Assembly: GCA_022393335.1 (NCBI GenBank)
Contig: JAJEKB010021353.1
Coordinates: forward strand, 446,142-510,141
Direction of reading: 5' to 3'
Source: Macrotrachela quadricornifera
Lineage: Eukaryota > Rotifera > Eurotatoria > Philodinida > Philodinidae
DNA length: 64,000 bases
Shown here in pieces: positions 1-64,000 of this stretch (position 1 is the stretch's first letter; each line of letters begins with the position of its first letter). Below the pieces are notes generated by a model. That model was not told where the DNA came from. It made no database searches and was given only the letters and a program-made list of their open reading frames with translations. The position numbers were made by a program, and so were the translations under genes.

Positions 1-822
1 TAAAACTTTTTGAAACTATTCAGTTAAAAAGAATCAAAGTTTTCAAAGATTGAGGGATAAAATTATCATCGTTATCGTCTTCTGATATTCAAAATAGTGG
101 CATAAAGTTCCAGTTCTGGAAACACTGAATTATCCGCAGGAAGTACATTCCTGAGAGAGACATTTCTCTCATATCGGATGCACCATCTCCTCAGAGAGAA
201 GAAAATATTTATCTAAAAAATTCTGGATATAGTAATCCAAGTCTAATTCATTTAATGATTTCTTCTAGCAGCAATTTAATCAATTTATCCATTATTTGAC
301 TAATTTCCTCACCATTAGAAGTTTAACATGAAAATTCATAAATGACGCTAATGAAAGTCCCTTTTTTACGTTATTTATTCTATGAATGATATAAATAAAG
401 TTTATATATGATCACTGAAGAGACTTCACTTCACGAAAAAAATCTGATATTTCTGTTCTTTTTCTTCTGCTGTGTTCGTTCTAGAAGGAGAAAAAAATAG
501 CCGACGTCTCTTTCTCATCACTTAAACTAATACAATTTGTTTGATGGATTGCTTTCGATACCTCACTCTCTTACAAAAAAACGGAGGCTGATAGATTTTA
601 GACGTTATTGTTAAAACAAGCTGAAAAACAGTTATTTCACCGATGCATCACATGTGTGCATGCGAAAGTTATATCAATATAAACAATAATACAATACATA
701 TATATTCACGACTGTTGATCGATGAAATGTACAAACGAATAGGATTTACTTTGCAAAAACAAAGTTATTTCTTTTGTGTCGAAAATATTCTATTCAATTA
801 ACAAGTTTGATAAAGAAAAACG
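1..822. other. AT-rich non-coding stretch, nothing recognised
   Basis: No reading frame of useful length and no clear repeat structure was seen here. It may hold the promoter and 5' UTR of the short candidate gene that starts at 823. No TATA box or other element can be singled out with confidence. Confidence 0.4.
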
Positions 823-1040
823 ATGCCAACTAGTAGTGCAGCTGTATCAGGTGAATTTAACCCAACTCCATATGAAACACATACAACAAAATCGGTAATA
901 TGTCTATTTTAATCATATTAGTTAGAGTAAAATCATCTTTTATTTCATTATTCTAACAAAAATAAATGCAGAAACCTCGAATTGAAATCCGAGCGTTATG
1001 TGTACTTCAAAAAGTGAAGCTGACGACAAATTTGTTTTGA
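823..1040 (+). CDS. candidate short two-exon gene (or surviving 5' end of a gene)
   Basis: Seen: an ATG at 823 opens a 24-codon exon (MPTSSAAVSGEFNPTP...) that ends at a good GT donor at 895. The intron (895-971, 77 bp) is AT-rich and ends in TGCAG. Exon 2 (972-1040) stays in frame for 22 codons (KPRIEIRALCVLQK...) and ends in TGA, giving 46 residues. The intron is phase 0 and keeps the frame open, which is the main argument for it being real. The product resembles no family I recognise; the lysine/arginine-rich second exon looks like the start of a longer protein that has been cut off. The neighbouring DNA to the right is transposon remnant, so truncation by transposition is plausible. It could also be a chance pairing of splice-like signals. 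Confidence 0.28.
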
Positions 1041-1071
1041 TAAATCTGCCTGAAAAAATTCATCTTTGAGC

Positions 1072-1150
1072 GCACTAAGGAACTACTCCTTAGGCCCTAT
1101 GGATGCCCTCTTTTGTCCCGTAGAACGTGACGAGGAGTTAGTTCCTAAGA
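1072..1150. repeat. short imperfect inverted repeat at the edge of the OTU/endonuclease remnant
   Basis: CTAAGGAACTACTCCTTA near 1075 is followed about 40 bp later by GAGGAGTTAGTTCCTAAG, so the two can pair as a hairpin. It lies just downstream (on the minus strand) of the OTU reading frame and may be a terminal structure of that element. That link is an inference. Confidence 0.35.
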
Positions 1151-2085
1151 CTTTATTTATTTGTATAAATGAAAATTTGTTTTTCAGTTAAAGCTTGTTT
1201 CATACTATATTCCATATTATAAACTCATGTTAATTAAGTCAAAGTGTGGTACGAATTGCTGGGGATTATCCTCAAACGGTAAAAGCGCATCATAATGAGT
1301 ACCGTTGTAGCAAATACAAAATTTTAGCTTATTCATCTCGGACTTGTATCCTATATATTTTAGATGGCCGCCAGCTGTTCCTTTACTGAATTGATCGACT
1401 AATTCCCGTAAACTAATGTTCAATGAAATATAATGTCTATTTGTTGGATCACTGTTAAACTAAATATATGAATAGACATGATGAGATAGAACTATCGAAA
1501 GAGAACTATATAAACAGTTGCCATCTGCAGTCGTATAAGTTCTAGCATAAATTGAATCGAACGCTTGAACAGAATATACTGTTTTCGACGTTAACCGGAC
1601 GAATCGGTCTTTATTATGCATAGTTAGAAATGGTGATTTTTCAATTAAATCATTGATTATTTGAGCTCGACTTGAAATTTGAACAGTGTCTGTAATATTA
1701 TTAAAATCAAGTACAAGAAGAAAGTGATCGAGAATCTTTCTTGAGTTTGAATCAATGATTTTATAATTTTCAAAAGAAGATTGTTCATCGATTTCCATCA
1801 TATCAGACTGAGCATTAATCTGAAGATTTTTAAGATTAAAAGTCATATCTATATCGATTTGTTCGTTTTCGTCAACTATTTCATAACGATCAAAGGAGAA
1901 TTCTTCATCGACTTCCATCATATCAGACTAATCATAAATTTTAAGATCTTTTAGACTAAAAGGTATATGTGTACGAATTTGTTTAATTTCATCAACATGA
2001 AATTCTGTCAAAATTCCATGTTTTCTTATCCATATTGGTTTATGGAAACTTGTAAGGCTTTCAAAATAATTAGGATATGGTGTCC

Positions 2086-2285
2086 TTTGAGCGAAAAACC
2101 AATGAGCGAACGTCTTTTCAGCGAAAAACAAAATGGCGAAACCATATTTCAGCGAAAGTACATATAAGCGAAAAGTAAATTCGCGAAAGACAAAGTGGCG
2201 AAAAAACAGATTAGCGAAAAATAAATTAGCGAATGTGCAAAGTAGCGAAAATCAATATCGCGAGAGTTGTTTCAGCGAATTTTTT
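2086..2285 (+). repeat. left terminal block of spaced GCGAAA motifs
   Basis: About eleven copies of GCGAAA/GCGAA occur at irregular 12-25 bp spacing, separated by A/T-rich spacers. The block is the sub-terminal part of the MULE inverted repeat. Regularly repeated short motifs near transposon ends are typical transposase binding sites; that role is inferred. Confidence 0.65.
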
Positions 2286-3180
2286 TCGATTAAATTTCGA
2301 CTATTTATCAGTAACAGTGATCCAGAGTACTGGCTGTGTGCAAGTCATAACTCTCGTCTGTTATAATCAAATGATTCACAAATATATTTTATTGTTTTCC
2401 TATTCTGGTATGTATTTTAACGTACTGGTCTGTTATTCTATTCTACTCTTTTTTTTCTCGGTGGATATTCTTATACACATAATACTCATTCACTGCTGTT
2501 ATGGTCTTCACCTACGATTAGATCATATTGTTATCACTTGTATTTTCACTTGTATATAACGTATTAGTTTATCCTTAAGAAAACTTCACATACATTCAAC
2601 AAAAACGTATTAGTTATTTATATTTAAGGTTCGTCATGAGAGGAATATTCCTGTAAATCAATATCTCTCCTTTGGAAAACCTTGATTTACTGATAATGGG
2701 AGAAAACCAAAAGAAACGATAGAAAAATACCTCATAGAACGAAATAAATAAATAAATATAGATAACATTATGTGTATGCAAGGAAAGAAAGAAAGAGAAT
2801 ACATATATATGGATAATTCCTTTAGCACAATTTCTTTTCTACAGCATGTCGTTAATACATGCCATAACACATATATACATTTTTTCCCTTTTCTTTGATT
2901 CTGTGACTTGTGACACCTGTCAAAAGTACATGTATTTTATTTTCATTCTATTATGATATAGAATTTTCCCCGTTCTGCTCAACAACAGGATTCTTCCTTC
3001 TGTTATTCTCTCATGTATTTTCCCTATAACGCGATCGGATACTACCATATCTAGGTATCACTCTTGAACCTATATATACTCACGGATTTTCATAATAAAA
3101 GGGTTTAATTAACAAGCAATAAAAATCAAAAGTTACAAGTGCACGTACATCATTCATTTTCTTGGTTCAACAAGTTAAAT

Positions 3181-4758
3181 ATGTCTGATCCAACGGCACT
3201 TTCATTTACTACCTCGAATCGTGGTAAAACTCTTTTGATTTATTCAGGGTATATCTATCGACTGAAAAAATCAACACCAAAGGTTAAATATTGGGCTTGT
3301 AACTCAGCTGGTTGTGCCGCCAACGTTCATATCGATGATAACAATCATTTTCGCAAAGCTAATGGTCATCATCATCATATCCCTTCACCTAAATCGATCG
3401 ACCTGCGAGATCTAAAAAAGAAGATCAAAGACAGAGTGGAAGCAGAAACAACCTCTATACCTAAAATATATGAAGAGGAACTTGCTCGTTGTAATTTATG
3501 TGACATTGCATTAACTCTTGCACCTACTGCAAATGAAGCTAGTAAGTTTTTCTTCGTCGAAATTTGTATTATTTTCCCATATGCTATAGAATCTGGTCTA
3601 AATCGTGCTCGTCGAAAAATAACTCCTCCAATACCAGCATCCGCTGATTTTGATATTCCTAATTTCTATCGACAAACACTGAAGAACGAGCCATTCATTT
3701 GTACGGACAAGATGATAAAGGGAAAAAGAATGATTATCTTTGCTACTGATAAACAGCTCGAATTATTATTTTCATCTGAATGGATTTTTTTGGACGGAAC
3801 TTTTGACAGTTGTCCAGCACAATTTCAACAACTTTATACAATTCACTGCTTGAAATATCAGCAAAGTAGATCCTCAAGTTATCTGAGTTTTCTACTTTAT
3901 TTGTGTTTTTTAGGCTTCCCTTGTGCTATCAGTCTTCTGTCAGGAAAAACCAGTGATATTTATCGACAATTATTTTTAGAGCTTCATCATCATGCTACCC
4001 GGTTGAATTTGAAATTCGAATCGAAACATATCATGTCAGACTTTGAGATGTCTTTGATTAAGGTGGTAAAACAGAAGGTTTGTTTCTTCTGAATTTATAA
4101 TTTGATCATTAGTTTTACGCACTAGTTTCCCATTGCAAAACATCATGGATGTTATTTTCACTACTGTCAATCACTTTACAAGCATGTTCAATTACTTGGT
4201 CTTGCTGTGTCATCTCTTGATGATGAAAATATTCGTTCAGCTTGTAGGAGTACAATGGCACTTGCGCTTCTTCCACTTGAACATGTTGAACAAGCCTTTG
4301 AGCTTATCAAAAACAATTCACCTGCGGAAATGATAGATTTCTTCAAATATTTTGAAAAACAATGGATGAAACGTGTACCTTCAAGATACTGAAATGTATC
4401 AAATCTTGAATTCCGCACGAATAATTTTGTCGAAGGTAGTCCTCTGTCTCATACTGAAAACGTATATACTTCGCTTGGCACATAGGCTGGCACAATAAAT
4501 TCAATAATCGGGTCGACAAACATCATCCGAATGTTTGGCACTTGTTCGAATACTTGAAGCGAGAAGAACTTACGTTTCGCCAACAAATAGGAAAAAATAA
4601 ATAGCGGTTCTCGAAAAAAATTGGTCAATAAGAACTGCATCATTCAAGAAGCTGTTCAAACATTAACTGGACGTCATGAACGAAAAGAAATCGACCTGGC
4701 CAAATTTGTTGATTGATTAGCTGCACTCATTGCTCAAAATGGGAAGAAATCTACGTAA
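3181..4758 (+). pseudogene. FLYWCH zinc finger / MULE transposase, five exons, three nonsense lesions
   Basis: Start ATG at 3181 (MSDPTALSFTTSNRG). A FLYWCH-type zinc finger lies at residues ~10-65 (YWACNSAGCAANVH...GHHHH), followed by a MULE DDE-type catalytic segment (WIFLDGTFDSCP at ~3781, HIMSDFEMSLIKV at ~4030) and the conserved cysteine/histidine stretch after it (AKHHGCYFHYCQSLYKHVQ). Four short GT-AG introns keep the frame: 3542-3589, 3866-3913 and 4078-4125 (48 bp each) and 4436-4485 (50 bp). The first two are multiples of three and read through. The tail matches the usual FLYWCH-MULE C-terminus (HNKFNNRVDKHHPNVWHLF). In-frame stops at about 4390 (TGA in place of a TGG), 4617 and 4713 make it a pseudogene, but the low number of lesions suggests recent decay. 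It is the only gene in the element. Confidence 0.75.
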
Positions 4759-4867
4759 ATGTTTCTCTTTAATTTAGTTTTTCTATTTTTAATTTCATAT
4801 CATTTTATATCTATATATCTTAAATTTGCTGCTTAAATAAAGTTCAACATAATCTTTACTTAGTTCG

Positions 4868-5050
4868 AAGTGAAAATTTTCGCCATTTTATGTTTCGCTA
4901 TTTTGCTTTTCGCGATTCGCGCAAAAGCATTTTCGCTATCCAATTTTTTCGCTGAATTTTACTTTCGCTAATGGCTTGTTTCGCTGATTTTTTTTTCGCT
5001 CCTTTGTTTTCGCTGAAAAGTTTCGCTGTTTTTTGTTTCGCTGAATGGCT
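4868..5050 (-). repeat. right terminal block of spaced GCGAAA motifs (inverted)
   Basis: About ten TTCGC/TTTCGCT motifs, the reverse complement of the left block, make up the right sub-terminal region of the MULE. Confidence 0.65.
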
Positions 5051-5355
5051 ACCATACCATAATTAGACTTTAAGTCATTCATATTAGTGAAGCAATAGTC
5101 AATCTGTGTTTTAGCATTAGTTGAACTTTTATTTAATTTATTAATCAGAATCAACCCGAATGACTCCGTATATTCAATGAATTTGTGACTGATTTTTATC
5201 TTCAAATTTATATTGAAATCACCAACAACAATTATATCTTCACAGAATCTTTTTGAAATAGATATAACTTCATTGATATGTCGTTTTAAGACATCACATG
5301 ATGAATTTGGTGAATTGTAAATGGAAATAATGAGTCTATAGTCTTTTTTATTTCA

Positions 5356-5811
5356 AACTGAATTCTAAAATAAAAAAAACCCGGCAACGTCTTCCGAATC
5401 AAACGTTTCTCGCTTGGTACTACGTAGTCTCACTTAAAACCCTTAGTTCTCCATATATCCGCAAAGTCCTCCCTTAGTTCCCCATACATGGGGGACTAAA
5501 ACCTATAGTCCGCCAAAACCCAAGCTCACCTTCACCCTCACTGACCCCCTCACCCTCAGTCACTCCCCCTCATCCTTCTCTCTTCCCCCTTCGCTCTAGA
5601 CTCACATTTCAGTTTGAAATCAATTATTATTTGTATTTGTTAAATTCAGACTGAAACTAAATATACCATAGTATGGCCGTTTCACATTCTTTGACTTTAT
5701 TAGTTGTTCATTAATTCTTGAAATACGTTCAATAGAAAAAGGACACTTTCAATGATATGTAAAAATGAAACATCTGAAAGTTTTGAGTCGAAAGAGCTGC
5801 CTAATGTATCT
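5356..5811. other. non-coding, with a C-rich stretch
   Basis: The EEP frame is lost at about 5355. Positions 5440-5600 are unusually rich in CCCT/CACCC on the plus strand, including several near-repeats of CACTGACCCCCTCACCCTC. No gene is seen. Confidence 0.4.
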
Positions 5812-6007
5812 GTTAGTATCCAAGATGATGCATACGGACGCTAAACGAAAGATTAAGATGTCCTTCTAATCTAACTGGCTAAGACATGTGCCCGGATAGC
5901 AGGAGATGTGGGTTCGATCCCCACGAAGGTCATCTTTTTCTTCGTTCTGTCACATAACATCAGTGACATTGCTTGTCTCTTTCGTTCTATACATATTAGA
6001 GCTAACA
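5812..6007 (+). repeat. tRNA-derived SINE-like repeat, copy 1
   Basis: A tRNA-like head spans 5860-5931: a GTCCTTC/GAAGGTC acceptor stem with one mismatch, an A-box-like TAATCTAACTGG and a good B box GGTTCGATCCC. A ~50 bp leader and ~75 bp tail are shared with the second copy at 7698-7893, so the repeated unit is larger than a tRNA. The anticodon loop would be CCGGATA, which lacks the normal U33, and the anticodon stem has mismatches. A working tRNA (Arg- or Ser-like) is therefore less likely than a Pol III-transcribed SINE. Confidence 0.55.
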
Positions 6008-6281
6008 GCATCTTCCCTCTTTTTTTTTCCTTTCTGTCTCCATTCTTTTCTCCTTCTACAGTAGCTATTCGTATCGCTCTTTATGCACAGGGTCGAAAAA
6101 AAGGCCTTTTTGTAGGCTCTTCTACCTACTTGATGATTTTTTCGTTACATTGAAACGATAGTGGTTTATGCATCAGTGATCACCACAGTAGAGAAGAGAT
6201 TAAAAGCGTGTATTCGTCTCATTTTTATTTAGCTTTTTTCTTTCGTTTAGATTCACAGCTAGTGTATTCATCCGTTCTTCT
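6008..6281. other. non-coding spacer
   Basis: T-rich sequence with no reading frame, tRNA or repeat that I can support. Confidence 0.35.
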
Positions 6282-6715
6282 TCGGGTATTTTAATGGTAT
6301 TTTTTTTTAATATTCGCTTGTTCAAGCATAATTTTTTTCTCGAAAGATTCGTCTTTTAATTCTCTACAAAACAGTACATTTTTTTAATTAATATTAATAA
6401 AATCTATTATTTTTAAAAAACACGCTAGCAACAAATAGATCCATAATGAACAACTTTGTCTCTTTCATCGACCACCAACATTAACTATCAATTAGCCTAG
6501 ACTTAAGTCCATCGAAAAACAGTTCACGAAGAAGTTCTTTTACAAAGTGGTTCATGATGAATGTATTCGTTGCTAGCATCTTCTTTTAAACTAATAGATT
6601 TTATTTATATTAATAAAAACAATATACTGCTTCGTAGAGAATTAAAAGATCAATCCTTTGATGAAAAATTATGTTTGAATAAGTGAATATTAAAAGAGAT
6701 ATCATTAAAATACTG
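6282..6715. repeat. foldback (palindromic) repeat, ~190 bp arms
   Basis: The left arm (6282-6475) and right arm (6538-6715) are reverse complements with roughly 80% match by eye. Shared landmarks are CTTTTAATTCTCTAC, AATAAAATCTATTA and GCTAGCAAC. The loop is about 60 bp. No TSD was found. It is probably a palindromic MITE. Confidence 0.6.
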
Positions 6716-7697
6716 CTATGATCATTCTTTTTGGAATACCGTTATTTCTGCTCAGTCTATGTTATTCGAAATGATATCTTTTCATATCAGAGTTCGTTAC
6801 CCAAGTGGAAAATGTTCTTTAGAGTTCTCTTCAGGGCTGCCAAATCTAAATTTAGAAAACCAAATGTTCATGAGATAAAAACTAGAAATTGATCAGGAGA
6901 TCTTTGTTTGAAAGCAGTAGAATAATCCAGAAGATTTTTATTAAAATTAGGAAACTCTTGATTGTTTTAGTTCGAAAAAAATTGAATTTTTTTCGACCAG
7001 AAATTAAAGTTTTCTCCTGATAGGTTGATTGTGACACATTCTTCTATGTAATATTACGTATATATGAGAAAAATAAATGTAATTATATGTTCCGTTTCAT
7101 TATTTATTTCGAAATCGATCACAAAAGGTACAAAAGAAAGAATATTTTTGTTCTTGTGAATGTGCAAGAATATCAGCAGCCCCCGAACGAATCAGGGCTA
7201 ATGAAGACGTCTCTTGATTTTTTCGAACTTTTTTCGCAACCTACGTTAATATACTGTCCACACTCTAAAAATAGGTTTATCACTAGATCTTGAAAGTTCC
7301 GTACCCAAGTACAGAACTAAGTTGGATTTTGTAAAATGAAAATCATTTGGCATTTTTTGCACTAAGCTTCTTTTCGTTTCGAAAAATTCCTTAGATTTAG
7401 TATAAAATCCTGGCCAAAATTATAGAACCACCTGTTCGCATTCAATTGTTTGCTCGCTCTATTCGCATGTGAGATCAGGTTTTCTGTATGCGACTGTCAT
7501 GTTTGAGACAACAACTGTTTACTAAAATCTATTGATTTTTGATTGGCTCAACTTTCAGGATAAATGTACTATTTTCGTGATATCGGCATTAAAGCGAAGT
7601 TAATTCGGGTTGAAAGCTACATAGGTATCTAACACAGCTAGTTTCGAAAATTTTTTTTAGAAAGAAAACTTTGCAAAATGATCTATATTTGAATTTA
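6716..7697. other. non-coding; possible Tc1-type end at ~7411
   Basis: No gene is seen. GGCCAAAATTATAGAACCACC at about 7411 is of the kind found at Tc1/mariner termini, but no partner end was found. Confidence 0.3.
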
Positions 7698-7893
7698 TGT
7701 TAGCGTCCAGATGATACCTTCTGGCGCAAAATGAAAGATAAAGTTGTCCTTCTAGTCTAATCGGCTAAAACATCTGCCCGGATAGCAGAAGATACATGGT
7801 TCGAGTACCGTGAAGAGCATCTTTTTCTTTCGTTCTGTCACACTAAGATTAGTGACACTGTTCGTTCCAGCTCTACGTACATATCAGCTAACG
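7698..7893 (+). repeat. tRNA-derived SINE-like repeat, copy 2
   Basis: Same orientation and same parts as the copy at 5812. The tRNA-like head is at 7746-7818, with A box TAGTCTAATCGG and B box GGTTCGAGTAC, a perfect 5 bp anticodon stem (TCTGC/GCAGA) around loop CCGGATA, and a shared tail (CTTTTTCTTTCGTTCTGTCAC ... AGTGACACTG). Independent point differences from copy 1 indicate that the two have aged separately. Confidence 0.55.
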
Positions 7894-10449
7894 ATTTATA
7901 ACTATATGATGTTGAAAAAATTATTACGCCCTCTCTACAACTTAAAGTATCAATGAGATCATAAATACATATTATATGAAATTAAAGCGCGTCGAAAGCG
8001 GGATTTACTACTACTACATAGTAAAGATTATAAAGACTTTTAATGTCGAACTGAAGAAGTTTTATGCTTTCAGAAACTTTGATACATTTAACAAAACCGT
8101 TTGAGATTTTAGAAATATTCCGCGAGTTTGACATCTTTCATTTGAAAGCTTTTGAATTTTCAGAAAAATAGGATAGAGTTTTGGATTTTTCACACGGAGC
8201 TATCGTGTAATCCTTATAGAAATGTCAAGATTCGTGTTGCTAAGGGTTATGTTCCCAAAAGAGTACCAACACACTTCATAATACGATTTTATGTGTTTTG
8301 AAGCGCCTGGAATGGTTTTAATGTTCTGTTACTCTTTTTCTTAACCGCATACTAACGTCAAAAGCACATTCATTTGTGTGCCGTTCCCAATTCTTACGAT
8401 GAGAACAAAAAACCATTTAGATGTTCTCGATCTTCGGGAACAGAACCAGAAATGGAAACCCCTAATATAAAGTAAATCACGTTTTAATAAATGAACCATT
8501 TGAGTGACAACAAACTGGTCCAGAAGATATGATTTGCGAACATATTAGAAGATTCAGGCCTTACAATGTAACAGTTACTAAACTATTTCGCAATTGCTTC
8601 TGTGTTAGTCGTTTTTTTATTCTCTATTTCTTGTGGATTTTGATAACTAAAGATGGAGGAACTTACACTTAGCAGAAAGACGAAACGAATATAGGAGAAA
8701 AAGAACGACCTATTCGCGTCCTATGCGATCAGGCTTTTCCCACCATTGTATCTTATTGTCTATATTTTACAATAAAAACTGAACGGCAAATACGATTCTA
8801 TCATATTTGTGTGAAAATCTCTAATCTTTTCTTTTGTTATTGTGAGTTTTCGCTGCACTCTTCTGCAAGTTGTTATGAACGAGAAATATTTAGGTCTAAT
8901 CAGGAAGGTTGAAATTATGCATAAAACATGCTAATTTATTAAGTCATATATGTTTTGACGCTCTGACGATTCAAAGTCAGACCAATTTATCGCATGGGGA
9001 TGATTCATCTACAACTGCAATGGCAATTACATCTGCCTCCACTAGTCATATAAAAGATTCGATACGACTAATATCATATCTGTACGATGCCCATTGACTT
9101 TGACGAAAAAGCTTTATGCGGTCGCATGTCTACAAGCCTACACAAGAGTAGCTTTCGAAGCTACTTTTCATGATGTTGACTACACTTGGAACTCTACCGT
9201 GATTTACTTTTAACAGATATGTGCTCAAATCGGATTGTGAGACAGAAACAGCCGAGTATGAATCAGTTCTGGAAGAGAAAATAGTTTTTTGATCGTGTCG
9301 GTTTCCCCGTAAATTTCATTCTAATCGAAATGCAAAACTAGGAACTGACATAGCATTGTAAAAGGATTATTTAGTGACGGTATTTGGGCTTTCATGCTGG
9401 GAAAATCATATTAAAAGATCCTCCTTCTTAATAGAAGACCTCTCTGGAAAGATTGTATGCTTGGATACAATAAAAAACCCAAGATCTTGTATTATGGAGA
9501 AGGATTTAGTTGCCACAAGTATGACTATCGGATAAAATCTATTTAAACTTTAACTATTTAGACTTATATTTTTACCATAAATAGATTTCAGTGAGCTTCG
9601 ATCGCAGACGCCAATCTTCAGTAGTATCATCATTTTGTGAAGATCCTATTCCATCTATTTTTCGACGCCCATTCTCACATGATTCCCTGTTTGACAGTCA
9701 AACATTGAAGGTATGATCTTCAAACTGAGAACATCTGTAAAATGATACTCATGAGGCTGAACATTTGTGATAAAGTTTTCAGAATTATAGTTGAATGTAA
9801 AGTTGAGATGGAATCACCGGAAGAACTCAGTATAGCACAGCGCGTCAATTGATCAGATCTTTATATTGATGGGAAGACTTTTGACTAAGATAAACTAGAC
9901 GTAGGAAGGTGTATTTCGCGCTAAGATGGTTACAAATAGGTGGTAAAATCATAAAACAACAAACAATACTTTCTAGATACTACATTTTCACGATCGAGAT
10001 TCCCTGAATTCTATTTATTGTAAAAATATGGAATCAAGCAGTTACGGTTTAAATAGTTTTTACGTGATGGGCATACTTACGACGATTATTATGACTAGAG
10101 TAAACCGTTCTTTTTACTATCTTTTTCAATTTATAGTAAAATACTTTTTTTTCAAAATAACTTCTTAAATCGAATCACTTCAATTATTTTATTTTAATTT
10201 ATAAATTAGAGGAATGTTAAATTAATAACAAAGGTTCATCCCTACCTGGAACTCTAACAATTCGTTCATTAAAGAAATATTTGATTTATGTCAAACCCCG
10301 GAAATCTATTTAAACTCACGAAAAATTCATAAAAATTCCGTAAATACATTTCAATTCACTAAATCACAGATCACTGTTTTTTCCTTGTGCGAATTAGAGT
10401 CATCGATTTGAATTTTTTACGAGTAAGCTTATTTTGATTTTTAACTACT
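7894..10449. other. 2.5 kb without recognised genes
   Basis: All frames are short and there is no convincing domain, tRNA or array. It separates the repeat cluster from the NRPS neighbourhood. Confidence 0.4.
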
Positions 10450-10453
10450 TTAA

Positions 10454-10829
10454 CCCTTTCAGGCCCATGATTTAGTCGATGAATGAAATTTCTTTGAGAC
10501 GTTATATTTAATATGCGCAGTGTGTGTTGTAAATATTTTCATCAAAATTTTTAAAAATCATTGAAAAAAATTTTCCGGTTATTCCTGTACCCCCCTTACG
10601 GAAATTGCAAAGAACTTTTTAGAACAGAAGTAGTGTTCTAAAAAACTATCAAAGTTACCACTCGAGTGAACTCATTATGTGTGTAATTCTTATATAGATC
10701 GATACACCGAAACCTCCTCTATGGAATAGAAAAAACCGCTTCTAGATATCTTTTTGCGTTCGTCAGTTATTCAAGGAACACGAAACTTGAAAAAAGTGTA
10801 CTATATTTAGTACGGCGGGCCGGAACGGG
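10454..10829. mobile_element. piggyBac-type MITE with TTAA target sites
   Basis: TTAA at 10450-10453 and 10830-10833 flanks a 376 bp unit. Its ends are CCCTTTCAGGCCC on the left and CCCGTTCCGGCCC on the right (minus-strand reading). TTAA duplication plus CCC-starting inverted ends is the piggyBac hallmark. There is no transposase inside, so it would move in trans. It lies about 0.7 kb upstream of the NRPS. Confidence 0.72.
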
Positions 10830-10984
10830 TTAAATCAGTTGAGATCAAACTAGGTATCACAAAGTAGGAAATTGCGATATTATAAAAACACTTATCAGTG
10901 CGGCCCCTTTCGGGCTAAAATGTGGAACTCACATATTCATATAAGAAACTCGAACTGAAATTTACATCTATTTTGCCTGTAGTG

Positions 10985-11240
10985 TGAACATGTCTGTAAG
11001 GGGGGTGTCTGTAAGGGGAGGGCAGTTGGAAAACCTCGATCTAATAAAACTAATACTCACTATTTTTTTTTGAACAAATATGTGAGTTGCACAACAACAG
11101 TATATATGACGAATTTGATGTAGGAGAAGTTGTCTGTAAGGGGGGAATGTCTGTAAAGGGGGGTGGGAGCCCTAAAAACCTCGACTTAAAGCTTACACTC
11201 ACTATTTTTCTTCGAAAAAAATACGTGAGTTACACAAAAG
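10985..11240 (+). repeat. GTCTGTAAGGGG direct repeat, two ~140 bp units
   Basis: Two units, starting near 10991 and 11131, share a double GTCTGTAAGGGG motif, AAAACCTCGA, a TACACTCACTATTTTT block and a GTGAGTT(G/A)CACAA block. The same family recurs at 40560-40800, and a decayed trace lies at ~56310-56370. It sits ~330 bp upstream of the NRPS start and could lie in its promoter or 5' UTR. Confidence 0.6.
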
Positions 11241-11568
11241 AGATGAGCAATACACAGAACAATTGCTTGGTTAGCTATAAACGTAAAATTGAAAGCTAAA
11301 ATATCTTTTTCCATTTTGATGTGCCTGTTAATTACCTTGAGAAGTTTTTGAAGGGATTTCCACTGAAATGCAACGACGAAATTCATATTAATAAACAAGT
11401 GCGAACCTCCTGATTTAGCCACGCATCTACTGACAAAGAGAAGCATTTTCTGTGATATGAAAGTATGACTTAGAAGTTTTGAGTAATTTAGTTAATGTTA
11501 AAACTTGTGTCCATTTTAGAACTCATCTCGAACGTTAACTAGATTCTCAGAGATACAAACAAAAAAAC

Positions 11569-14500
11569 ATGTCACTCGCTCTGATTCAAGCAAGATTATG
11601 GTTTTTAGAACAGTTTCGTAATATTCGTAAGCCCAACAATGCAGTATTAAAAGTAAAATTGCGCGGACAGTTAAACCAACAAGCATTAGAAATCAGCTTG
11701 ACAGATATTGTTGATCGCTATGGACTCTTACTTACATTCTTCGTTGCATTGGCAGACGAAGAAAAGCAAGTAGCACAGTCAACAGAAGCGTTCGTATTTA
11801 ACACGCACGATTTGAAGTCCATGGACTGTGATGAGAGAAAAGGAGAAAATCTGTCTGCACAGGTCAAGAAAATAGAAGCGTTTACTGAAGAAGAAGCGTG
11901 CTATGTGTTTAATATGAATACGGGACCATTGTTACGAGCTCAGTTGCTAGTTCTTGGAGATGATAATTACATATTATTGTTGACCACACATCCAATAGTA
12001 GGAGATAAATGGTTCCTGGATACCTTCTGTCAAGAGTTTCCAGCATATTATACAGCACGAAGTGAAGGAAAAGAGCCTTCTTTGGTTGCTTCACCAATGC
12101 AATATGTGGACTTTGTATTATGGCAATGTTGCTGGTTGGTCAGCAGCGCTTTAGAAAGGAAAAGTACTTATTGGCAAGATCGATTACAAGGATATGAAGG
12201 TATTCAATTACCGACTGATCATTCATATTCTGACTTCCAAAATTTTAACCGACAACAGGAAACGTTTTGTTTATCTCCCACTCTGTTGTTGCGCTTTCAA
12301 GCTTTAGCATGTGAGCATCAATGCACTTTATTCACGGTATTATTAGCAGCTTTACATGTGTTACTGTACCGTTATACAGGACGAACAGATGTAGTCATTG
12401 GAACGCTGGTGACAGACCCTCATTATCCAGCAATAAAAAATATAATCCGTTTTTTTTCTGATATCCTGCCTTTACGTACAAAACTTCATCCCCAGAAGAC
12501 CTTTCGAGCATTATTACAGCAAGTTTCTGAGGAGGTACTGGAAGCCTATCAACATCGAGACGCTGTCCACTGCTCAAAAATAATAGAAATATTGGATATT
12601 CATGACCATTGCGAATATTCGCCATTTTGTCAAGTAATGCTACTGCTGCTACAAGACGCTGGAAAAGTTTCTAATCTAATGCTTCCAAACCTGGAAGCAT
12701 CATTGGATGCTAAACAATGCTGGAATCGCTACTTTAATTTAGTTTTTACCTTTCAACACAAAGCAGAAGGTTTAGTGGGTCATATAGAATACAGTACAGC
12801 ATTCTTCGTCCCTGAGACTATAAACCGTCTTATCGCTCATATAAACGTCTTATTCGACGCAATTAGCGAGTACCCTGACCAATATCTTAACACATTTCCA
12901 ATTATGACCAATGACGAGAAAGAACAACTTTTAATCAACATGAATCAAACAAATGAACGTTATCCAGAGGCGCAGACAATTCACCAATTGTTTGAAGAAC
13001 AGGTAGAGAAAACACCACATAACATTGCCTTGGTATTCGAAGAACAGTCACTCACTTACAGTCAACTAAATGCAAGGGCAAACCAAGTCGCATCGACATT
13101 ACGATCACAATACCTACAAATATATGGTACAAACTTGGTCCCTGACTCAACTATTGCACTGTGTATGGAAAGAAGTCTTGAGATGATCATAGGATTACTA
13201 GGTATTCTTAAAGCAGGTGCCGCATATATACCTCTCGATCCTAGTTATCCACCATCACGCCTTCAATATATTCTACAAGATACAAAAGCACTTTTCTTAG
13301 TAACTCAAGAACCGTTGTTCTCCTCTTTTGAAAACTATACGGGCCAAGTCTTATGCTTAGATCGTGATAAGAGAATGATCGGTCAAGCCAGTCAAGACAA
13401 TGTTCTTACACTCACACAACCACATCATCTGATTTATATAATTTATACTTCCGGTTCGACAGGTCTGCCCAAAGGCGTGGCAGTGGAACATCGCAGTGTG
13501 ATAAATCTGTGTTTCGCTTTCAATAAAATACTCAAGCTTAATGAACATTGTAAATCGACCCAATTTACCTCTTTAGCTTTCGACGCTTCGGTGTGGGAGA
13601 TTTTTCCAATGTTGCTCAACGGTGGAACTTTGCATGTACTTTCGGATGAAGTTAAACACGATGTAACCAAGTTGAGTAGTTATATTGAGCGAGAAGGTAT
13701 CGATACCGTGACATTCCTACCACCGGCTGTTTTACACATATTACCACCTATTATGAAATCTGCTCTGACTAAGGTGATTGTGGGTGGAGACAAATGCACT
13801 CAAAGTATCGTCGATGAATGGGGAGCCAGAGTCTGTCTTATCAATGGTTATGGCCCGACGGAAGCGACCGTGTGTACTCACGTTGGAGTTTGTATGCCGA
13901 ACGAACGGCCACACATTGGGAAGCCACTTTCGAATGTTAGAAACTACATTCTAGATAATGACTTCAATCCAGTACCAGTGGGTGTAGTGGGCGAAGTATT
14001 TCTTGGTGGAGCATGTCTAGCTCGTGGATACTGGAATCAGCCTGAGTTAACTGACAAGCATTTCATTCCAAATCCATTTGCTACAGATGAAGACAAACTT
14101 CAAGGAAAGAATTTAAGACTTTATCGTACTGGAGATCTAGCGAAGTACTCATCGAATGGAAATATCGAGATTCTGGATCGAATAGATCAGCAGGTGAAGA
14201 TACGTGGTTTTCGTATTGAATGTGGTGAGATAGAAAGTGTGTTATTAACTCATCCTCAGATCGCAGAAGCAGCCGTAATAGCACATGAGGTACAAGGTCA
14301 CAAACATCTCGTGGCTTACTATGTAGCTAACCGTGATCGCACAGCTTTTGATTTTCTCGTCGAAGGTGAATCACTAGATGTAGCAACACTGAGAGAGTAT
14401 GTAGCATTGCGTTTACCGGAGTACATGGTTCCTAGTTACTTTACATCTCTAAAATCGCTTCCTCTGACGATTAACGGTAAACTTGATCGAAAGTTGTTGA

Positions 14501-17500
14501 CAGATTTGGAAACTGATTCGTTGTCTTCGCGTTCAGGTTATGTTTTAGCCAGTACATCTTGGGAAATGCAATTAACGGAAATTTTAAGTGAATTAGTCGA
14601 TATAAAAAGGATAGGATATGAAGACAATTTGTTGGCTGTGGGCTTGAACTCATTGAGTTCAATGGAGTTAAGAGCACGAGTGCACAAACAAATAGGAGTA
14701 GAACTTCCTTTGAAAGAAATTTGGAAAAATTCTACTATTAGAAGTCTGGCTCGTTACATAAAGGCTTCGATGAATCGGACAACAAGAGGAAATAACACTT
14801 TCAAAATGGAGGAAGCATCTACCGGTTCTTGCCCTATTCCATTAACATTTCAACAAGAACAAATATGGTTGTTTGAGAAGTTCATGCCAGAAACCAGAGC
14901 ATATCAAGCACAATTTACTCTGGATATTCGGGGAAAACTGAATAAGCACTGGCTTGAAATGGCTTTAACTGAAATTGTGAAGCGTCAAGCCATTTTTCGC
15001 ACTGTGGTCGTGGAAAAGGATGGACGGCCACAACAAGTTATTCATGAACCTTGGACAGTTCAAGTTAGCGAAATTGATTTAAGATATCTATTTTCTGCAG
15101 TAAGAAGTAAAGAAGTTCAAAATATTTTGAATCAAAATTTTCAAGAAAAAATTGATTATTCCCGTCTACCGTTAGTACGATGGAAGCTGTATCGTGTGCA
15201 AGAAGATTATTGGATCTTTGTCTGCATAGAGCATCATTTTATTCATGATGGCTTTACATCGAATATATTTTTGCATGAGTTGCAAGCCTGTTATGAGGCA
15301 TGCAGTCGAGGAAAAACTATTAACTTACCTTCTTTAAGTTGTCAATACGCAGATTACGCAATTTGGCAGCGACAAGAGACTTCACAGCATGATTATCAGC
15401 AACAAATCAGCTATTGGATTAATCAATTATCTGTTATTGAAGGTCCACTTGAGCTAATGGTGGATAGGCCAAGATCAAGTGTTCAAAGTTTTGAAGGAAA
15501 CTGTCTACGTATACGGTTAGACGGAGAAATGATGTTGATGCTTCAACAGCTCCAACAAACGGAATACGTTACACTCTTTACTATAATGTACACGGTATTT
15601 GGATTGCTTCTGTTTAGATATACGCAACAGGAAAGATTTGTATTGGCCACAACAGTCGCTAATCGAGATTTTGAGGAGATAGAACATGTTTGCGGAATGT
15701 TTGTTAATATTCTTCCAATTTGTTTAAATTTTAGTGCCAATTTGACTTTTCAAGAATTACTTCAAGACGTTCATCGACGTCTAGGAGAGGCCTATACCTA
15801 CTCTGCGGCGCCTTTTCAAGGAATTGTTCAGCAGCTACAGCGAAATCATCGTAATTTTTCCCGCAATCCTGTTTTTGAAGTATGTTTTTCGTCTCATAAT
15901 AGCAAGAGACCGTCCTTGAAATTTGGAGAGACGATGGCAGAATTTCGAATCGAACACAATGGGACAGCCAAATTTGATTTATGTGTGATTACTATTCCTA
16001 CTTCTGAAGAAACCACCATGTTATGGGAATACAACACCGATTTATTTGAACAACAAACAATTGAACGCATGGTCACCCATTATCTCAACCTTTTGAAATC
16101 TATTTTGAAACACCCACAAGAAAAAGTTAGCCGACTATCGTACCTATCTGAAATTGAATATCATCAACTACTAATAGAGTGGAATTCAAAGCAAATGCCT
16201 TACCCGCAAGATAAGGTGATTCATCAATTGTTTGAAGAACAAGTTGAGAAAACACCACATAACATTGCCTTGGTATTCGAAGAACAGTCACTCACTTACA
16301 GTCAACTAAATGCAAGGGCAAACCAAGTCGCATCGACATTACGATCACAATACCTACAAATATATGGCACAAACTTGGTCCCTGACTCAACTATTGCACT
16401 GTGTATGGAAAGAAGTCTTGAGATGATCATAGGATTACTAGGTATTCTTAAAGCAGGTGCCGCATACATACCTTTGGATCCTAGTTATCCACTACTACGT
16501 TTACAATATATTTTAGAAGACACAAAAGCCGTTTTCTTAGTGACTCAAGAACCACTACTTTCCTCTTTTAAGAATTATACTGGTCAAATTTTATGTTTAG
16601 ACCGGGATAAGACAATAATTGCTCAAGCCAGTGAAGACAATGTTCTCACACTCACACAACCACATCATCTGATTTATATCATTTATACTTCTGGTTCGAC
16701 AGGTCAACCCAAAGGAGTAGCAGTAGAGCATCGCAGTGTGATAAACCTCTACTTCGCTCACAATGAAATATTCCAGTTCGATGTGTATTCCAAATCGACT
16801 CAGTTTGCTTCTCTAGTTTTTGATGCTTCTGTGATCGAGATTTATTCGATTTTGCTCACCGGTGGATCGTTGCATATACTTTCAGACGAAGTTAAACGTG
16901 ATGTGATCAAGTTAAGTAATTATATTGAACAAGAAAGTATTGATACTTTGACATATTTACCACCAGCTGTGTTACAGATATTACCACCTGTTTTGGGATC
17001 TTCTTTGTCTAAAGTAGTTTTGGGAGGAGATAGATGTACTCAAAATCTGGTTGATGAATGGGGAGACAAAATCTGTCTTATCAATGATTATGGTCCAACG
17101 GAAGCGACTGTATTCACTCATTTGGGAATTTGTAGTCCAAATGAGCGACCACATGTTGGTAGGCCAATTTCAAACGTTAAAACGTATATTCTAGATAATG
17201 ACTTCAATCCAGTACCAGTGGGTGTAGTGGGCGAAGTATTTCTTGGTGGAGCATGTCTAGCTCGTGGATACTGGAATCAGCCTGAGTTAACTGACAAGCA
17301 TTTCATTCCAAATCCATTTGCTACAGATGAAGACAAACTTCAAGGAAAGAATTTAAGACTTTATCGTACTGGAGATCTAGCGAAGTACTTATCGAATGGA
17401 AATATCGAGATTCTGGATCGAATAGATCAGCAGGTGAAGATACGTGGTTTTCGTATTGAATGTGGTGAGATAGAAAGTGTGTTATTAGCTCATCCTCAGA

Positions 17501-18927
17501 TCGCAGAAGTAGCCGTAATAGCACATGAGGTACAAGGTCACAAACATCTCGTGGCTTACTATGTAGTTAAACGAGGAAGTACATCTTCTGATTTACTTGT
17601 AGAAGCCGGCGATTCACGAAATGTAACAACATTGCGAGAACATGTGGCACTGTATTTACCGGAGTATATGATACCAAGCTACTTTATATCTTTGAAGTCA
17701 CTTCCTCTGACTGGTAATGGAAAACTTGATCGAAACGCTCTACCAACTCCTCATGTTCCTTTATTACTTGAGGAGACCGATTATGTTGCACCCCGTAATG
17801 AAATAGAAGCTAAACTCAAGACACTATGGAGTGAAGTTTTAGAATTGAAATCGATCGGCATTTTTGATAATTTTTTCGCTATAGGAGGGCATTCGTTATT
17901 AATTATAAAACTGTCTTTAGTAATTCAGAAATATTTTCATTGTAAATGCTCAGTAAAAACATTGTTTCAACATCCAACCATTGCTGGCCAGGCGCATGTC
18001 ATTGCCACCGCTCAACAAGAAACTGTGAGCTCTGAAAATAGTTTGATTAAAGATGCTTTATGGCCGATTAAAGTTGAGGGTGCCTTAAACCCACTTTTTT
18101 TTGTTCATCCTGGTTTTGGTTTATGTTGGCTTTACTCGAAGCTGCTCCCCTACCTTTTGCCGGAGCAACCATTATATGGTATTAATGATCCATATTGGGG
18201 ACGTGAATCTACAGAAAATTTCAGAACATTAGAAAGCATGGGAGCTTTTTATGTGAACGTGATACAAACAGTGCAACCCTCAGGTCCTTACCGTCTTGGT
18301 GGCTGGTCATTGGGTGGTAATATTGCTATTGAAATGGCGAAGTTGCTTGAAAATAAAGGTTTGTCTGTAGAAATAGTTATTTTGATTGATAGTTTTCCAA
18401 GAAAATCATACAAGATTACGATGGCAACCCGAGAAGAAGAAGCAAAGGTATTCAAGGAATTTTTATCGTCTTGTTATTTGGATGAACTATCAGTGAATGA
18501 AAAAGAAGCTTTTGAAGTTGAATATGAAAAGTTTCAAGAGATGTCACGTCATTATCAACAGAGTCATTATACGGGATGTACCGTACTATTAAGAGCTGAT
18601 CACTCTTGTAAGGTTCCAATTGTTAGTGATTATAATGGATGGGAAAATTTTCTCTGTCCTCTGCCAGAAGTCTACTCACTGACAGGCTCTCATGAGAAAA
18701 TATTTAATAGTGATAATGTGGAATCGGTTGCGAATGCTATTAACCAATGTTTGGTAGGATTACAAACAGAGAGAAGAACAACGATAGAAATTAATAGACT
18801 ATTTTCTACTTTATCTGACCAACAGAAGATGGTGAAAAACCACAGGGAAATTATTATGAGAAGTCGCAAACATCCCATAAAGACTAGTTCCTATGGTAAA
18901 GGTAGCAGTTTTTTAATGGAAGACTAA
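11569..18927 (+). CDS. non-ribosomal peptide synthetase, two modules with thioesterase (C-A-T-C-A-T-TE)
   Basis: 2452 residues in one exon; an in-frame TAA at 11536 makes this the first ATG. Domains: C1 (~1-440, QARLWFLEQF; HHxxxDG reads THPIVGD, catalytic-position His141 kept but DG reversed); A1 (~480-975, TSGSTG at 627, YRTGD, KIRGFR, NGKLDR); T1 (Ser1028 in GLNSL); C2 (~1090-1520, intact HHFIHDG at ~1222); A2 (~1560-2055, TSGSTG at 1707); T2 (Ser2109 in GGHSL); TE (~2175-2400, GWSLGG Ser2247, Asp2274, His2375). NRPSs join amino acids held as thioesters on phosphopantetheine arms; the TE releases a dipeptide-sized product, linear or cyclised. By hand alignment to GrsA the pocket residues are DAWFIGGV (A1, nearest the leucine-type codes I recall) and DAIYVGDV (A2, no match recalled). 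All core motifs except C1 look functional. Bacterial architecture without introns in an animal contig suggests horizontal transfer. No tailoring gene or transporter is nearby. Confidence 0.93.
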   Translation: MSLALIQARLWFLEQFRNIRKPNNAVLKVKLRGQLNQQALEISLTDIVDRYGLLLTFFVALADEEKQVAQSTEAFVFNTHDLKSMDCDERKGENLSAQVKKIEAFTEEEACYVFNMNTGPLLRAQLLVLGDDNYILLLTTHPIVGDKWFLDTFCQEFPAYYTARSEGKEPSLVASPMQYVDFVLWQCCWLVSSALERKSTYWQDRLQGYEGIQLPTDHSYSDFQNFNRQQETFCLSPTLLLRFQALACEHQCTLFTVLLAALHVLLYRYTGRTDVVIGTLVTDPHYPAIKNIIRFFSDILPLRTKLHPQKTFRALLQQVSEEVLEAYQHRDAVHCSKIIEILDIHDHCEYSPFCQVMLLLLQDAGKVSNLMLPNLEASLDAKQCWNRYFNLVFTFQHKAEGLVGHIEYSTAFFVPETINRLIAHINVLFDAISEYPDQYLNTFPIMTNDEKEQLLINMNQTNERYPEAQTIHQLFEEQVEKTPHNIALVFEEQSLTYSQLNARANQVASTLRSQYLQIYGTNLVPDSTIALCMERSLEMIIGLLGILKAGAAYIPLDPSYPPSRLQYILQDTKALFLVTQEPLFSSFENYTGQVLCLDRDKRMIGQASQDNVLTLTQPHHLIYIIYTSGSTGLPKGVAVEHRSVINLCFAFNKILKLNEHCKSTQFTSLAFDASVWEIFPMLLNGGTLHVLSDEVKHDVTKLSSYIEREGIDTVTFLPPAVLHILPPIMKSALTKVIVGGDKCTQSIVDEWGARVCLINGYGPTEATVCTHVGVCMPNERPHIGKPLSNVRNYILDNDFNPVPVGVVGEVFLGGACLARGYWNQPELTDKHFIPNPFATDEDKLQGKNLRLYRTGDLAKYSSNGNIEILDRIDQQVKIRGFRIECGEIESVLLTHPQIAEAAVIAHEVQGHKHLVAYYVANRDRTAFDFLVEGESLDVATLREYVALRLPEYMVPSYFTSLKSLPLTINGKLDRKLLTDLETDSLSSRSGYVLASTSWEMQLTEILSELVDIKRIGYEDNLLAVGLNSLSSMELRARVHKQIGVELPLKEIWKNSTIRSLARYIKASMNRTTRGNNTFKMEEASTGSCPIPLTFQQEQIWLFEKFMPETRAYQAQFTLDIRGKLNKHWLEMALTEIVKRQAIFRTVVVEKDGRPQQVIHEPWTVQVSEIDLRYLFSAVRSKEVQNILNQNFQEKIDYSRLPLVRWKLYRVQEDYWIFVCIEHHFIHDGFTSNIFLHELQACYEACSRGKTINLPSLSCQYADYAIWQRQETSQHDYQQQISYWINQLSVIEGPLELMVDRPRSSVQSFEGNCLRIRLDGEMMLMLQQLQQTEYVTLFTIMYTVFGLLLFRYTQQERFVLATTVANRDFEEIEHVCGMFVNILPICLNFSANLTFQELLQDVHRRLGEAYTYSAAPFQGIVQQLQRNHRNFSRNPVFEVCFSSHNSKRPSLKFGETMAEFRIEHNGTAKFDLCVITIPTSEETTMLWEYNTDLFEQQTIERMVTHYLNLLKSILKHPQEKVSRLSYLSEIEYHQLLIEWNSKQMPYPQDKVIHQLFEEQVEKTPHNIALVFEEQSLTYSQLNARANQVASTLRSQYLQIYGTNLVPDSTIALCMERSLEMIIGLLGILKAGAAYIPLDPSYPLLRLQYILEDTKAVFLVTQEPLLSSFKNYTGQILCLDRDKTIIAQASEDNVLTLTQPHHLIYIIYTSGSTGQPKGVAVEHRSVINLYFAHNEIFQFDVYSKSTQFASLVFDASVIEIYSILLTGGSLHILSDEVKRDVIKLSNYIEQESIDTLTYLPPAVLQILPPVLGSSLSKVVLGGDRCTQNLVDEWGDKICLINDYGPTEATVFTHLGICSPNERPHVGRPISNVKTYILDNDFNPVPVGVVGEVFLGGACLARGYWNQPELTDKHFIPNPFATDEDKLQGKNLRLYRTGDLAKYLSNGNIEILDRIDQQVKIRGFRIECGEIESVLLAHPQIAEVAVIAHEVQGHKHLVAYYVVKRGSTSSDLLVEAGDSRNVTTLREHVALYLPEYMIPSYFISLKSLPLTGNGKLDRNALPTPHVPLLLEETDYVAPRNEIEAKLKTLWSEVLELKSIGIFDNFFAIGGHSLLIIKLSLVIQKYFHCKCSVKTLFQHPTIAGQAHVIATAQQETVSSENSLIKDALWPIKVEGALNPLFFVHPGFGLCWLYSKLLPYLLPEQPLYGINDPYWGRESTENFRTLESMGAFYVNVIQTVQPSGPYRLGGWSLGGNIAIEMAKLLENKGLSVEIVILIDSFPRKSYKITMATREEEAKVFKEFLSSCYLDELSVNEKEAFEVEYEKFQEMSRHYQQSHYTGCTVLLRADHSCKVPIVSDYNGWENFLCPLPEVYSLTGSHEKIFNSDNVESVANAINQCLVGLQTERRTTIEINRLFSTLSDQQKMVKNHREIIMRSRKHPIKTSSYGKGSSFLMED

Positions 18928-19803
18928 CAAATTTATTAGTACTGCTGTATATGATATATCTTTCTTTTTCTTTTTCTTTTCTTTCCTTATACATATGTGT
19001 CCAATTTTTTCCTTTTTGGCCACTGTCCATATTCTGTTCTTTCTTGCGTATATATACTTGTATTGTTCGATTACGTAATATATTATTATTGAGATGATGG
19101 AAGAAAAGCACTCTAGTTCCTTTTCTCTCTCTTTCTTTCTTTCCATGTGTGTGTATATAAATACGAGTTGTTTTCTCGACAAAAGGATAGCGTGTGCCAG
19201 TAGTAATGAACATCGTCTCTGTTCCTAGTCGATTGCTCTTTCTCAAACACTGTAGAACGAGGGATCCTTGTGCCACTGATAACGTAACTCAAGTCAATCA
19301 ACCTGAGATTATTGACCAAATTCAATGAATTCGAATCAACAACATACTCTTTCATCGATTTGGATCGTACAGTGACGGTAGTGAGTATTAATATCCACTT
19401 GGAAGTTTAGCTTTCGTGTGTCACTGGCTAATTATCACAATACTCGATCTCATCAATCTCCTATATCACAACTACTTATTCGACAACCCATTCATCCTCA
19501 ACCAATGCAAATGTCTACCATTATGACTAATGCTGTTAGAAAAAACATTCGGGCCCATTATATCATATCACGACATCCCTAAATAATTCACGTAACTCGT
19601 GCAATCGAGCAGAGATTACCCTCGCTGCATTGAAGGTAAATGATAGGGATGCAGTATCTCGAATTGGTACTGAAACGGTAGACAGAAGTCGATATGGCAT
19701 TTCAACAATCTTTTCTTCACCTAACCGGGCGTGAAATCAATGGTTGTTAGCTGAACATATTAGCTCATGTAAACAAGAATTGGATGAATCGTTACATGAT
19801 CAC
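18928..19803. other. NRPS 3' flank, pyrimidine-rich
   Basis: Positions 18955-19150 are strongly TTTC/CTTT-rich on the plus strand, which creates spurious lysine/glutamate-rich frames on the minus strand. The NRPS 3' UTR probably lies here. No further gene was found up to the element at 19806. Confidence 0.4.
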
Positions 19804-20155
19804 TACACTGTAAAAAAAGGGCATTATAAACAATCGTTGACCGTATATTATTGTGTAATAAACTTCTAGAAAGGTTTATCTTGACATCATAAACTTATCA
19901 AAGGTTTATGAATCAGAAGGTTTTTGAAAATCTGGGTATATTAACATGAAAAGGGTTTCTGACGGATATTCACGGGTTTTTTAATCTACATTTTCATCAG
20001 TACCATTTATGATTCTACTCTTTAGGGTATACCATCATACGTTTCTTTTTAGAATAGTATAATATCATACGCATAAGGGTAGATCATTCTACAGCACAAG
20101 TTTAAGAGTTTATTATTCTACACATAAGGATAGACTATGCGACGATTGCAGAAAA

Positions 20156-20400
20156 AGGGTTTTATATTCTACGACCGAGGGTAGATAAGCTCAGAGGTAG
20201 ATGAGCAAGGGTTTTGTATTCTACAAACGAGGGTAGATTAGCTCAGAGGTGGATGAGTAAGGGTTTTGTATTCTACGACCGAGGGTATATTAGCTCAAAG
20301 GTAGACGAGTAAGGGTTTTGTATTCTACGACTGAGGGTAGGGTATCGCGAAGTTGAGTGAGCAGAGATTCTGTGTTCTACGACTGAAGAAAGACTATTTG
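20156..20400 (+). repeat. 52 bp tandem repeat, ~4.6 copies, exact period
   Basis: The repeat start motif AGGGTTTT falls at 20156, 20208, 20260 and 20312, with a more diverged unit at 20364, exactly 52 bp apart. The unit runs through TATTCTACGACCGAGGGTAGAT, TAGCTCAGAGGTAGATGAG. Older degenerate units lie at 20020-20150. Confidence 0.75.
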
Positions 20401-23199
20401 TTATGGCATGTTGTTTCACGACTATGCAGAATCTTAAACTTGTTAACTCATCAGATAATCTCGTGCTCAAATCTTTCATCAATAATTTACAGTTTTTCTT
20501 TGTAACCAATGAATCTTCATCGTTCATGTGTTGTATCGAATTACATAATTCCCTTTTTCTGACACCTAAATCTACCATCATTATAGTATTGGAAATATGT
20601 CAAATAGTTTCATCTAATCAGAAATGTCTAAACGAACATTTTCCATAATTACATATTTAGCCGACAATAATTGTTGGAAATAACGAGGAAAAACAGTGTA
20701 CAGTAACATTAATCGAACGAAAGCTTATCAGAAATGTATATTCTGTAAGACAAACAGAACACATACTTTCCGCCTATCATATACAGGATGCCTTATAAGT
20801 TTTGAGACACGATAAAATTACTATCTGAACTAAATACGCTTATCTTAGTTGGAAGTACTCATCCCAGTTTTTGAATCACAAACCTTCGACTAGTATTTTT
20901 CTTCCTGTCACTAAAATATACCAGAATCAGAATTTTATGATAAGTTTTCAAAGCAAGTGATAGTATATAACTATCTTATTGAAAGAACACTTTATTTAAT
21001 TGAACACGTTCGTAGAATGAAAAGCTTAACTTCATGTGTAGCTGATGATTCAAAAGGAGTTCAACAACAGTTCACTTGCATCACAGTAATCACCTATTTG
21101 TTAATCCAAATTTCTTCTTTGACTTTTTTCCTCCTTCAACTCCATCTCATTTCATTTCTCACTTCGAAGAGTGACTATCGATCAACATCTAAACAGCTTT
21201 TATTTCAAATTCTTCGTATGTTTTCCTCAAGCTATATATAAATATTATTAACTATTTGACAATAATTTCCTGTGAATTCGTATGAAATGACTGTTCGTTT
21301 GATTTCTTAGCGTTTTCATTTCAGTATAATCCTTACTTTCAATATTAGAACAACTCCCCATAATACGCTAACCTTTTTCTCTCTCGTAGAGCTTCTTCAT
21401 TTCTGCCTTTCGTCCTATTTCAACTCTATACTACTAAATAAGTTCCGATTAATAGATCAAAATCGGTTAAAGTAGGACTTGTCCCTCTTTTCGTCTATAT
21501 CATTTATATTATCAAATCTGAGAGTAAATCCTGATGAGAATAAAAACATCTTTGATTTCTATTTTATCCTGTTCTCTCTCAACTGTAGATGATCTTTCAA
21601 GCTCAAGAAAAAATTTTGTGGAAAAAGTAACGAACATTCGTTTGAATTTCTTCGATATTTCGCTTATCCTATTCTGGATTTTTTTGTCTTCAAATAACTA
21701 TCGATCGTATAGAGACATCCTTATTTTTGATTTTTTTCATATTATTCACACCTCTAATTATTAGAATACCGGTTACATCCAATAAATCAATATCTTTTGA
21801 GTGAAGTTTAATTGTTTCTCTTTTTATCTTATGTCAGAGCTTCGAATTAGTCGCAAAGCATAGATAACTATCTGTTTCTTCAGTTTATTTAATTTCTTTT
21901 TTCATCTCAGTTTAAGCCACACTTTTGAGAACGAGTCTTCTGGTACATAGATAAATAGTTTCGATACAAGGATTTGTTTATTTTGTGATTGGATTCATTT
22001 CGATTCTCAAAGATCCTAGTAGATCTCGATCAATCTATATGTAGATCTTTTATTACGATCACTTTGTCTTTTCATTTTATCTGGTTTTCACAATTAGAGT
22101 GAGTTTCGGTTAAAACATAGGCATCTGCTATTCGAAAGTCTTCACCTTTCCCTTCGCTTGTGTCTAAATTTTCAGGTCTAACATTAAGCTTATAAGTAGA
22201 TCACGATCATTCATTTCAATACCTTCCTCTCTTTTACTCCATCTCATTTCAATATTGAATTCTAAAACTTAGACCCTTCGAATAGATTTAGAACTATTAC
22301 AGGGATTTTTTTCTCTTTTCGGTTGATTGCATCATTTTCGATTCTCGGCTACTAGAATGAGTCCAAATTGACAGAAAAACGTCTTTCATACTCGCATTTC
22401 TTCATCGTTTCTTTCGTCTTAATTCGATTCTTATGTCTTTATGTAAGTGACACTAATTCACCTTTATTGTTCGAACAAGTATTCATTAACAGATTATGAT
22501 CTGTCACAGTAGAACTCGTTCATCTTTTGGTCGATATAACTTTAGTTCTCAAGTTTGAGAATAAATCCTAATGAAAAGAGAATTATCTTTTCTTGACATT
22601 TTTTCGTCTTTTACTTCCATCTCATTAGTATCGATCAATACACAATTATTTTCTACTTGAATTTCTTCGTATTATTTTAACTATGCAATCTTAGAATAAG
22701 TCTTGATCAACTGAGATAATTTTTAGAACAATCTTCTTTTTAACTTGATGCTTAACCTTATAACACTTCTCGACTCTCATAATAAGTTTCAATGATAGAT
22801 AGAGTTCTTCTATTTGAGTTTCTACATTAGTCTAATTCAGTTTCTTTCGATTTTTAACTATTAAGATAAGTCAGCATCAATATACAATAGTGGACACTTG
22901 GACCAATGAATCGAGAAATTGTTCCATTTTCAGCAGAAATGGTTCACCCTCATAAAATTGTATACATACAGCAGAAATGGAAAATGTATAAATATGTAGA
23001 CACATTAAAGAAAAGCAGAAGAACAGAAAAAAAAATATATAACATATTATTTAAAATTGCACATATACTGAAATTTCAAGAGAAATGGTTTTTTTTTCAG
23101 GGTGAAATGGTTTTTCTCTTAAGACGAAATACTTCAATCAGAAAACCAAAGAATAAAAACAGAAAAATATGCATATATATAATCTATGATTTCATATTG

Positions 23200-23610
23200 C
23201 ACTTGTACTGAAATTGCCGGACAAATAGTCTTTCTTTTAAGATGAAATGGTTCCAAAAGGAAATTATCTCTTTTACACTTCTACTTATGAGAGGAGAAAT
23301 GGTTGTTATATTTCACGTAGAATTGTTTTCGTTTCTGCTGAAAAAAATTCAATTCTGCTTCAAGACTCCACAGCATGAAAAAGTAAAATGATGAATATCT
23401 TACTATGTCTTTTGCACTTCTGCTTGTGAGGGGAGAAATGGTTCTTCGATTTCTACTGAAATTGTTTTCGTTTCTGCTGATAAAAATCGATTTCTGCTAC
23501 AGACTTCGCCTAGGATGAAAAAGTAAAATGTTGAATATCTCACGATGTCTTTGAAATTTCTGCTTGTGAGGAGAGATATGGATGTTCGAGTTCTACTAGA
23601 AGTTTTATGA
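23200..23610 (+). repeat. ~140 bp degenerate tandem repeat, three units
   Basis: The phrase CTTnTGAGGnGAGAnATGG recurs at about 23285, 23424 and 23564, with TTTCTGCTGA and ATGAAAAAGTAAAATG between. It lies inside the 19806-26183 element. The word AGAAATGGTT is repeated more widely between 22900 and 23760. Confidence 0.55.
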
Positions 23611-25186
23611 CTGGTCTTAGCCGGGATTGGATTCTGTTTGAAATTCTTGTTTGGGTGAATGACAATACCAATTAATTGCTGCAATTGTTTTAATGAAGCA
23701 TTTCTTCTTGACTTTGTGGGGGTAAAGCATTTCTGCTGAAGATGGAACAATTTCACGACTTTTGGGGATGTCGTCCAGCCCTCTCAATATAGAAATATCT
23801 TTCACGCTGAGAATAATCTTTTCTTTGACCTATTCTAGCTATTACCTCATAAATTCATATCCGACCAAAATATGTGAATCCATTATGTAAACTTCTTTAT
23901 CAAAGCGTTCGTCTTTTTCTAATGCTTATGCGTTGAAATAAGTCTTGATTATGAATAAAAAAATCTTTATCTTGATTCCATTCTTTCTTTCATTTTTTAT
24001 CGATTCAAAATCTTTTAGATGAGTCTTCAAAGTTAGAAAAATACCTTCCATTTCATTTTTTCATCGTCACCTTCCATTAACATATAAGTTTTCAAGAGTG
24101 CATATAAGTCCTTCTCTATTGAGAAAAATCGTTCTTTTTCATTCTTTCGTCATTTCGTTCATCTTCTTTTAATTCATTTCTTAGATTAAGTTTCAGTAAA
24201 AATATAAATCTTTCATTTATATTTCTTAGTTCTTTCCTTCGATTAGATGCTTTTTCAAAGATATGAGAGAGAACTCGTATGAAAGCAGAAAAGCCTTTTC
24301 CGTTAGTCATGTCTCTTCACGGCGATCGTTGAGTTAGGTTTTTTCCTTCTTATATTTTAGCGATTGCTTATTTTTAAGTGAAAATATATTAAGCTACTTG
24401 TACTTTGACATGAGTTTCGATGAAGTTGAGCAGCTTGTTTCAGCCTATCTCCTTCCACTAGAAGAAACGCTGAGGTTAGTTTTCATAGAAATACTGTAAG
24501 AAACATTCTACTTTTTCTTTTCAGTCGCATCTACACCTTCAGATTTTCTCCAATACACTGTTGAGGTAGTTTATAAGATCAGTATAAGGTTCTTGGAGCC
24601 GTGCTATCTATTCTTCAGACTTCTTAGAGGTTGAGACGAGTTCCAGATATCTTTTTTTGTATACTAAACCTCCTAATGACCTCGTCTACGAATCTTCATG
24701 GACACAGATACTTTTTGCAAGATAACTATGAATTAAGATGAGTTGAAATACTTTTCCATTAAAATTCGATCAAGTGATGAGTCTGTTTCTCCGAGGAATC
24801 AATAATTTGTAAAGTTCGTCGTTTCTCCAAATAGTTAGAGTTCTTTTGCGTAATCTTTGAAGCGTGTCGATTAGCCTGCAGAAAAGACTTCCCCAGAAGA
24901 CGTGTAACTATCGGAAGAAACGGTATCCATCTAAACATAGATTTAATTCGAAAATAGTCACATCATTTCATAGAACTTAGATAGAGAAAACATTTCAAGT
25001 TATGTTAGCTTCTATTTATTTTGTGGAAGTCCTGATTCATAGTGATTTGATAGACTAGCTCGTGTGAAGCTTTGTAATGTTTTTGAGGTTGAGATGCGTT
25101 GAGAAGACCCCTTCCAGATACCTCGATGTACTTTCGAGATTGAGACGCGATTCCAAATACCTCTTTAGATACCTTTAAGATGTGTA

Positions 25187-25563
25187 TTGAGTTTATTTTT
25201 TGTACCCTTCCTTTACTTAAACTATTCATATTATAGTTATATTTCGTAATGCACTGGAATACTTCATGAAACGTTAAGACTGCGCAATATAAGTATTCAT
25301 ATATTTTACGAGAGACAGATAGAATTTGTCCTTCTTTCCAATAGTGATACAGGAAAACAAGACGGCAAAGTGACTAAGTTAGGTTTTAAATTATTCCTGT
25401 ATCACTATTGGAAAGAAAGAGAAATTCTATCTATCCTTCGTAAAGTATATAAATACTAAAATTGGACAGTCATAACGTTTCTCGAAGTAGTGCAGTACAC
25501 TGCGAAGCGTAACTATAATATGAACAGTTTAAATACAGGAAGAGTACACGAAATAAACTCAAT
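25187..25563. repeat. foldback repeat, ~165 bp arms
   Basis: The arms 25187-25354 and 25401-25563 are reverse complements (shared ATTGAGTTTATTT, TTCATATTATAGTTA, TTTCCAATAGTGATACAGG). The outer flanks also carry AGATACC/CAAATACC degenerate repeats (24990-25740). It is probably a palindromic MITE nested in the larger element. Confidence 0.65.
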
Positions 25564-26327
25564 TCAATCAACCTTTCTTAACAGAAAAAAATTAGAACTT
25601 TTATGACATTGAGATGAAGTCTCAAGTACCCTTTCAGATACCCTAAGGGCGTTGATGAGATTGAGATGAGGTGTCAAGTACCCTTTCAAATACCATGAGA
25701 GCGTTTGTTAGAAATGAGATACGGTTCCAAATACCCCTTTAGATATCGTACAGCGGATTTCTAAAGAAGATATACCCTTTCATAAACTCTTTTTTGAATG
25801 TTAAATACCGTTGCCTGCTATTCATCAACGCTTTCATAAACGCTTCCTGAGTATATGATTGGGTATATACGTATAGCAAATACCATTTTAAGTGGATTAT
25901 GCAAAAATTTTAGGACAGGATTTATTAGTCTCATAAACCCTTTCCGTAGGGTATATGAAAGTGCAACGTATAAAAATCCCTTTAAGGGTTTATGAGCGTC
26001 ATAAACCATTTCATAAACGTTTTCTCATCAAGATTTCGAGGTGATGAACCCCTTACTGTACCCTTATTTAAGGTATTATAACTGGTTGATGACGACTTCA
26101 AAAATGATGAAAAAGAGTTTGTTATACGTTGCACTTTCATAAATCAAATTAGGGTTTTTTATCCTGCCCTTTTTTTTACAGTGTAGTTAATATTTGTTAT
26201 TTCGTTTGATCTTATCGTCAGAATCTTTCTTATGCTCACACACGTACCATACTAGAATAGTCATGAATAAAGCCTATAAGATAATAAATACGATGAAAAA
26301 AAACAGTGGCAATGGATTGTACTCATT

Positions 26328-28159
26328 CAGGCCTCGCAGAGCTCCTTCTTTCCTTCTTTTTTCCTTCTTTTTTCACAATGTCCTTCTTCGTCCTTCTTTT
26401 CTCCTAATATCCTTCTTTTCCTTCTTTTTCACTTTTTATACGTACAGACTCTCAGAAGCATCGGAAACAAGTCATTAACACTACCTAGTCGCTGTCCGAC
26501 ACTAATTGGGAGGACGTAGAACTCCATAAAATGTTTAATTTATCATAAGTCTAACAAAAAGCCCGCAAGCTTGAAATAAGGTAGGTATATCAGACTTCAA
26601 TTTACGTGGCACCCATATCCAGGGTGAGCTACGCAAGATGGTGCTTCTCTGGAATTTGATCACTGCTAAAAATGTCTGACATACTCAGTGAAGAAGCATA
26701 TCCGAAGCTGGATTATATCATAACCATGGTTTTATAGATGCCTACGCGAGTAGCCTTCCGTCACGTATTGATTGAGATTGTCGCTCAGTAGAACAAAACA
26801 TGCACAGTTTTTATTGGCATCGTTGTTGATGGAAATGAGCAGAATAGCAAATTACACTCAATAGTACGCAATGGCAGTGCATGTGGACGAGAACGAGAAT
26901 GACACGTGTAAATTAACTTCAGCTTAACTGAAAATCAACGTCCAATTTTCTATGCCAATTAAGTTAGTCAATCAGTATCAGATATGACCTTGGATCTTTC
27001 CGCTCGAACTATAGTTTTTCATGTGTTTTTCAACTTTTTCAATTGAGTTCAAATTATAGCGGTGACTTTTGACTTATCAGGTCGAAAGACTTAAAAGTCA
27101 TAATTGAATTCTGTGCCTATCGGCAGACTTGAAAAGCATATGGTACAGTACGCTTCGATCACGAAACTGGAAACTTTTCTAGTTAACCCAACTTAATGGA
27201 AAACGTAAAAATCACACAACTCACACAGAAGCCCTATTCAGAAAGAGAACTCGAAAAAGTGCATCTGGTTCGATGAAGTCGTAAAGCATTTTAAAGTACC
27301 TAGGACATATCAGAAATATCGGATGATAGAAAAGATCTTTTTACTAATAGAAAGATAGTGTCGAGTTATATTCAACTTTGAGCACTAAAAACTAAGTTGT
27401 CCAGTAAACTTAACTTTGAATCATCTCCGAGTTGTTACATCAAGGTGGGGATGGTATTTAGACTAACTTTTCGTTCCGCTCCCGCTATATGTGAAAGTGG
27501 CAGACGGAAATGATCATTATTCATTGTGTTACCTATTCTATGAGCACAGAACGAGAATGCTACTGCACATATTTGACATCCCATTAGCGGATAGATTCGA
27601 TCATACACGAATTTTCACAATCTTTCCACAGCATGGCAGCGCATGTGGATGAAAAGTTGAACCTAACGAGTCTAAGAATCTCAAAGCCTGAGCTTGGACT
27701 CAGTTAACACAAAATTTTAAGAGCTCGGCCGGATCCAAATTCACTTAGATTCAGATAAGCGTAGGACTCGACAGGCTCTAGTAAGGGACATGCGTGATTT
27801 GTAAAACTACCGAAAGAGTCATTGAGACATGCGGACGACAACAACATGCACGGACATGGCGTGACTGAGGAAATAACTGTTCATCTATGAAATTCGTTCT
27901 CTGTTCGCATTCAGTAAAAAACCGAGAGAACGGTCTCATAACGTGGCAAAATAATGATTCGAAAACTACTTTACTTGCCTGAGCTCATTTCTATCGTTTC
28001 TTATTGAGCGTTGTATTCGATTTATTCGTTACAACGCTGTGCTGCAGAAAAATTCCTTCTTTTCCTTCCTTTCCTTCTTCTGTTCGAATTTCCTTTTTTT
28101 TTTAAAAAAAATTCCTTCGTAAAATCCTTCTTTATCATACCCCCCTGCTGCGACCCCTG
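26328..28159. mobile_element. hAT-type non-autonomous element with 8 bp TSD
   Basis: TACTCATT at 26320-26327 is repeated at 28160-28167. The ends are CAGGCCTCGCAG (left) and CAGGGGTCGCAG (right, minus-strand reading). An 8 bp duplication with CAGG-starting ends is typical of hAT transposons. Both ends carry CCTTCTTT/TTCCTTC tracts (26343-26430, 28049-28130) in the same orientation rather than inverted. No transposase was found in the 1.8 kb interior. Confidence 0.78.
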
Positions 28160-28167
28160 TACTCATT

Positions 28168-28374
28168 GCTATTTGGTTTTTTAAAATCAAATCCATATTT
28201 CACACCTGCAGTGATCAAAGCGACAACATCACAGATAAAGCCGAAACCGATTCTTAATGCAAATATCGTCGATTTTGAAACCGCATTTGACAAATCGCAG
28301 GATTTTGTTATAGTAATAGCAATCGCAGTCAAAATATCTGCCCAATAGTCACAACAGCAAACGCTTTCCAGCAT
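28168..28374 (-). CDS. unrecognised small hydrophobic frame whose 3' part is cut by the hAT insertion
   Basis: The minus-strand frame MLESVCCCDYWADILTAIA... runs 69 codons to the hAT target site. In pre-insertion order it would have continued ~14 hydrophobic codons (PLPLFFFIVFIIL) in the DNA now left of the element (~26278-26319). I recognise no family. It has two hydrophobic segments. It may be chance, since hydrophobic frames are common in T-rich DNA. Confidence 0.2.
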
Positions 28375-28399
28375 AATTTAAGTAAAAACTACGCTTAGT

Positions 28400-29056
28400 A
28401 GAATGAACGCACCACTTACTTTCACTTTCTCCGAATGTGATGCGAGATTCGAGAAAATTGACTGCTTTTTCATGTAGTTTTCTAACGTGAGTGGCGCTGA
28501 ATCATTGCCAAGAACAAATACAACAAAACGTCTCTTCATCCCATGTCGACTCTTTGAGGATGACTATGACGCATTAACGCAAAGTTGCAATAGACCTACT
28601 GTAACTGTGCATGCAAGCTCAGTACATGACGCACTGAGCTGGTCAAAAAGTTGGTTTTTATACGCATTTTTGTTAATTTTATGTGTATTTTTTCACGACT
28701 GTTACCCGTGATCCACATCAGCTTGTTGTTCTGTTCTTCTTTTTCTTCTTTCCTTTTCTCTTTGTTCGTTTCTTTAGTATGTATTGTTCTAATGTGCATG
28801 TTTCGTTGATATGTGTTACATTCGCTCCTCTTGGTTGCTTGTATGTGTTCTGCTATTAGTTTTCGTGCGGTAGTATGCATACGAGCTATGCTTCGTTCCT
28901 GTTGTTCCCACATTTACACTCATTCGTTTATTGTTCCTGTGATATATACGAAGCGATTCTTATCGTTATCATCACATTGATTATAGTTTTGAACACAATT
29001 TTTGTTGTTTTTCTGTTTATCATGTTCCGAGTTCATCTTTATTTTCTAATCTGCAG
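28400..29056. other. non-coding, low-complexity pyrimidine tract
   Basis: Frames in this stretch come from TTCTTTTTCTTC-rich sequence (28720-28780). No domain or repeat unit was recognised. Confidence 0.35.
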
Positions 29057-29351
29057 ATGACATTGGACAAGATCGAGCTTCGAGTCTTGATACGCTATTG
29101 TTGAACGCGACGATTTTCGATCAGAGATGCTGCGAAGGAGATTTGTAATTCTGAAGGGGAAGCAACCGTCAATTACACAATTGTTTGCCGATGGTATAAA
29201 CGATTCGATTCCGGTGACCTTAGTCTTGAAGATCAACCACATTTCGACCGGCCATCAACGTTGGACCACGAGAATCTGCAGGCAGCTTTAGAAGATGAAC
29301 CTTCATCGAGCAGCCTCGTGAATTGATGTCGCTTTTTGGAGCTCGGTCCCA
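29057..29351 (+). pseudogene. mariner transposase N-terminal HTH fragment
   Basis: From ATG 29057 the frame reads as the paired-type DNA-binding part of a mariner transposase (ELRVLIRYC*TRRFSIRDAAKEICNSEGEATVNY, CRWYKRFDSGDLSLEDQPHFDRPSTLD). There is one TGA after 15 codons and another near 29324. The DDE catalytic half is missing: at 29352 the sequence switches to a CACTGAAAAAAAA transposon end. The other mariner in this window (51690) lacks exactly this N-terminal part, but the two need not be the same family. Confidence 0.65.
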
Positions 29352-29610
29352 CACTGAAAAAAAATCCGCGGAAAGATAAACCTTTAAAGCGTTTATCAGA
29401 GTGCAACGTATGAAAAACCCTTTTTTCCGTTTATCAAAACGTGATAAATCTTTGTAACTATCCTTGAAAAATAACGAAAAATTGGTTTATCAGCAAGACA
29501 TACCCGTTATCAAACCGTTTATCTAACCGTTTATACTTTCAACAAACCCTTAAAGGATTTGTCATATTATCTTCAGGGTGAGAAAATAAAAAAGAAGTAG
29601 CTATTTATTC
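29352..29610 (+). mobile_element. solo end related to the 19806-26183 element
   Basis: CACTGAAAAAAAATCC is followed by CGTTTATCAGAGTGCAACGTATGAAAAACCC. This matches the right-end sequence of the 6.4 kb element (ATGAAAGTGCAACGTATAA...). It directly truncates the mariner fragment. No matching far end was found. Confidence 0.45.
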
Positions 29611-29788
29611 TTTTCGACAAGATGTAACCTTTTTCTTTAGATAGATCACGACTAGCGAAGAAGACCAATAAGAAAAAATAAACGACGGCTGGTTTTGTGT
29701 AATTTATTGACCGATTTCTATCAGATTAAAATCTGATTTCATCAGAAAGCTACAAAAAACTAATTCACAGCAACAATATAAACAATTC

Positions 29789-30052
29789 TTAAGGGTAGAA
29801 AGGACCTCTACTGGTTACAATTAAAATTATAATAAAACGATTGGATTGATGCGTTTGATCTTGCCTATTTGTTTGTCCATTAGTATTTGGTGGTTGTGTG
29901 TTGTTGTTTAAATATCCAAAAAGCCGTTGGTTGTTGTTGTTGAGCATGTACCAAACGCCAAGAATTGCCAATAATAGATAACTAGTAACCAAACATAAAA
30001 AGATGATGGGGAGTAAACTCCTTCGAGAGAAAACGAAGTGCTTCTTGTCCAT
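29789..30052 (-). CDS. hypothetical 87-residue protein with one membrane segment
   Basis: The minus-strand frame from an ATG at 30052 gives MDKKHFVFSRRS, then a ~22-residue hydrophobic helix (LLPIIFLCLVTSYLLLAILGVW), then an Asn/Gln-rich tail (NNNNQRLFGYLNNNTQPPNT...). The basic N-terminus ahead of one helix looks like a type II signal anchor. It is not recognised. It lies just downstream of the RT remnant and could be the first exon of a lost gene or chance. Confidence 0.25.
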   Translation of the reverse strand: MDKKHFVFSRRSLLPIIFLCLVTSYLLLAILGVWYMLNNNNQRLFGYLNNNTQPPNTNGQTNRQDQTHQSNRFIIILIVTSRGPFYP

Positions 30053-30114
30053 GTACTACTGATTTAAAAACCATACTATACCGTTCAATGAGTATGAGCC
30101 TTATCAATCTTAAG

Positions 30115-30545
30115 TAGTGCTCTGTTTGGTTTCTTTCTTACGAGGTAATTTTGAAGATTATCCAATCTTTTTGTACCAATGATTGGATTCATCTTTGAAA
30201 TGGCTGTATCTGAGAAGCAATCATTCCAGAGCTTATGGAAACGGGTCGAGAATTCATACACTCTTTTACAAAAGGAAAAATGAAAGACTATATTGATCTC
30301 GAAATCAATTTTAGGCTAAAATTTTTAGCCTTCTTTCTTCGATGATGATCAGTAGTTTCCAGTAAGAGTTTTCTTACACTCAAATAATTTTCTTCTGTAG
30401 ATACCGCACTTTGAAATCTTTTTGCAACCACTTCGAATTTTTTAAGAATTAAATTAATAGGGTATCCGTTCAGTAGTAATGCCATAAATATATGTGCTTC
30501 TGCTTGTCTAACATATTCTAATAGAGCGTGAAATTCTGTATCATG
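30115..30545 (-). pseudogene. C-terminal remnant of a Penelope-like or related reverse transcriptase
   Basis: Minus-strand frames read EYVRQAEAHIFMALLLNGYPINLILKKFE (30540-30440) and, after a frameshift, FHKLWNDCFSDTAISKMNPIIGTKRLDNLQNYLVRKKPNRALL (30240-30130). A short MALLLNGYP...I motif followed by a GTKR..NLQ..LVRKKP motif resembles the post-RT region of Penelope-like elements (Athena type in bdelloids), as far as I can judge from memory. The catalytic RT motifs are not here. It is a decayed fragment with at least one frameshift and one stop. Confidence 0.38.
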
Positions 30546-30824
30546 TTATATATTTACTTACTGTCTTAGACTTCTTTATTGATGAGAAGATTTGCGTACA
30601 ACAAAAACATCAATAGCTGACAAATATTGAAAGTGGTTGCTTCTCTAGTTTTTTCAAAATAATATTATGAGAGAAATAAGTTGCCTAATAAATTAATCAC
30701 TGGGCCTGGTAAAACGTGAAATTCTCTGTTATCCAGAATATTTTCGTCTTAGCTTGAACTGATTATCAGTTACAATAGTGCAGTCGTTAACTTCAGTTCA
30801 ACTCATCAGTTTTAATGTGAAAGT

Positions 30825-32090
30825 TTACGTAGCATTGAGCCATTGATTGACATATTTATCAAAAGATGGTCTTGCAGCGCATGTTGTCTCCCTTTCACTA
30901 TATTTGACCATCATTTGATAGACATCTGCTACTGTTTTTTTGTTCTTTTCTAATCGTTTCATCAAATCTTTCAATTTCAACACTAGTGCATCATCATTGT
31001 AGACTGAATAGTTCAATTTTTTGACATTGTCAACGAGTACACTTGCAGCACATACTTGTTGAAGAAACTTGAACACAGGATTCCCACCGAACACACCACA
31101 TCCCCAATTGCCAGTTACAATTATCTCATTTCTAGCCTTGCCAAAAGCAGCCCATGTTTTACCCAAATCACGGTCGATATTACGCCGACTAAAATGATTC
31201 GACAAACAGGCATCCATAACAAGAATATCTTGAATGTGTGTTGGATTTTGATTTGGATAAGGACCAACAAACTGAAATGTTTCACCATAGCCACGATAGT
31301 CAACAAATCGTTTACAACCACGAAGAATGATGACTTCATCAGATCGTAAAGTATCACATACCAGAATAGCTAAAAATGCTTCGGGACAACAGCTAGCTAG
31401 AAAAAAGACAAACCTTTTTTTTACGAGAAAAAAGAAATTTTACATAGAATTTCTTCTTGTGTAGCCGATGACATGATTGAATAAATGTGAATCTGTTTAT
31501 TGGCAAAATCAACAAAGCCATGTGCTCCTTCGCTCGTTTCCATTCGTTCGGAAAATATATTTGTCTTAGATTCTTGAATCATAACTAATTGTTTTTTCCA
31601 ATCAGGTAATTCTTCAGTTTATGAATATCGCTCGATCGAAATTTCTCGATGATCATTGTTATTTTGTTGCTGTGCTGAAAGACGAAAATATTCAATCAAA
31701 CATCATATTCGTTCGATAGCTACACGATCAAATGGTACATGGTATAGATCGGTCAAATCAATACTACCGTATCCTTCAGTCGTATTTAGAAAAAAAGCAT
31801 TCGCCAGAATATAACGAGCTTGAGCAGATGTATAAGTGACACGAGCAGTAATATTTGCTTGAAGAGGTTAAATTGGATTTGACTGAGTATGGTCTGAAGC
31901 CCATTGAGCAATAATAGGAAGAAGATCGTGATAGAAATCGAAGTTAAGTTGACGAATAACTAAATCCAGATTGGAACATGATCGATACTTTTTGTTAATG
32001 AAAAACAGATCTGTAAGTGTTGAAAAATCAACATTATCTTCTGAAATAACAATTGTACGTTTTTTGGCAATGTATGTTATAGAGGCGGCG
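30825..32090 (-). pseudogene. poly(ADP-ribose) glycohydrolase (PARG) pseudogene, 5'-truncated
   Basis: PARG removes poly(ADP-ribose) from proteins. The minus-strand frame holds the PARG-family parts in order: VTYTSAQARYILANAFFLN, GYGSIDLTDLY, ERMETSEGAHGFVDFANK, SATQEEIL with the paired glutamates, VDYRGYGETFQFVGPYP, and the diagnostic VTGNWGCGVFGGNPVFKFLQQV near 31110. One 47 bp GT-AG intron (31397-31443) splits the QEE region from SSCCPEAFLAILV. The usual glycine-rich GGG loop before QEE reads IHIYSIM, so the family may be a divergent PARG branch or the site is damaged. In-frame stops near 31869, 31704 and 31620, and loss of the N-terminal part at an hAT-like end (~32090), make it a pseudogene. 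The 3' part remains open to a normal stop. Confidence 0.72.
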
Positions 32091-32128
32091 CCAGAAATTT
32101 TCATCTGAGGGGGCTCAGCCCCTGCCAT
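32083..32128. mobile_element. solo hAT-like terminus
   Basis: AGAGGCGGCGCCAGAAA followed by GAGGGGGCTCAGCCCC has the form of an hAT end (GGCGG plus a small GGGGCT hairpin). It recalls the complete element at 56406. It lies exactly between the broken PARG and the broken Tc1 copy. Confidence 0.4.
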
Positions 32129-33075
32129 TCTATATGATCTCCCCTTCAACAGACGAAGCTTCATTTCAGCTTTTCCGTAACACGATTCGTCGGTGGACAA
32201 AAACTTCTAATAAAGAATTAAAATGCTTACCTAAAAATCGTCAAAAAGTTCATATTTGGGGTGCAATAAGTGTGAAAGGTGTATTGACCTGTCACACATT
32301 TCAATGCAATCTTGATGGTCCATATTACGTTTCTATTCTTGAAGATCATCTTCTTCCTGCTGTCAGACGTAAGTAATGAAAGAAAATAACGTAACATTAC
32401 TTATTGATGCTTTCGTTTTAGACCAGTTTGGTAGAAACTGGCGATTACAGCAGGATAACGATCCAAAACACAGAAGTCATATTTGTACACAATTAATCAA
32501 CAGAGAGATGCCAGACTTAATAGACTGGCCATCAAACAGTGCGGATGTAAATCCGATCGAGAATATCTGGGCGATAGTGAAACGCAATGTAGAAAAAAGA
32601 AAGCCTGTAAATATTGATGAACTCGAACTATTTTTAGCTGAAGAATTTCGACATATTGATAGTAGTATTGTAAAAAATTGTGTGATGTCTATGAAAAAAA
32701 GATGTTTATCTCTTATTGATTGTGAAGGTGAACGAATAAAATATTGAACTGTGATGATATTCGATATTACTCTTTGTAAACTATCAGTTCCTATACGAAA
32801 CAGTTGAAGAGAATTCCTGATTAGTCAACATTTTTCAGGTGAAAACGTCAAAAATGCTGAAATTTCGATTATAATTTTTTTGCTTGCGTCGGACAAAAAA
32901 GAGATGTTCGTTTTCTTTTTCTTTTATAAATGAACCAATCGAATATCAAATTATAGTGTCGCGTAGTATTCGTCGTGGGCTATCCACCACACTATAAAAG
33001 AATTCGAAAAACACTTATATATAAAATAATATCTGTAGAAGAAGTAGTGCAAGTTTTTTTGCAAACAGCTGTAGA
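32129..33075 (+). pseudogene. Tc1-type transposase, 5'-truncated, with remnant right TIR
   Basis: The frame from ~32134 reads STDEASFQLFRNTIRRWTK..., HIWGAISVKGVLTCHTF, up to LLPAVRR. An intron at 32369-32421 (53 bp, GTAAGT...TTTTAG) follows. After it come LQQDNDPKH, DWPSNSADVNPIENIW and a tail to the stop at 32747. These are the DDE/D signature regions of Tc1 transposases; the TDE acidic residue is kept here, unlike in the copy at 60006. The 5' half is missing. A decayed right TIR (GTGCAAGTTTTTTTGCAAACAGCTGTA) sits at ~33047-33073, about 200 bp further out than in the other copy. Coding part 32134-32747. Confidence 0.7.
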
Positions 33076-34325
33076 TGACAATATTGAATGTCAACAATGT
33101 CTGGATATGTTAGCTACTTTAAATGGTTTCAAACATTTCTTTATTCTACTAAAAGTGGAACAACACGCTTAAAAGAATCAGAGTTGTAACTGGTCGAGTT
33201 TTTTCCTTGTCGATACCAGCTTAAAGTTTCAGACTGGACTATACCGGTCTATATATCGGGATGAGTTATCCTTCATTTTTCTGACTCTTCAGCAGTCAAA
33301 TCAACCTTTGGATCAGTTATATCTAGTCCAATCATCATAGTAATGACATAAGAGCCCTTTTCAGTGATTTTTACTGTTTATTTCTATAAGTTTTTTCTCT
33401 TTTGACATCTATTAGTGAATGGAAAAGCTCATGGAACTACAAAATCTACATTAGTTTTCTACGTTGGTTAACTGCTTATCAAATATGGATATTATTATTA
33501 TGTTTAATCTGTTTTACAAGCTATATCCAATTTTTTTAAAATCTTATATCTGTGCACAATATATGCTGAAAATAGCCGGAAATTCAAATAAATTGATGAC
33601 AAACTTTGATCCTAATTAATTCGTCGATTTTATTTTGACAATATTATCTTTTCTCACCCTCAATATCATTCGATATCATAGTAAAAAGTATTTGATTCCG
33701 AAAGAGCACAACTTTGTATTCATTTGTTTGAAAAAAAGCATGAAACAATACAAAAATCTCGACCTGGTCAGTGATAAATCCTTTACCGGACCGGTCATTC
33801 ACCGTAACCGAATACAACTTGAAAGGTGTCTTGTTTGTCCTACTAAATGTCCTGCCCTGTGCTCGTCTCTGTTTCTAACATAGAAGAAACCTTCGTCTTA
33901 CAATTATTCGCGTTGCTTATGGTGGAGTCTCTTGACAGATACATGATTAGAAACTTTTTAATTAATAGAACTACCAACGTCATTCTATCAAATTAAAAAT
34001 TTTTCACCTACACAATTAAATTACCAGACGTCAGAGATTAGAAAAAGGATTATTCATTCTTCTCTTGTTAACCTTCAATTATCACGTCTTTTTAAATATA
34101 AAAAATGAACACGTTCAGTCATTAAACTTTTTTTTAGTGGAGAATGAAATCTAATATCATTTTCTCTTCTTTACAGTTATGTATCGAAGGAACTTTCAGT
34201 GTTGAAACTGTGTATTCGCTCTTTGGATTCAAAAATATGAAGTCTGTCTAGTGTAGCGATCAATAGCTGCAAGTTTTTTCTTCTTCAACTGTTCATTTTA
34301 ACTCTAATTATCGATACCAATCAGC
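33076..34325. other. non-coding; upstream region of the receptor gene
   Basis: No gene or clear repeat. The last few hundred bases before 34326 presumably hold the promoter and 5' UTR of the receptor. A TTTTCTCTTCTTTACAG acceptor-like site at ~34177 could mark a 5' UTR intron, but this cannot be shown. Confidence 0.35.
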
Positions 34326-34935
34326 ATGAGAACAACATTTCGTACACAGCGATTTTCCATTGCTATTATGTTTTTGTTGTTACTCTCATTCAATTCAATA
34401 CCACCAGCATCATCTGTTCTACTGTACAATACAGAAAATTCCCCATCACTACAGTATTATGATTGTATGTATTATACATTTCTGCAAAACGCAATTCAAG
34501 GTGTTAAATATTGTCTTCAGTTAACTGAGAGTAAAAAGTTGTCTCGAAATTTTACTAATTACAGTAACTGTTCTGGTCAAGGTGATTTGTATTTATTTTC
34601 TCAGCTGAAATCGATGAATGTATCTGTTAGGAAAGTATTAGGATGGAGTTCAAGTATTGAACAAGCTGATCAGTATGCGAAATATTTGTTGACGAATCAG
34701 TTTACAGATGATTTATTCATCTGTAATTGTTCGAAACCAGATGTTTTCGGGAAGTTTTGTGAATACAAATTCTATTTTGATTTGGAAACATTTGACGAAG
34801 CTATTGAAGCACAATTCAAACCAATTATCGATTTTGATGTCGGATCTCAGTTACATAACAATCGTCCATGTTATCAAACACATTTTGAATGTAATTTTGG
34901 TCTGATGTGTTTGGTTTGGTCAAATATCTGCGATG
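34326..34935 (+). CDS. receptor gene exon 1: signal peptide and N-terminal ectodomain
   Basis: Starts MRTTFRTQRFSIAIMFLLLLSF, a clear signal peptide with cleavage expected after PPASS. It contains several N-glycosylation sequons, a cysteine cluster like an EGF end (CNCSKPDVFGKFCEY), and the first half of an LDLR-A module (CYQTHFECNFGLMCLVWSNICDG). It ends at the GT donor at 34936 in phase 1. Frames continuing past 34935 (to 35081) are intron read-through. Confidence 0.82.
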
Positions 34936-35065
34936 GTAAGCTCATACCCAGGTCCAAGATTGCAGCCTTCGGATACGGTGGGAACCAGTTCGAAACGATG
35001 CTTTTTCCTGCGGAAAAGAAGTCGGAGTCCGACCGGAAGAAGACCGAAAGCCATCGTGCCGGAAA

Positions 35066-35482
35066 CATCAACTTCCACTAAGGATGCAACAAATCTTGAA
35101 TCAAATTTGGATTTGGCCCCAAATCTTTGGGGTTTGGTTAGGTTTTGGATTTGTATGTTTGTGTTCGGATTTTGCTCGGATTTGCATTTTGGTTGAATCT
35201 GGAGGCTTAAATTTGGATATGGTTTGGATTTAAATGCTTAGAGTTGAGTGTAAGTTTGGATTTGGTGCTTGAGGNNNNNNNNNNCCTCAAGCACCAAATC
35301 CAAACTTACACTCAACTCTAAGCATTTAAATCCAAACCATATCCAAATTTAAGCCTCCAGGTTCAACCAAAATGCTAATCCGAGCAAAATCCGAACACAA
35401 ACATACAAATCCAAAATCTAACCAAATCTAAAATTCCAAACCCAAAACTTTGGGTTTGTTACATCCGTAACTTCCACAAAAT
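35066..35482. repeat. TTTGGATT-word palindrome with an assembly gap in its loop
   Basis: The left arm (35066-35274) and right arm (35285-35482) are near-perfect reverse complements. The 10 N at 35275-35284 sit exactly between CTTGAGG and CCTCAAG. Each arm is built from variants of TTTGGATT. The gap probably marks where a hairpin stopped assembly, and the true loop length is unknown. Confidence 0.75.
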
Positions 35483-35699
35483 TCCTGCCACCGGAATCAG
35501 ATGAGAACTAAACCATATCCCGTCGAGAAAAAAATAAAAAACCTGCCTGAACTCTACTAGAACTAGACTGGATCCACCCGAAAACATTCGGAACCACACC
35601 GTATACAGTACGAATAATGCCGGGGTCAACCATTTTCGACCAAACAGTTCACAGACTTTTCCCCTACAACTACCTCATACACTTCAAAAAATATCTTCG

Positions 35700-36165
35700 T
35701 GATGAGAGACCTGTAAAACAATCACGGTCATGCGTGACCGTGGCCGCGACTATTTCAGAAAAATCTCCGTGATCGTGACCGTGTCGTGACTGTGGCCAAG
35801 TAATCTCGATCATGGTCGCGCGAGTCACCAAAACTGATTTGATTATAGCTAAATTAAGAGATCAACAATATGTTCTTATTATGTTCATATTCCATATTTA
35901 TCTGAATTCAAAGGATTTTTTAATTTCAGTTGAATTATAAACCACTAATGGTATTTATTGGATCCTTGTAAACCACTACTATTTCAGAAACAGACCTCTA
36001 CAGTAATATTTACTAATAGATATCGCTACTTATCATCTCTATATTTTACGCTAAGACTGGGAGTTTTTCGAAACTGTATGATTCCTATAGTTATAGTGCT
36101 ATATATGATCGTGACCGTGATCGTGACTAAAATCGTGGTCACGCAGGTCACGAATTGTGATCCAA
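35700..36165. repeat. GTGACCGTGATC word clusters
   Basis: Dense copies of GTGACCGTG / GATCGTGAC on both strands occur at 35720-35830 and again at 36105-36155, some 290 bp apart. The clusters look like opposite ends of one small element whose middle (35830-36100) is ordinary AT-rich DNA. Confidence 0.5.
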
Positions 36166-36170
36166 TTCGA

Positions 36171-36482
36171 GTCTCGAAAAGCTCTTTTTCAGACTTGTTA
36201 ACCTACTATCCTGATGGCTAAAAAAAATACCTGAGAAATCAAATTGCAGTCTCAAAAGGTCTCTTTAAGACTTTTTCAAATACTACCCTAACCGGTCAAA
36301 AAAAATACCTGAGCAGCCAGGTAGAAGTCTCAAAGAGGTCTTTACGAGACTCTTTTAGGTGCCACTATAACGAGTACGAAAAATACCTAAGAAATCAGAT
36401 AGTAGTCTCAAAAAAGTCGTTTTAAGACGTTTTTTAGCTATCACTCTAATGGGTAAGAAGAATACCTCAATCATCGAGGAAA
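36171..36482 (+). repeat. 78 bp tandem repeat, four copies
   Basis: GTCTC starts units at 36171, 36249, 36327 and 36405, exactly 78 bp apart with no indels. Each unit contains an internal small hairpin (AAAGAGGTCTTT-type) and ends in AAAAATACCTGAG. No open frame runs through all units, so a coding role is not supported. Confidence 0.75.
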
Positions 36483-37340
36483 GGCGCACATATAGACAAG
36501 CTTTTTGTTGGGAAAAACTAGTAGCGTACGGCACTTTCAGTTTTTGGCAGACAGTTTGGGATGCAGAGACTGCAATATGTATTTCTATTAACCAGGTTAA
36601 ATTGTGAGGAAGATCTTACCTGGAATGTGCCGTGTAAAATAAGAGGGGGGGGGGGCTGAGAGCTACTGTGTCCCTAAACGTTAAGTCCGGCGAAGAGAGC
36701 AATTACTAATAAATCCATTTCAATATTTTTGGAACAAAGACATATTAAATCTGTTTCTAACAGCTGCCTGATACTCTGACAAAAACGGCAAGTGGAAAGA
36801 TTTTTGATATTCTACGAAGTAGAGGTCCAATCAGACCGTGATTTTGTAGGCCTGTCCTGCATATAACAGTCCTGGATCCTATATAGCCTGCATGTACCTG
36901 TCATTCTATCTCGTCAGCCTGACCTGCCTGTCTGTCTTTTATGTTAGTATCGTAATAATAAAGATAGCTAGCAAATTGATCATCTTATTTTATAATAGTC
37001 AAATGGACTCTTGGAATTCAAATGAATGATCACGCTAGAAATCCTGTAATATAAAAATCTGACAAGATATTTGAAATTATTCATTGTGGAGGAAGGTTTT
37101 TGTGTAGTAAGTTTTCGAGATCATATAAGAACTGAAATGAAACAAAGTGTACCACTATTGAGAAAGTATTTTTATTTGCTAGTAGTAAATAAACCGTTTA
37201 TAATTGATGATAAGTAATTGCTGACTAATAAATAACCGGTTATAAGAAAAAGACGGCCCATGAAATACAAGATGCCACTCATTAGTCTAAATTTACGTTA
37301 TAAAGACATCAGAAACAGAATATTTTGATATAACAGACAT
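36483..37340. other. intronic, non-coding
   Basis: A run of 12 G lies at ~36643-36654 and CCTGTC/CCTGCC words at 36850-36935. Nothing else was recognised. Confidence 0.35.
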
Positions 37341-37440
37341 TGGATACTTAGTACAATACTTGGTACTTGTCGTACTCAGTACAGGACAATCTCAAGTACC
37401 CAGTATTTGTACTTGTACTAACTGTACTGGTACTGCTCCA
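37341..37440. repeat. GTAC/TACTTG word cluster
   Basis: At least ten GTAC tetramers lie in 100 bp (AGTACAATACTTGGTACTTGT and similar), reading on both strands. Compositionally it is isolated from its neighbours. Confidence 0.5.
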
Positions 37441-37794
37441 ATGTCTGTGATATAAATTAATCCTACATGCGCAATATAGTCATATAGTGAAAAAAAGAGA
37501 TACAACGACATACTAATACAGCTTAAACTTAAACTCTTGTTTTTCACTTATGCTCATTATAAATGAGTCTTTTAGACAAAAGTGCAAATCAATATACTGT
37601 AACTAAGAGAAGATTGACCGTGATTGATTATAAATCCTACCGAAGGAAAAAGCATTCAGTCTTGAGTGAATTCACCGAAGTAGGAAGAATAATGAGCAGG
37701 TGATAATGATGAACATGAGAACTTGCGTCCATGGACTCTTTATAATAGTAAGAGACTTGAATATTCATGCGTATTCCTCACCCAGGCCCACCAA

Positions 37795-37955
37795 TCCCAT
37801 ACACGGATCCGATCGGATCGTATGCCGGATTCTATCGGAATCCGATGATTCGACAAAATCCTATAGGATTCCGTCGTGTTCGGATCCTATCGAATCCAAC
37901 ATCGTATCTTATAGTTTCCAACAGACGGACCTAGACGGATCCGACAGGTAACCAT
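37795..37955. repeat. GGATCCGATCGGATC word cluster
   Basis: Repeated GGATCCGA, TCGGAATCCG and GGATTCCG words on both strands form several small hairpins. Similar GGATCCGG words occur near 39340. Confidence 0.5.
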
Positions 37956-38138
37956 AGAGCCGTAATAGAATATAGCTAAAAACACCGCTCATCAAATTTG
38001 CAGCAAGTGGCTGAAATTTTACCGACGGAATCCAATGCAAGTTCACTGTAAACATTGAAAGTGAGATCAATTGTATATTTTTCCTGAGAAATATTCAATT
38101 TATAATATAGAACTTTGACATAACAGAGAAAAAAGAGA

Positions 38139-38194
38139 CAGGTCAGGCGGTCTGGCCTACGTGTCACAGGTCAGGCGGTCTGGCCTACGTGTCA
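38139..38194 (+). repeat. 28 bp perfect tandem duplication
   Basis: The 28-base unit that begins CAGGTCAGGCGGTCTGG occurs at 38139-38166 and again, identically, at 38167-38194. It is followed by further CAGGCC/GGCAGGTAGG words to ~38260. Confidence 0.8.
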
Positions 38195-38288
38195 CAGGCC
38201 AGGCATGAAAATCGTGGCTTGTGCCTGTCACGGGCAGGTAGGCCTAATAGCGTGCTTGGGGTCCTGCCACACAGACGGGGTTTACGTC

Positions 38289-38384
38289 AAGGGGGAAAAG
38301 CAGATTTTAAGATTTCAAGGTTGCTACAGATTGCCACAGATTGCCAGAGATTACGGCATCTGAAATCTGCTTTTTCTCCCTTGG
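38289..38384. repeat. short hairpin with GGGGGAAAAGCAGATTT arms
   Basis: CAAGGGGGAAAAGCAGATTT near 38289 pairs with AAATCTGCTTTTTCTCCCTT ending near 38384. The CAAGGGGGAAA end matches the end type of the hAT-like element at 47566, so this may be a very small relative. Confidence 0.55.
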
Positions 38385-40230
38385 TTTACGTGCTACTCTG
38401 GCCTTATACATAGCACTTTGGCCAAATACATAGCGGTTTGGCCAAATACCAAAAAACTCCTTTTTAATACTCTTGACCCAAAGACGGAAAAAGTCATTTT
38501 CGGTAGATATCAGAACCTTATACTTACAATATCTGTTAATTTAGTTGAATTATATTTATTTAAGACAAAATCTCTGAGAACCATATGTTAGTCTATTTTA
38601 ATTTCAATTCAAAACTGATGAGGAGCGTACGACAAAAATCGTTCATTAATCGTTACCATTTGTTCAGCGCCAATTTAGCGTGTGTAACTATAGTCGACAT
38701 ACAACTTTTGTGAGAGTCACTCAAAGCTGATGTTTTATGATTGATTATAATCATAAATTTAATCAATTCTAAACACACACTCTCGATCAATTTAAAAGAA
38801 GATTTGAAATATAGTGTAATCACATAATTACTTTAAAAACAAAATACTTTGACTATTTCCTAGTTCAAAACGGTTCATAATCGTTGAAGTTCTATGTCTT
38901 TGACTCATTAAAAACTCAAGTTTTATCAATAATAATTTTTTTTGTGTTTATTTTTGCTCAGACTTTTTAAACGACCCAAGCGCAAGAAAACTCTAAGAAA
39001 TAAATGCTAGTTACACCAACAATTGCTGACTTATCAGTTGAAAGCTGATGGGGTTGGGAAAAAGATGTTACGAACGGTGTTCGTAGTTTGAAAGTGTGCC
39101 GAAACAATAATCGTATCTAGGTATCGTTTCCGAGCGCATAAATTGGTGAAAAATATGCAGCAAACGGTCATACCTATGATGTTCCAAGAAGGTGTTTCCG
39201 TGTCGGGAGTAGCTGGATTTTTCGGGCAACTTCCTCGCCGTTTCCGGCTGGATACAGGAGGAAAGTGAGCGTAAAATTCTGGTAACTTCCGGTTTGGACT
39301 ACTGCTTCCTGATCCTATGATTTCCCTTGCATTTCGGTCGGATCCGGCTCGGACGTTTCGACTTGGGATTTTGTCTTCAGTTTTACTTCTTTCCCCAGTG
39401 GAAAGAGAATATTTAGAAATCGATTCTAAATAGTAAAATGTGCAGAATTGCATTCTCTACGTTTTCATCTGTGAACACTAATTCATATTCGCACTGTCGT
39501 AAGGAAGCTTATTATTGTTTTAGAGGAAAGACATCTCTACAGGTGCCGCTAAAAAATTTCTAGAGTTTTGTGAATCATCGCAACATTCAAAATAGTTTAC
39601 ATAGGAATTTGAAACAATACATAAAACTTTTTTAAAAATAGCCAAATTGACTTGGCCCATGCTTAACCTGAGGAAATCGACTTGTCCATAGAAATTGCCA
39701 CTTCGCTGTACATGATTACTTGTTCAGTTTTGAGTTCAGCCACCGACCAGAGCATATCACAAGATGCAATTTTCTGAACCGATTAGGAATCTAGTCATCA
39801 TTTTTGAAAACCAAAAATCAATAACATAGACCACTATTGGATAAAGAATACGGTTCTTTATAAAGGCTCATTTGTCTTGTGATTTGCTTTAAGCTAGGTG
39901 CGCCGTGGCCTTTACAATGTTTAAATTTCGGTATTGGTTTATGAACTGAGAATACACTCTTACACCTAATTTCGAAATAGAATAGGTCCCTCAAAAAACG
40001 CTACTCCATCGCGATAATGAAACGCATTTTCTGTCTCGCAGAATTTGTTGGCAAAAATATTACTTATAATGAAGAGCTTGTCTAATTTGCGATGAAATGT
40101 AGCGTTTCAAACTTCCATCCTTCCCTTCGTTTTTGATAAAAGTTTAAGATTTTTTTTTCATTGCGTCACGCGCAAAAAATGGTCTGTAGAGCACGAATTC
40201 GAACTAACTTTTTAGTAAAGACATATATAG
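38385..40230. other. intronic, no recognised feature
   Basis: AT-rich, without frames or tandem units. TTCCGG/GGATCC words at 39180-39370 resemble those at 34960-35070. Confidence 0.35.
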
Positions 40231-40233
40231 GGT

Positions 40234-40372
40234 GAACCTCTCCCCATATTAGAAGCTCCCCCCCCCCCCTGGCACTTCATGTTCAAGCACTAAAACGTCC
40301 AGAAATAGTGTTCTTTCATCGATTGGAGTTACATTGCAGGGGGGACTTCTAATAAGCGGAGGGGTTTAAGTT
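40234..40372. repeat. small inverted repeat with C-rich ends
   Basis: CCTCTCCCCATATTAGAAG (40236) pairs with CTTCTAATAAGCGGAGGGG (ending ~40366). A run of 13 C lies just inside the left end. It is a possible ~135 bp MITE. Confidence 0.5.
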
Positions 40373-40554
40373 GAAATGCATAAAATGATGCAAAACCAAG
40401 CCTCTAGCTCTTACCCTTCTGGTGAAAAGCTTGTTCTAAGTTCATAGATGTATACTTGCAGTGAAGCTTTAAGTGAAAGCGAACAACGATAAACCACAGT
40501 AATCATTTATTATCTCGTGTCTGCTGTGATAGGAATGTGTTTGCAATGGAGGAA

Positions 40555-40795
40555 TCTATAATGGAGGATGTCTGTAATGGGGGGTCCATCTATAATGAAA
40601 GCTTGTCTGTACGAGTGGCTTGTCTGTAAGTGGGGAGTTCGAAAAACCTCGAGGTAAAACTTATGCTCACTATCTCTTTTTTCAAAAATATACGAAATTT
40701 TAACAAGATGTCTGTAAGCGGGGGGAGCAGGAAAAACCTCGACTTAAAATTTACACTCACTATTTTTCTTCGAAAAAAAACGTGAGTTCTACAAA
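40555..40795 (+). repeat. GTCTGTAAGGGG repeat, second locus
   Basis: The same family as 10985-11240: GTCTGTAA(T/G)nGGGG motifs at ~40567, 40622 and 40710, each followed by AAAACCTCGA and CTCACTATnTnTTTT, and a final GTGAGTTCTACAAAA. Here the spacing is ~88 bp rather than ~140 bp. Confidence 0.6.
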
Positions 40796-41565
40796 ACTGA
40801 AAGCATTGTGTAAAAAAAATTTACTGTATCACGTTGGACAAGCCGAACTATTCTGCAACATAAGTAAAGAAAAAAAAGTAGGCGCCCATCAAGTCTTATA
40901 TGGAATCCTCTGAAGTTATAAATCGTTTCGTCTTCAACCACGCTTTCCTAGGTATTATTCGTGATGCTGGAGCCATTTGCGCTACTAGTCGGTTTCTGGC
41001 AGATTGTCTAGAAATCATGCTTCTGAAAAACATACTATTTTGGTACGAATCGGTATGTCCGAATCGGTTATCTTGCAGAGCATCCAAAAACTAGTAGCTT
41101 TGAACCCGACTTTTTGTTCATTAATTACTATTTCTAAGTGCCACACAGTGCATTTGGACATCTCTGGAATACAGCTGCTAACAGCCTACTGTAGATTAAT
41201 GAATAGCAAATTTTCAGAAATTGTTTTTTTTAAAACTAGTCAAACGTTCACTGGCAGTCAAAATAACTTGCAGAACCGGAATCAGGATGAAAAATCACCT
41301 ACAAAAATGTGTCTTAAGAGACAAAACGTGTAATCGGTTAGGACGGTTTCTGCATCAATAGTTCAGTAAACCTTCAGCAGAGAACTTTAAACGGAGTAAC
41401 TAGGTGTTGCCTGTTTATATGTAAGCGGTTTGTGTTTGAAAAGCGAAAATTGCGAAGTTGAACTTCATGTATTTGCGTAATAGCTTTTTTCAAAATATAA
41501 AGATTATTTCTCTGTAAGAAACCAACAGCATTTTGCATTTTGTTATTGCATTTGCTTTGTGATAG

Positions 41566-43029
41566 GTAAACAGCAATGTATGGATGGAACTGATGAAGAT
41601 TATTGTGACAAACTGGAATACAATGAATGTGAAAGCGATGAGTATCGTTGTGCAAATGGTATGTGTATACCAGGAGAATATTGGTTAGATGGAGATTTTG
41701 ATTGTATGGATTGGTCGGACGAAATAGGAGGATTCGGCATTAGTGGTGAAGATTGTCTATATAATCCAGACGTTGAGTGCGACGAACATTTCTGTCTGTA
41801 TGACTCTTATTCTTGTGGGAATGGTCATTGTTTTTATAGTGGAACGAATCGTTTCACCAATGAACTCAATGGATTACCCATATACTGTTCGAATTATCGA
41901 GAGTCGAACTATTTATGTGAAGCCGTCAGTAGATTTGGGGAATTTCCACACTGGACTATTAATGGTGGTTACTGTATACCGTTTAAACTACCGTATAAAA
42001 GAATGGGTTTGGATACCACATTACAAACGAATAATTGTATTTTTTGGATAAAGTGTGCTTTGACAAACGGACTTGACTCAGATTGTCCGTGTCCAGCGAG
42101 ACTCAGCCCATGTGAAAGATTAATTGACACGAGCTGTCCAGAAGAAATTCAGTATCCCTCCGAAGGTAATATTTTAACACCATATTTAAAGATGAAATAC
42201 GTGCGCCAAAAAAAAATTGGTTGGTACAAAAATAATAAGGTGCCAGGTGGATTTTACTACCAAGGCACTATCAAATGTTCTGGATGCCGTATTCTTTCTA
42301 CTAATGAAACATTCGTCGATTTATTTCCTGATGAATTGTTGCAGTTTGGCAAAATTGAGTCCACTATCTGTAATTTGGAAAATAGTTTTGACAAATATGG
42401 TAAAATTGCAATATATCGAGATTATTCAGGCTCACAGTATGATTTTAACTGTTGGAATGAATCTACAACATTTACTAATCTTACATATAACATTTCATTC
42501 GTTTGTGGTGATCGATGTATCTCTTCGTATCGTCTTCGAGATGGATTAAACGACTGTCCAGATTTAGATGATGAAGACATTGGGAACAAGATGTCGTTTA
42601 ATCCGTTATGCTCAGGTCAACAAAGATACCGTTTACAATGTTCATCTACCGAATTAGCTTGCCTACTGCCGATGATAATTGGTACATGGGCACCAGAATG
42701 CGAAAATGGAGCAGATGAATATTCATATGAAAATGGACAGGATTTGAAAATTATTGATGCTTGTTTATTACGTAATGATCCTGGGTGCAAGTTTTTTCGT
42801 AAATATATTCAGCAGTCCTCTTCTGTCAAACACACTGACAACATTCATAATACAAGCGCGGGTTTTTATCAATCTGATAACATTCCATTTGCCTACTATT
42901 GTGATTCAATTTTTGATACGGATACAACGTTTGATGAATCACTGGATCTATGCCGCAATTGGATTTGCCGTTCCAGTGAATACAGATGTTTAAATGGACA
43001 GTGTATCGTGGTAGATGCCGTTTGTAATG
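41566..43029 (+). CDS. receptor gene exon 2: LDLR-A module series
   Basis: Completes the split LDLR-A module and continues with CESDEYRCANGMCIPGEYW...DCMDWSDE, CLYDSYSCGNGHC, a long cysteine-spaced middle, CGDRCISSYRLRDGLNDCPDLDDED and CRSSEYRCLNGQCIVVDAVCNG. The repeated Asp/Glu pattern before the last cysteine is the calcium-binding signature of class A modules. It ends at GTAAGTGG (43030), phase 1. Confidence 0.82.
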
Positions 43030-43293
43030 GTAAGTGGTTAAAATTTGATTCATAGAGCAAAACTGCATTTAGTGAAACCTAGAAGGATGTTATGAATAAA
43101 AAAATCTATGGAGGAGCAAAAGATAACTCTGGTGTGCGAGAGGAAAAACATGAAAAATATCTTTTGTAGTTGCGATGAAAAGAAGGGATCTTTTTTTTCT
43201 TGATATAGATTCAGATATTCAAGAGAATTTGTGGCTAGATTTGGGATACTAAAAGTACACTATTATTATGTTATTCTATTTCTCTACATCTAG

Positions 43294-45231
43294 GTGAATG
43301 GGACTGTGCTGATGCATCAGACGAACAACGACTTTTCATTATGAATGAAACTGATTTTGGGGAACATAACAAGAAGTTATTTGATTTGTCAGATGTAAAA
43401 GAGAAATGTTATGATATATATAACAATGCAAATACACCATTTTCGTTCATTTGTAATATTAAACAAGAATATCCTTGTTTCCTTGTCAAAAGCATTAATC
43501 AGTCAAATCTATTTGATTTAGAAGAAAATCGTCCTTGCATCAAAATAAATCAGATTGGTGATGGTAAAATCGATTGTATTGGAGGTCTTGATGAACGCAA
43601 CAGACTACAATGCGCAAACATGGGCATGCAAGGATTTCATTTTCGTTTTATGGATGGCACATGTCTTCCATATCATAAACTTTGTGATGACTGGATACCA
43701 GGCAAACACGTTGAGCATGACACAGTTTGTTTTCATAGGAAAGCGGAATATGATGAGGAAAATTTTGGATGTGATGGTCCGAAAGATGCAACTTGTTTTG
43801 ATCAAACCTGTACAAAAAAAGGTCGATGTGATGAAAAAATTGATTGCGAATATGGAGAAGATGAATATTGGTGTAACATTAAACAACCATTTTCCCAGCT
43901 TGTTTACCGTCCACGTATTGGTTCTAATGTTCCAGTTATGGTATTGCCATCTTATCCAATTTTGATTACAAATTCGAATCAGCCAATAGAGCCACATAAT
44001 TCTTCAATCAATTCAAAAAATATACTCAAATCAACACAAAAATCTCATGGTAATTACAAGATCAACTCATCTACACTACGCAAATCAATTTATAAGTTAT
44101 ACGCCGAGACGTTCGAAGGTAACAATTTTAAAAATAAATATCTACCGTTTATCTGTAATCGTGGTCTGGCTGTAATGGATCAAGTAGAAGAAACAATTTG
44201 TTTTTGTCCGCCTAGTTATTATGGCATGCAATGTGAATACCAGAGTGATCGAATTACACTTGAAACACATTTGAATTTGAAAAATTATCGTGTTCACGAT
44301 CTATCAGTTGTTATCAAAGTCCTGGTTACGTTTTTATTTATAGATCGCGTAATTGACTATTATGAATTTCATGTACATCCAACTCTTCAAACTGAAGAAA
44401 ATTTTGTTAAACATATCATTTATTTTCTATATCCACGAACAGAAGAATTTCTGCAAATGAAAAGAACAAACCGGAGTGGTACTCAGTTATACAGTGTACG
44501 ATTCGAAGCATTTGATTTATATCAAAACAGAACAATTGATCTTCGTGGTGTTTGGAATTATCCGGTATACTTTGATTTCTTACCAGTTTATCGTTTAGCC
44601 AAGATTTTACATTTTCCACAGATAACAACTGACTATGGTTGTACTCACCGGCTATGTGGTAGGAATGGAGCATGTCATTTAATCAATAATAAGCATGATT
44701 CTTACTATTGCTTCTGTAACAAGGGTTATTACGGACAACATTGTGAATTTTTTGACAAAATATGTATAAACGAATGTGCTTCGAATGCAGTTTGTCGTCC
44801 AGGCGAACGGGGTATTCTAACCCTTAATCAGCAACCATTATGTATATGTCCAGCAAATACATTCGGTCCAACATGTCATGTAATGGTGGATCCATGTTAT
44901 CCTAATCCATGTCTGAATTTTGGTGCTTGTTACACTTCTTATGAACTTAATCGCACTGAAGGTTATATCTGCATTTGCGCAAATCGATTTTTTGGTGATC
45001 AGTGTCAGCATTTCAAAACACCGGTCAACATACAACTGAATTATAACTTATCTATCTATAATATTGTTGCATCAAGCATTCAATTTTATGATTACGATGT
45101 GATGAAGTTAGATTTGATCCTCACCCATCATCATGTTTATTCAGGTACACCCCAACGTCTTTTAGTATATCACGATCTTCGGCTAGCACCGTTTCTATGT
45201 ATTATGAAAACATATAACACAGATGCTCAAT
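43294..45231 (+). CDS. receptor gene exon 3 (5' part): LDLR-A and EGF modules
   Basis: Begins at an ACATCTAG acceptor and finishes the module begun in exon 2 (GEWDCADASDE). Further LDLR-A-like units (CIGGLDERN, DATCFDQTCTKKGRC...DEYW) are followed by an EGF (CFCPPSYYGMQCEY), a ~150-residue non-cysteine stretch, and three EGFs (YCFCNKGYYGQHCEF, CICPANTFGPTCHV, CICANRFFGDQCQHF). The frame is lost at the insertion point; residues after MKTYNTDAQ come from the insert and end at TAG 45243. Confidence 0.8.
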
Positions 45232-45405
45232 TCTCTTTCTCGTAGAGAAGAGTCTTGCAAACATAAATTGTCTGCTTGCTTGATTGCTTGATTGCTTGAT
45301 TGCTTGTATGTCCGCAGGGTCAAAGGAACATCCTATAAGAGTTCAAATCCGAAACAGTTGTTTTTCGACCAACTGATGACATCTCGGTGGTGGATGATGA
45401 CCACC

Positions 45406-45415
45406 NNNNNNNNNN
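45406..45415. other. assembly gap (10 N) inside a direct repeat
   Basis: ACATCTCGGTGGTGGATGATGA before the gap and ACATCTCGGTGATGGATGATGA after it are near-identical, so the gap probably hides a tandem repeat of a unit containing these bases. Confidence 0.7.
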
Positions 45416-45707
45416 ACATCTCGGTGATGGATGATGAATACTATTGTATATGATGATGGTACATGCATTGATCAATCGATGTTAGGAATTGAAAATGTGT
45501 GATTCTTGTTGAGTAGAAATACATCAACAGTAGCGATTAGGCAAATATAGGGAGTGCCTATTTTGTAAGAATCTTTACGCTTGAAAAATCGATTAGAGTT
45601 CAATGTGTGAAGAAATATCATGTTGAAAAATAGTCAGTTTGATGCCTATGGCGCTATAATCACTAACTATCGTTGTAAAGAGAAGTTTAAAATGAAACTC
45701 ATCTATC

Positions 45708-46392
45708 GGATAACAAGACCGAGCTTCTTCCTGGCCTCTTACCCTTCGTACCAAACATGCCTGTACTTCTCACCGATAACATCGCCTGTGAACTAGGACT
45801 CTCAAACGGCACTCAGGGTATTTTTCGACAACTCATATACGATGATCAGGAGGAGTCAGATGCTTTCAAAGTGAAGAGTGATGTATTTCCCTCAAATACC
45901 ATATACATACGAAAGCCATTGTATGCGCTTGTGGAAATTAATACATCACAAGTAGAAACAAACCTTGATGGTCTTCGTCCTAAACTAATACCTATTCCAT
46001 TAATCAAAAAGCGATTTACTGTTCCAATTAAACAACTTTTCGGACATCTGTTCGAACGAGTGCAAGGTGGAAGAAAAATTCCACAAGTGATTCAAGTTAC
46101 TAGAACACAACTGCCAATTGTACCTGCCTTCGCAATAACTACTTATAAGGCACAAGGACTAACAATGAACAAAATCGTGGTCGATCTTCAAGTTCCACTT
46201 GGAACCTTGCAAGTCGCATCAATTTATGTACCACTCAGTAGAGTGAAGAGAGCGGAAGACATAGTCATTCTTCGACCTTTCGACATGAAAGTTCTACAAG
46301 TTCGACCTACTTCCGCTCAAGATGCCGAGCTGAAACGTTTAGCTGAACTTGACAGAAAGACAAAACGAGAATGTTCTTCTTTCACTTTTTGA
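45708..46392 (+). pseudogene. C-terminal part of a Pif1-like/Helitron helicase
   Basis: The frame from about 45708 (DNKTELLPGLLPFVPNMPVLLTDNIACELGLSNGTQG) leads to IPIPLIKKRFTV, TQLPIVPAFAITTYKAQGLTMNKIVVDL and ASIYVPLSRVKRAEDIVILRPF. These are the late SF1 helicase motifs (the A-IT-YKAQG motif V and the VPLSRV motif VI arginine) of Pif1-family enzymes, including those of Helitrons. Walker A/B and Rep parts are absent, so it is a fragment. Its stop at 46390 is normal. It travels in the exon 3 insertion. Confidence 0.72.
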
Positions 46393-46832
46393 ACGTATAT
46401 AAATAGATACTTTTCTATGAAATTATAGCAAGTTTATAAGACGTACCATAATATAAAATTGTCATAAGATAATTATTCATCTATATTCATTTTCTTTATT
46501 TACATCTATGTTAATCATCGTAGTTGTTACTTAACTTTCGTTGTCTGATATTTTCTATAACATATTTTCTCGCTTTCTTTTTTTACTGTTTTTTTCTTTT
46601 TAATGTAATTACTTGGATCTTCCATCTGTTGTGTTATTTGAAAAACGTAATCCTCTATCAAAAATTTTGTGAAAACATCTGCTATTCTACATGCAAAAGT
46701 ATATAATTTGAATCAGAAATAAACTAATACATACAATACTGTACTAAAAATGTATTATCTGGAAGAAGCCCATCTACGAGAAAGAGCTGAGCGAGTGCCC
46801 GCACGAGCGTTACTTGTTAAATATGCCTCATT

Positions 46833-46943
46833 ATTTTGTTCTTTATATTCAACACAACATTACAGATATCAATATCACAAGTGGTTTAATGAAGGAAAAT
46901 TTCTGTCCAGATGTTCGTCAATTGTGGCATTTGATTGAATCAA
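46833..46943 (+). CDS. receptor gene exon 3 (3' part) after the insertion
   Basis: The frame reads YFVLYIQHNITDINITSGLM...NFCPDVRQLWHLIES and ends at GTAGGT (46944). With phase-1 splicing to 52620 it gives IES-N-NSTFNASKAVF. The phases on both sides agree, which is the main support for assigning this 37-codon piece to the receptor. Confidence 0.68.
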
Positions 46944-48135
46944 GTAGGTTGAGTCAATATCCAGATGAGTTATCAATTTTAACAATCTATACTTATTACT
47001 TTTTCAAAAAATAGGATAATTAAGCAGGATGCTAATAGCTTTTGAACAGAAATAGTTAGAAACCGTTGGTTACCACTATTGAATAGAGCACACTAGATAA
47101 CATATGGCGATGTAAATCGATAAGATTGTAGTTCCACAATCCTACGATAAATCTTGACTTCCAAACAGAGTATTAGATAGTTTGAATCGAAATCTACAAT
47201 TCTAGACAAGTCCGAAAATTGTAAGTCTTATGGTCCAAGAGCTGTTCGTATGCTGCGAGTGAGATGTCTATTTCAGTCTGGACACGTCTAACAACTCAAA
47301 AAATCCTTGTTACATCGATGATCGATCATGCTGCATGTCGTGGCAATATCTCTTGTTTTCTAGCAATGGGCTGAATTACAACTGAGCCAATTTCTGAAAA
47401 AAAGAAAAAGTCATGTGCAAACTCTCTAAAATGAAAATATTCATAACTAAGCCATTTTTTATTCAAAAATCGTTGAAATGTTTCAGTTCAACGTTTTTGA
47501 ATCTTTTCATTTTAGAGAATTTATACGTAAATCATTCTTTTTTTAGAAATCGTGTCAGTTGAAATCAAGGGGGAAAGTGCTGGCATCCAGCACCGAAAAA
47601 CACTGAAAAGTGCTGGACAGGTGCTGAGGTGCTGAGCAGGTGCTGAGGTGCTGAATAGGTGTTCAGGTGCTGAGCAAGTGCTGAGCAGGTGCTGAGGTGC
47701 TGAATAGGTGCTGGATGGGTGCTGAAGTGCTCAGATGCTGATTGATTCTTTTAGGATACTACATAAACTAAACCATTGCATTGTGATTGATTAAGAGTGT
47801 TCTCTGTCAGATTCATTATTGTACTTCAGTACTAGCGAACTTTTTTGTGCCTAATCAGAAATTTACCCATCTTACAAAACTGTCTAATTCTAATTCAATT
47901 TTTTTACTCAGAAGAAACTCATTTTTGTGCTGTTTCTCTGATAAAAAAAGAGGAAATTCCGTTAAATATCTTTCAGTTACTTTAAGAATTCGTGTTTGTA
48001 CCAGGGGATGAAATGCTTTATTCATACTATTTAAAGATAACATGTTGTCCTTAATATAACAAACTGTTCGTCTCATGATATTGTTTTTATGGTAAAGCTA
48101 TTTATCTATCTATCTCTCTCTCTCTCTTTATATAT

Positions 48136-49050
48136 ATGTCGGAGTTGACTTTAAAATTCAGTTGCCTTTAAAAGACAGGTAGTTCACTTTAAAATTGAAA
48201 AGTCAACTAGGATGGAGCCAGTTGACTTTAAAGTCAACTGGTTCGTTTTAAAATGTATAATCATAGTGTTAATGATACGATAAATAACATTATAGTCAAT
48301 AGATAAGATTGGGACAAAGAAATGAACATTGAAGAAAAACATAAATATAGTAAAGAAGAAATTGTACGATCCATTATTAATAGATGCAGAAAATATCTAG
48401 CAAATTATGCATCTTGAACTTTTATCGTTATTATATTTTGTACAATATTTTCTGTTGTTAAACATTAAACAACCTGATTGTAGCTTACTTCACGGCACGT
48501 TTTATCTTTTCACAGGCGCCCGACAGATAAATGAGATTCATAGAGAGTTTTAAATAGATTCTCATATTTTACAATTCGTAAATTTTCCTTTTGGTGAATA
48601 CGCCACGGATTGATGATTAATTTTAACCATAGTAAAACGTTTTTTTGCCTAAAAATAAAATTGAGGATCGTACTTGTTTACAGTTGAGAATATTTGTACA
48701 ATTTTTTCATATGTTTCAGCTGTTACCAAGCACTTCGTTTGTCGTTTAACATTCAACTCATTTAAATAAGCGTCTAACTTTGAGTAGAAAGCCGTCATTA
48801 CTATTAAATGTGATGATGGTTCGGTAGTTAATAAATAATGCTTTGCTAAATTCAGATCGAAAAGTTTCCATCAGTTAAAAACCATTCATTATCGATTAGT
48901 GCATAATAGCTTCACGATTATACATTTTGAAGTCAACTGGCTCCATCCTGGTTGACTTTTCAATTTTAACGGCAACTAGTTGTTTCTTAAATTTTAAAGC
49001 GAACTAGTTGCCTTTTAAAGGCAACTGAATTTTAGAGTCAACTCCGACAT
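48136..49050. mobile_element. MITE-like element with ~110 bp inverted ends made of GTTGACTTTAAA words
   Basis: Starts ATGTCGGAGTTGACTTTAAA and ends in its reverse complement (GAGTCAACTCCGACAT). The inverted ends extend about 110 bp and contain several GTTGACTTTAAA / AGTCAACTGG words and a shared GGATGGAGCCAGTTGAC. It is flanked by TATATA on both sides, so a TA or TATA target is likely but not provable. The ~650 bp middle has no gene. Confidence 0.65.
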
Positions 49051-49104
49051 ATATATATATATGTATATTAGTCAGTGTCTGTGTGTTTCTGTGTCGGATC
49101 AATG

Positions 49105-51050
49105 GTTAAATAACGCTATAGGGGATACTATATTGGGATAACCATAGGTTCCGAAGGACTATTATATGAAGGTACTCTTAGGTTCTCAAGTCCTACGATA
49201 TGAAGGTATCCTTGGAACCTCAAGAGCTATTATATAGGAGTACCCATAGGTCCTCAAGCCCTAGTATATGGAGGTACCTATAGGTCCTGAATAGCTATTA
49301 TATGAGGCTACCCTTAGGTCTTCAAGTTCTATATATTAGGGGTACCCTTGGGTCCTCAAGTCCTATATTGTGAGGGTAACTCTAGCCCCCAAGTCCCATA
49401 TTCTGGGGGTACGCCTAGGTCCTTATTCACTATCATATGGATGCGTCTCTAAGACCTTATACTCTATCAAATAATATTATCCATACGTGCTCAATAGAGC
49501 CCTGCACTGGAGTCATTTCGGAGTCGTTTTTGGAGTCAAGAAAACTTTATCGCAATAATTCATTTTTGACATGAAAGAATTTTTGAATTGAAAATCTTGT
49601 TCTCTGATATTTTCTCTACAAATTGATGTGTTTTAAAAGACCTCATCGACATCTTATCGAGGCTTACGGACTGGATAGAAAGTCGGAGTCAAAGTTGACT
49701 CCGATTTTTTTGACTCCGATTTCGACTCCGACTTTCTATCCAGTCCGTAAGCCTCGATAAGATGTCGATGAGATCTTTTAAAACACATCAATTTGTAGAG
49801 AAAATATCAGAGAACAAGATCTTCAACTCAAAAATTCTTTCATGTCAAAAATGAATTATTGGGATAAAATTTTCTTGACTCCAAAAACGACTCCAAAATT
49901 ACTCCAGTGCAGGACTCTAGTGCTCAACTTCTATCTTACGTGGATTGCAGTAACCCTGTTCTCCTTATAGAAAGTTTTAGCACCTGAGATTATACTTTCA
50001 AAATGATAGATCGCATTGGCAAACTCCTTGGTTTCCAGAGGCAATCCTATGCTATACTATGATTATAAGGGAACAAAGGCATGCTGAAATCCGATTGGTC
50101 AATTTTTCAGCCAATCTGATTTTAGGAGGTTTTTTCTCTCCTACACTTAGAGTGTAGCATAGGGTTCTCTCTGGTAACCTGGGGTTCTCAATGTGATCTA
50201 TCATTCATAACCCAAAACCTCATGTATTAAACCATCTTATAAGGGAAAACTGGCTTGCTGCAATCTCATTAGCGAATTTTTCAGCCAACCAGATTTTTGC
50301 AGGGTTTTGCTCCCTTATAATTATAGTATAGGATAGGGTTGGCTCTAGGAACTCAAGGGTTTCTGAATGTGATCCATCATTTTCAAAGCACAACCTCAGA
50401 TGCTAAAACTTTCTATAAGGAAGCATGCGGTTACTGCAATCCGCGTAAGATAGAAGTTGAGCATGTATGGATAATATTATTTGATAGAGTATGAGGTCTT
50501 AGAGACGCATCCAGATGTTAGTGAATAAGAACATATAGGTATCCTCCCACTATGGGACTTCAGAACCAAGGGATATCCCCAGAATGTAGCACTTAAGGGT
50601 CTTGGAGTACCTGCAGAATATACGACTTGAAGACCTACGAGTACCGTCGGAATATAGGATATGAGGATCCAAAGGCACTCTCCCAGTATATAGGACTTGA
50701 CGACCTAAGGAAACCCCTATTATAAATGACTTGAGGAGCTAAGGGTATCCCCAATGTACAGGACTTGAGGGCCTAAGGGTACCCCTATTATATACGACTT
50801 GAGGACCTAGAGGTACCCTTCCAATATAGGACTTGAAGATCCAAGGGTACCCTCAGAAAATTGGATATGAGGACCCAAGGGTACCCTCAGAAGATAGGAT
50901 ATGAGGACCCAAGGATACCCCCAAAATATAGGATATAAGAACCTGAGGGTATCCTGAGAATGTAGGACTTGAGGACCTAGAGGTACCCCCGGAGTATAGT
51001 ATATGACGACCCAAGGGTACTCCCGGAATATAGGATATGAGGACCCAGTC
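49105..51050. repeat. large palindrome with ~34 bp GGTACCC-type tandem arrays in both arms
   Basis: The left array (49130-49440, ~9 units of ~34 bp: TATGAGGGTACCCTTAGGTCCTCAAGTCC-like) is the reverse complement of the right array (50540-51045, ~14 units). Inside the arrays the arms also match: GGATGCGTCTCTAAGACC...ATAATATTATCCATAC on the left pairs with 50455-50515. The left arm is broken by the small palindrome at 49495-49919. The frames seen on the minus strand here come from the repeats. Confidence 0.7.
49495..49919. mobile_element. 425 bp near-perfect palindromic hAT-type MITE with 8 bp TSD
   Basis: GTGCTCAA at 49487-49494 recurs at 49920-49927. The inverted ends TAGAG(C/T)CCTGCACTGGAGT continue as near-perfect ~200 bp arms that meet near 49710 around a GACTCCGATT-rich centre. 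It interrupts the left arm of the larger palindrome, so it is the younger of the two. An 8 bp TSD fits hAT. Confidence 0.82.
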
Positions 51051-51689
51051 GGTTTGTACTTGTACATCTCTACTTCACAGTATCCACAAGTGCCAAGCAG
51101 ATGTTGGGCAGGTGCTGGGCAGGTGCTGGGCAGGTGCTGGGCAGGTGCTGAGGTGCTGAGCAGGTGCTGAGGTGCTGAGCAGGTGCTGAGGTGCTGAGCG
51201 GGTGCTGAGGTGCCAGGGTGCTGGGTGCCAGCACTTTCCCCCTTGGTTGAAATCCAGTCGGCTGCTAGATAAGCACAAGCATTATCACAATACGCAGCAT
51301 TACCGATCGCTATGTAACAAGGGCTTTTCGAATTGTCAGACGTTTCCACACTGAAATAGACACCCACTCACTGAATGCTTAGAATTCTTAGACTATAAGC
51401 CTTACAATTTTAGAGCTTATCTAGAATTGTAAGTTTCGATTCAGGCTGTCGAATGCACTATGTGGAAGTCAACATTCATCGTAACATTATAGAAATACAT
51501 ATTTGTCGATTTCGTATCAAAAAGATTACTATGGTGAACTTCATTCGAATACCCAATTTTATCATAGCCTCATGTTCTCAATATGTCCTATCCAATACTG
51601 AAAACCGGGTGTTTTTGATCCCTTTTGTTCAAAAGTTATAAGTATTTTTCCCACTTATCTCTTTTTACGAAAATAGTATTAAATATACT

Positions 51690-52521
51690 AGGTTGGCAAC
51701 GAAGTCTTTGCGTTTTTTTTTGAAATTGTTCTAGAACATTCGAGAAAGTTCTAGAAGTATGTGGAAAAAAATTTGCACGGATTAGGCAAAACATGGAGAT
51801 ATGGAGTTTGGATACCCCATGGATTATCACCATATCAGCTGCAATACAGGATTGATGCATGTATGGGTTTAATCACATCTCACCGCAACTATCAATGGCT
51901 CCGCAATCTTATCACTGGTGATGAGAAGTGGGTATTGTATGTTAACTACACGCATGGACGCCAATGGCTAAGTCCTGGTCAAACAGGCATAGCAACACCT
52001 AAGACTGGCCTACACTCCAAGAAGGTGATGCTGAGCGTCTGATGGGGTGTCAATGGGATTATTCATTGGGAAGTTGTACCAAATGGTTGCACCATCACTG
52101 CTGATCTATACTGTCAACAATTGGATCGGATTGCCGAAAAACTCAAAGGAAAGCAGGATCGAATTTACTATTTGCATGATAATGCAAAACCACATGTTGC
52201 AAAGTCGACCTGTGAAAAATTATTGAACCTCGGATGGATTACCATTCCTCATCCACCTTATTCTCCTGACTTGGCTCCAACGGACTACCATTTGTTTCGT
52301 TCTCTCTCTCATCATTTGGCTGAGAAAAAATTCGACAACGAGAACGACCTAAAAATGGATATCGCCAACTTTTTTGATCAAAAATCCAAGAACTTCTACA
52401 AACGCGGAATCCTGTTTTTACCAGAACGTTGACGACAAGTCATAGATACTAGTTGTACTTTTGAAGTTGAAAAATAAAATTAAAATTTTTGAAAAAAATG
52501 CAAAGACTTAGTTGCCAACCT
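51690..52521 (+). mobile_element. internally deleted mariner transposon with matching ends
   Basis: The ends AGGTTGGCAAC(G/T)AAGTCTTTGC are inverted copies at 51690 and ending 52521. A full mariner is ~1.3 kb; this one is 832 bp. The coding part (51770-52460) reads VWIPHGLSPYQLQYRIDAC, ITGDEKWVLYVNYTHGRQW, YLHDNAKPHVAKST and PPYSPDLAPTDYHLF, which holds the three acidic residues of a DD34D catalytic triad. The N-terminal HTH half is deleted. TGA replaces an expected TGG near 52040 and again near 52430. It lies 98 bp before exon 4 of the receptor, inside the intron. Confidence 0.78.
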
Positions 52522-52619
52522 GATAATATAAGACGAGCTGTTCGTTGAGACATCAAGATGGTGCTTATTATCACACAATCAAATGATTAAACTAAATTTT
52601 TTTCTCTGATTTCTTGCAG

Positions 52620-53956
52620 ATAACAGCACGTTTAATGCTTCAAAAGCTGTTTTCAAATATCATCAAATATGTCGGGCCAAAAAAAACAATGCAACATCTT
52701 CTTTGACATGTTTTCGTGATGACGATTATTTATGTATCTGCGACAAAAACTACTATCGTGCAGAATGTTTTGGCTATGATCGTAATGTTGATCAATGTTC
52801 TTTATGTCTAGCAAATGGTTACTGTTTGAAAGGTACTTTACAAAGCAAAACCGATATCTTATGCCTGTGTCCTCGCTGTTACTATGGACAACTATGCCAA
52901 TTTTCAAATGAATTAATGAGTTTCACATTGGATTCATTAATTGTTAAAGATATTCAAACAAGTCAAAAATTATCATCTAGCATCTATATCTTAGCTGTTG
53001 CAATTATCTTTCTGCTTGGTTTATTCAACAACCTCTGCAGTTTTCTCACATTTCGTCGTCCAAAACCACGTAAAATAGGTGTTGGTAATTATTTGTTGAT
53101 CATATCTGTCATCGATCAATGTTCCTTATTATTCTTGTTATTCAAGGTGATTCATATTACATTCGGTGGAAACGGTACATTGTTCTATTACGATAGTTTG
53201 AATCGGTACTCATGCAAAATTGTTTCGTATCTCCTATCCGTGTTTACACGCATCACAAATTGGCTGACAAGTCTGGTTACAATCGAGCGTCTCTGGATGG
53301 TCTTGTTTCCAACATCAACGGTAGTGAAGGTACCACGGGTTGCGTTTGGATTAAGTCTCTGCTTCATTTTGACTGTTTGTGGTATGCATGTACATGAAGC
53401 TTTACATTATGTAACGATCGTCGATCTATCCTATGCGGCTGTCAATACCACTCTATGTGTGACCAGCTATGTTGAACCACTCATTTCGATATACAATCGT
53501 GTCAATGTGTTGATACACTATTTCGCTCCTTTCCTAATTCAAGTTATCTCAATTACTATCTTGATTGTTCAAATTGCTCGTAGTCGTGCACGTACAGGTA
53601 GAAGCAGTCAACAAACATTTATAGACTTGTTCAAAAGACAGTTTAAAATACAGAAAGAACTTTATATTACACCAATCATCATCATTCTCAGTTCATTACC
53701 ACAAGCGATTTTATCATTTACGTATGCTTGTACCGAATTGAAACAATCATGGCAACGGTATCTGCTGCTAACAACATATTTTTTATCATATCTGCCGCAA
53801 ATTTTGGGTTTTATTCTTTATGTTATACCATCAACAACATTTAAAGAAGAATTCCAACAGACTACAATAGGGAAAAAATTAATTAAGAAAAAAAGTGTCG
53901 TAGAGGCGTCAGCGTCTGAAAATAATACTGAAGGGAAAATAAAGATTATGAAATAA
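52620..53956 (+). CDS. receptor gene exon 4: last EGFs and seven-transmembrane domain
   Basis: Acceptor TTTCTTGCAG ends at 52619. Two EGF-type segments (CICDKNYYRAEC, CLCPRCYYGQLCQF) precede seven hydrophobic helices: SIYILAVAIIFLLGLF, YLLIISVIDQCSLLFLLF, a third ending in TIERLWMVLFP (the place of the DRY motif), then AFGLSLCFILTVCG, HYFAPFLIQVISITILIV, ITPIIIILSSLPQAILSF and LLLTTYFLSYLPQILGFILYVIPST. The last of these is the NPxxY-like region without the exact motif. It has a short basic cytoplasmic tail. The stop is at 53954, with AATAAA ~125 bp later. On its own it would be annotated as a class A GPCR. Confidence 0.85.
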
Positions 53957-55270
53957 ACTGTACGAAGTGTTAGTTAAGAAAAAAGAAACAGGTAATTGAT
54001 ACTGAATTGTAAGACAAACGAATCTATACAACTTTTTTGTAATTTTATTTAATCTACTTCTCTGCTTCTGTATTGTTACTAAAATAAATTAAACTTTTAA
54101 TTTAATATTCTGATTTCGTCTCAAAAAGGTAATTTTTTCTGCAATTTAAGGTAGTGAAGCATACCTAGTTGTATATTTAGTTTCAAAATAACCAGACTAT
54201 TGAGGTATATATGAAGTAAAAAATTAAGGATCAAAGTAAAAACTGCATAATAGAGACAACTCAGCACTGAATAACTGAACTGTAGACGTGCAAACGAGGG
54301 AATATGGGGATGAGAGTGTTGTCGTTGTAGTTGGTACTGCCAAAGTTAATGTCTGAGCTATTGTTTCGACTAGTACCTGTAAATCAGAGGTGGTAACACT
54401 CATGCAAACACGAAACACAAAATTGACGCGTTCAGATGCGGTTTTGTTGTGAACCGCGTCCAGTCCAGACGCTTTTCTATTTCAGACGGCGTCTGGAGAA
54501 AACAAGTGCACTGGAGACAATTATTAATAAAACGCTGTTCAAACACATCTGAAAATTTTTCATCAAACCGATGGGTTTATCTTATTAACGTAAAATATAG
54601 TTAGCGCGGTTAGAACCAACTGACTAGATGTATCTCATTCACTGGAATTTCATTGAATATTTTGTCGATTGAGAAGTTTCATAACATGATTAAAGGTGGT
54701 AAAAAACGACATATAGACTTCTGTCAGATTTGTGTCAATAACACGTAAAATTATTTATCTGGATCCTTTAGTTTATCAAAGACTTTCAATCAAACTATCG
54801 ATTCATACTGTTACAATTGCATAGAGAAAAAATTGTAGGAAGCGTTGAATATTTTTCGTAGATAGAAATAGGTGAAGTTGCACTGATTAATTAAAATTAT
54901 GAAGTTAAAATATAAATAGATTTTCTTTCTTCACGAGAAAATATGTCAAGCTAGTACAGCTCAGTGGTGTGTGTACACAACTTCTGATTGCTATTTCTAT
55001 CGTCACTTAAGGTGATTATTCAATCCATTCACCAGAGTAGGCTAAGACCATCGTGACATGATGTCGATGGCGACCTCAGTTCGAATCTGAGATGGATTAA
55101 TAATTATTTTGTAAATTTTACAAACACTAAATCGCTTCTGAACGCGGTTTCGTTACATACCACGACTAGATGCAAAATATGTTTCACAGGTGACAAGGTG
55201 CAGATTACACACACGTTTGGATGCAAAAGAATTTACATGGATAAAACTCACACCTTTTCGCCGTCTTGTC
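53957..55270. other. intergenic; possible tRNA-like SINE head at ~55040
   Basis: After the receptor 3' UTR there is no gene. At 55028-55102 TCCATTC...GAGATGGA could form an acceptor-like stem around CAGTTCGAATCTG, a good T-arm and B box, but the D arm is poor. ACGCGGTT / GACGCG words recur at 54425-54490 and 55140-55160. Confidence 0.35.
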
Positions 55271-56227
55271 TATACTATCGGCGGTAAAAATAAATAATGG
55301 CCGTGAGTATTTTTGCAATAACTTCCGATAGGAATATGGTAGAGACCTGGGGTTTTCACTATTCGACCGAAGACAGAGGGGGGCATTCTGACACGTCGAT
55401 TTTCATTGGTCAATATATTGACCAATCACGTGAATTTTTTGATGAACATTATTAACACAAGATTTTGAAGATCAAGTTCTGCTGTAATTTTGACTTATAA
55501 CACCACCATTGGACAGCACAAATTATTCTCTGTCGATCTACCTAGAGACGACCTTTCTACCTTATTCCGTTCAGGAGACATAAGAGTTGTCCGCAAACCC
55601 CCTTTTTCGGCCACCTGACCTCTGGTCACTCCAAATATCTCTAGTGAGGGGTAATCGGTCATGCTGAATCGAGTGGTGATATTTGTTTTTCGTTTCAAAG
55701 CGATCCGACATATCCATAGCGAGTTTTTTGACATCTGATATTTTCTCACTATAGGATCGAGATAGCCGATATTTTGAAAAACTCACTGTAGAGATGTCGG
55801 ATCGCTTTGAAACGAAAAACAAATATTACCACTCGATTCAGCATGACCGATTACCCCTCACTAGAGATATTTTGGAGTGATCAGAGGTCAGGTGGCTGGA
55901 AAAAGTGGTGTCTGGAAAACTCTTACATCTCCTGAACGGAACAAGGTCGACCTTGCGTAGATTGACAGAGAATAATTCGTGCTATCCAGTGGTGGTATTA
56001 CAAGTCAAAATTACAGCAGAACTTGATCTTCAAAATCTTGTCTTAACAATGTTCATCAAGAAATTCACGTGGTTGGTCAATATATTGAACAATGAAAATC
56101 GACGTGCCAGAATGTTCCCCTCTGTCTTCGGTCGAATGGTGAAAATCCCAGATCTCTATCTTGTTCCTATCGAAAGTTATTGCAAAAATACCCACGCTCA
56201 TTATTCATTTTTACCGACGACAGTATA
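55271..56227. mobile_element. 957 bp palindromic element, ~475 bp arms
   Basis: The whole unit is an inverted duplication centred near 55755 with about 90% match by eye. Its ends are TATACTATCGGCGGTAAAAAT and, on the other strand, TATACTGTCGTCGGTAAAAAT. TATA on both sides may be the target site. There is almost no loop. The short frames on either strand mirror each other across the centre and are not genes. Confidence 0.75.
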
Positions 56228-56405
56228 AAATATGTACTATGAAGAGTTAATAGCTGAAAACTCTTTTTCATTGATATAAAATCATGGAAACGTATTTGTT
56301 GCCGCAATACGTCGACTTAAAACTTATAATCAATATTTTCCCACGAAAAATATAGTGAAGTCACAAAAAGTATTTATCATCAGTTGAAAACTCATTGTCA
56401 TCGAG

Positions 56406-57279
56406 ATTGGCGGCGGAGCCTGGAGACTCAAGAGGCTTGAGCCTCACTTGATTTCGGAACAAATATTATTTTTTGTTTTTTTATCTCAGGATCTGTTTTT
56501 TTAAGCGTGTAATACATTCGGATACATATTCTCACATATCCTCTAGTGAAAATAAGTGGTGCATCTTATTTTTTCGATTATCTCATTATACCATTGTCAT
56601 TTGATCTGATATTCATGGCATAGATACATTTTAGATGGAGTAATATATATGCCGAAAGTGTCAGCCGTAGAGAAAAAAAAAGAGAATTCCTGGAGAAAAG
56701 TATAAATATGTTCCATGCGCTCATGTATCGTTGTAAAGAAAAGCTCGTAACGATCTATAGATAATCGGAAAATCTAATTATACATTAAAAACTGATATTA
56801 TTGAAAACGGAAAAAAGAGAGAATTGAGTAAGACAACAGCAGGTTTTCTTTGCAATGATACATGAGCGCATGGAACATATTTATACTTTTCTCCAAGAAT
56901 TCTCATTTTCGACGGCTTACACTTTCAGCATATATATTATTCCATCTGAAATATATCTGTAGCATGAATATCAGATAAAGTGACAATGATCTAATGAAAT
57001 AATCGAAAAAAAAGGTGTCTCACTTACTTCGGTGAGTGAATATACAAAGAAAAGACAGATCCTATAGATCTGAAAAGTTTTCATCCGACTTTGCACCAAT
57101 GAGCAGAGAAAACTATTTTTTGATAGTTTCTAATCATTTTTGTTTAATGTTGATCGTTTCGATTTCTACTAAACTTCTGTAGAAAGACGACTTATATTCT
57201 GCTTAATGCTTTGATAAAACTGGACGACAGTAAAGTATTATGAGCCTCACTTGGTCTGATGACGCTCCGCCGCCTATGG
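56406..57279. mobile_element. 874 bp palindromic hAT-like element with ~8 bp TSD
   Basis: TCATCGAG (56398-56405) and TCATCGAT (57280-57287) match in 7 of 8 bases. The ends are AT(T/A)GGCGGCGGAGC inverted, followed by AAGTGAGGCTCA words on both sides. Internal arms ~56550-56745 and ~56845-57030 are reverse complements (TATGTTCCATGCGCTCATGTATC / GATACATGAGCGCATGGAACATA). There is no gene. The ends resemble the solo terminus at 32083. Confidence 0.7.
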
Positions 57280-57289
57280 TCATCGATAT

Positions 57290-57780
57290 TGTCCGTAGAA
57301 GATAAAAAAAGACATAAAGAAGCATTTTCTATACTTCGATTATATCATTTATAGACTCATAACAAATGCACTTCATACAAAAAATACCAGACCGAATTTC
57401 ATCGATTTTTTATTCAAAGAAGTTTATATTATGATTCAATCTATGCTTTGAAATGGATCTAATTATATATCGAGAAAATTTCGATATTTTGGATATACGA
57501 AATTCCTATTGTCCACCTGTCTATCTTCTGCAATACATGTCAAGACATATTATAATAAAAAGTTTAAAATTTCATTCGAAAATATTTCTATTGTGATTAA
57601 CTATGACTTATTAGATGAATTTAACAACCTATCTCGATAAAATATTGACATTTCAAAGAGAATAAATTTCTATTGTAGATCTGTTAATCTTCTGAGACGG
57701 ATATAGTGATTCATCTTAATAAAATATCAGGAGTTTTATTCCGGAAAGTTTATCTTCTGCGATCAACCTAATCAGTGGTC
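57290..57780 (+). repeat. degenerate ~100 bp AT-rich tandem repeat, left part
   Basis: Recurrent phrases are CTGTnnATCTTCTGnGAnnGAnnTA, TGATTTATCTnnATAAAATATTGA and TTTCTATTGT, at ~100 bp spacing. The same repeat resumes at 58497 after the piggyBac MITE, so it was one array before that insertion. Confidence 0.6.
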
Positions 57781-57784
57781 TTAG

Positions 57785-58492
57785 CCCTTTATCCCACATA
57801 GCGTTTCCAAAATAGCTACTGATGAAACAACCATTGGCATGGCGTATTGGTGCCCTAAATATGCCAAAAGTGTGGGCAGATCAATTAGATTCAAACTATT
57901 TTTTCAGTATTTTCCTGAGGGGGGTAGGGGGAAAAAATTGATAAAATTCTCTGGTGCTCTCTGTAGAACTGATGTAGTTCAGCCAAAACACATCGTAGGA
58001 AGCTCGGGAACGTCTTATTTTGTAGAGAAATGTTTGCGCTAAAACTCTACTGGTTTGAATAAAATTTTATTGTCGGTTTGTAGATGATATAGAGCTAGAG
58101 TTTTGATTTTTTAAACACCTTTTTTGGATCTCTTCTGTTTTTGACCCTGTCTTTCCTACCTAATTCTTTTGAAACTTATATAAACCACTAGTGGGCCCTT
58201 TGTCTGATACATATCACACAGCACGTCATCGAGATCCATATTGCTTAAAGTTAAAAAAAGAAGTTTACAAAAAAATTCCATTTTTCTCAATTTTTTGCAA
58301 AGCCATCGATTTTATAAATCGTATATCTCGAAACCAGCGCATTAAAAAAGAAGATTTTTTTTTACCGATGGATAGTTCATGACGTGTACTACAAAGCGTG
58401 CTCTTAGAGTTTTTGAATCGCTTATTTCGTATATTTTCTGCAGTCATTCTACAAATTGTCACTCCAGTGACCAAGGGGGGAGGGGTAAAGGG
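57785..58492. mobile_element. piggyBac-type MITE inserted in the ~100 bp repeat array
   Basis: The left target is TTAG (57781-57784, one change from TTAA) and the right is TTAA (58493-58496). The inverted ends are CCCTTTATCCC and CCCTTTACCCC. It is 708 bp with no transposase; the frame at 57839-58042 is unrecognised. piggyBac activity in this genome is supported by the transposase remnant at 63052. Confidence 0.65.
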
Positions 58493-58496
58493 TTAA

Positions 58497-59115
58497 GTAA
58501 AATCAAGATAGTTTAAATACAGAAAAATCTTATTCTATATCTATCTATATTGTGATAGGGATAAAACTATTTAGCTCCATAAAATATGATCATTTCTAAT
58601 ACAAAAAAAATTTCTATTGTATATATGACTTACTTCTCGGATGGACAAAAATGATTTGTCTCGATAAAATATTGAAAATTTAATTTGAGAAAATTTTTAT
58701 TATGCTTCAGTTTATCCTCTTAGATCGATCTATGATTTATCGGAATAAAATATTTATCTTGTGTTTCTCTCTATCTTTTGACATAAATCTCCTGATTTAT
58801 TTGAAAAAATCTAATGAGATTTTTTACAAAAAAAATATATCTTGTAGATCTGTCTGTCTTCTACGATGGAGCTAGTAATTTATGTCAATAAATTATTGAT
58901 AATTTCATTGGAAATTTTTTTTAATATGCTGCACTACATCTTCTGAGACGGATCTAATGATTCATCTAGACAAAATATTGATATTTCTGATAGAAAGAAT
59001 TTCTATTGTGTTTCTATCGGTCTTCTTAGATGGACCTAATCATTTATCTAAATAAAATATTGATATTCGTAATAAAAAAAATTATTTCCTGCTTCTCTTC
59101 GTCTTCTGAGATAAA
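58497..59115 (+). repeat. degenerate ~100 bp AT-rich tandem repeat, right part
   Basis: Continuation of the array at 57290-57780 with the same phrases (GATAAAATATTGATATTTC, TTTCTATTGTnTnTCT, TCTTCTnAGATGGA). Five to six units are visible. Confidence 0.6.
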
Positions 59116-59833
59116 CCTAAGAGTCCCTGCACGAGAAATATAACCGAATTCAAATATAGCTGCTCAATCGAGATCTCAGGTTTCAGATGAAAACTATCTT
59201 ATCTTGTCGAGCGAAGATTTTTATGCATATAACCAAATTTTTATCCTTAAGAGCGCCCCTTCATAATGAATTTTTCACTTTAAATAATCTTTTTCAGCTG
59301 CGATTTTCAGGGATGTATGGGTCTGATAAGAAACTCCTCTGGTAAAAATTCAGCTTGATAGGCCATACTTTAAACAACTTATAGTTGATATCCTACTTTT
59401 CAGGAAACCTTTAATAAGGTTATTACTATTAATGATAGAGAGCTCGGGTTGGTTTTAAATTAAAGCTAACGTCTGTGCTCAACTTTTGTACAAACAAAAT
59501 TTAAAAATTTTTCTTCATTCATTTTTTATGAACATTTCAGTCGGCATGATGTGTAAATCACAACAAAAAAGGCTGATCCAGCCACAGTAAATTTTGATTT
59601 TCTCAGACTAGGAGTCAATTATAGAAAATCCGGTCGGACAAAAATCTACTCTTCTTTGACTCTTTAAAGCAATAAAAAAAACGTTAGAAATATCTTAAAC
59701 TCAGCGAGAGTTATTTCGACTTTACCACCAAAAAACATTCTTTTGAGAAAAGTGATAAATTTCGAATTCTTTTTTCTTTTTTTTGTTGAAATTCAGAAAA
59801 AATCATAATAGAATGGCAGATATTCTATATATA
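59116..59833. other. non-coding spacer
   Basis: No gene, tandem unit or inverted repeat that I can support. Confidence 0.35.
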
Positions 59834-61170
59834 CAGGTGTTTGCAAAAAAGCTTGGACAAATAATTTTTTTTTTTAATATTTTTTTCCATCTTTAAAAGC
59901 AGTTAACGAACTAATTTTTTTAGGAATGAATCATCGATAGATATACTATATATCTATCATATATAAGTACTGTTTCTTTTCTTTTAAATACATAAACATC
60001 AAATCATGAAACAATCTAGTCAATTAAAAAATCATCATATCGCAATTTTGTATTGATGAGACAAAGGTATACGATCTGGCCGTGCTATTCATCGTGAAAC
60101 AAAAATTCCACTGAGTACTATCTGTTACAATATTAATAAATTAAAACAAACAGGTTCACTTAAACATCGAGATGGAAATGGTCGATCACGTGCGCTAAGT
60201 GGAAAAGAAAAAAAAATCTATTGGTCAATGTATTCGACAAAATAATGAAATAGCTTTTAATGAATTAAAAGAAAATGTATCCAGAACACATCATAGATTA
60301 GTCTCTTCATAAACGATAAGTCTTCATCTTCATCAATATGGTTATAAGAACGTTTTACCAAAAAGTATTTATATATTAACATTCGATGATAAAAAACGAC
60401 GTGTACAATGGGCTAAACAACATAAAAATGATGATTTTTTACGTATAGTTTTTACATATGAAGCATCATTTCAACTTTTCCGTAATACTGTACGCCGTTG
60501 GACGAAACGTTCGAATGATGAACTAAAATGCGCTCCTAAAAATCGTCAAAAGATTCACATCTGGGGTGCTATGAGTATGAATGATGCTTTAACCTGTCAT
60601 ACATTCAGATCTAACCTTGATGGTAGTTATTGGGTTCATATACTGGAAAGTTTTCTTTTACCTGCTGTTAGACGTAAGCAATTATAAGAAATAATGTAGT
60701 CTATTGTTTTTTCCTTTATTTTAGAACAGTTTCGTCGAAACTGGTGTCTACAACAGGACAATGATCCAAAGCATAGAAGTAATATTTGTAAACAATTTAT
60801 CAATGATAATATACCACGATCCTTAGACTGGCCATCTAACAGTCCTCATGTTAATCCAATCGAGAACATATGGTCGATAATAAAACGCAAAGTGGAGAAA
60901 CGAAAACCTAAAAATACCGATGAACTTGAACTTTTTTTAACTGAAGAATTTTATAATGTTGAAACTAATATAGCCAAAAATTGTGTGCTGTCGATGGAAA
61001 ATAGATGTTTGTCTCTTATTTCTTCTAAAGGTGAACGAATAAAATATTGAAATATGGTGTTTAGTAGTACTCATCATAGGCTATTAAGTGCTATACAAAA
61101 CCTTCGAACAGAGCGTATACGTAAATAAATACTACTTTAAAAGGTGTCCAAGTTTTTCTGCAAACACCTG
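59834..61170 (+). mobile_element. Tc1-type transposon with TIRs and TA target site
   Basis: CAGGTGTTTGCA(A/G)AAAA(G/A)CTTGGACA ends are inverted at 59834 and 61170, each flanked by TA (59832-59833, 61171-61172). The length, 1337 bp, is typical for an autonomous Tc1 element. The only gene is the transposase pseudogene at 60006-61050. Confidence 0.82.
60006..61050 (+). pseudogene. Tc1 transposase pseudogene
   Basis: The frame from ATG 60006 shows a paired-type HTH (GIRSGRAIHRETKIPLSTICYNINKLKQTG), a second HTH region, KKRRVQWAKQHKNDDF, HIWGAMSMNDALTCHTF, LQQDNDPKH and DWPSNSPHVNPIENIW. One 51 bp intron (60674-60724) sits exactly where the copy at 32129 has its intron. Lesions: a double stop (TGA TGA) after 17 codons, a frameshift near 60210 in an A-run, TAA near 60309, and Tyr where the first catalytic Asp is expected (FTYEASF; the other copy keeps STDEASF). 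It is therefore inactive, although the TIRs may still be usable in trans. Confidence 0.78.
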
Positions 61171-63051
61171 TATATATCGCTAAACTTTTTCAAAATATCT
61201 TACAAATGGAGTAAACTGACATCACCTATCATGCTCAATTATGTTTTTCACATGTATTTCAAGTAGTGTATAGAATTCTTCTTATACAGTTGTATTTTAC
61301 GAATATATCGATTCACATGCACTCTTACCCTTCACTCATCCATCCTTACTGCGAAAGAAAAATAAAAAATAAAAAATAAAATGTATGCGGTATCACTACT
61401 TGTGAAACATACTACCCGATATCTGCGTTCATCTAACATCAAGGACGACAACTACTTTTAAAAACGGCATAATTGGTTCATTCTTTATATGTTTGTTGAA
61501 TTTTTTCACAACAAACTTCAAGTTTTCACAGACCGATTCATACACCATATACTTCTAATTCAAATGTTCAATACTGAGGATAAGTCATAAGCCAATAACC
61601 CACATCTTTATCTGTTAGGACGTGTTTAACGATGGATACAAAAGTGTTCTATTCAATTGTAATACTAAAATTAACTCAATTTTCAAAAACTAAAAATTTT
61701 AAAAAATCACAAAATTTTTCGGACTAAATGATAGTGAGGTCAAGTCTTTCTCGATATGTCTACGAAAATTCATTCGTTTTTTGAAAACCTATATACGTTC
61801 TGAAAGCTACGAGTCCAGCGTATCTTCCTATGAAAAAATCTGAAACTTCGAATTTTTCTGAAAAATTGAGATTGCTAAGGGAGATGGGCCCTTAAGTGTG
61901 GATAAGGAAGGAGTCATAAAAAACGAGTAAGGAGAGTAGGCATTCAAGTTATAGTGCAGAGATTCTCACACTAGAATTGATATTTTGACGTTGGAATGAC
62001 AGATGGCAGTTGAAACTTAAAATTTTAGTTGAATCCATCTTTCAAGTTTGATACTACTGCGATAGGTCACGTCATTTTTAAGAACAACTTATGGCTGACT
62101 CTAAGATGATCGCGATATACATGAATAGTATTCTTTTCACTTGAATTTTTCTTTAAGTAAAATAGTGTTCGTTTATGGACTTGCTTATCCATTTCTTATA
62201 GAACTATTTTCGGACTATTTGCAAATTATTCATTCAGGGTATGTATGTTATTTATCACTCTCTTATCTATATTCATCAGAGGACAAGAGAGGTCTCGTTA
62301 TTAAGGTTTATGCAGTCTCTCAAGACCTGACCACTTTTTCAAGCGAATAAAATAAAGAAAGCTAACTAGAAACTAGAGGTTCACACAGGACACTGAAGGT
62401 ATCATCCTACTCGAGTGTGATCTGTCGGTCATAGTATAGACCATAATTTTCAGAGCAGTGTCATTCAGACACCTGAAAATATTATTCGTTTATTAGTCTG
62501 TGTGGGCCTATCACTTATACTGGTCTGAGAATTGCAATCTGTCCTTATGATAGGCAGATCTGATTCCGGTAGTATGGTACCCTCAGTGCCCTATCTGAAC
62601 ATGTGATTTGTGATCTGCGATCTTTATTTTATTCATTTAAAAAGGCGGCCAGGTTGTGACAAACCACACAGGTCTTTAAAATGAGACCTGTTCGAATCTC
62701 TGTTACCCATGCTCGCTAGATTATAAAATGATTGAATTCGACTTTAGACTCGCATTTCTCATCCTTGATTACCTTTAATCTCGTTTTATAGGAAATAAAA
62801 ATAATTAATAACAGCTAATAATTAATTAATAGTGAGCTCAGATCTAAACTCCACATCTCCGATTATCTCTCGTGAAATTTTGTACAAAATTCTTAATAAT
62901 TAATAATTAGTTAACACATTCACCAGGATTCAGTTTTCATGGAGAAAGTCTTCGAAATATTCATTTCTGTCAATAGTTAACTTCTAGTAAGTGCAAGTAG
63001 TCACCTTTTCACTATCGTCTACGGGTGACTCACCGTTCTCTTCTTCATATA
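61171..63051. other. non-coding; one small foldback at ~62390-62592
   Basis: No gene. GACACTGAAGGTATCATCCTAC (62389) and its inverted partner GTAGTATGGTACCCTCAGTGCC (ending 62592) frame a ~200 bp unit whose arms (~65 bp) pair imperfectly, a possible MITE. AATAAAAAATAAAAAATAAAA lies at ~61360-61380 and TTAATTAATAATTA words at 62800-62920. Confidence 0.4.
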
Positions 63052-64000
63052 ATGACATCTCATGAGTCAGTGCGAAATTTCCAGTTTTTTCCTACTTTTT
63101 CTAATACCAGTGGTTTCAAGTATAAAAACAACCGAAGTTCCCGAATCGTTCATATGTCGTCCGAAGAAACCGATACAAAAGAGGGCACTAACTCACTTAG
63201 AGAAGTGAGTTTTTCGGATGATGATCTGTATAGAATGCGCCTTGAATCTGGAAGTTCCGACGATAACATGACTGATGACGAGGTGGGTTCAAACGCCTAG
63301 AATGAAATAGAATCGGAATCAGATGCAGAATTTATGGAAGATCATGGACTCATCGAAGAAGTCATTTCTGCTTCGGAGGATAATATAGTCAATCCTATCG
63401 ATTGTTATCGACATTTCATCACAGACAAAGTTATCGATCTTATGGTTCGTGAAACTAATCGATATGCAGAGCAATACTTGCAAGCTCATGAGATTAGCAA
63501 ACAATGCAAATATCGTGAATGGAAAGCAACTACTCATGAAGAAATGCTCAAGTTCTTTGGGATCATTATCGAGATAGGATTGGTACAAATGCCGCAGCTG
63601 AACCGTTACTAGAGCAGCAGTGAGTTGTACGGGTTGGAGATTATTCGAAGTGCCATATTGAGAGAGAGGTTCGAATTGCTCCTCAAGTTTTGACATTTTT
63701 CGAACAACAATAACAATAATTCGAACCAAGGCAGGCTATTCAAGTTGAAACCACTCTCAGATTTACTGAAAAAGAGGTTTTTATCAGTATATATACCTGG
63801 CTTAGTTATTAGTATTGACGAAAGTACGATACCATGGTGACGTAGGCTTTTATTCAGGCAATATATACCTGGTAAAGCGCATAAGCACCGTATAAAGATG
63901 TACAAATTAGCGGCTACCAATAGATACACTTGGAATGATGTAATCTATACTGTTGAGCAAGAATCGATGGTAGGTATTGAACACGCTCAAGCAGTAGTAA
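63052..64000 (+). pseudogene. piggyBac transposase pseudogene, runs past the window end
   Basis: From ATG 63052 an acidic N-terminus (SSEETDTKEG, SFSDDDLYRMRLESGSSDDNMTDDE) leads to the piggyBac transposase core: NPIDCYRHFITDKVIDLMVRETNRYAEQ, EMLKFFGIIIEIGLVQMPQLNRY, LYGLEIIRSAILRERFELLLKF, LFKLKPLSDLLKKRF, YIPGLVISIDESTIPW (containing the first catalytic Asp) and FRQYIPGKAHKHRIKMYKL. In-frame stops are at 63298 (TAG), 63610 (TAG, at the usual Tyr-Trp-Ser), ~63690 (TGA) and ~63838 (TGA). The frame otherwise stays aligned. The C-terminal half and the right end lie outside the window. It could have mobilised the two TTAA MITEs. Confidence 0.78.

Follow-up and report, generated by a model that had tools for sequence, protein, structure and literature searches.

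In bacterial NRPSs, recombination of the adenylation (A) domain core brings in a core from another A domain, and specificity changes, as outlined in excerpts of a report on wolG1 A2 in wollamide synthesis (PMC9205934) and of a survey (PMC8097286). Hotspots of recombination are described around the substrate pocket in Pseudomonas, Bacillus and Streptomyces (Calcott 2020, PMC7486941), upstream between motifs A2 and A4 and downstream from close to A5; the excerpted text also describes the A2–A4 region as highly prone to structural perturbation, and attempts to engineer exchanges of parts of A domains there as having failed. In the mcyA2 A domain of microcystin synthetase, by the account in the available part of PMC3640908, gene conversion replaced almost the entire specificity-conferring portion. 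Bdelloid rotifers are described as having many NRPS clusters, thought to be horizontally acquired, and module duplication, mobilisation and recombination are suggested in general terms in the accessible passages (Nowell 2024, PMC11258130; Genes 2023, PMC10531068). In a literature search at the level of titles and the starts of abstracts, neither gene conversion nor recombination of A domains was reported for animal NRPSs.

Here we describe a two-module NRPS gene in an animal-type genome, the first A domain (A1) of which carries two stretches that are nearly identical to the second (A2), on either side of a diverged core. The probable cause, in our view, is recent gene conversion with A2 as the donor and A1 as the recipient, in which two tracts flank a pocket core that the resident gene retained. 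Like wolG1 A2 and bacterial A-core recombination as excerpted (PMC9205934 and PMC8097286), the locus has a mosaic within one A domain, with a core of one history, flanks near those of the sister domain and breakpoints around the pocket; unlike them, it appears to have imported the flanks and kept the resident core, and it lies in an animal-type genome. The breakpoints, one at motif A2 and the other between A5 and A6, are similar to the hotspots in the accessible text of PMC7486941, although those come from many bacterial sequences and ours from one gene. The portion of Baunach 2021 (PMC8097286) that is available describes a trend to an intact Asub, whereas tract II here passes motif A8. Gene conversion as a process in an A domain would be shared with mcyA2 as excerpted in PMC3640908, but the specificity-conferring portion is here the part left alone. 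As in the bdelloid NRPS/PKS genes of PMC11258130 and PMC10531068, an NRPS lies in what looks like an animal genome and recombination seems to have shaped its modules; the excerpts of those reports are without a conversion tract inside an A domain, its direction or its date.

The window, the whole stretch of 64,000 nucleotides that was analysed, sits on contig C4660 of a 450-Mb assembly of 5695 contigs. One uninterrupted ORF on its forward strand (11569–18927; 2452 amino acids) encodes the NRPS in the order C1-A1-T1-C2-A2-T2-TE (Table 1), with Pfam matches over the cut-off for AMP-binding (two), Condensation (two), PP-binding (two) and Thioesterase (one); C, A, T and TE domains all lie within this one protein. 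Both A domains carry the signature motifs YTSGSTG, FDAS, YGPTE, YRTGD and NGK, as read off the alignment. Close likeness between the modules is limited to the A domain (residue identity of 84% for A1/A2, 25% for C1/C2 and 29% for T1/T2). The HHxxxDG motif is present in C2 (HHFIHDG) but not in C1, which reads HPIVGDK (11989–12009), with the second histidine replaced, both here and in two homologous loci. This departure suggests that C1 is inactive or altered in all three loci; it lowers any claim of C1 activity and leaves the NRPS assignment unaffected, because the defining domains are all present. A structure model of A1 (mean pLDDT of 75; poor over about residues 295–413) gave GrsA PheA (1amu) as the best match in a fold search; the model and the search only confirm the fold.

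Table 1. Coordinates in the window of the NRPS gene, its domains and the zones of A1 (G and H are homologous loci in the same assembly)
Feature	Coordinates	Strand	Basis
NRPS gene	11569..18927	+	Single ORF; Pfam domains
C1 domain (ends approximate)	11569..12918	+	Pfam; 88-89% nucleotide identity to loci G and H
A1 domain, module 1, probable conversion recipient	12979..14502	+	A1-A2 homology spans 12979 to about 14496
Tract I (5') in A1, A2-type	13006..13226	+	1 difference from A2; start possibly already at 12979
A1 core, older paralogous sequence	13227..13947	+	dS 0.77 to A2, 0.69 to G
Tract II (3') in A1, A2-type	13948..14326	+	3 differences from A2, 0 synonymous
C-terminal rim of A1 up to motif A10, apparently unconverted, core-aged	14327..14496	+	dS 0.87 to A2, 0.61 to G
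T1 carrier domain	14572..14760	+	Pfam stretch; T1/T2 29% amino acid identity, unrelated to T2 at paralogue level
C2 domain (HHFIHDG at 15232-15252)	14836..16173	+	Pfam; C1/C2 25% amino acid identity
A2 domain, module 2, probable donor	16219..17745	+	dS to G: tract I 0.37, core 0.33, tract II 0.38, rim 0.41
T2 carrier domain (ends approximate)	17770..18000	+	Pfam; comparison with homologous loci
Thioesterase domain	18091..18531	+	Best Pfam stretch

Elsewhere in the window, gene pieces with LDL-receptor and EGF domains extend over 41484–53956, with an end that looks membrane-receptor-like by eye (no Pfam match), and between these pieces lie a mariner-like transposase (51755–52432) and a helicase-like fragment below the Pfam cut-off (45691–46392). 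A fragment of poly(ADP-ribose) glycohydrolase (PARG) is on the reverse strand at 30825–31439, and a tandem array with 34-base spacing (9 overlapping 170-base copies) occupies 50512–51057. A palindrome with 143 matches over 149 bases has a 10-N gap (35275–35284) at its centre and may be a contig end that was joined to its own reverse complement.

A fixed offset of 3240 bases aligns A1 with A2, exactly so over the range of the initial annotation, which had reported it, and becomes 3243 only after a later 3-base indel. Along this alignment, 2 of 223 bases differ between 13003–13225 and 16243–16465 (at 13005 and 13128) and 3 of 378 between 13948–14325 and 17188–17565 (at 14150, 14248 and 14270), close to the one and four or so differences first noted by inspection; the intervening core (13226–13947), described then as clearly diverged, differs at 151 of 722. 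Likelihood change-point segmentation over the 1518 aligned A1/A2 bases, with the number of segments chosen by BIC, favours four segments: 12979–13226 (4/248), 13227–13947 (151/721), 13948–14326 (3/379) and 14327–14496 (44/170), with steps at 13226/7, 13947/8 and 14326/7. Uniform divergence along both A domains, which would have spoken against a mosaic, was not seen; near-identical tracts with sharp edges lie inside older paralogous sequence, as gene conversion would leave them. None of 20,000 shuffles produced runs of identical codons that matched the observed ones in length. BIC does not support the diverged 5′ edge (12979–13005; 3 of 27 bases differ) as a segment of its own, so tract I may start where the homology starts (12979). 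It also gives no separate tract to a stretch of the core at about 13383–13465 in which A1 and A2 are unusually alike.

The same contrast is present at synonymous sites (Nei–Gojobori dS with Jukes–Cantor correction, scripted; several tests used rounded counts), and protein constraint is therefore not the whole cause. Between A1 and A2, dS comes to 0.02 for tract I and 0.00 for tract II, as opposed to 0.77 for the core and 0.87 for the C-terminal rim. No difference in A1–A2 synonymous change is seen between core and rim (p = 0.74); being equal in synonymous age, they indicate that the tracts are unusually young and not that the core is unusually old. Over the roughly 137 synonymous sites of the two tracts together, a single change is counted (upper confidence bound, 4%). 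The A1–A2 dN/dS of the core is about 0.18, that is, under purifying selection, and thus both A domains look used.

A DNA search of the assembly with A1 returned five places: A1 itself, A2, a locus that we call G (on contig C4463) and two A-domain pieces at the edges of a gap in a locus that we call H (on contig C4635). Locus G (L033, C4463:215713–220227) is a single-module C1-A-T2-TE gene with one full-length A domain. Its C1 is frameshifted and its A core is interrupted by a stop, so that, sequence errors aside, G is probably a pseudogene. Locus H (L009/L010) has C1 and T2-TE, with a 10-N scaffold gap (C4635:320998–321007) inside the A domain. A reading of H as a true 4.4-kb deletion was dropped because the junction is this gap. 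The gap edges are equivalent to 13025 and to 14194/17434, within the same near-identical blocks, so these blocks evidently gave the assembler difficulty. In C1, G and H share 95% identity, with dS of 0.04–0.24 in the downstream pieces compared; both are more distant from the window locus (dS of 0.27–0.47 in T2 and TE; C1 88–89% identical). DNA searches of the assembly found one copy of the window locus and no second. These distances fit G and H as a pair resembling alleles, with the window locus as a homeologous copy at a greater distance, the arrangement of bdelloid rotifers.

Comparison with homologous copies had been proposed as a check in the initial annotation, and locus G gives a direction, A2 into A1. 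A2–G pS is near uniform (tract I 0.29, core 0.27, tract II 0.30, rim 0.32), whereas A1–G pS is 0.31, 0.45, 0.30 and 0.42 in the same zones, with dS of 0.41 in tract I, 0.38 in tract II, 0.69 in the core and 0.61 in the rim. The core exceeds the tracts in synonymous change between A1 and G (p = 0.009) but not between A2 and G (p = 0.70; both on rounded counts). Given that A2–G distance is uniform and that A1–G is older in core and rim only, A2 is the likely positional orthologue of the A domain of G. Site patterns are in line with this. In tracts I and II, A1 and A2 agree against G at 68 of 72 sites, G agrees with A2 against A1 at 4 and with A1 against A2 at 0. In core and rim, the largest class (118 of 229) has G with A2 against A1, 63 sites have G with A1 against A2 and 48 have A1 with A2 against G; the counts leave out 10 sites at which all three differ. 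The share of A1 = A2 sites against the other two patterns differs between the tracts and core plus rim with a Fisher p of about 1e-30, for sites that are not fully independent. Together, the zone pattern of A1–G distances and the site patterns point to A1 as an older paralogue that received both tracts from A2.

A single outgroup copy, the broken locus G, thus supports the direction: by that copy the transfer looks non-reciprocal, as the donor keeps its orthologous history and the recipient does not. The tail of locus H agrees in part only. Of 24 informative sites in its piece of block II, A1 and A2 agree against H at 22. Over 44 codons of that block, H–A2 dS is 0.78–0.83, as against 0.27–0.47 in T2 and TE, and G is 0.50 from A2. 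The rim of H is like A2 at 18 sites and like A1 at 15, with A1 = A2 at 10. The opposite direction, A1 into A2, was considered from the H tail alone and was reversed by the full A domain of G.

On its left, the A1 core (13227–13947) begins within or just past motif A2 (13207–13242); on its right, it ends between motifs A5 and A6. All pocket residues had at first been placed in this core; that is correct for 9 of the 10 code positions, and the tenth, the A10 lysine (14479), is in the 3′ rim and is identical in A1, A2 and G. With the code positions set by motif, the nine core residues read D-A-W-F-I-G-G-V-C in A1, D-A-I-Y-V-G-D-V-F in A2 and D-A-I-F-T-G-D-V-Y in G. A1 and A2 differ at five of the nine; I239 and D322 are common to G and A2. 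Enrichment of change at pocket positions (5/9 versus 57/232 elsewhere) is borderline (p = 0.051).

Two explanations had been offered for the footprint at the outset, recent gene conversion limited to the flanks and a sub-domain swap into a duplicated module. The synonymous ages of the zones and the direction given by G favour the former. For the latter, module 1 would be a recent copy of A2 with a core then replaced from another A domain, as in bacterial NRPSs. The breakpoints do flank the pocket core and lie near bacterial ones, around the A2–A4 interval and from close to A5, as far as the excerpted reports go (PMC7486941; PMC8097286; wolG1, PMC9205934), and the five differences between the codes are in keeping with such a swap. 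But the rim (14327–14496) is as diverged as the core, so that a swap would have to involve two replacements, both from one old lineage. Core and rim are equally old, and the core is no nearer to another module than the history of its own domain would have it. The DNA search found no donor core, and no other A1-type core, in the 450-Mb assembly. Among 15 protein-database A domains, the A1 core is the sister of the A2 core, with balanced branches and support of 100/99, and not foreign. A core swap from a third module was set aside as the main reading, given that core and rim are of one age and that the DNA search of the assembly found no donor, and we regard an A-core swap as unlikely.

Slightly less probable still is that one long A2 tract (about 13006–14326) covered A1, including its core, and that the old core was regained from an unconverted allele. 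The two tracts do lie either side of one core and their ages are compatible (1/221 and 3/379), but two events and an unseen allele would be required, and the DNA search found a single copy of the window locus. We give very little credence to an assembly artefact, in which repeats were collapsed, or a gap was filled, such that both modules received a single consensus of blocks I and II. The gap edges in locus H do fall inside these very blocks, and 10-N gaps occur at two other places, both in the window, one of them centred in a palindrome. However, there is no N within the gene, the copies differ at 4 positions in 13006–14325 outside the core, and reads should collapse only if the true copies were near-identical already, which a pair at dS of about 0.8 would not be.

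In the reading that we prefer, gene conversion from A2, A1 and A2 are old paralogues within one two-module gene. Recent non-reciprocal homologous recombination would have copied A2 into A1 in tracts of about 220 and 380 bp that adjoin the pocket core on both sides, presumably as two tracts rather than as one long tract with the core restored. A1 would have kept its own core and C-terminal rim, and each module its own pocket on a common flanking scaffold. The core may have been spared through selection for two distinct pockets, through lower homology in the core or by chance; the data do not separate these three.

The homologous loci differ by a whole module, as T1–C2 DNA (14520–16218) was found once in the 450-Mb assembly, with no DNA relative elsewhere by search, and G has a single module. 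On this comparison, either the window locus gained A1-T1-C2, or G (perhaps also H) lost it. Recombination between A repeats would be an easy route to module loss; that A1 predates the split of the loci agrees with loss and also with gain from a source that is no longer present. The assembly has at least 75 condensation-domain matches, several of them arrayed on one contig (for example, C4465, C4255 and C2866). In 25 NRPS stretches around part of these 75 matches (L004–L008 and L011–L030), A domains are mostly about 26–38% identical and many are partial, and L008 has one 34-residue A-domain piece at 53% identity (both among the best 12 rows per query).

Relatives of the NRPS gene outside this genome reach up to 47% identity (best 120 of 7985 protein-database matches) and 48% (best 120 of 7989), and a third protein search (all 85 matches) gave 53% over 35% of the query and 51% over 81% (P0130 and P0122). 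No relative above 53% identity was among the protein matches listed (best 120 of 7985, best 120 of 7989 and all 85), nor was there a rotifer name among those of them that bear a name. We infer a horizontal origin for the gene and, from the contig, an animal host that is, less surely, bdelloid-rotifer-like. The third-position GC of the gene (0.31) resembles that of four other ORFs in the window (0.24–0.35). Bacterial contamination is made less likely by other contents of the contig, namely the LDL-receptor/EGF gene, the PARG fragment, and fragments of mariner-like and DDE_Tnp_1_7 transposases; animal telomere repeats in tandem were not found within the window. The initial annotation had left two possibilities, a footprint inherited at transfer or recombination that continued afterwards. 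The evidence favours the second: with 1 synonymous change in about 137 sites, against a locus-split dS of about 0.33, the tracts are much more recent than the divergence of the homologous loci within this genome, as conversion after transfer would make them.

These observations suggest that NRPS recombination of the bacterial type, with similar breakpoints, acts on a gene that has settled in an animal-type genome. A footprint of a 'swapped core' can arise inversely, by overwriting of the flanks, so any claim of a core swap should first be checked against an outgroup copy. The related one- and two-module loci make module gain and loss in an animal directly testable. More tentatively, and with more doubt than confidence, NRPS lines in animals may evolve after transfer through recombination between A repeats, among one- and two-module copies in a degenerate-tetraploid-like genome, with the scaffold homogenised and the specificity core spared by selection. 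If this were true, NRPS products could diversify without sex or further transfer.
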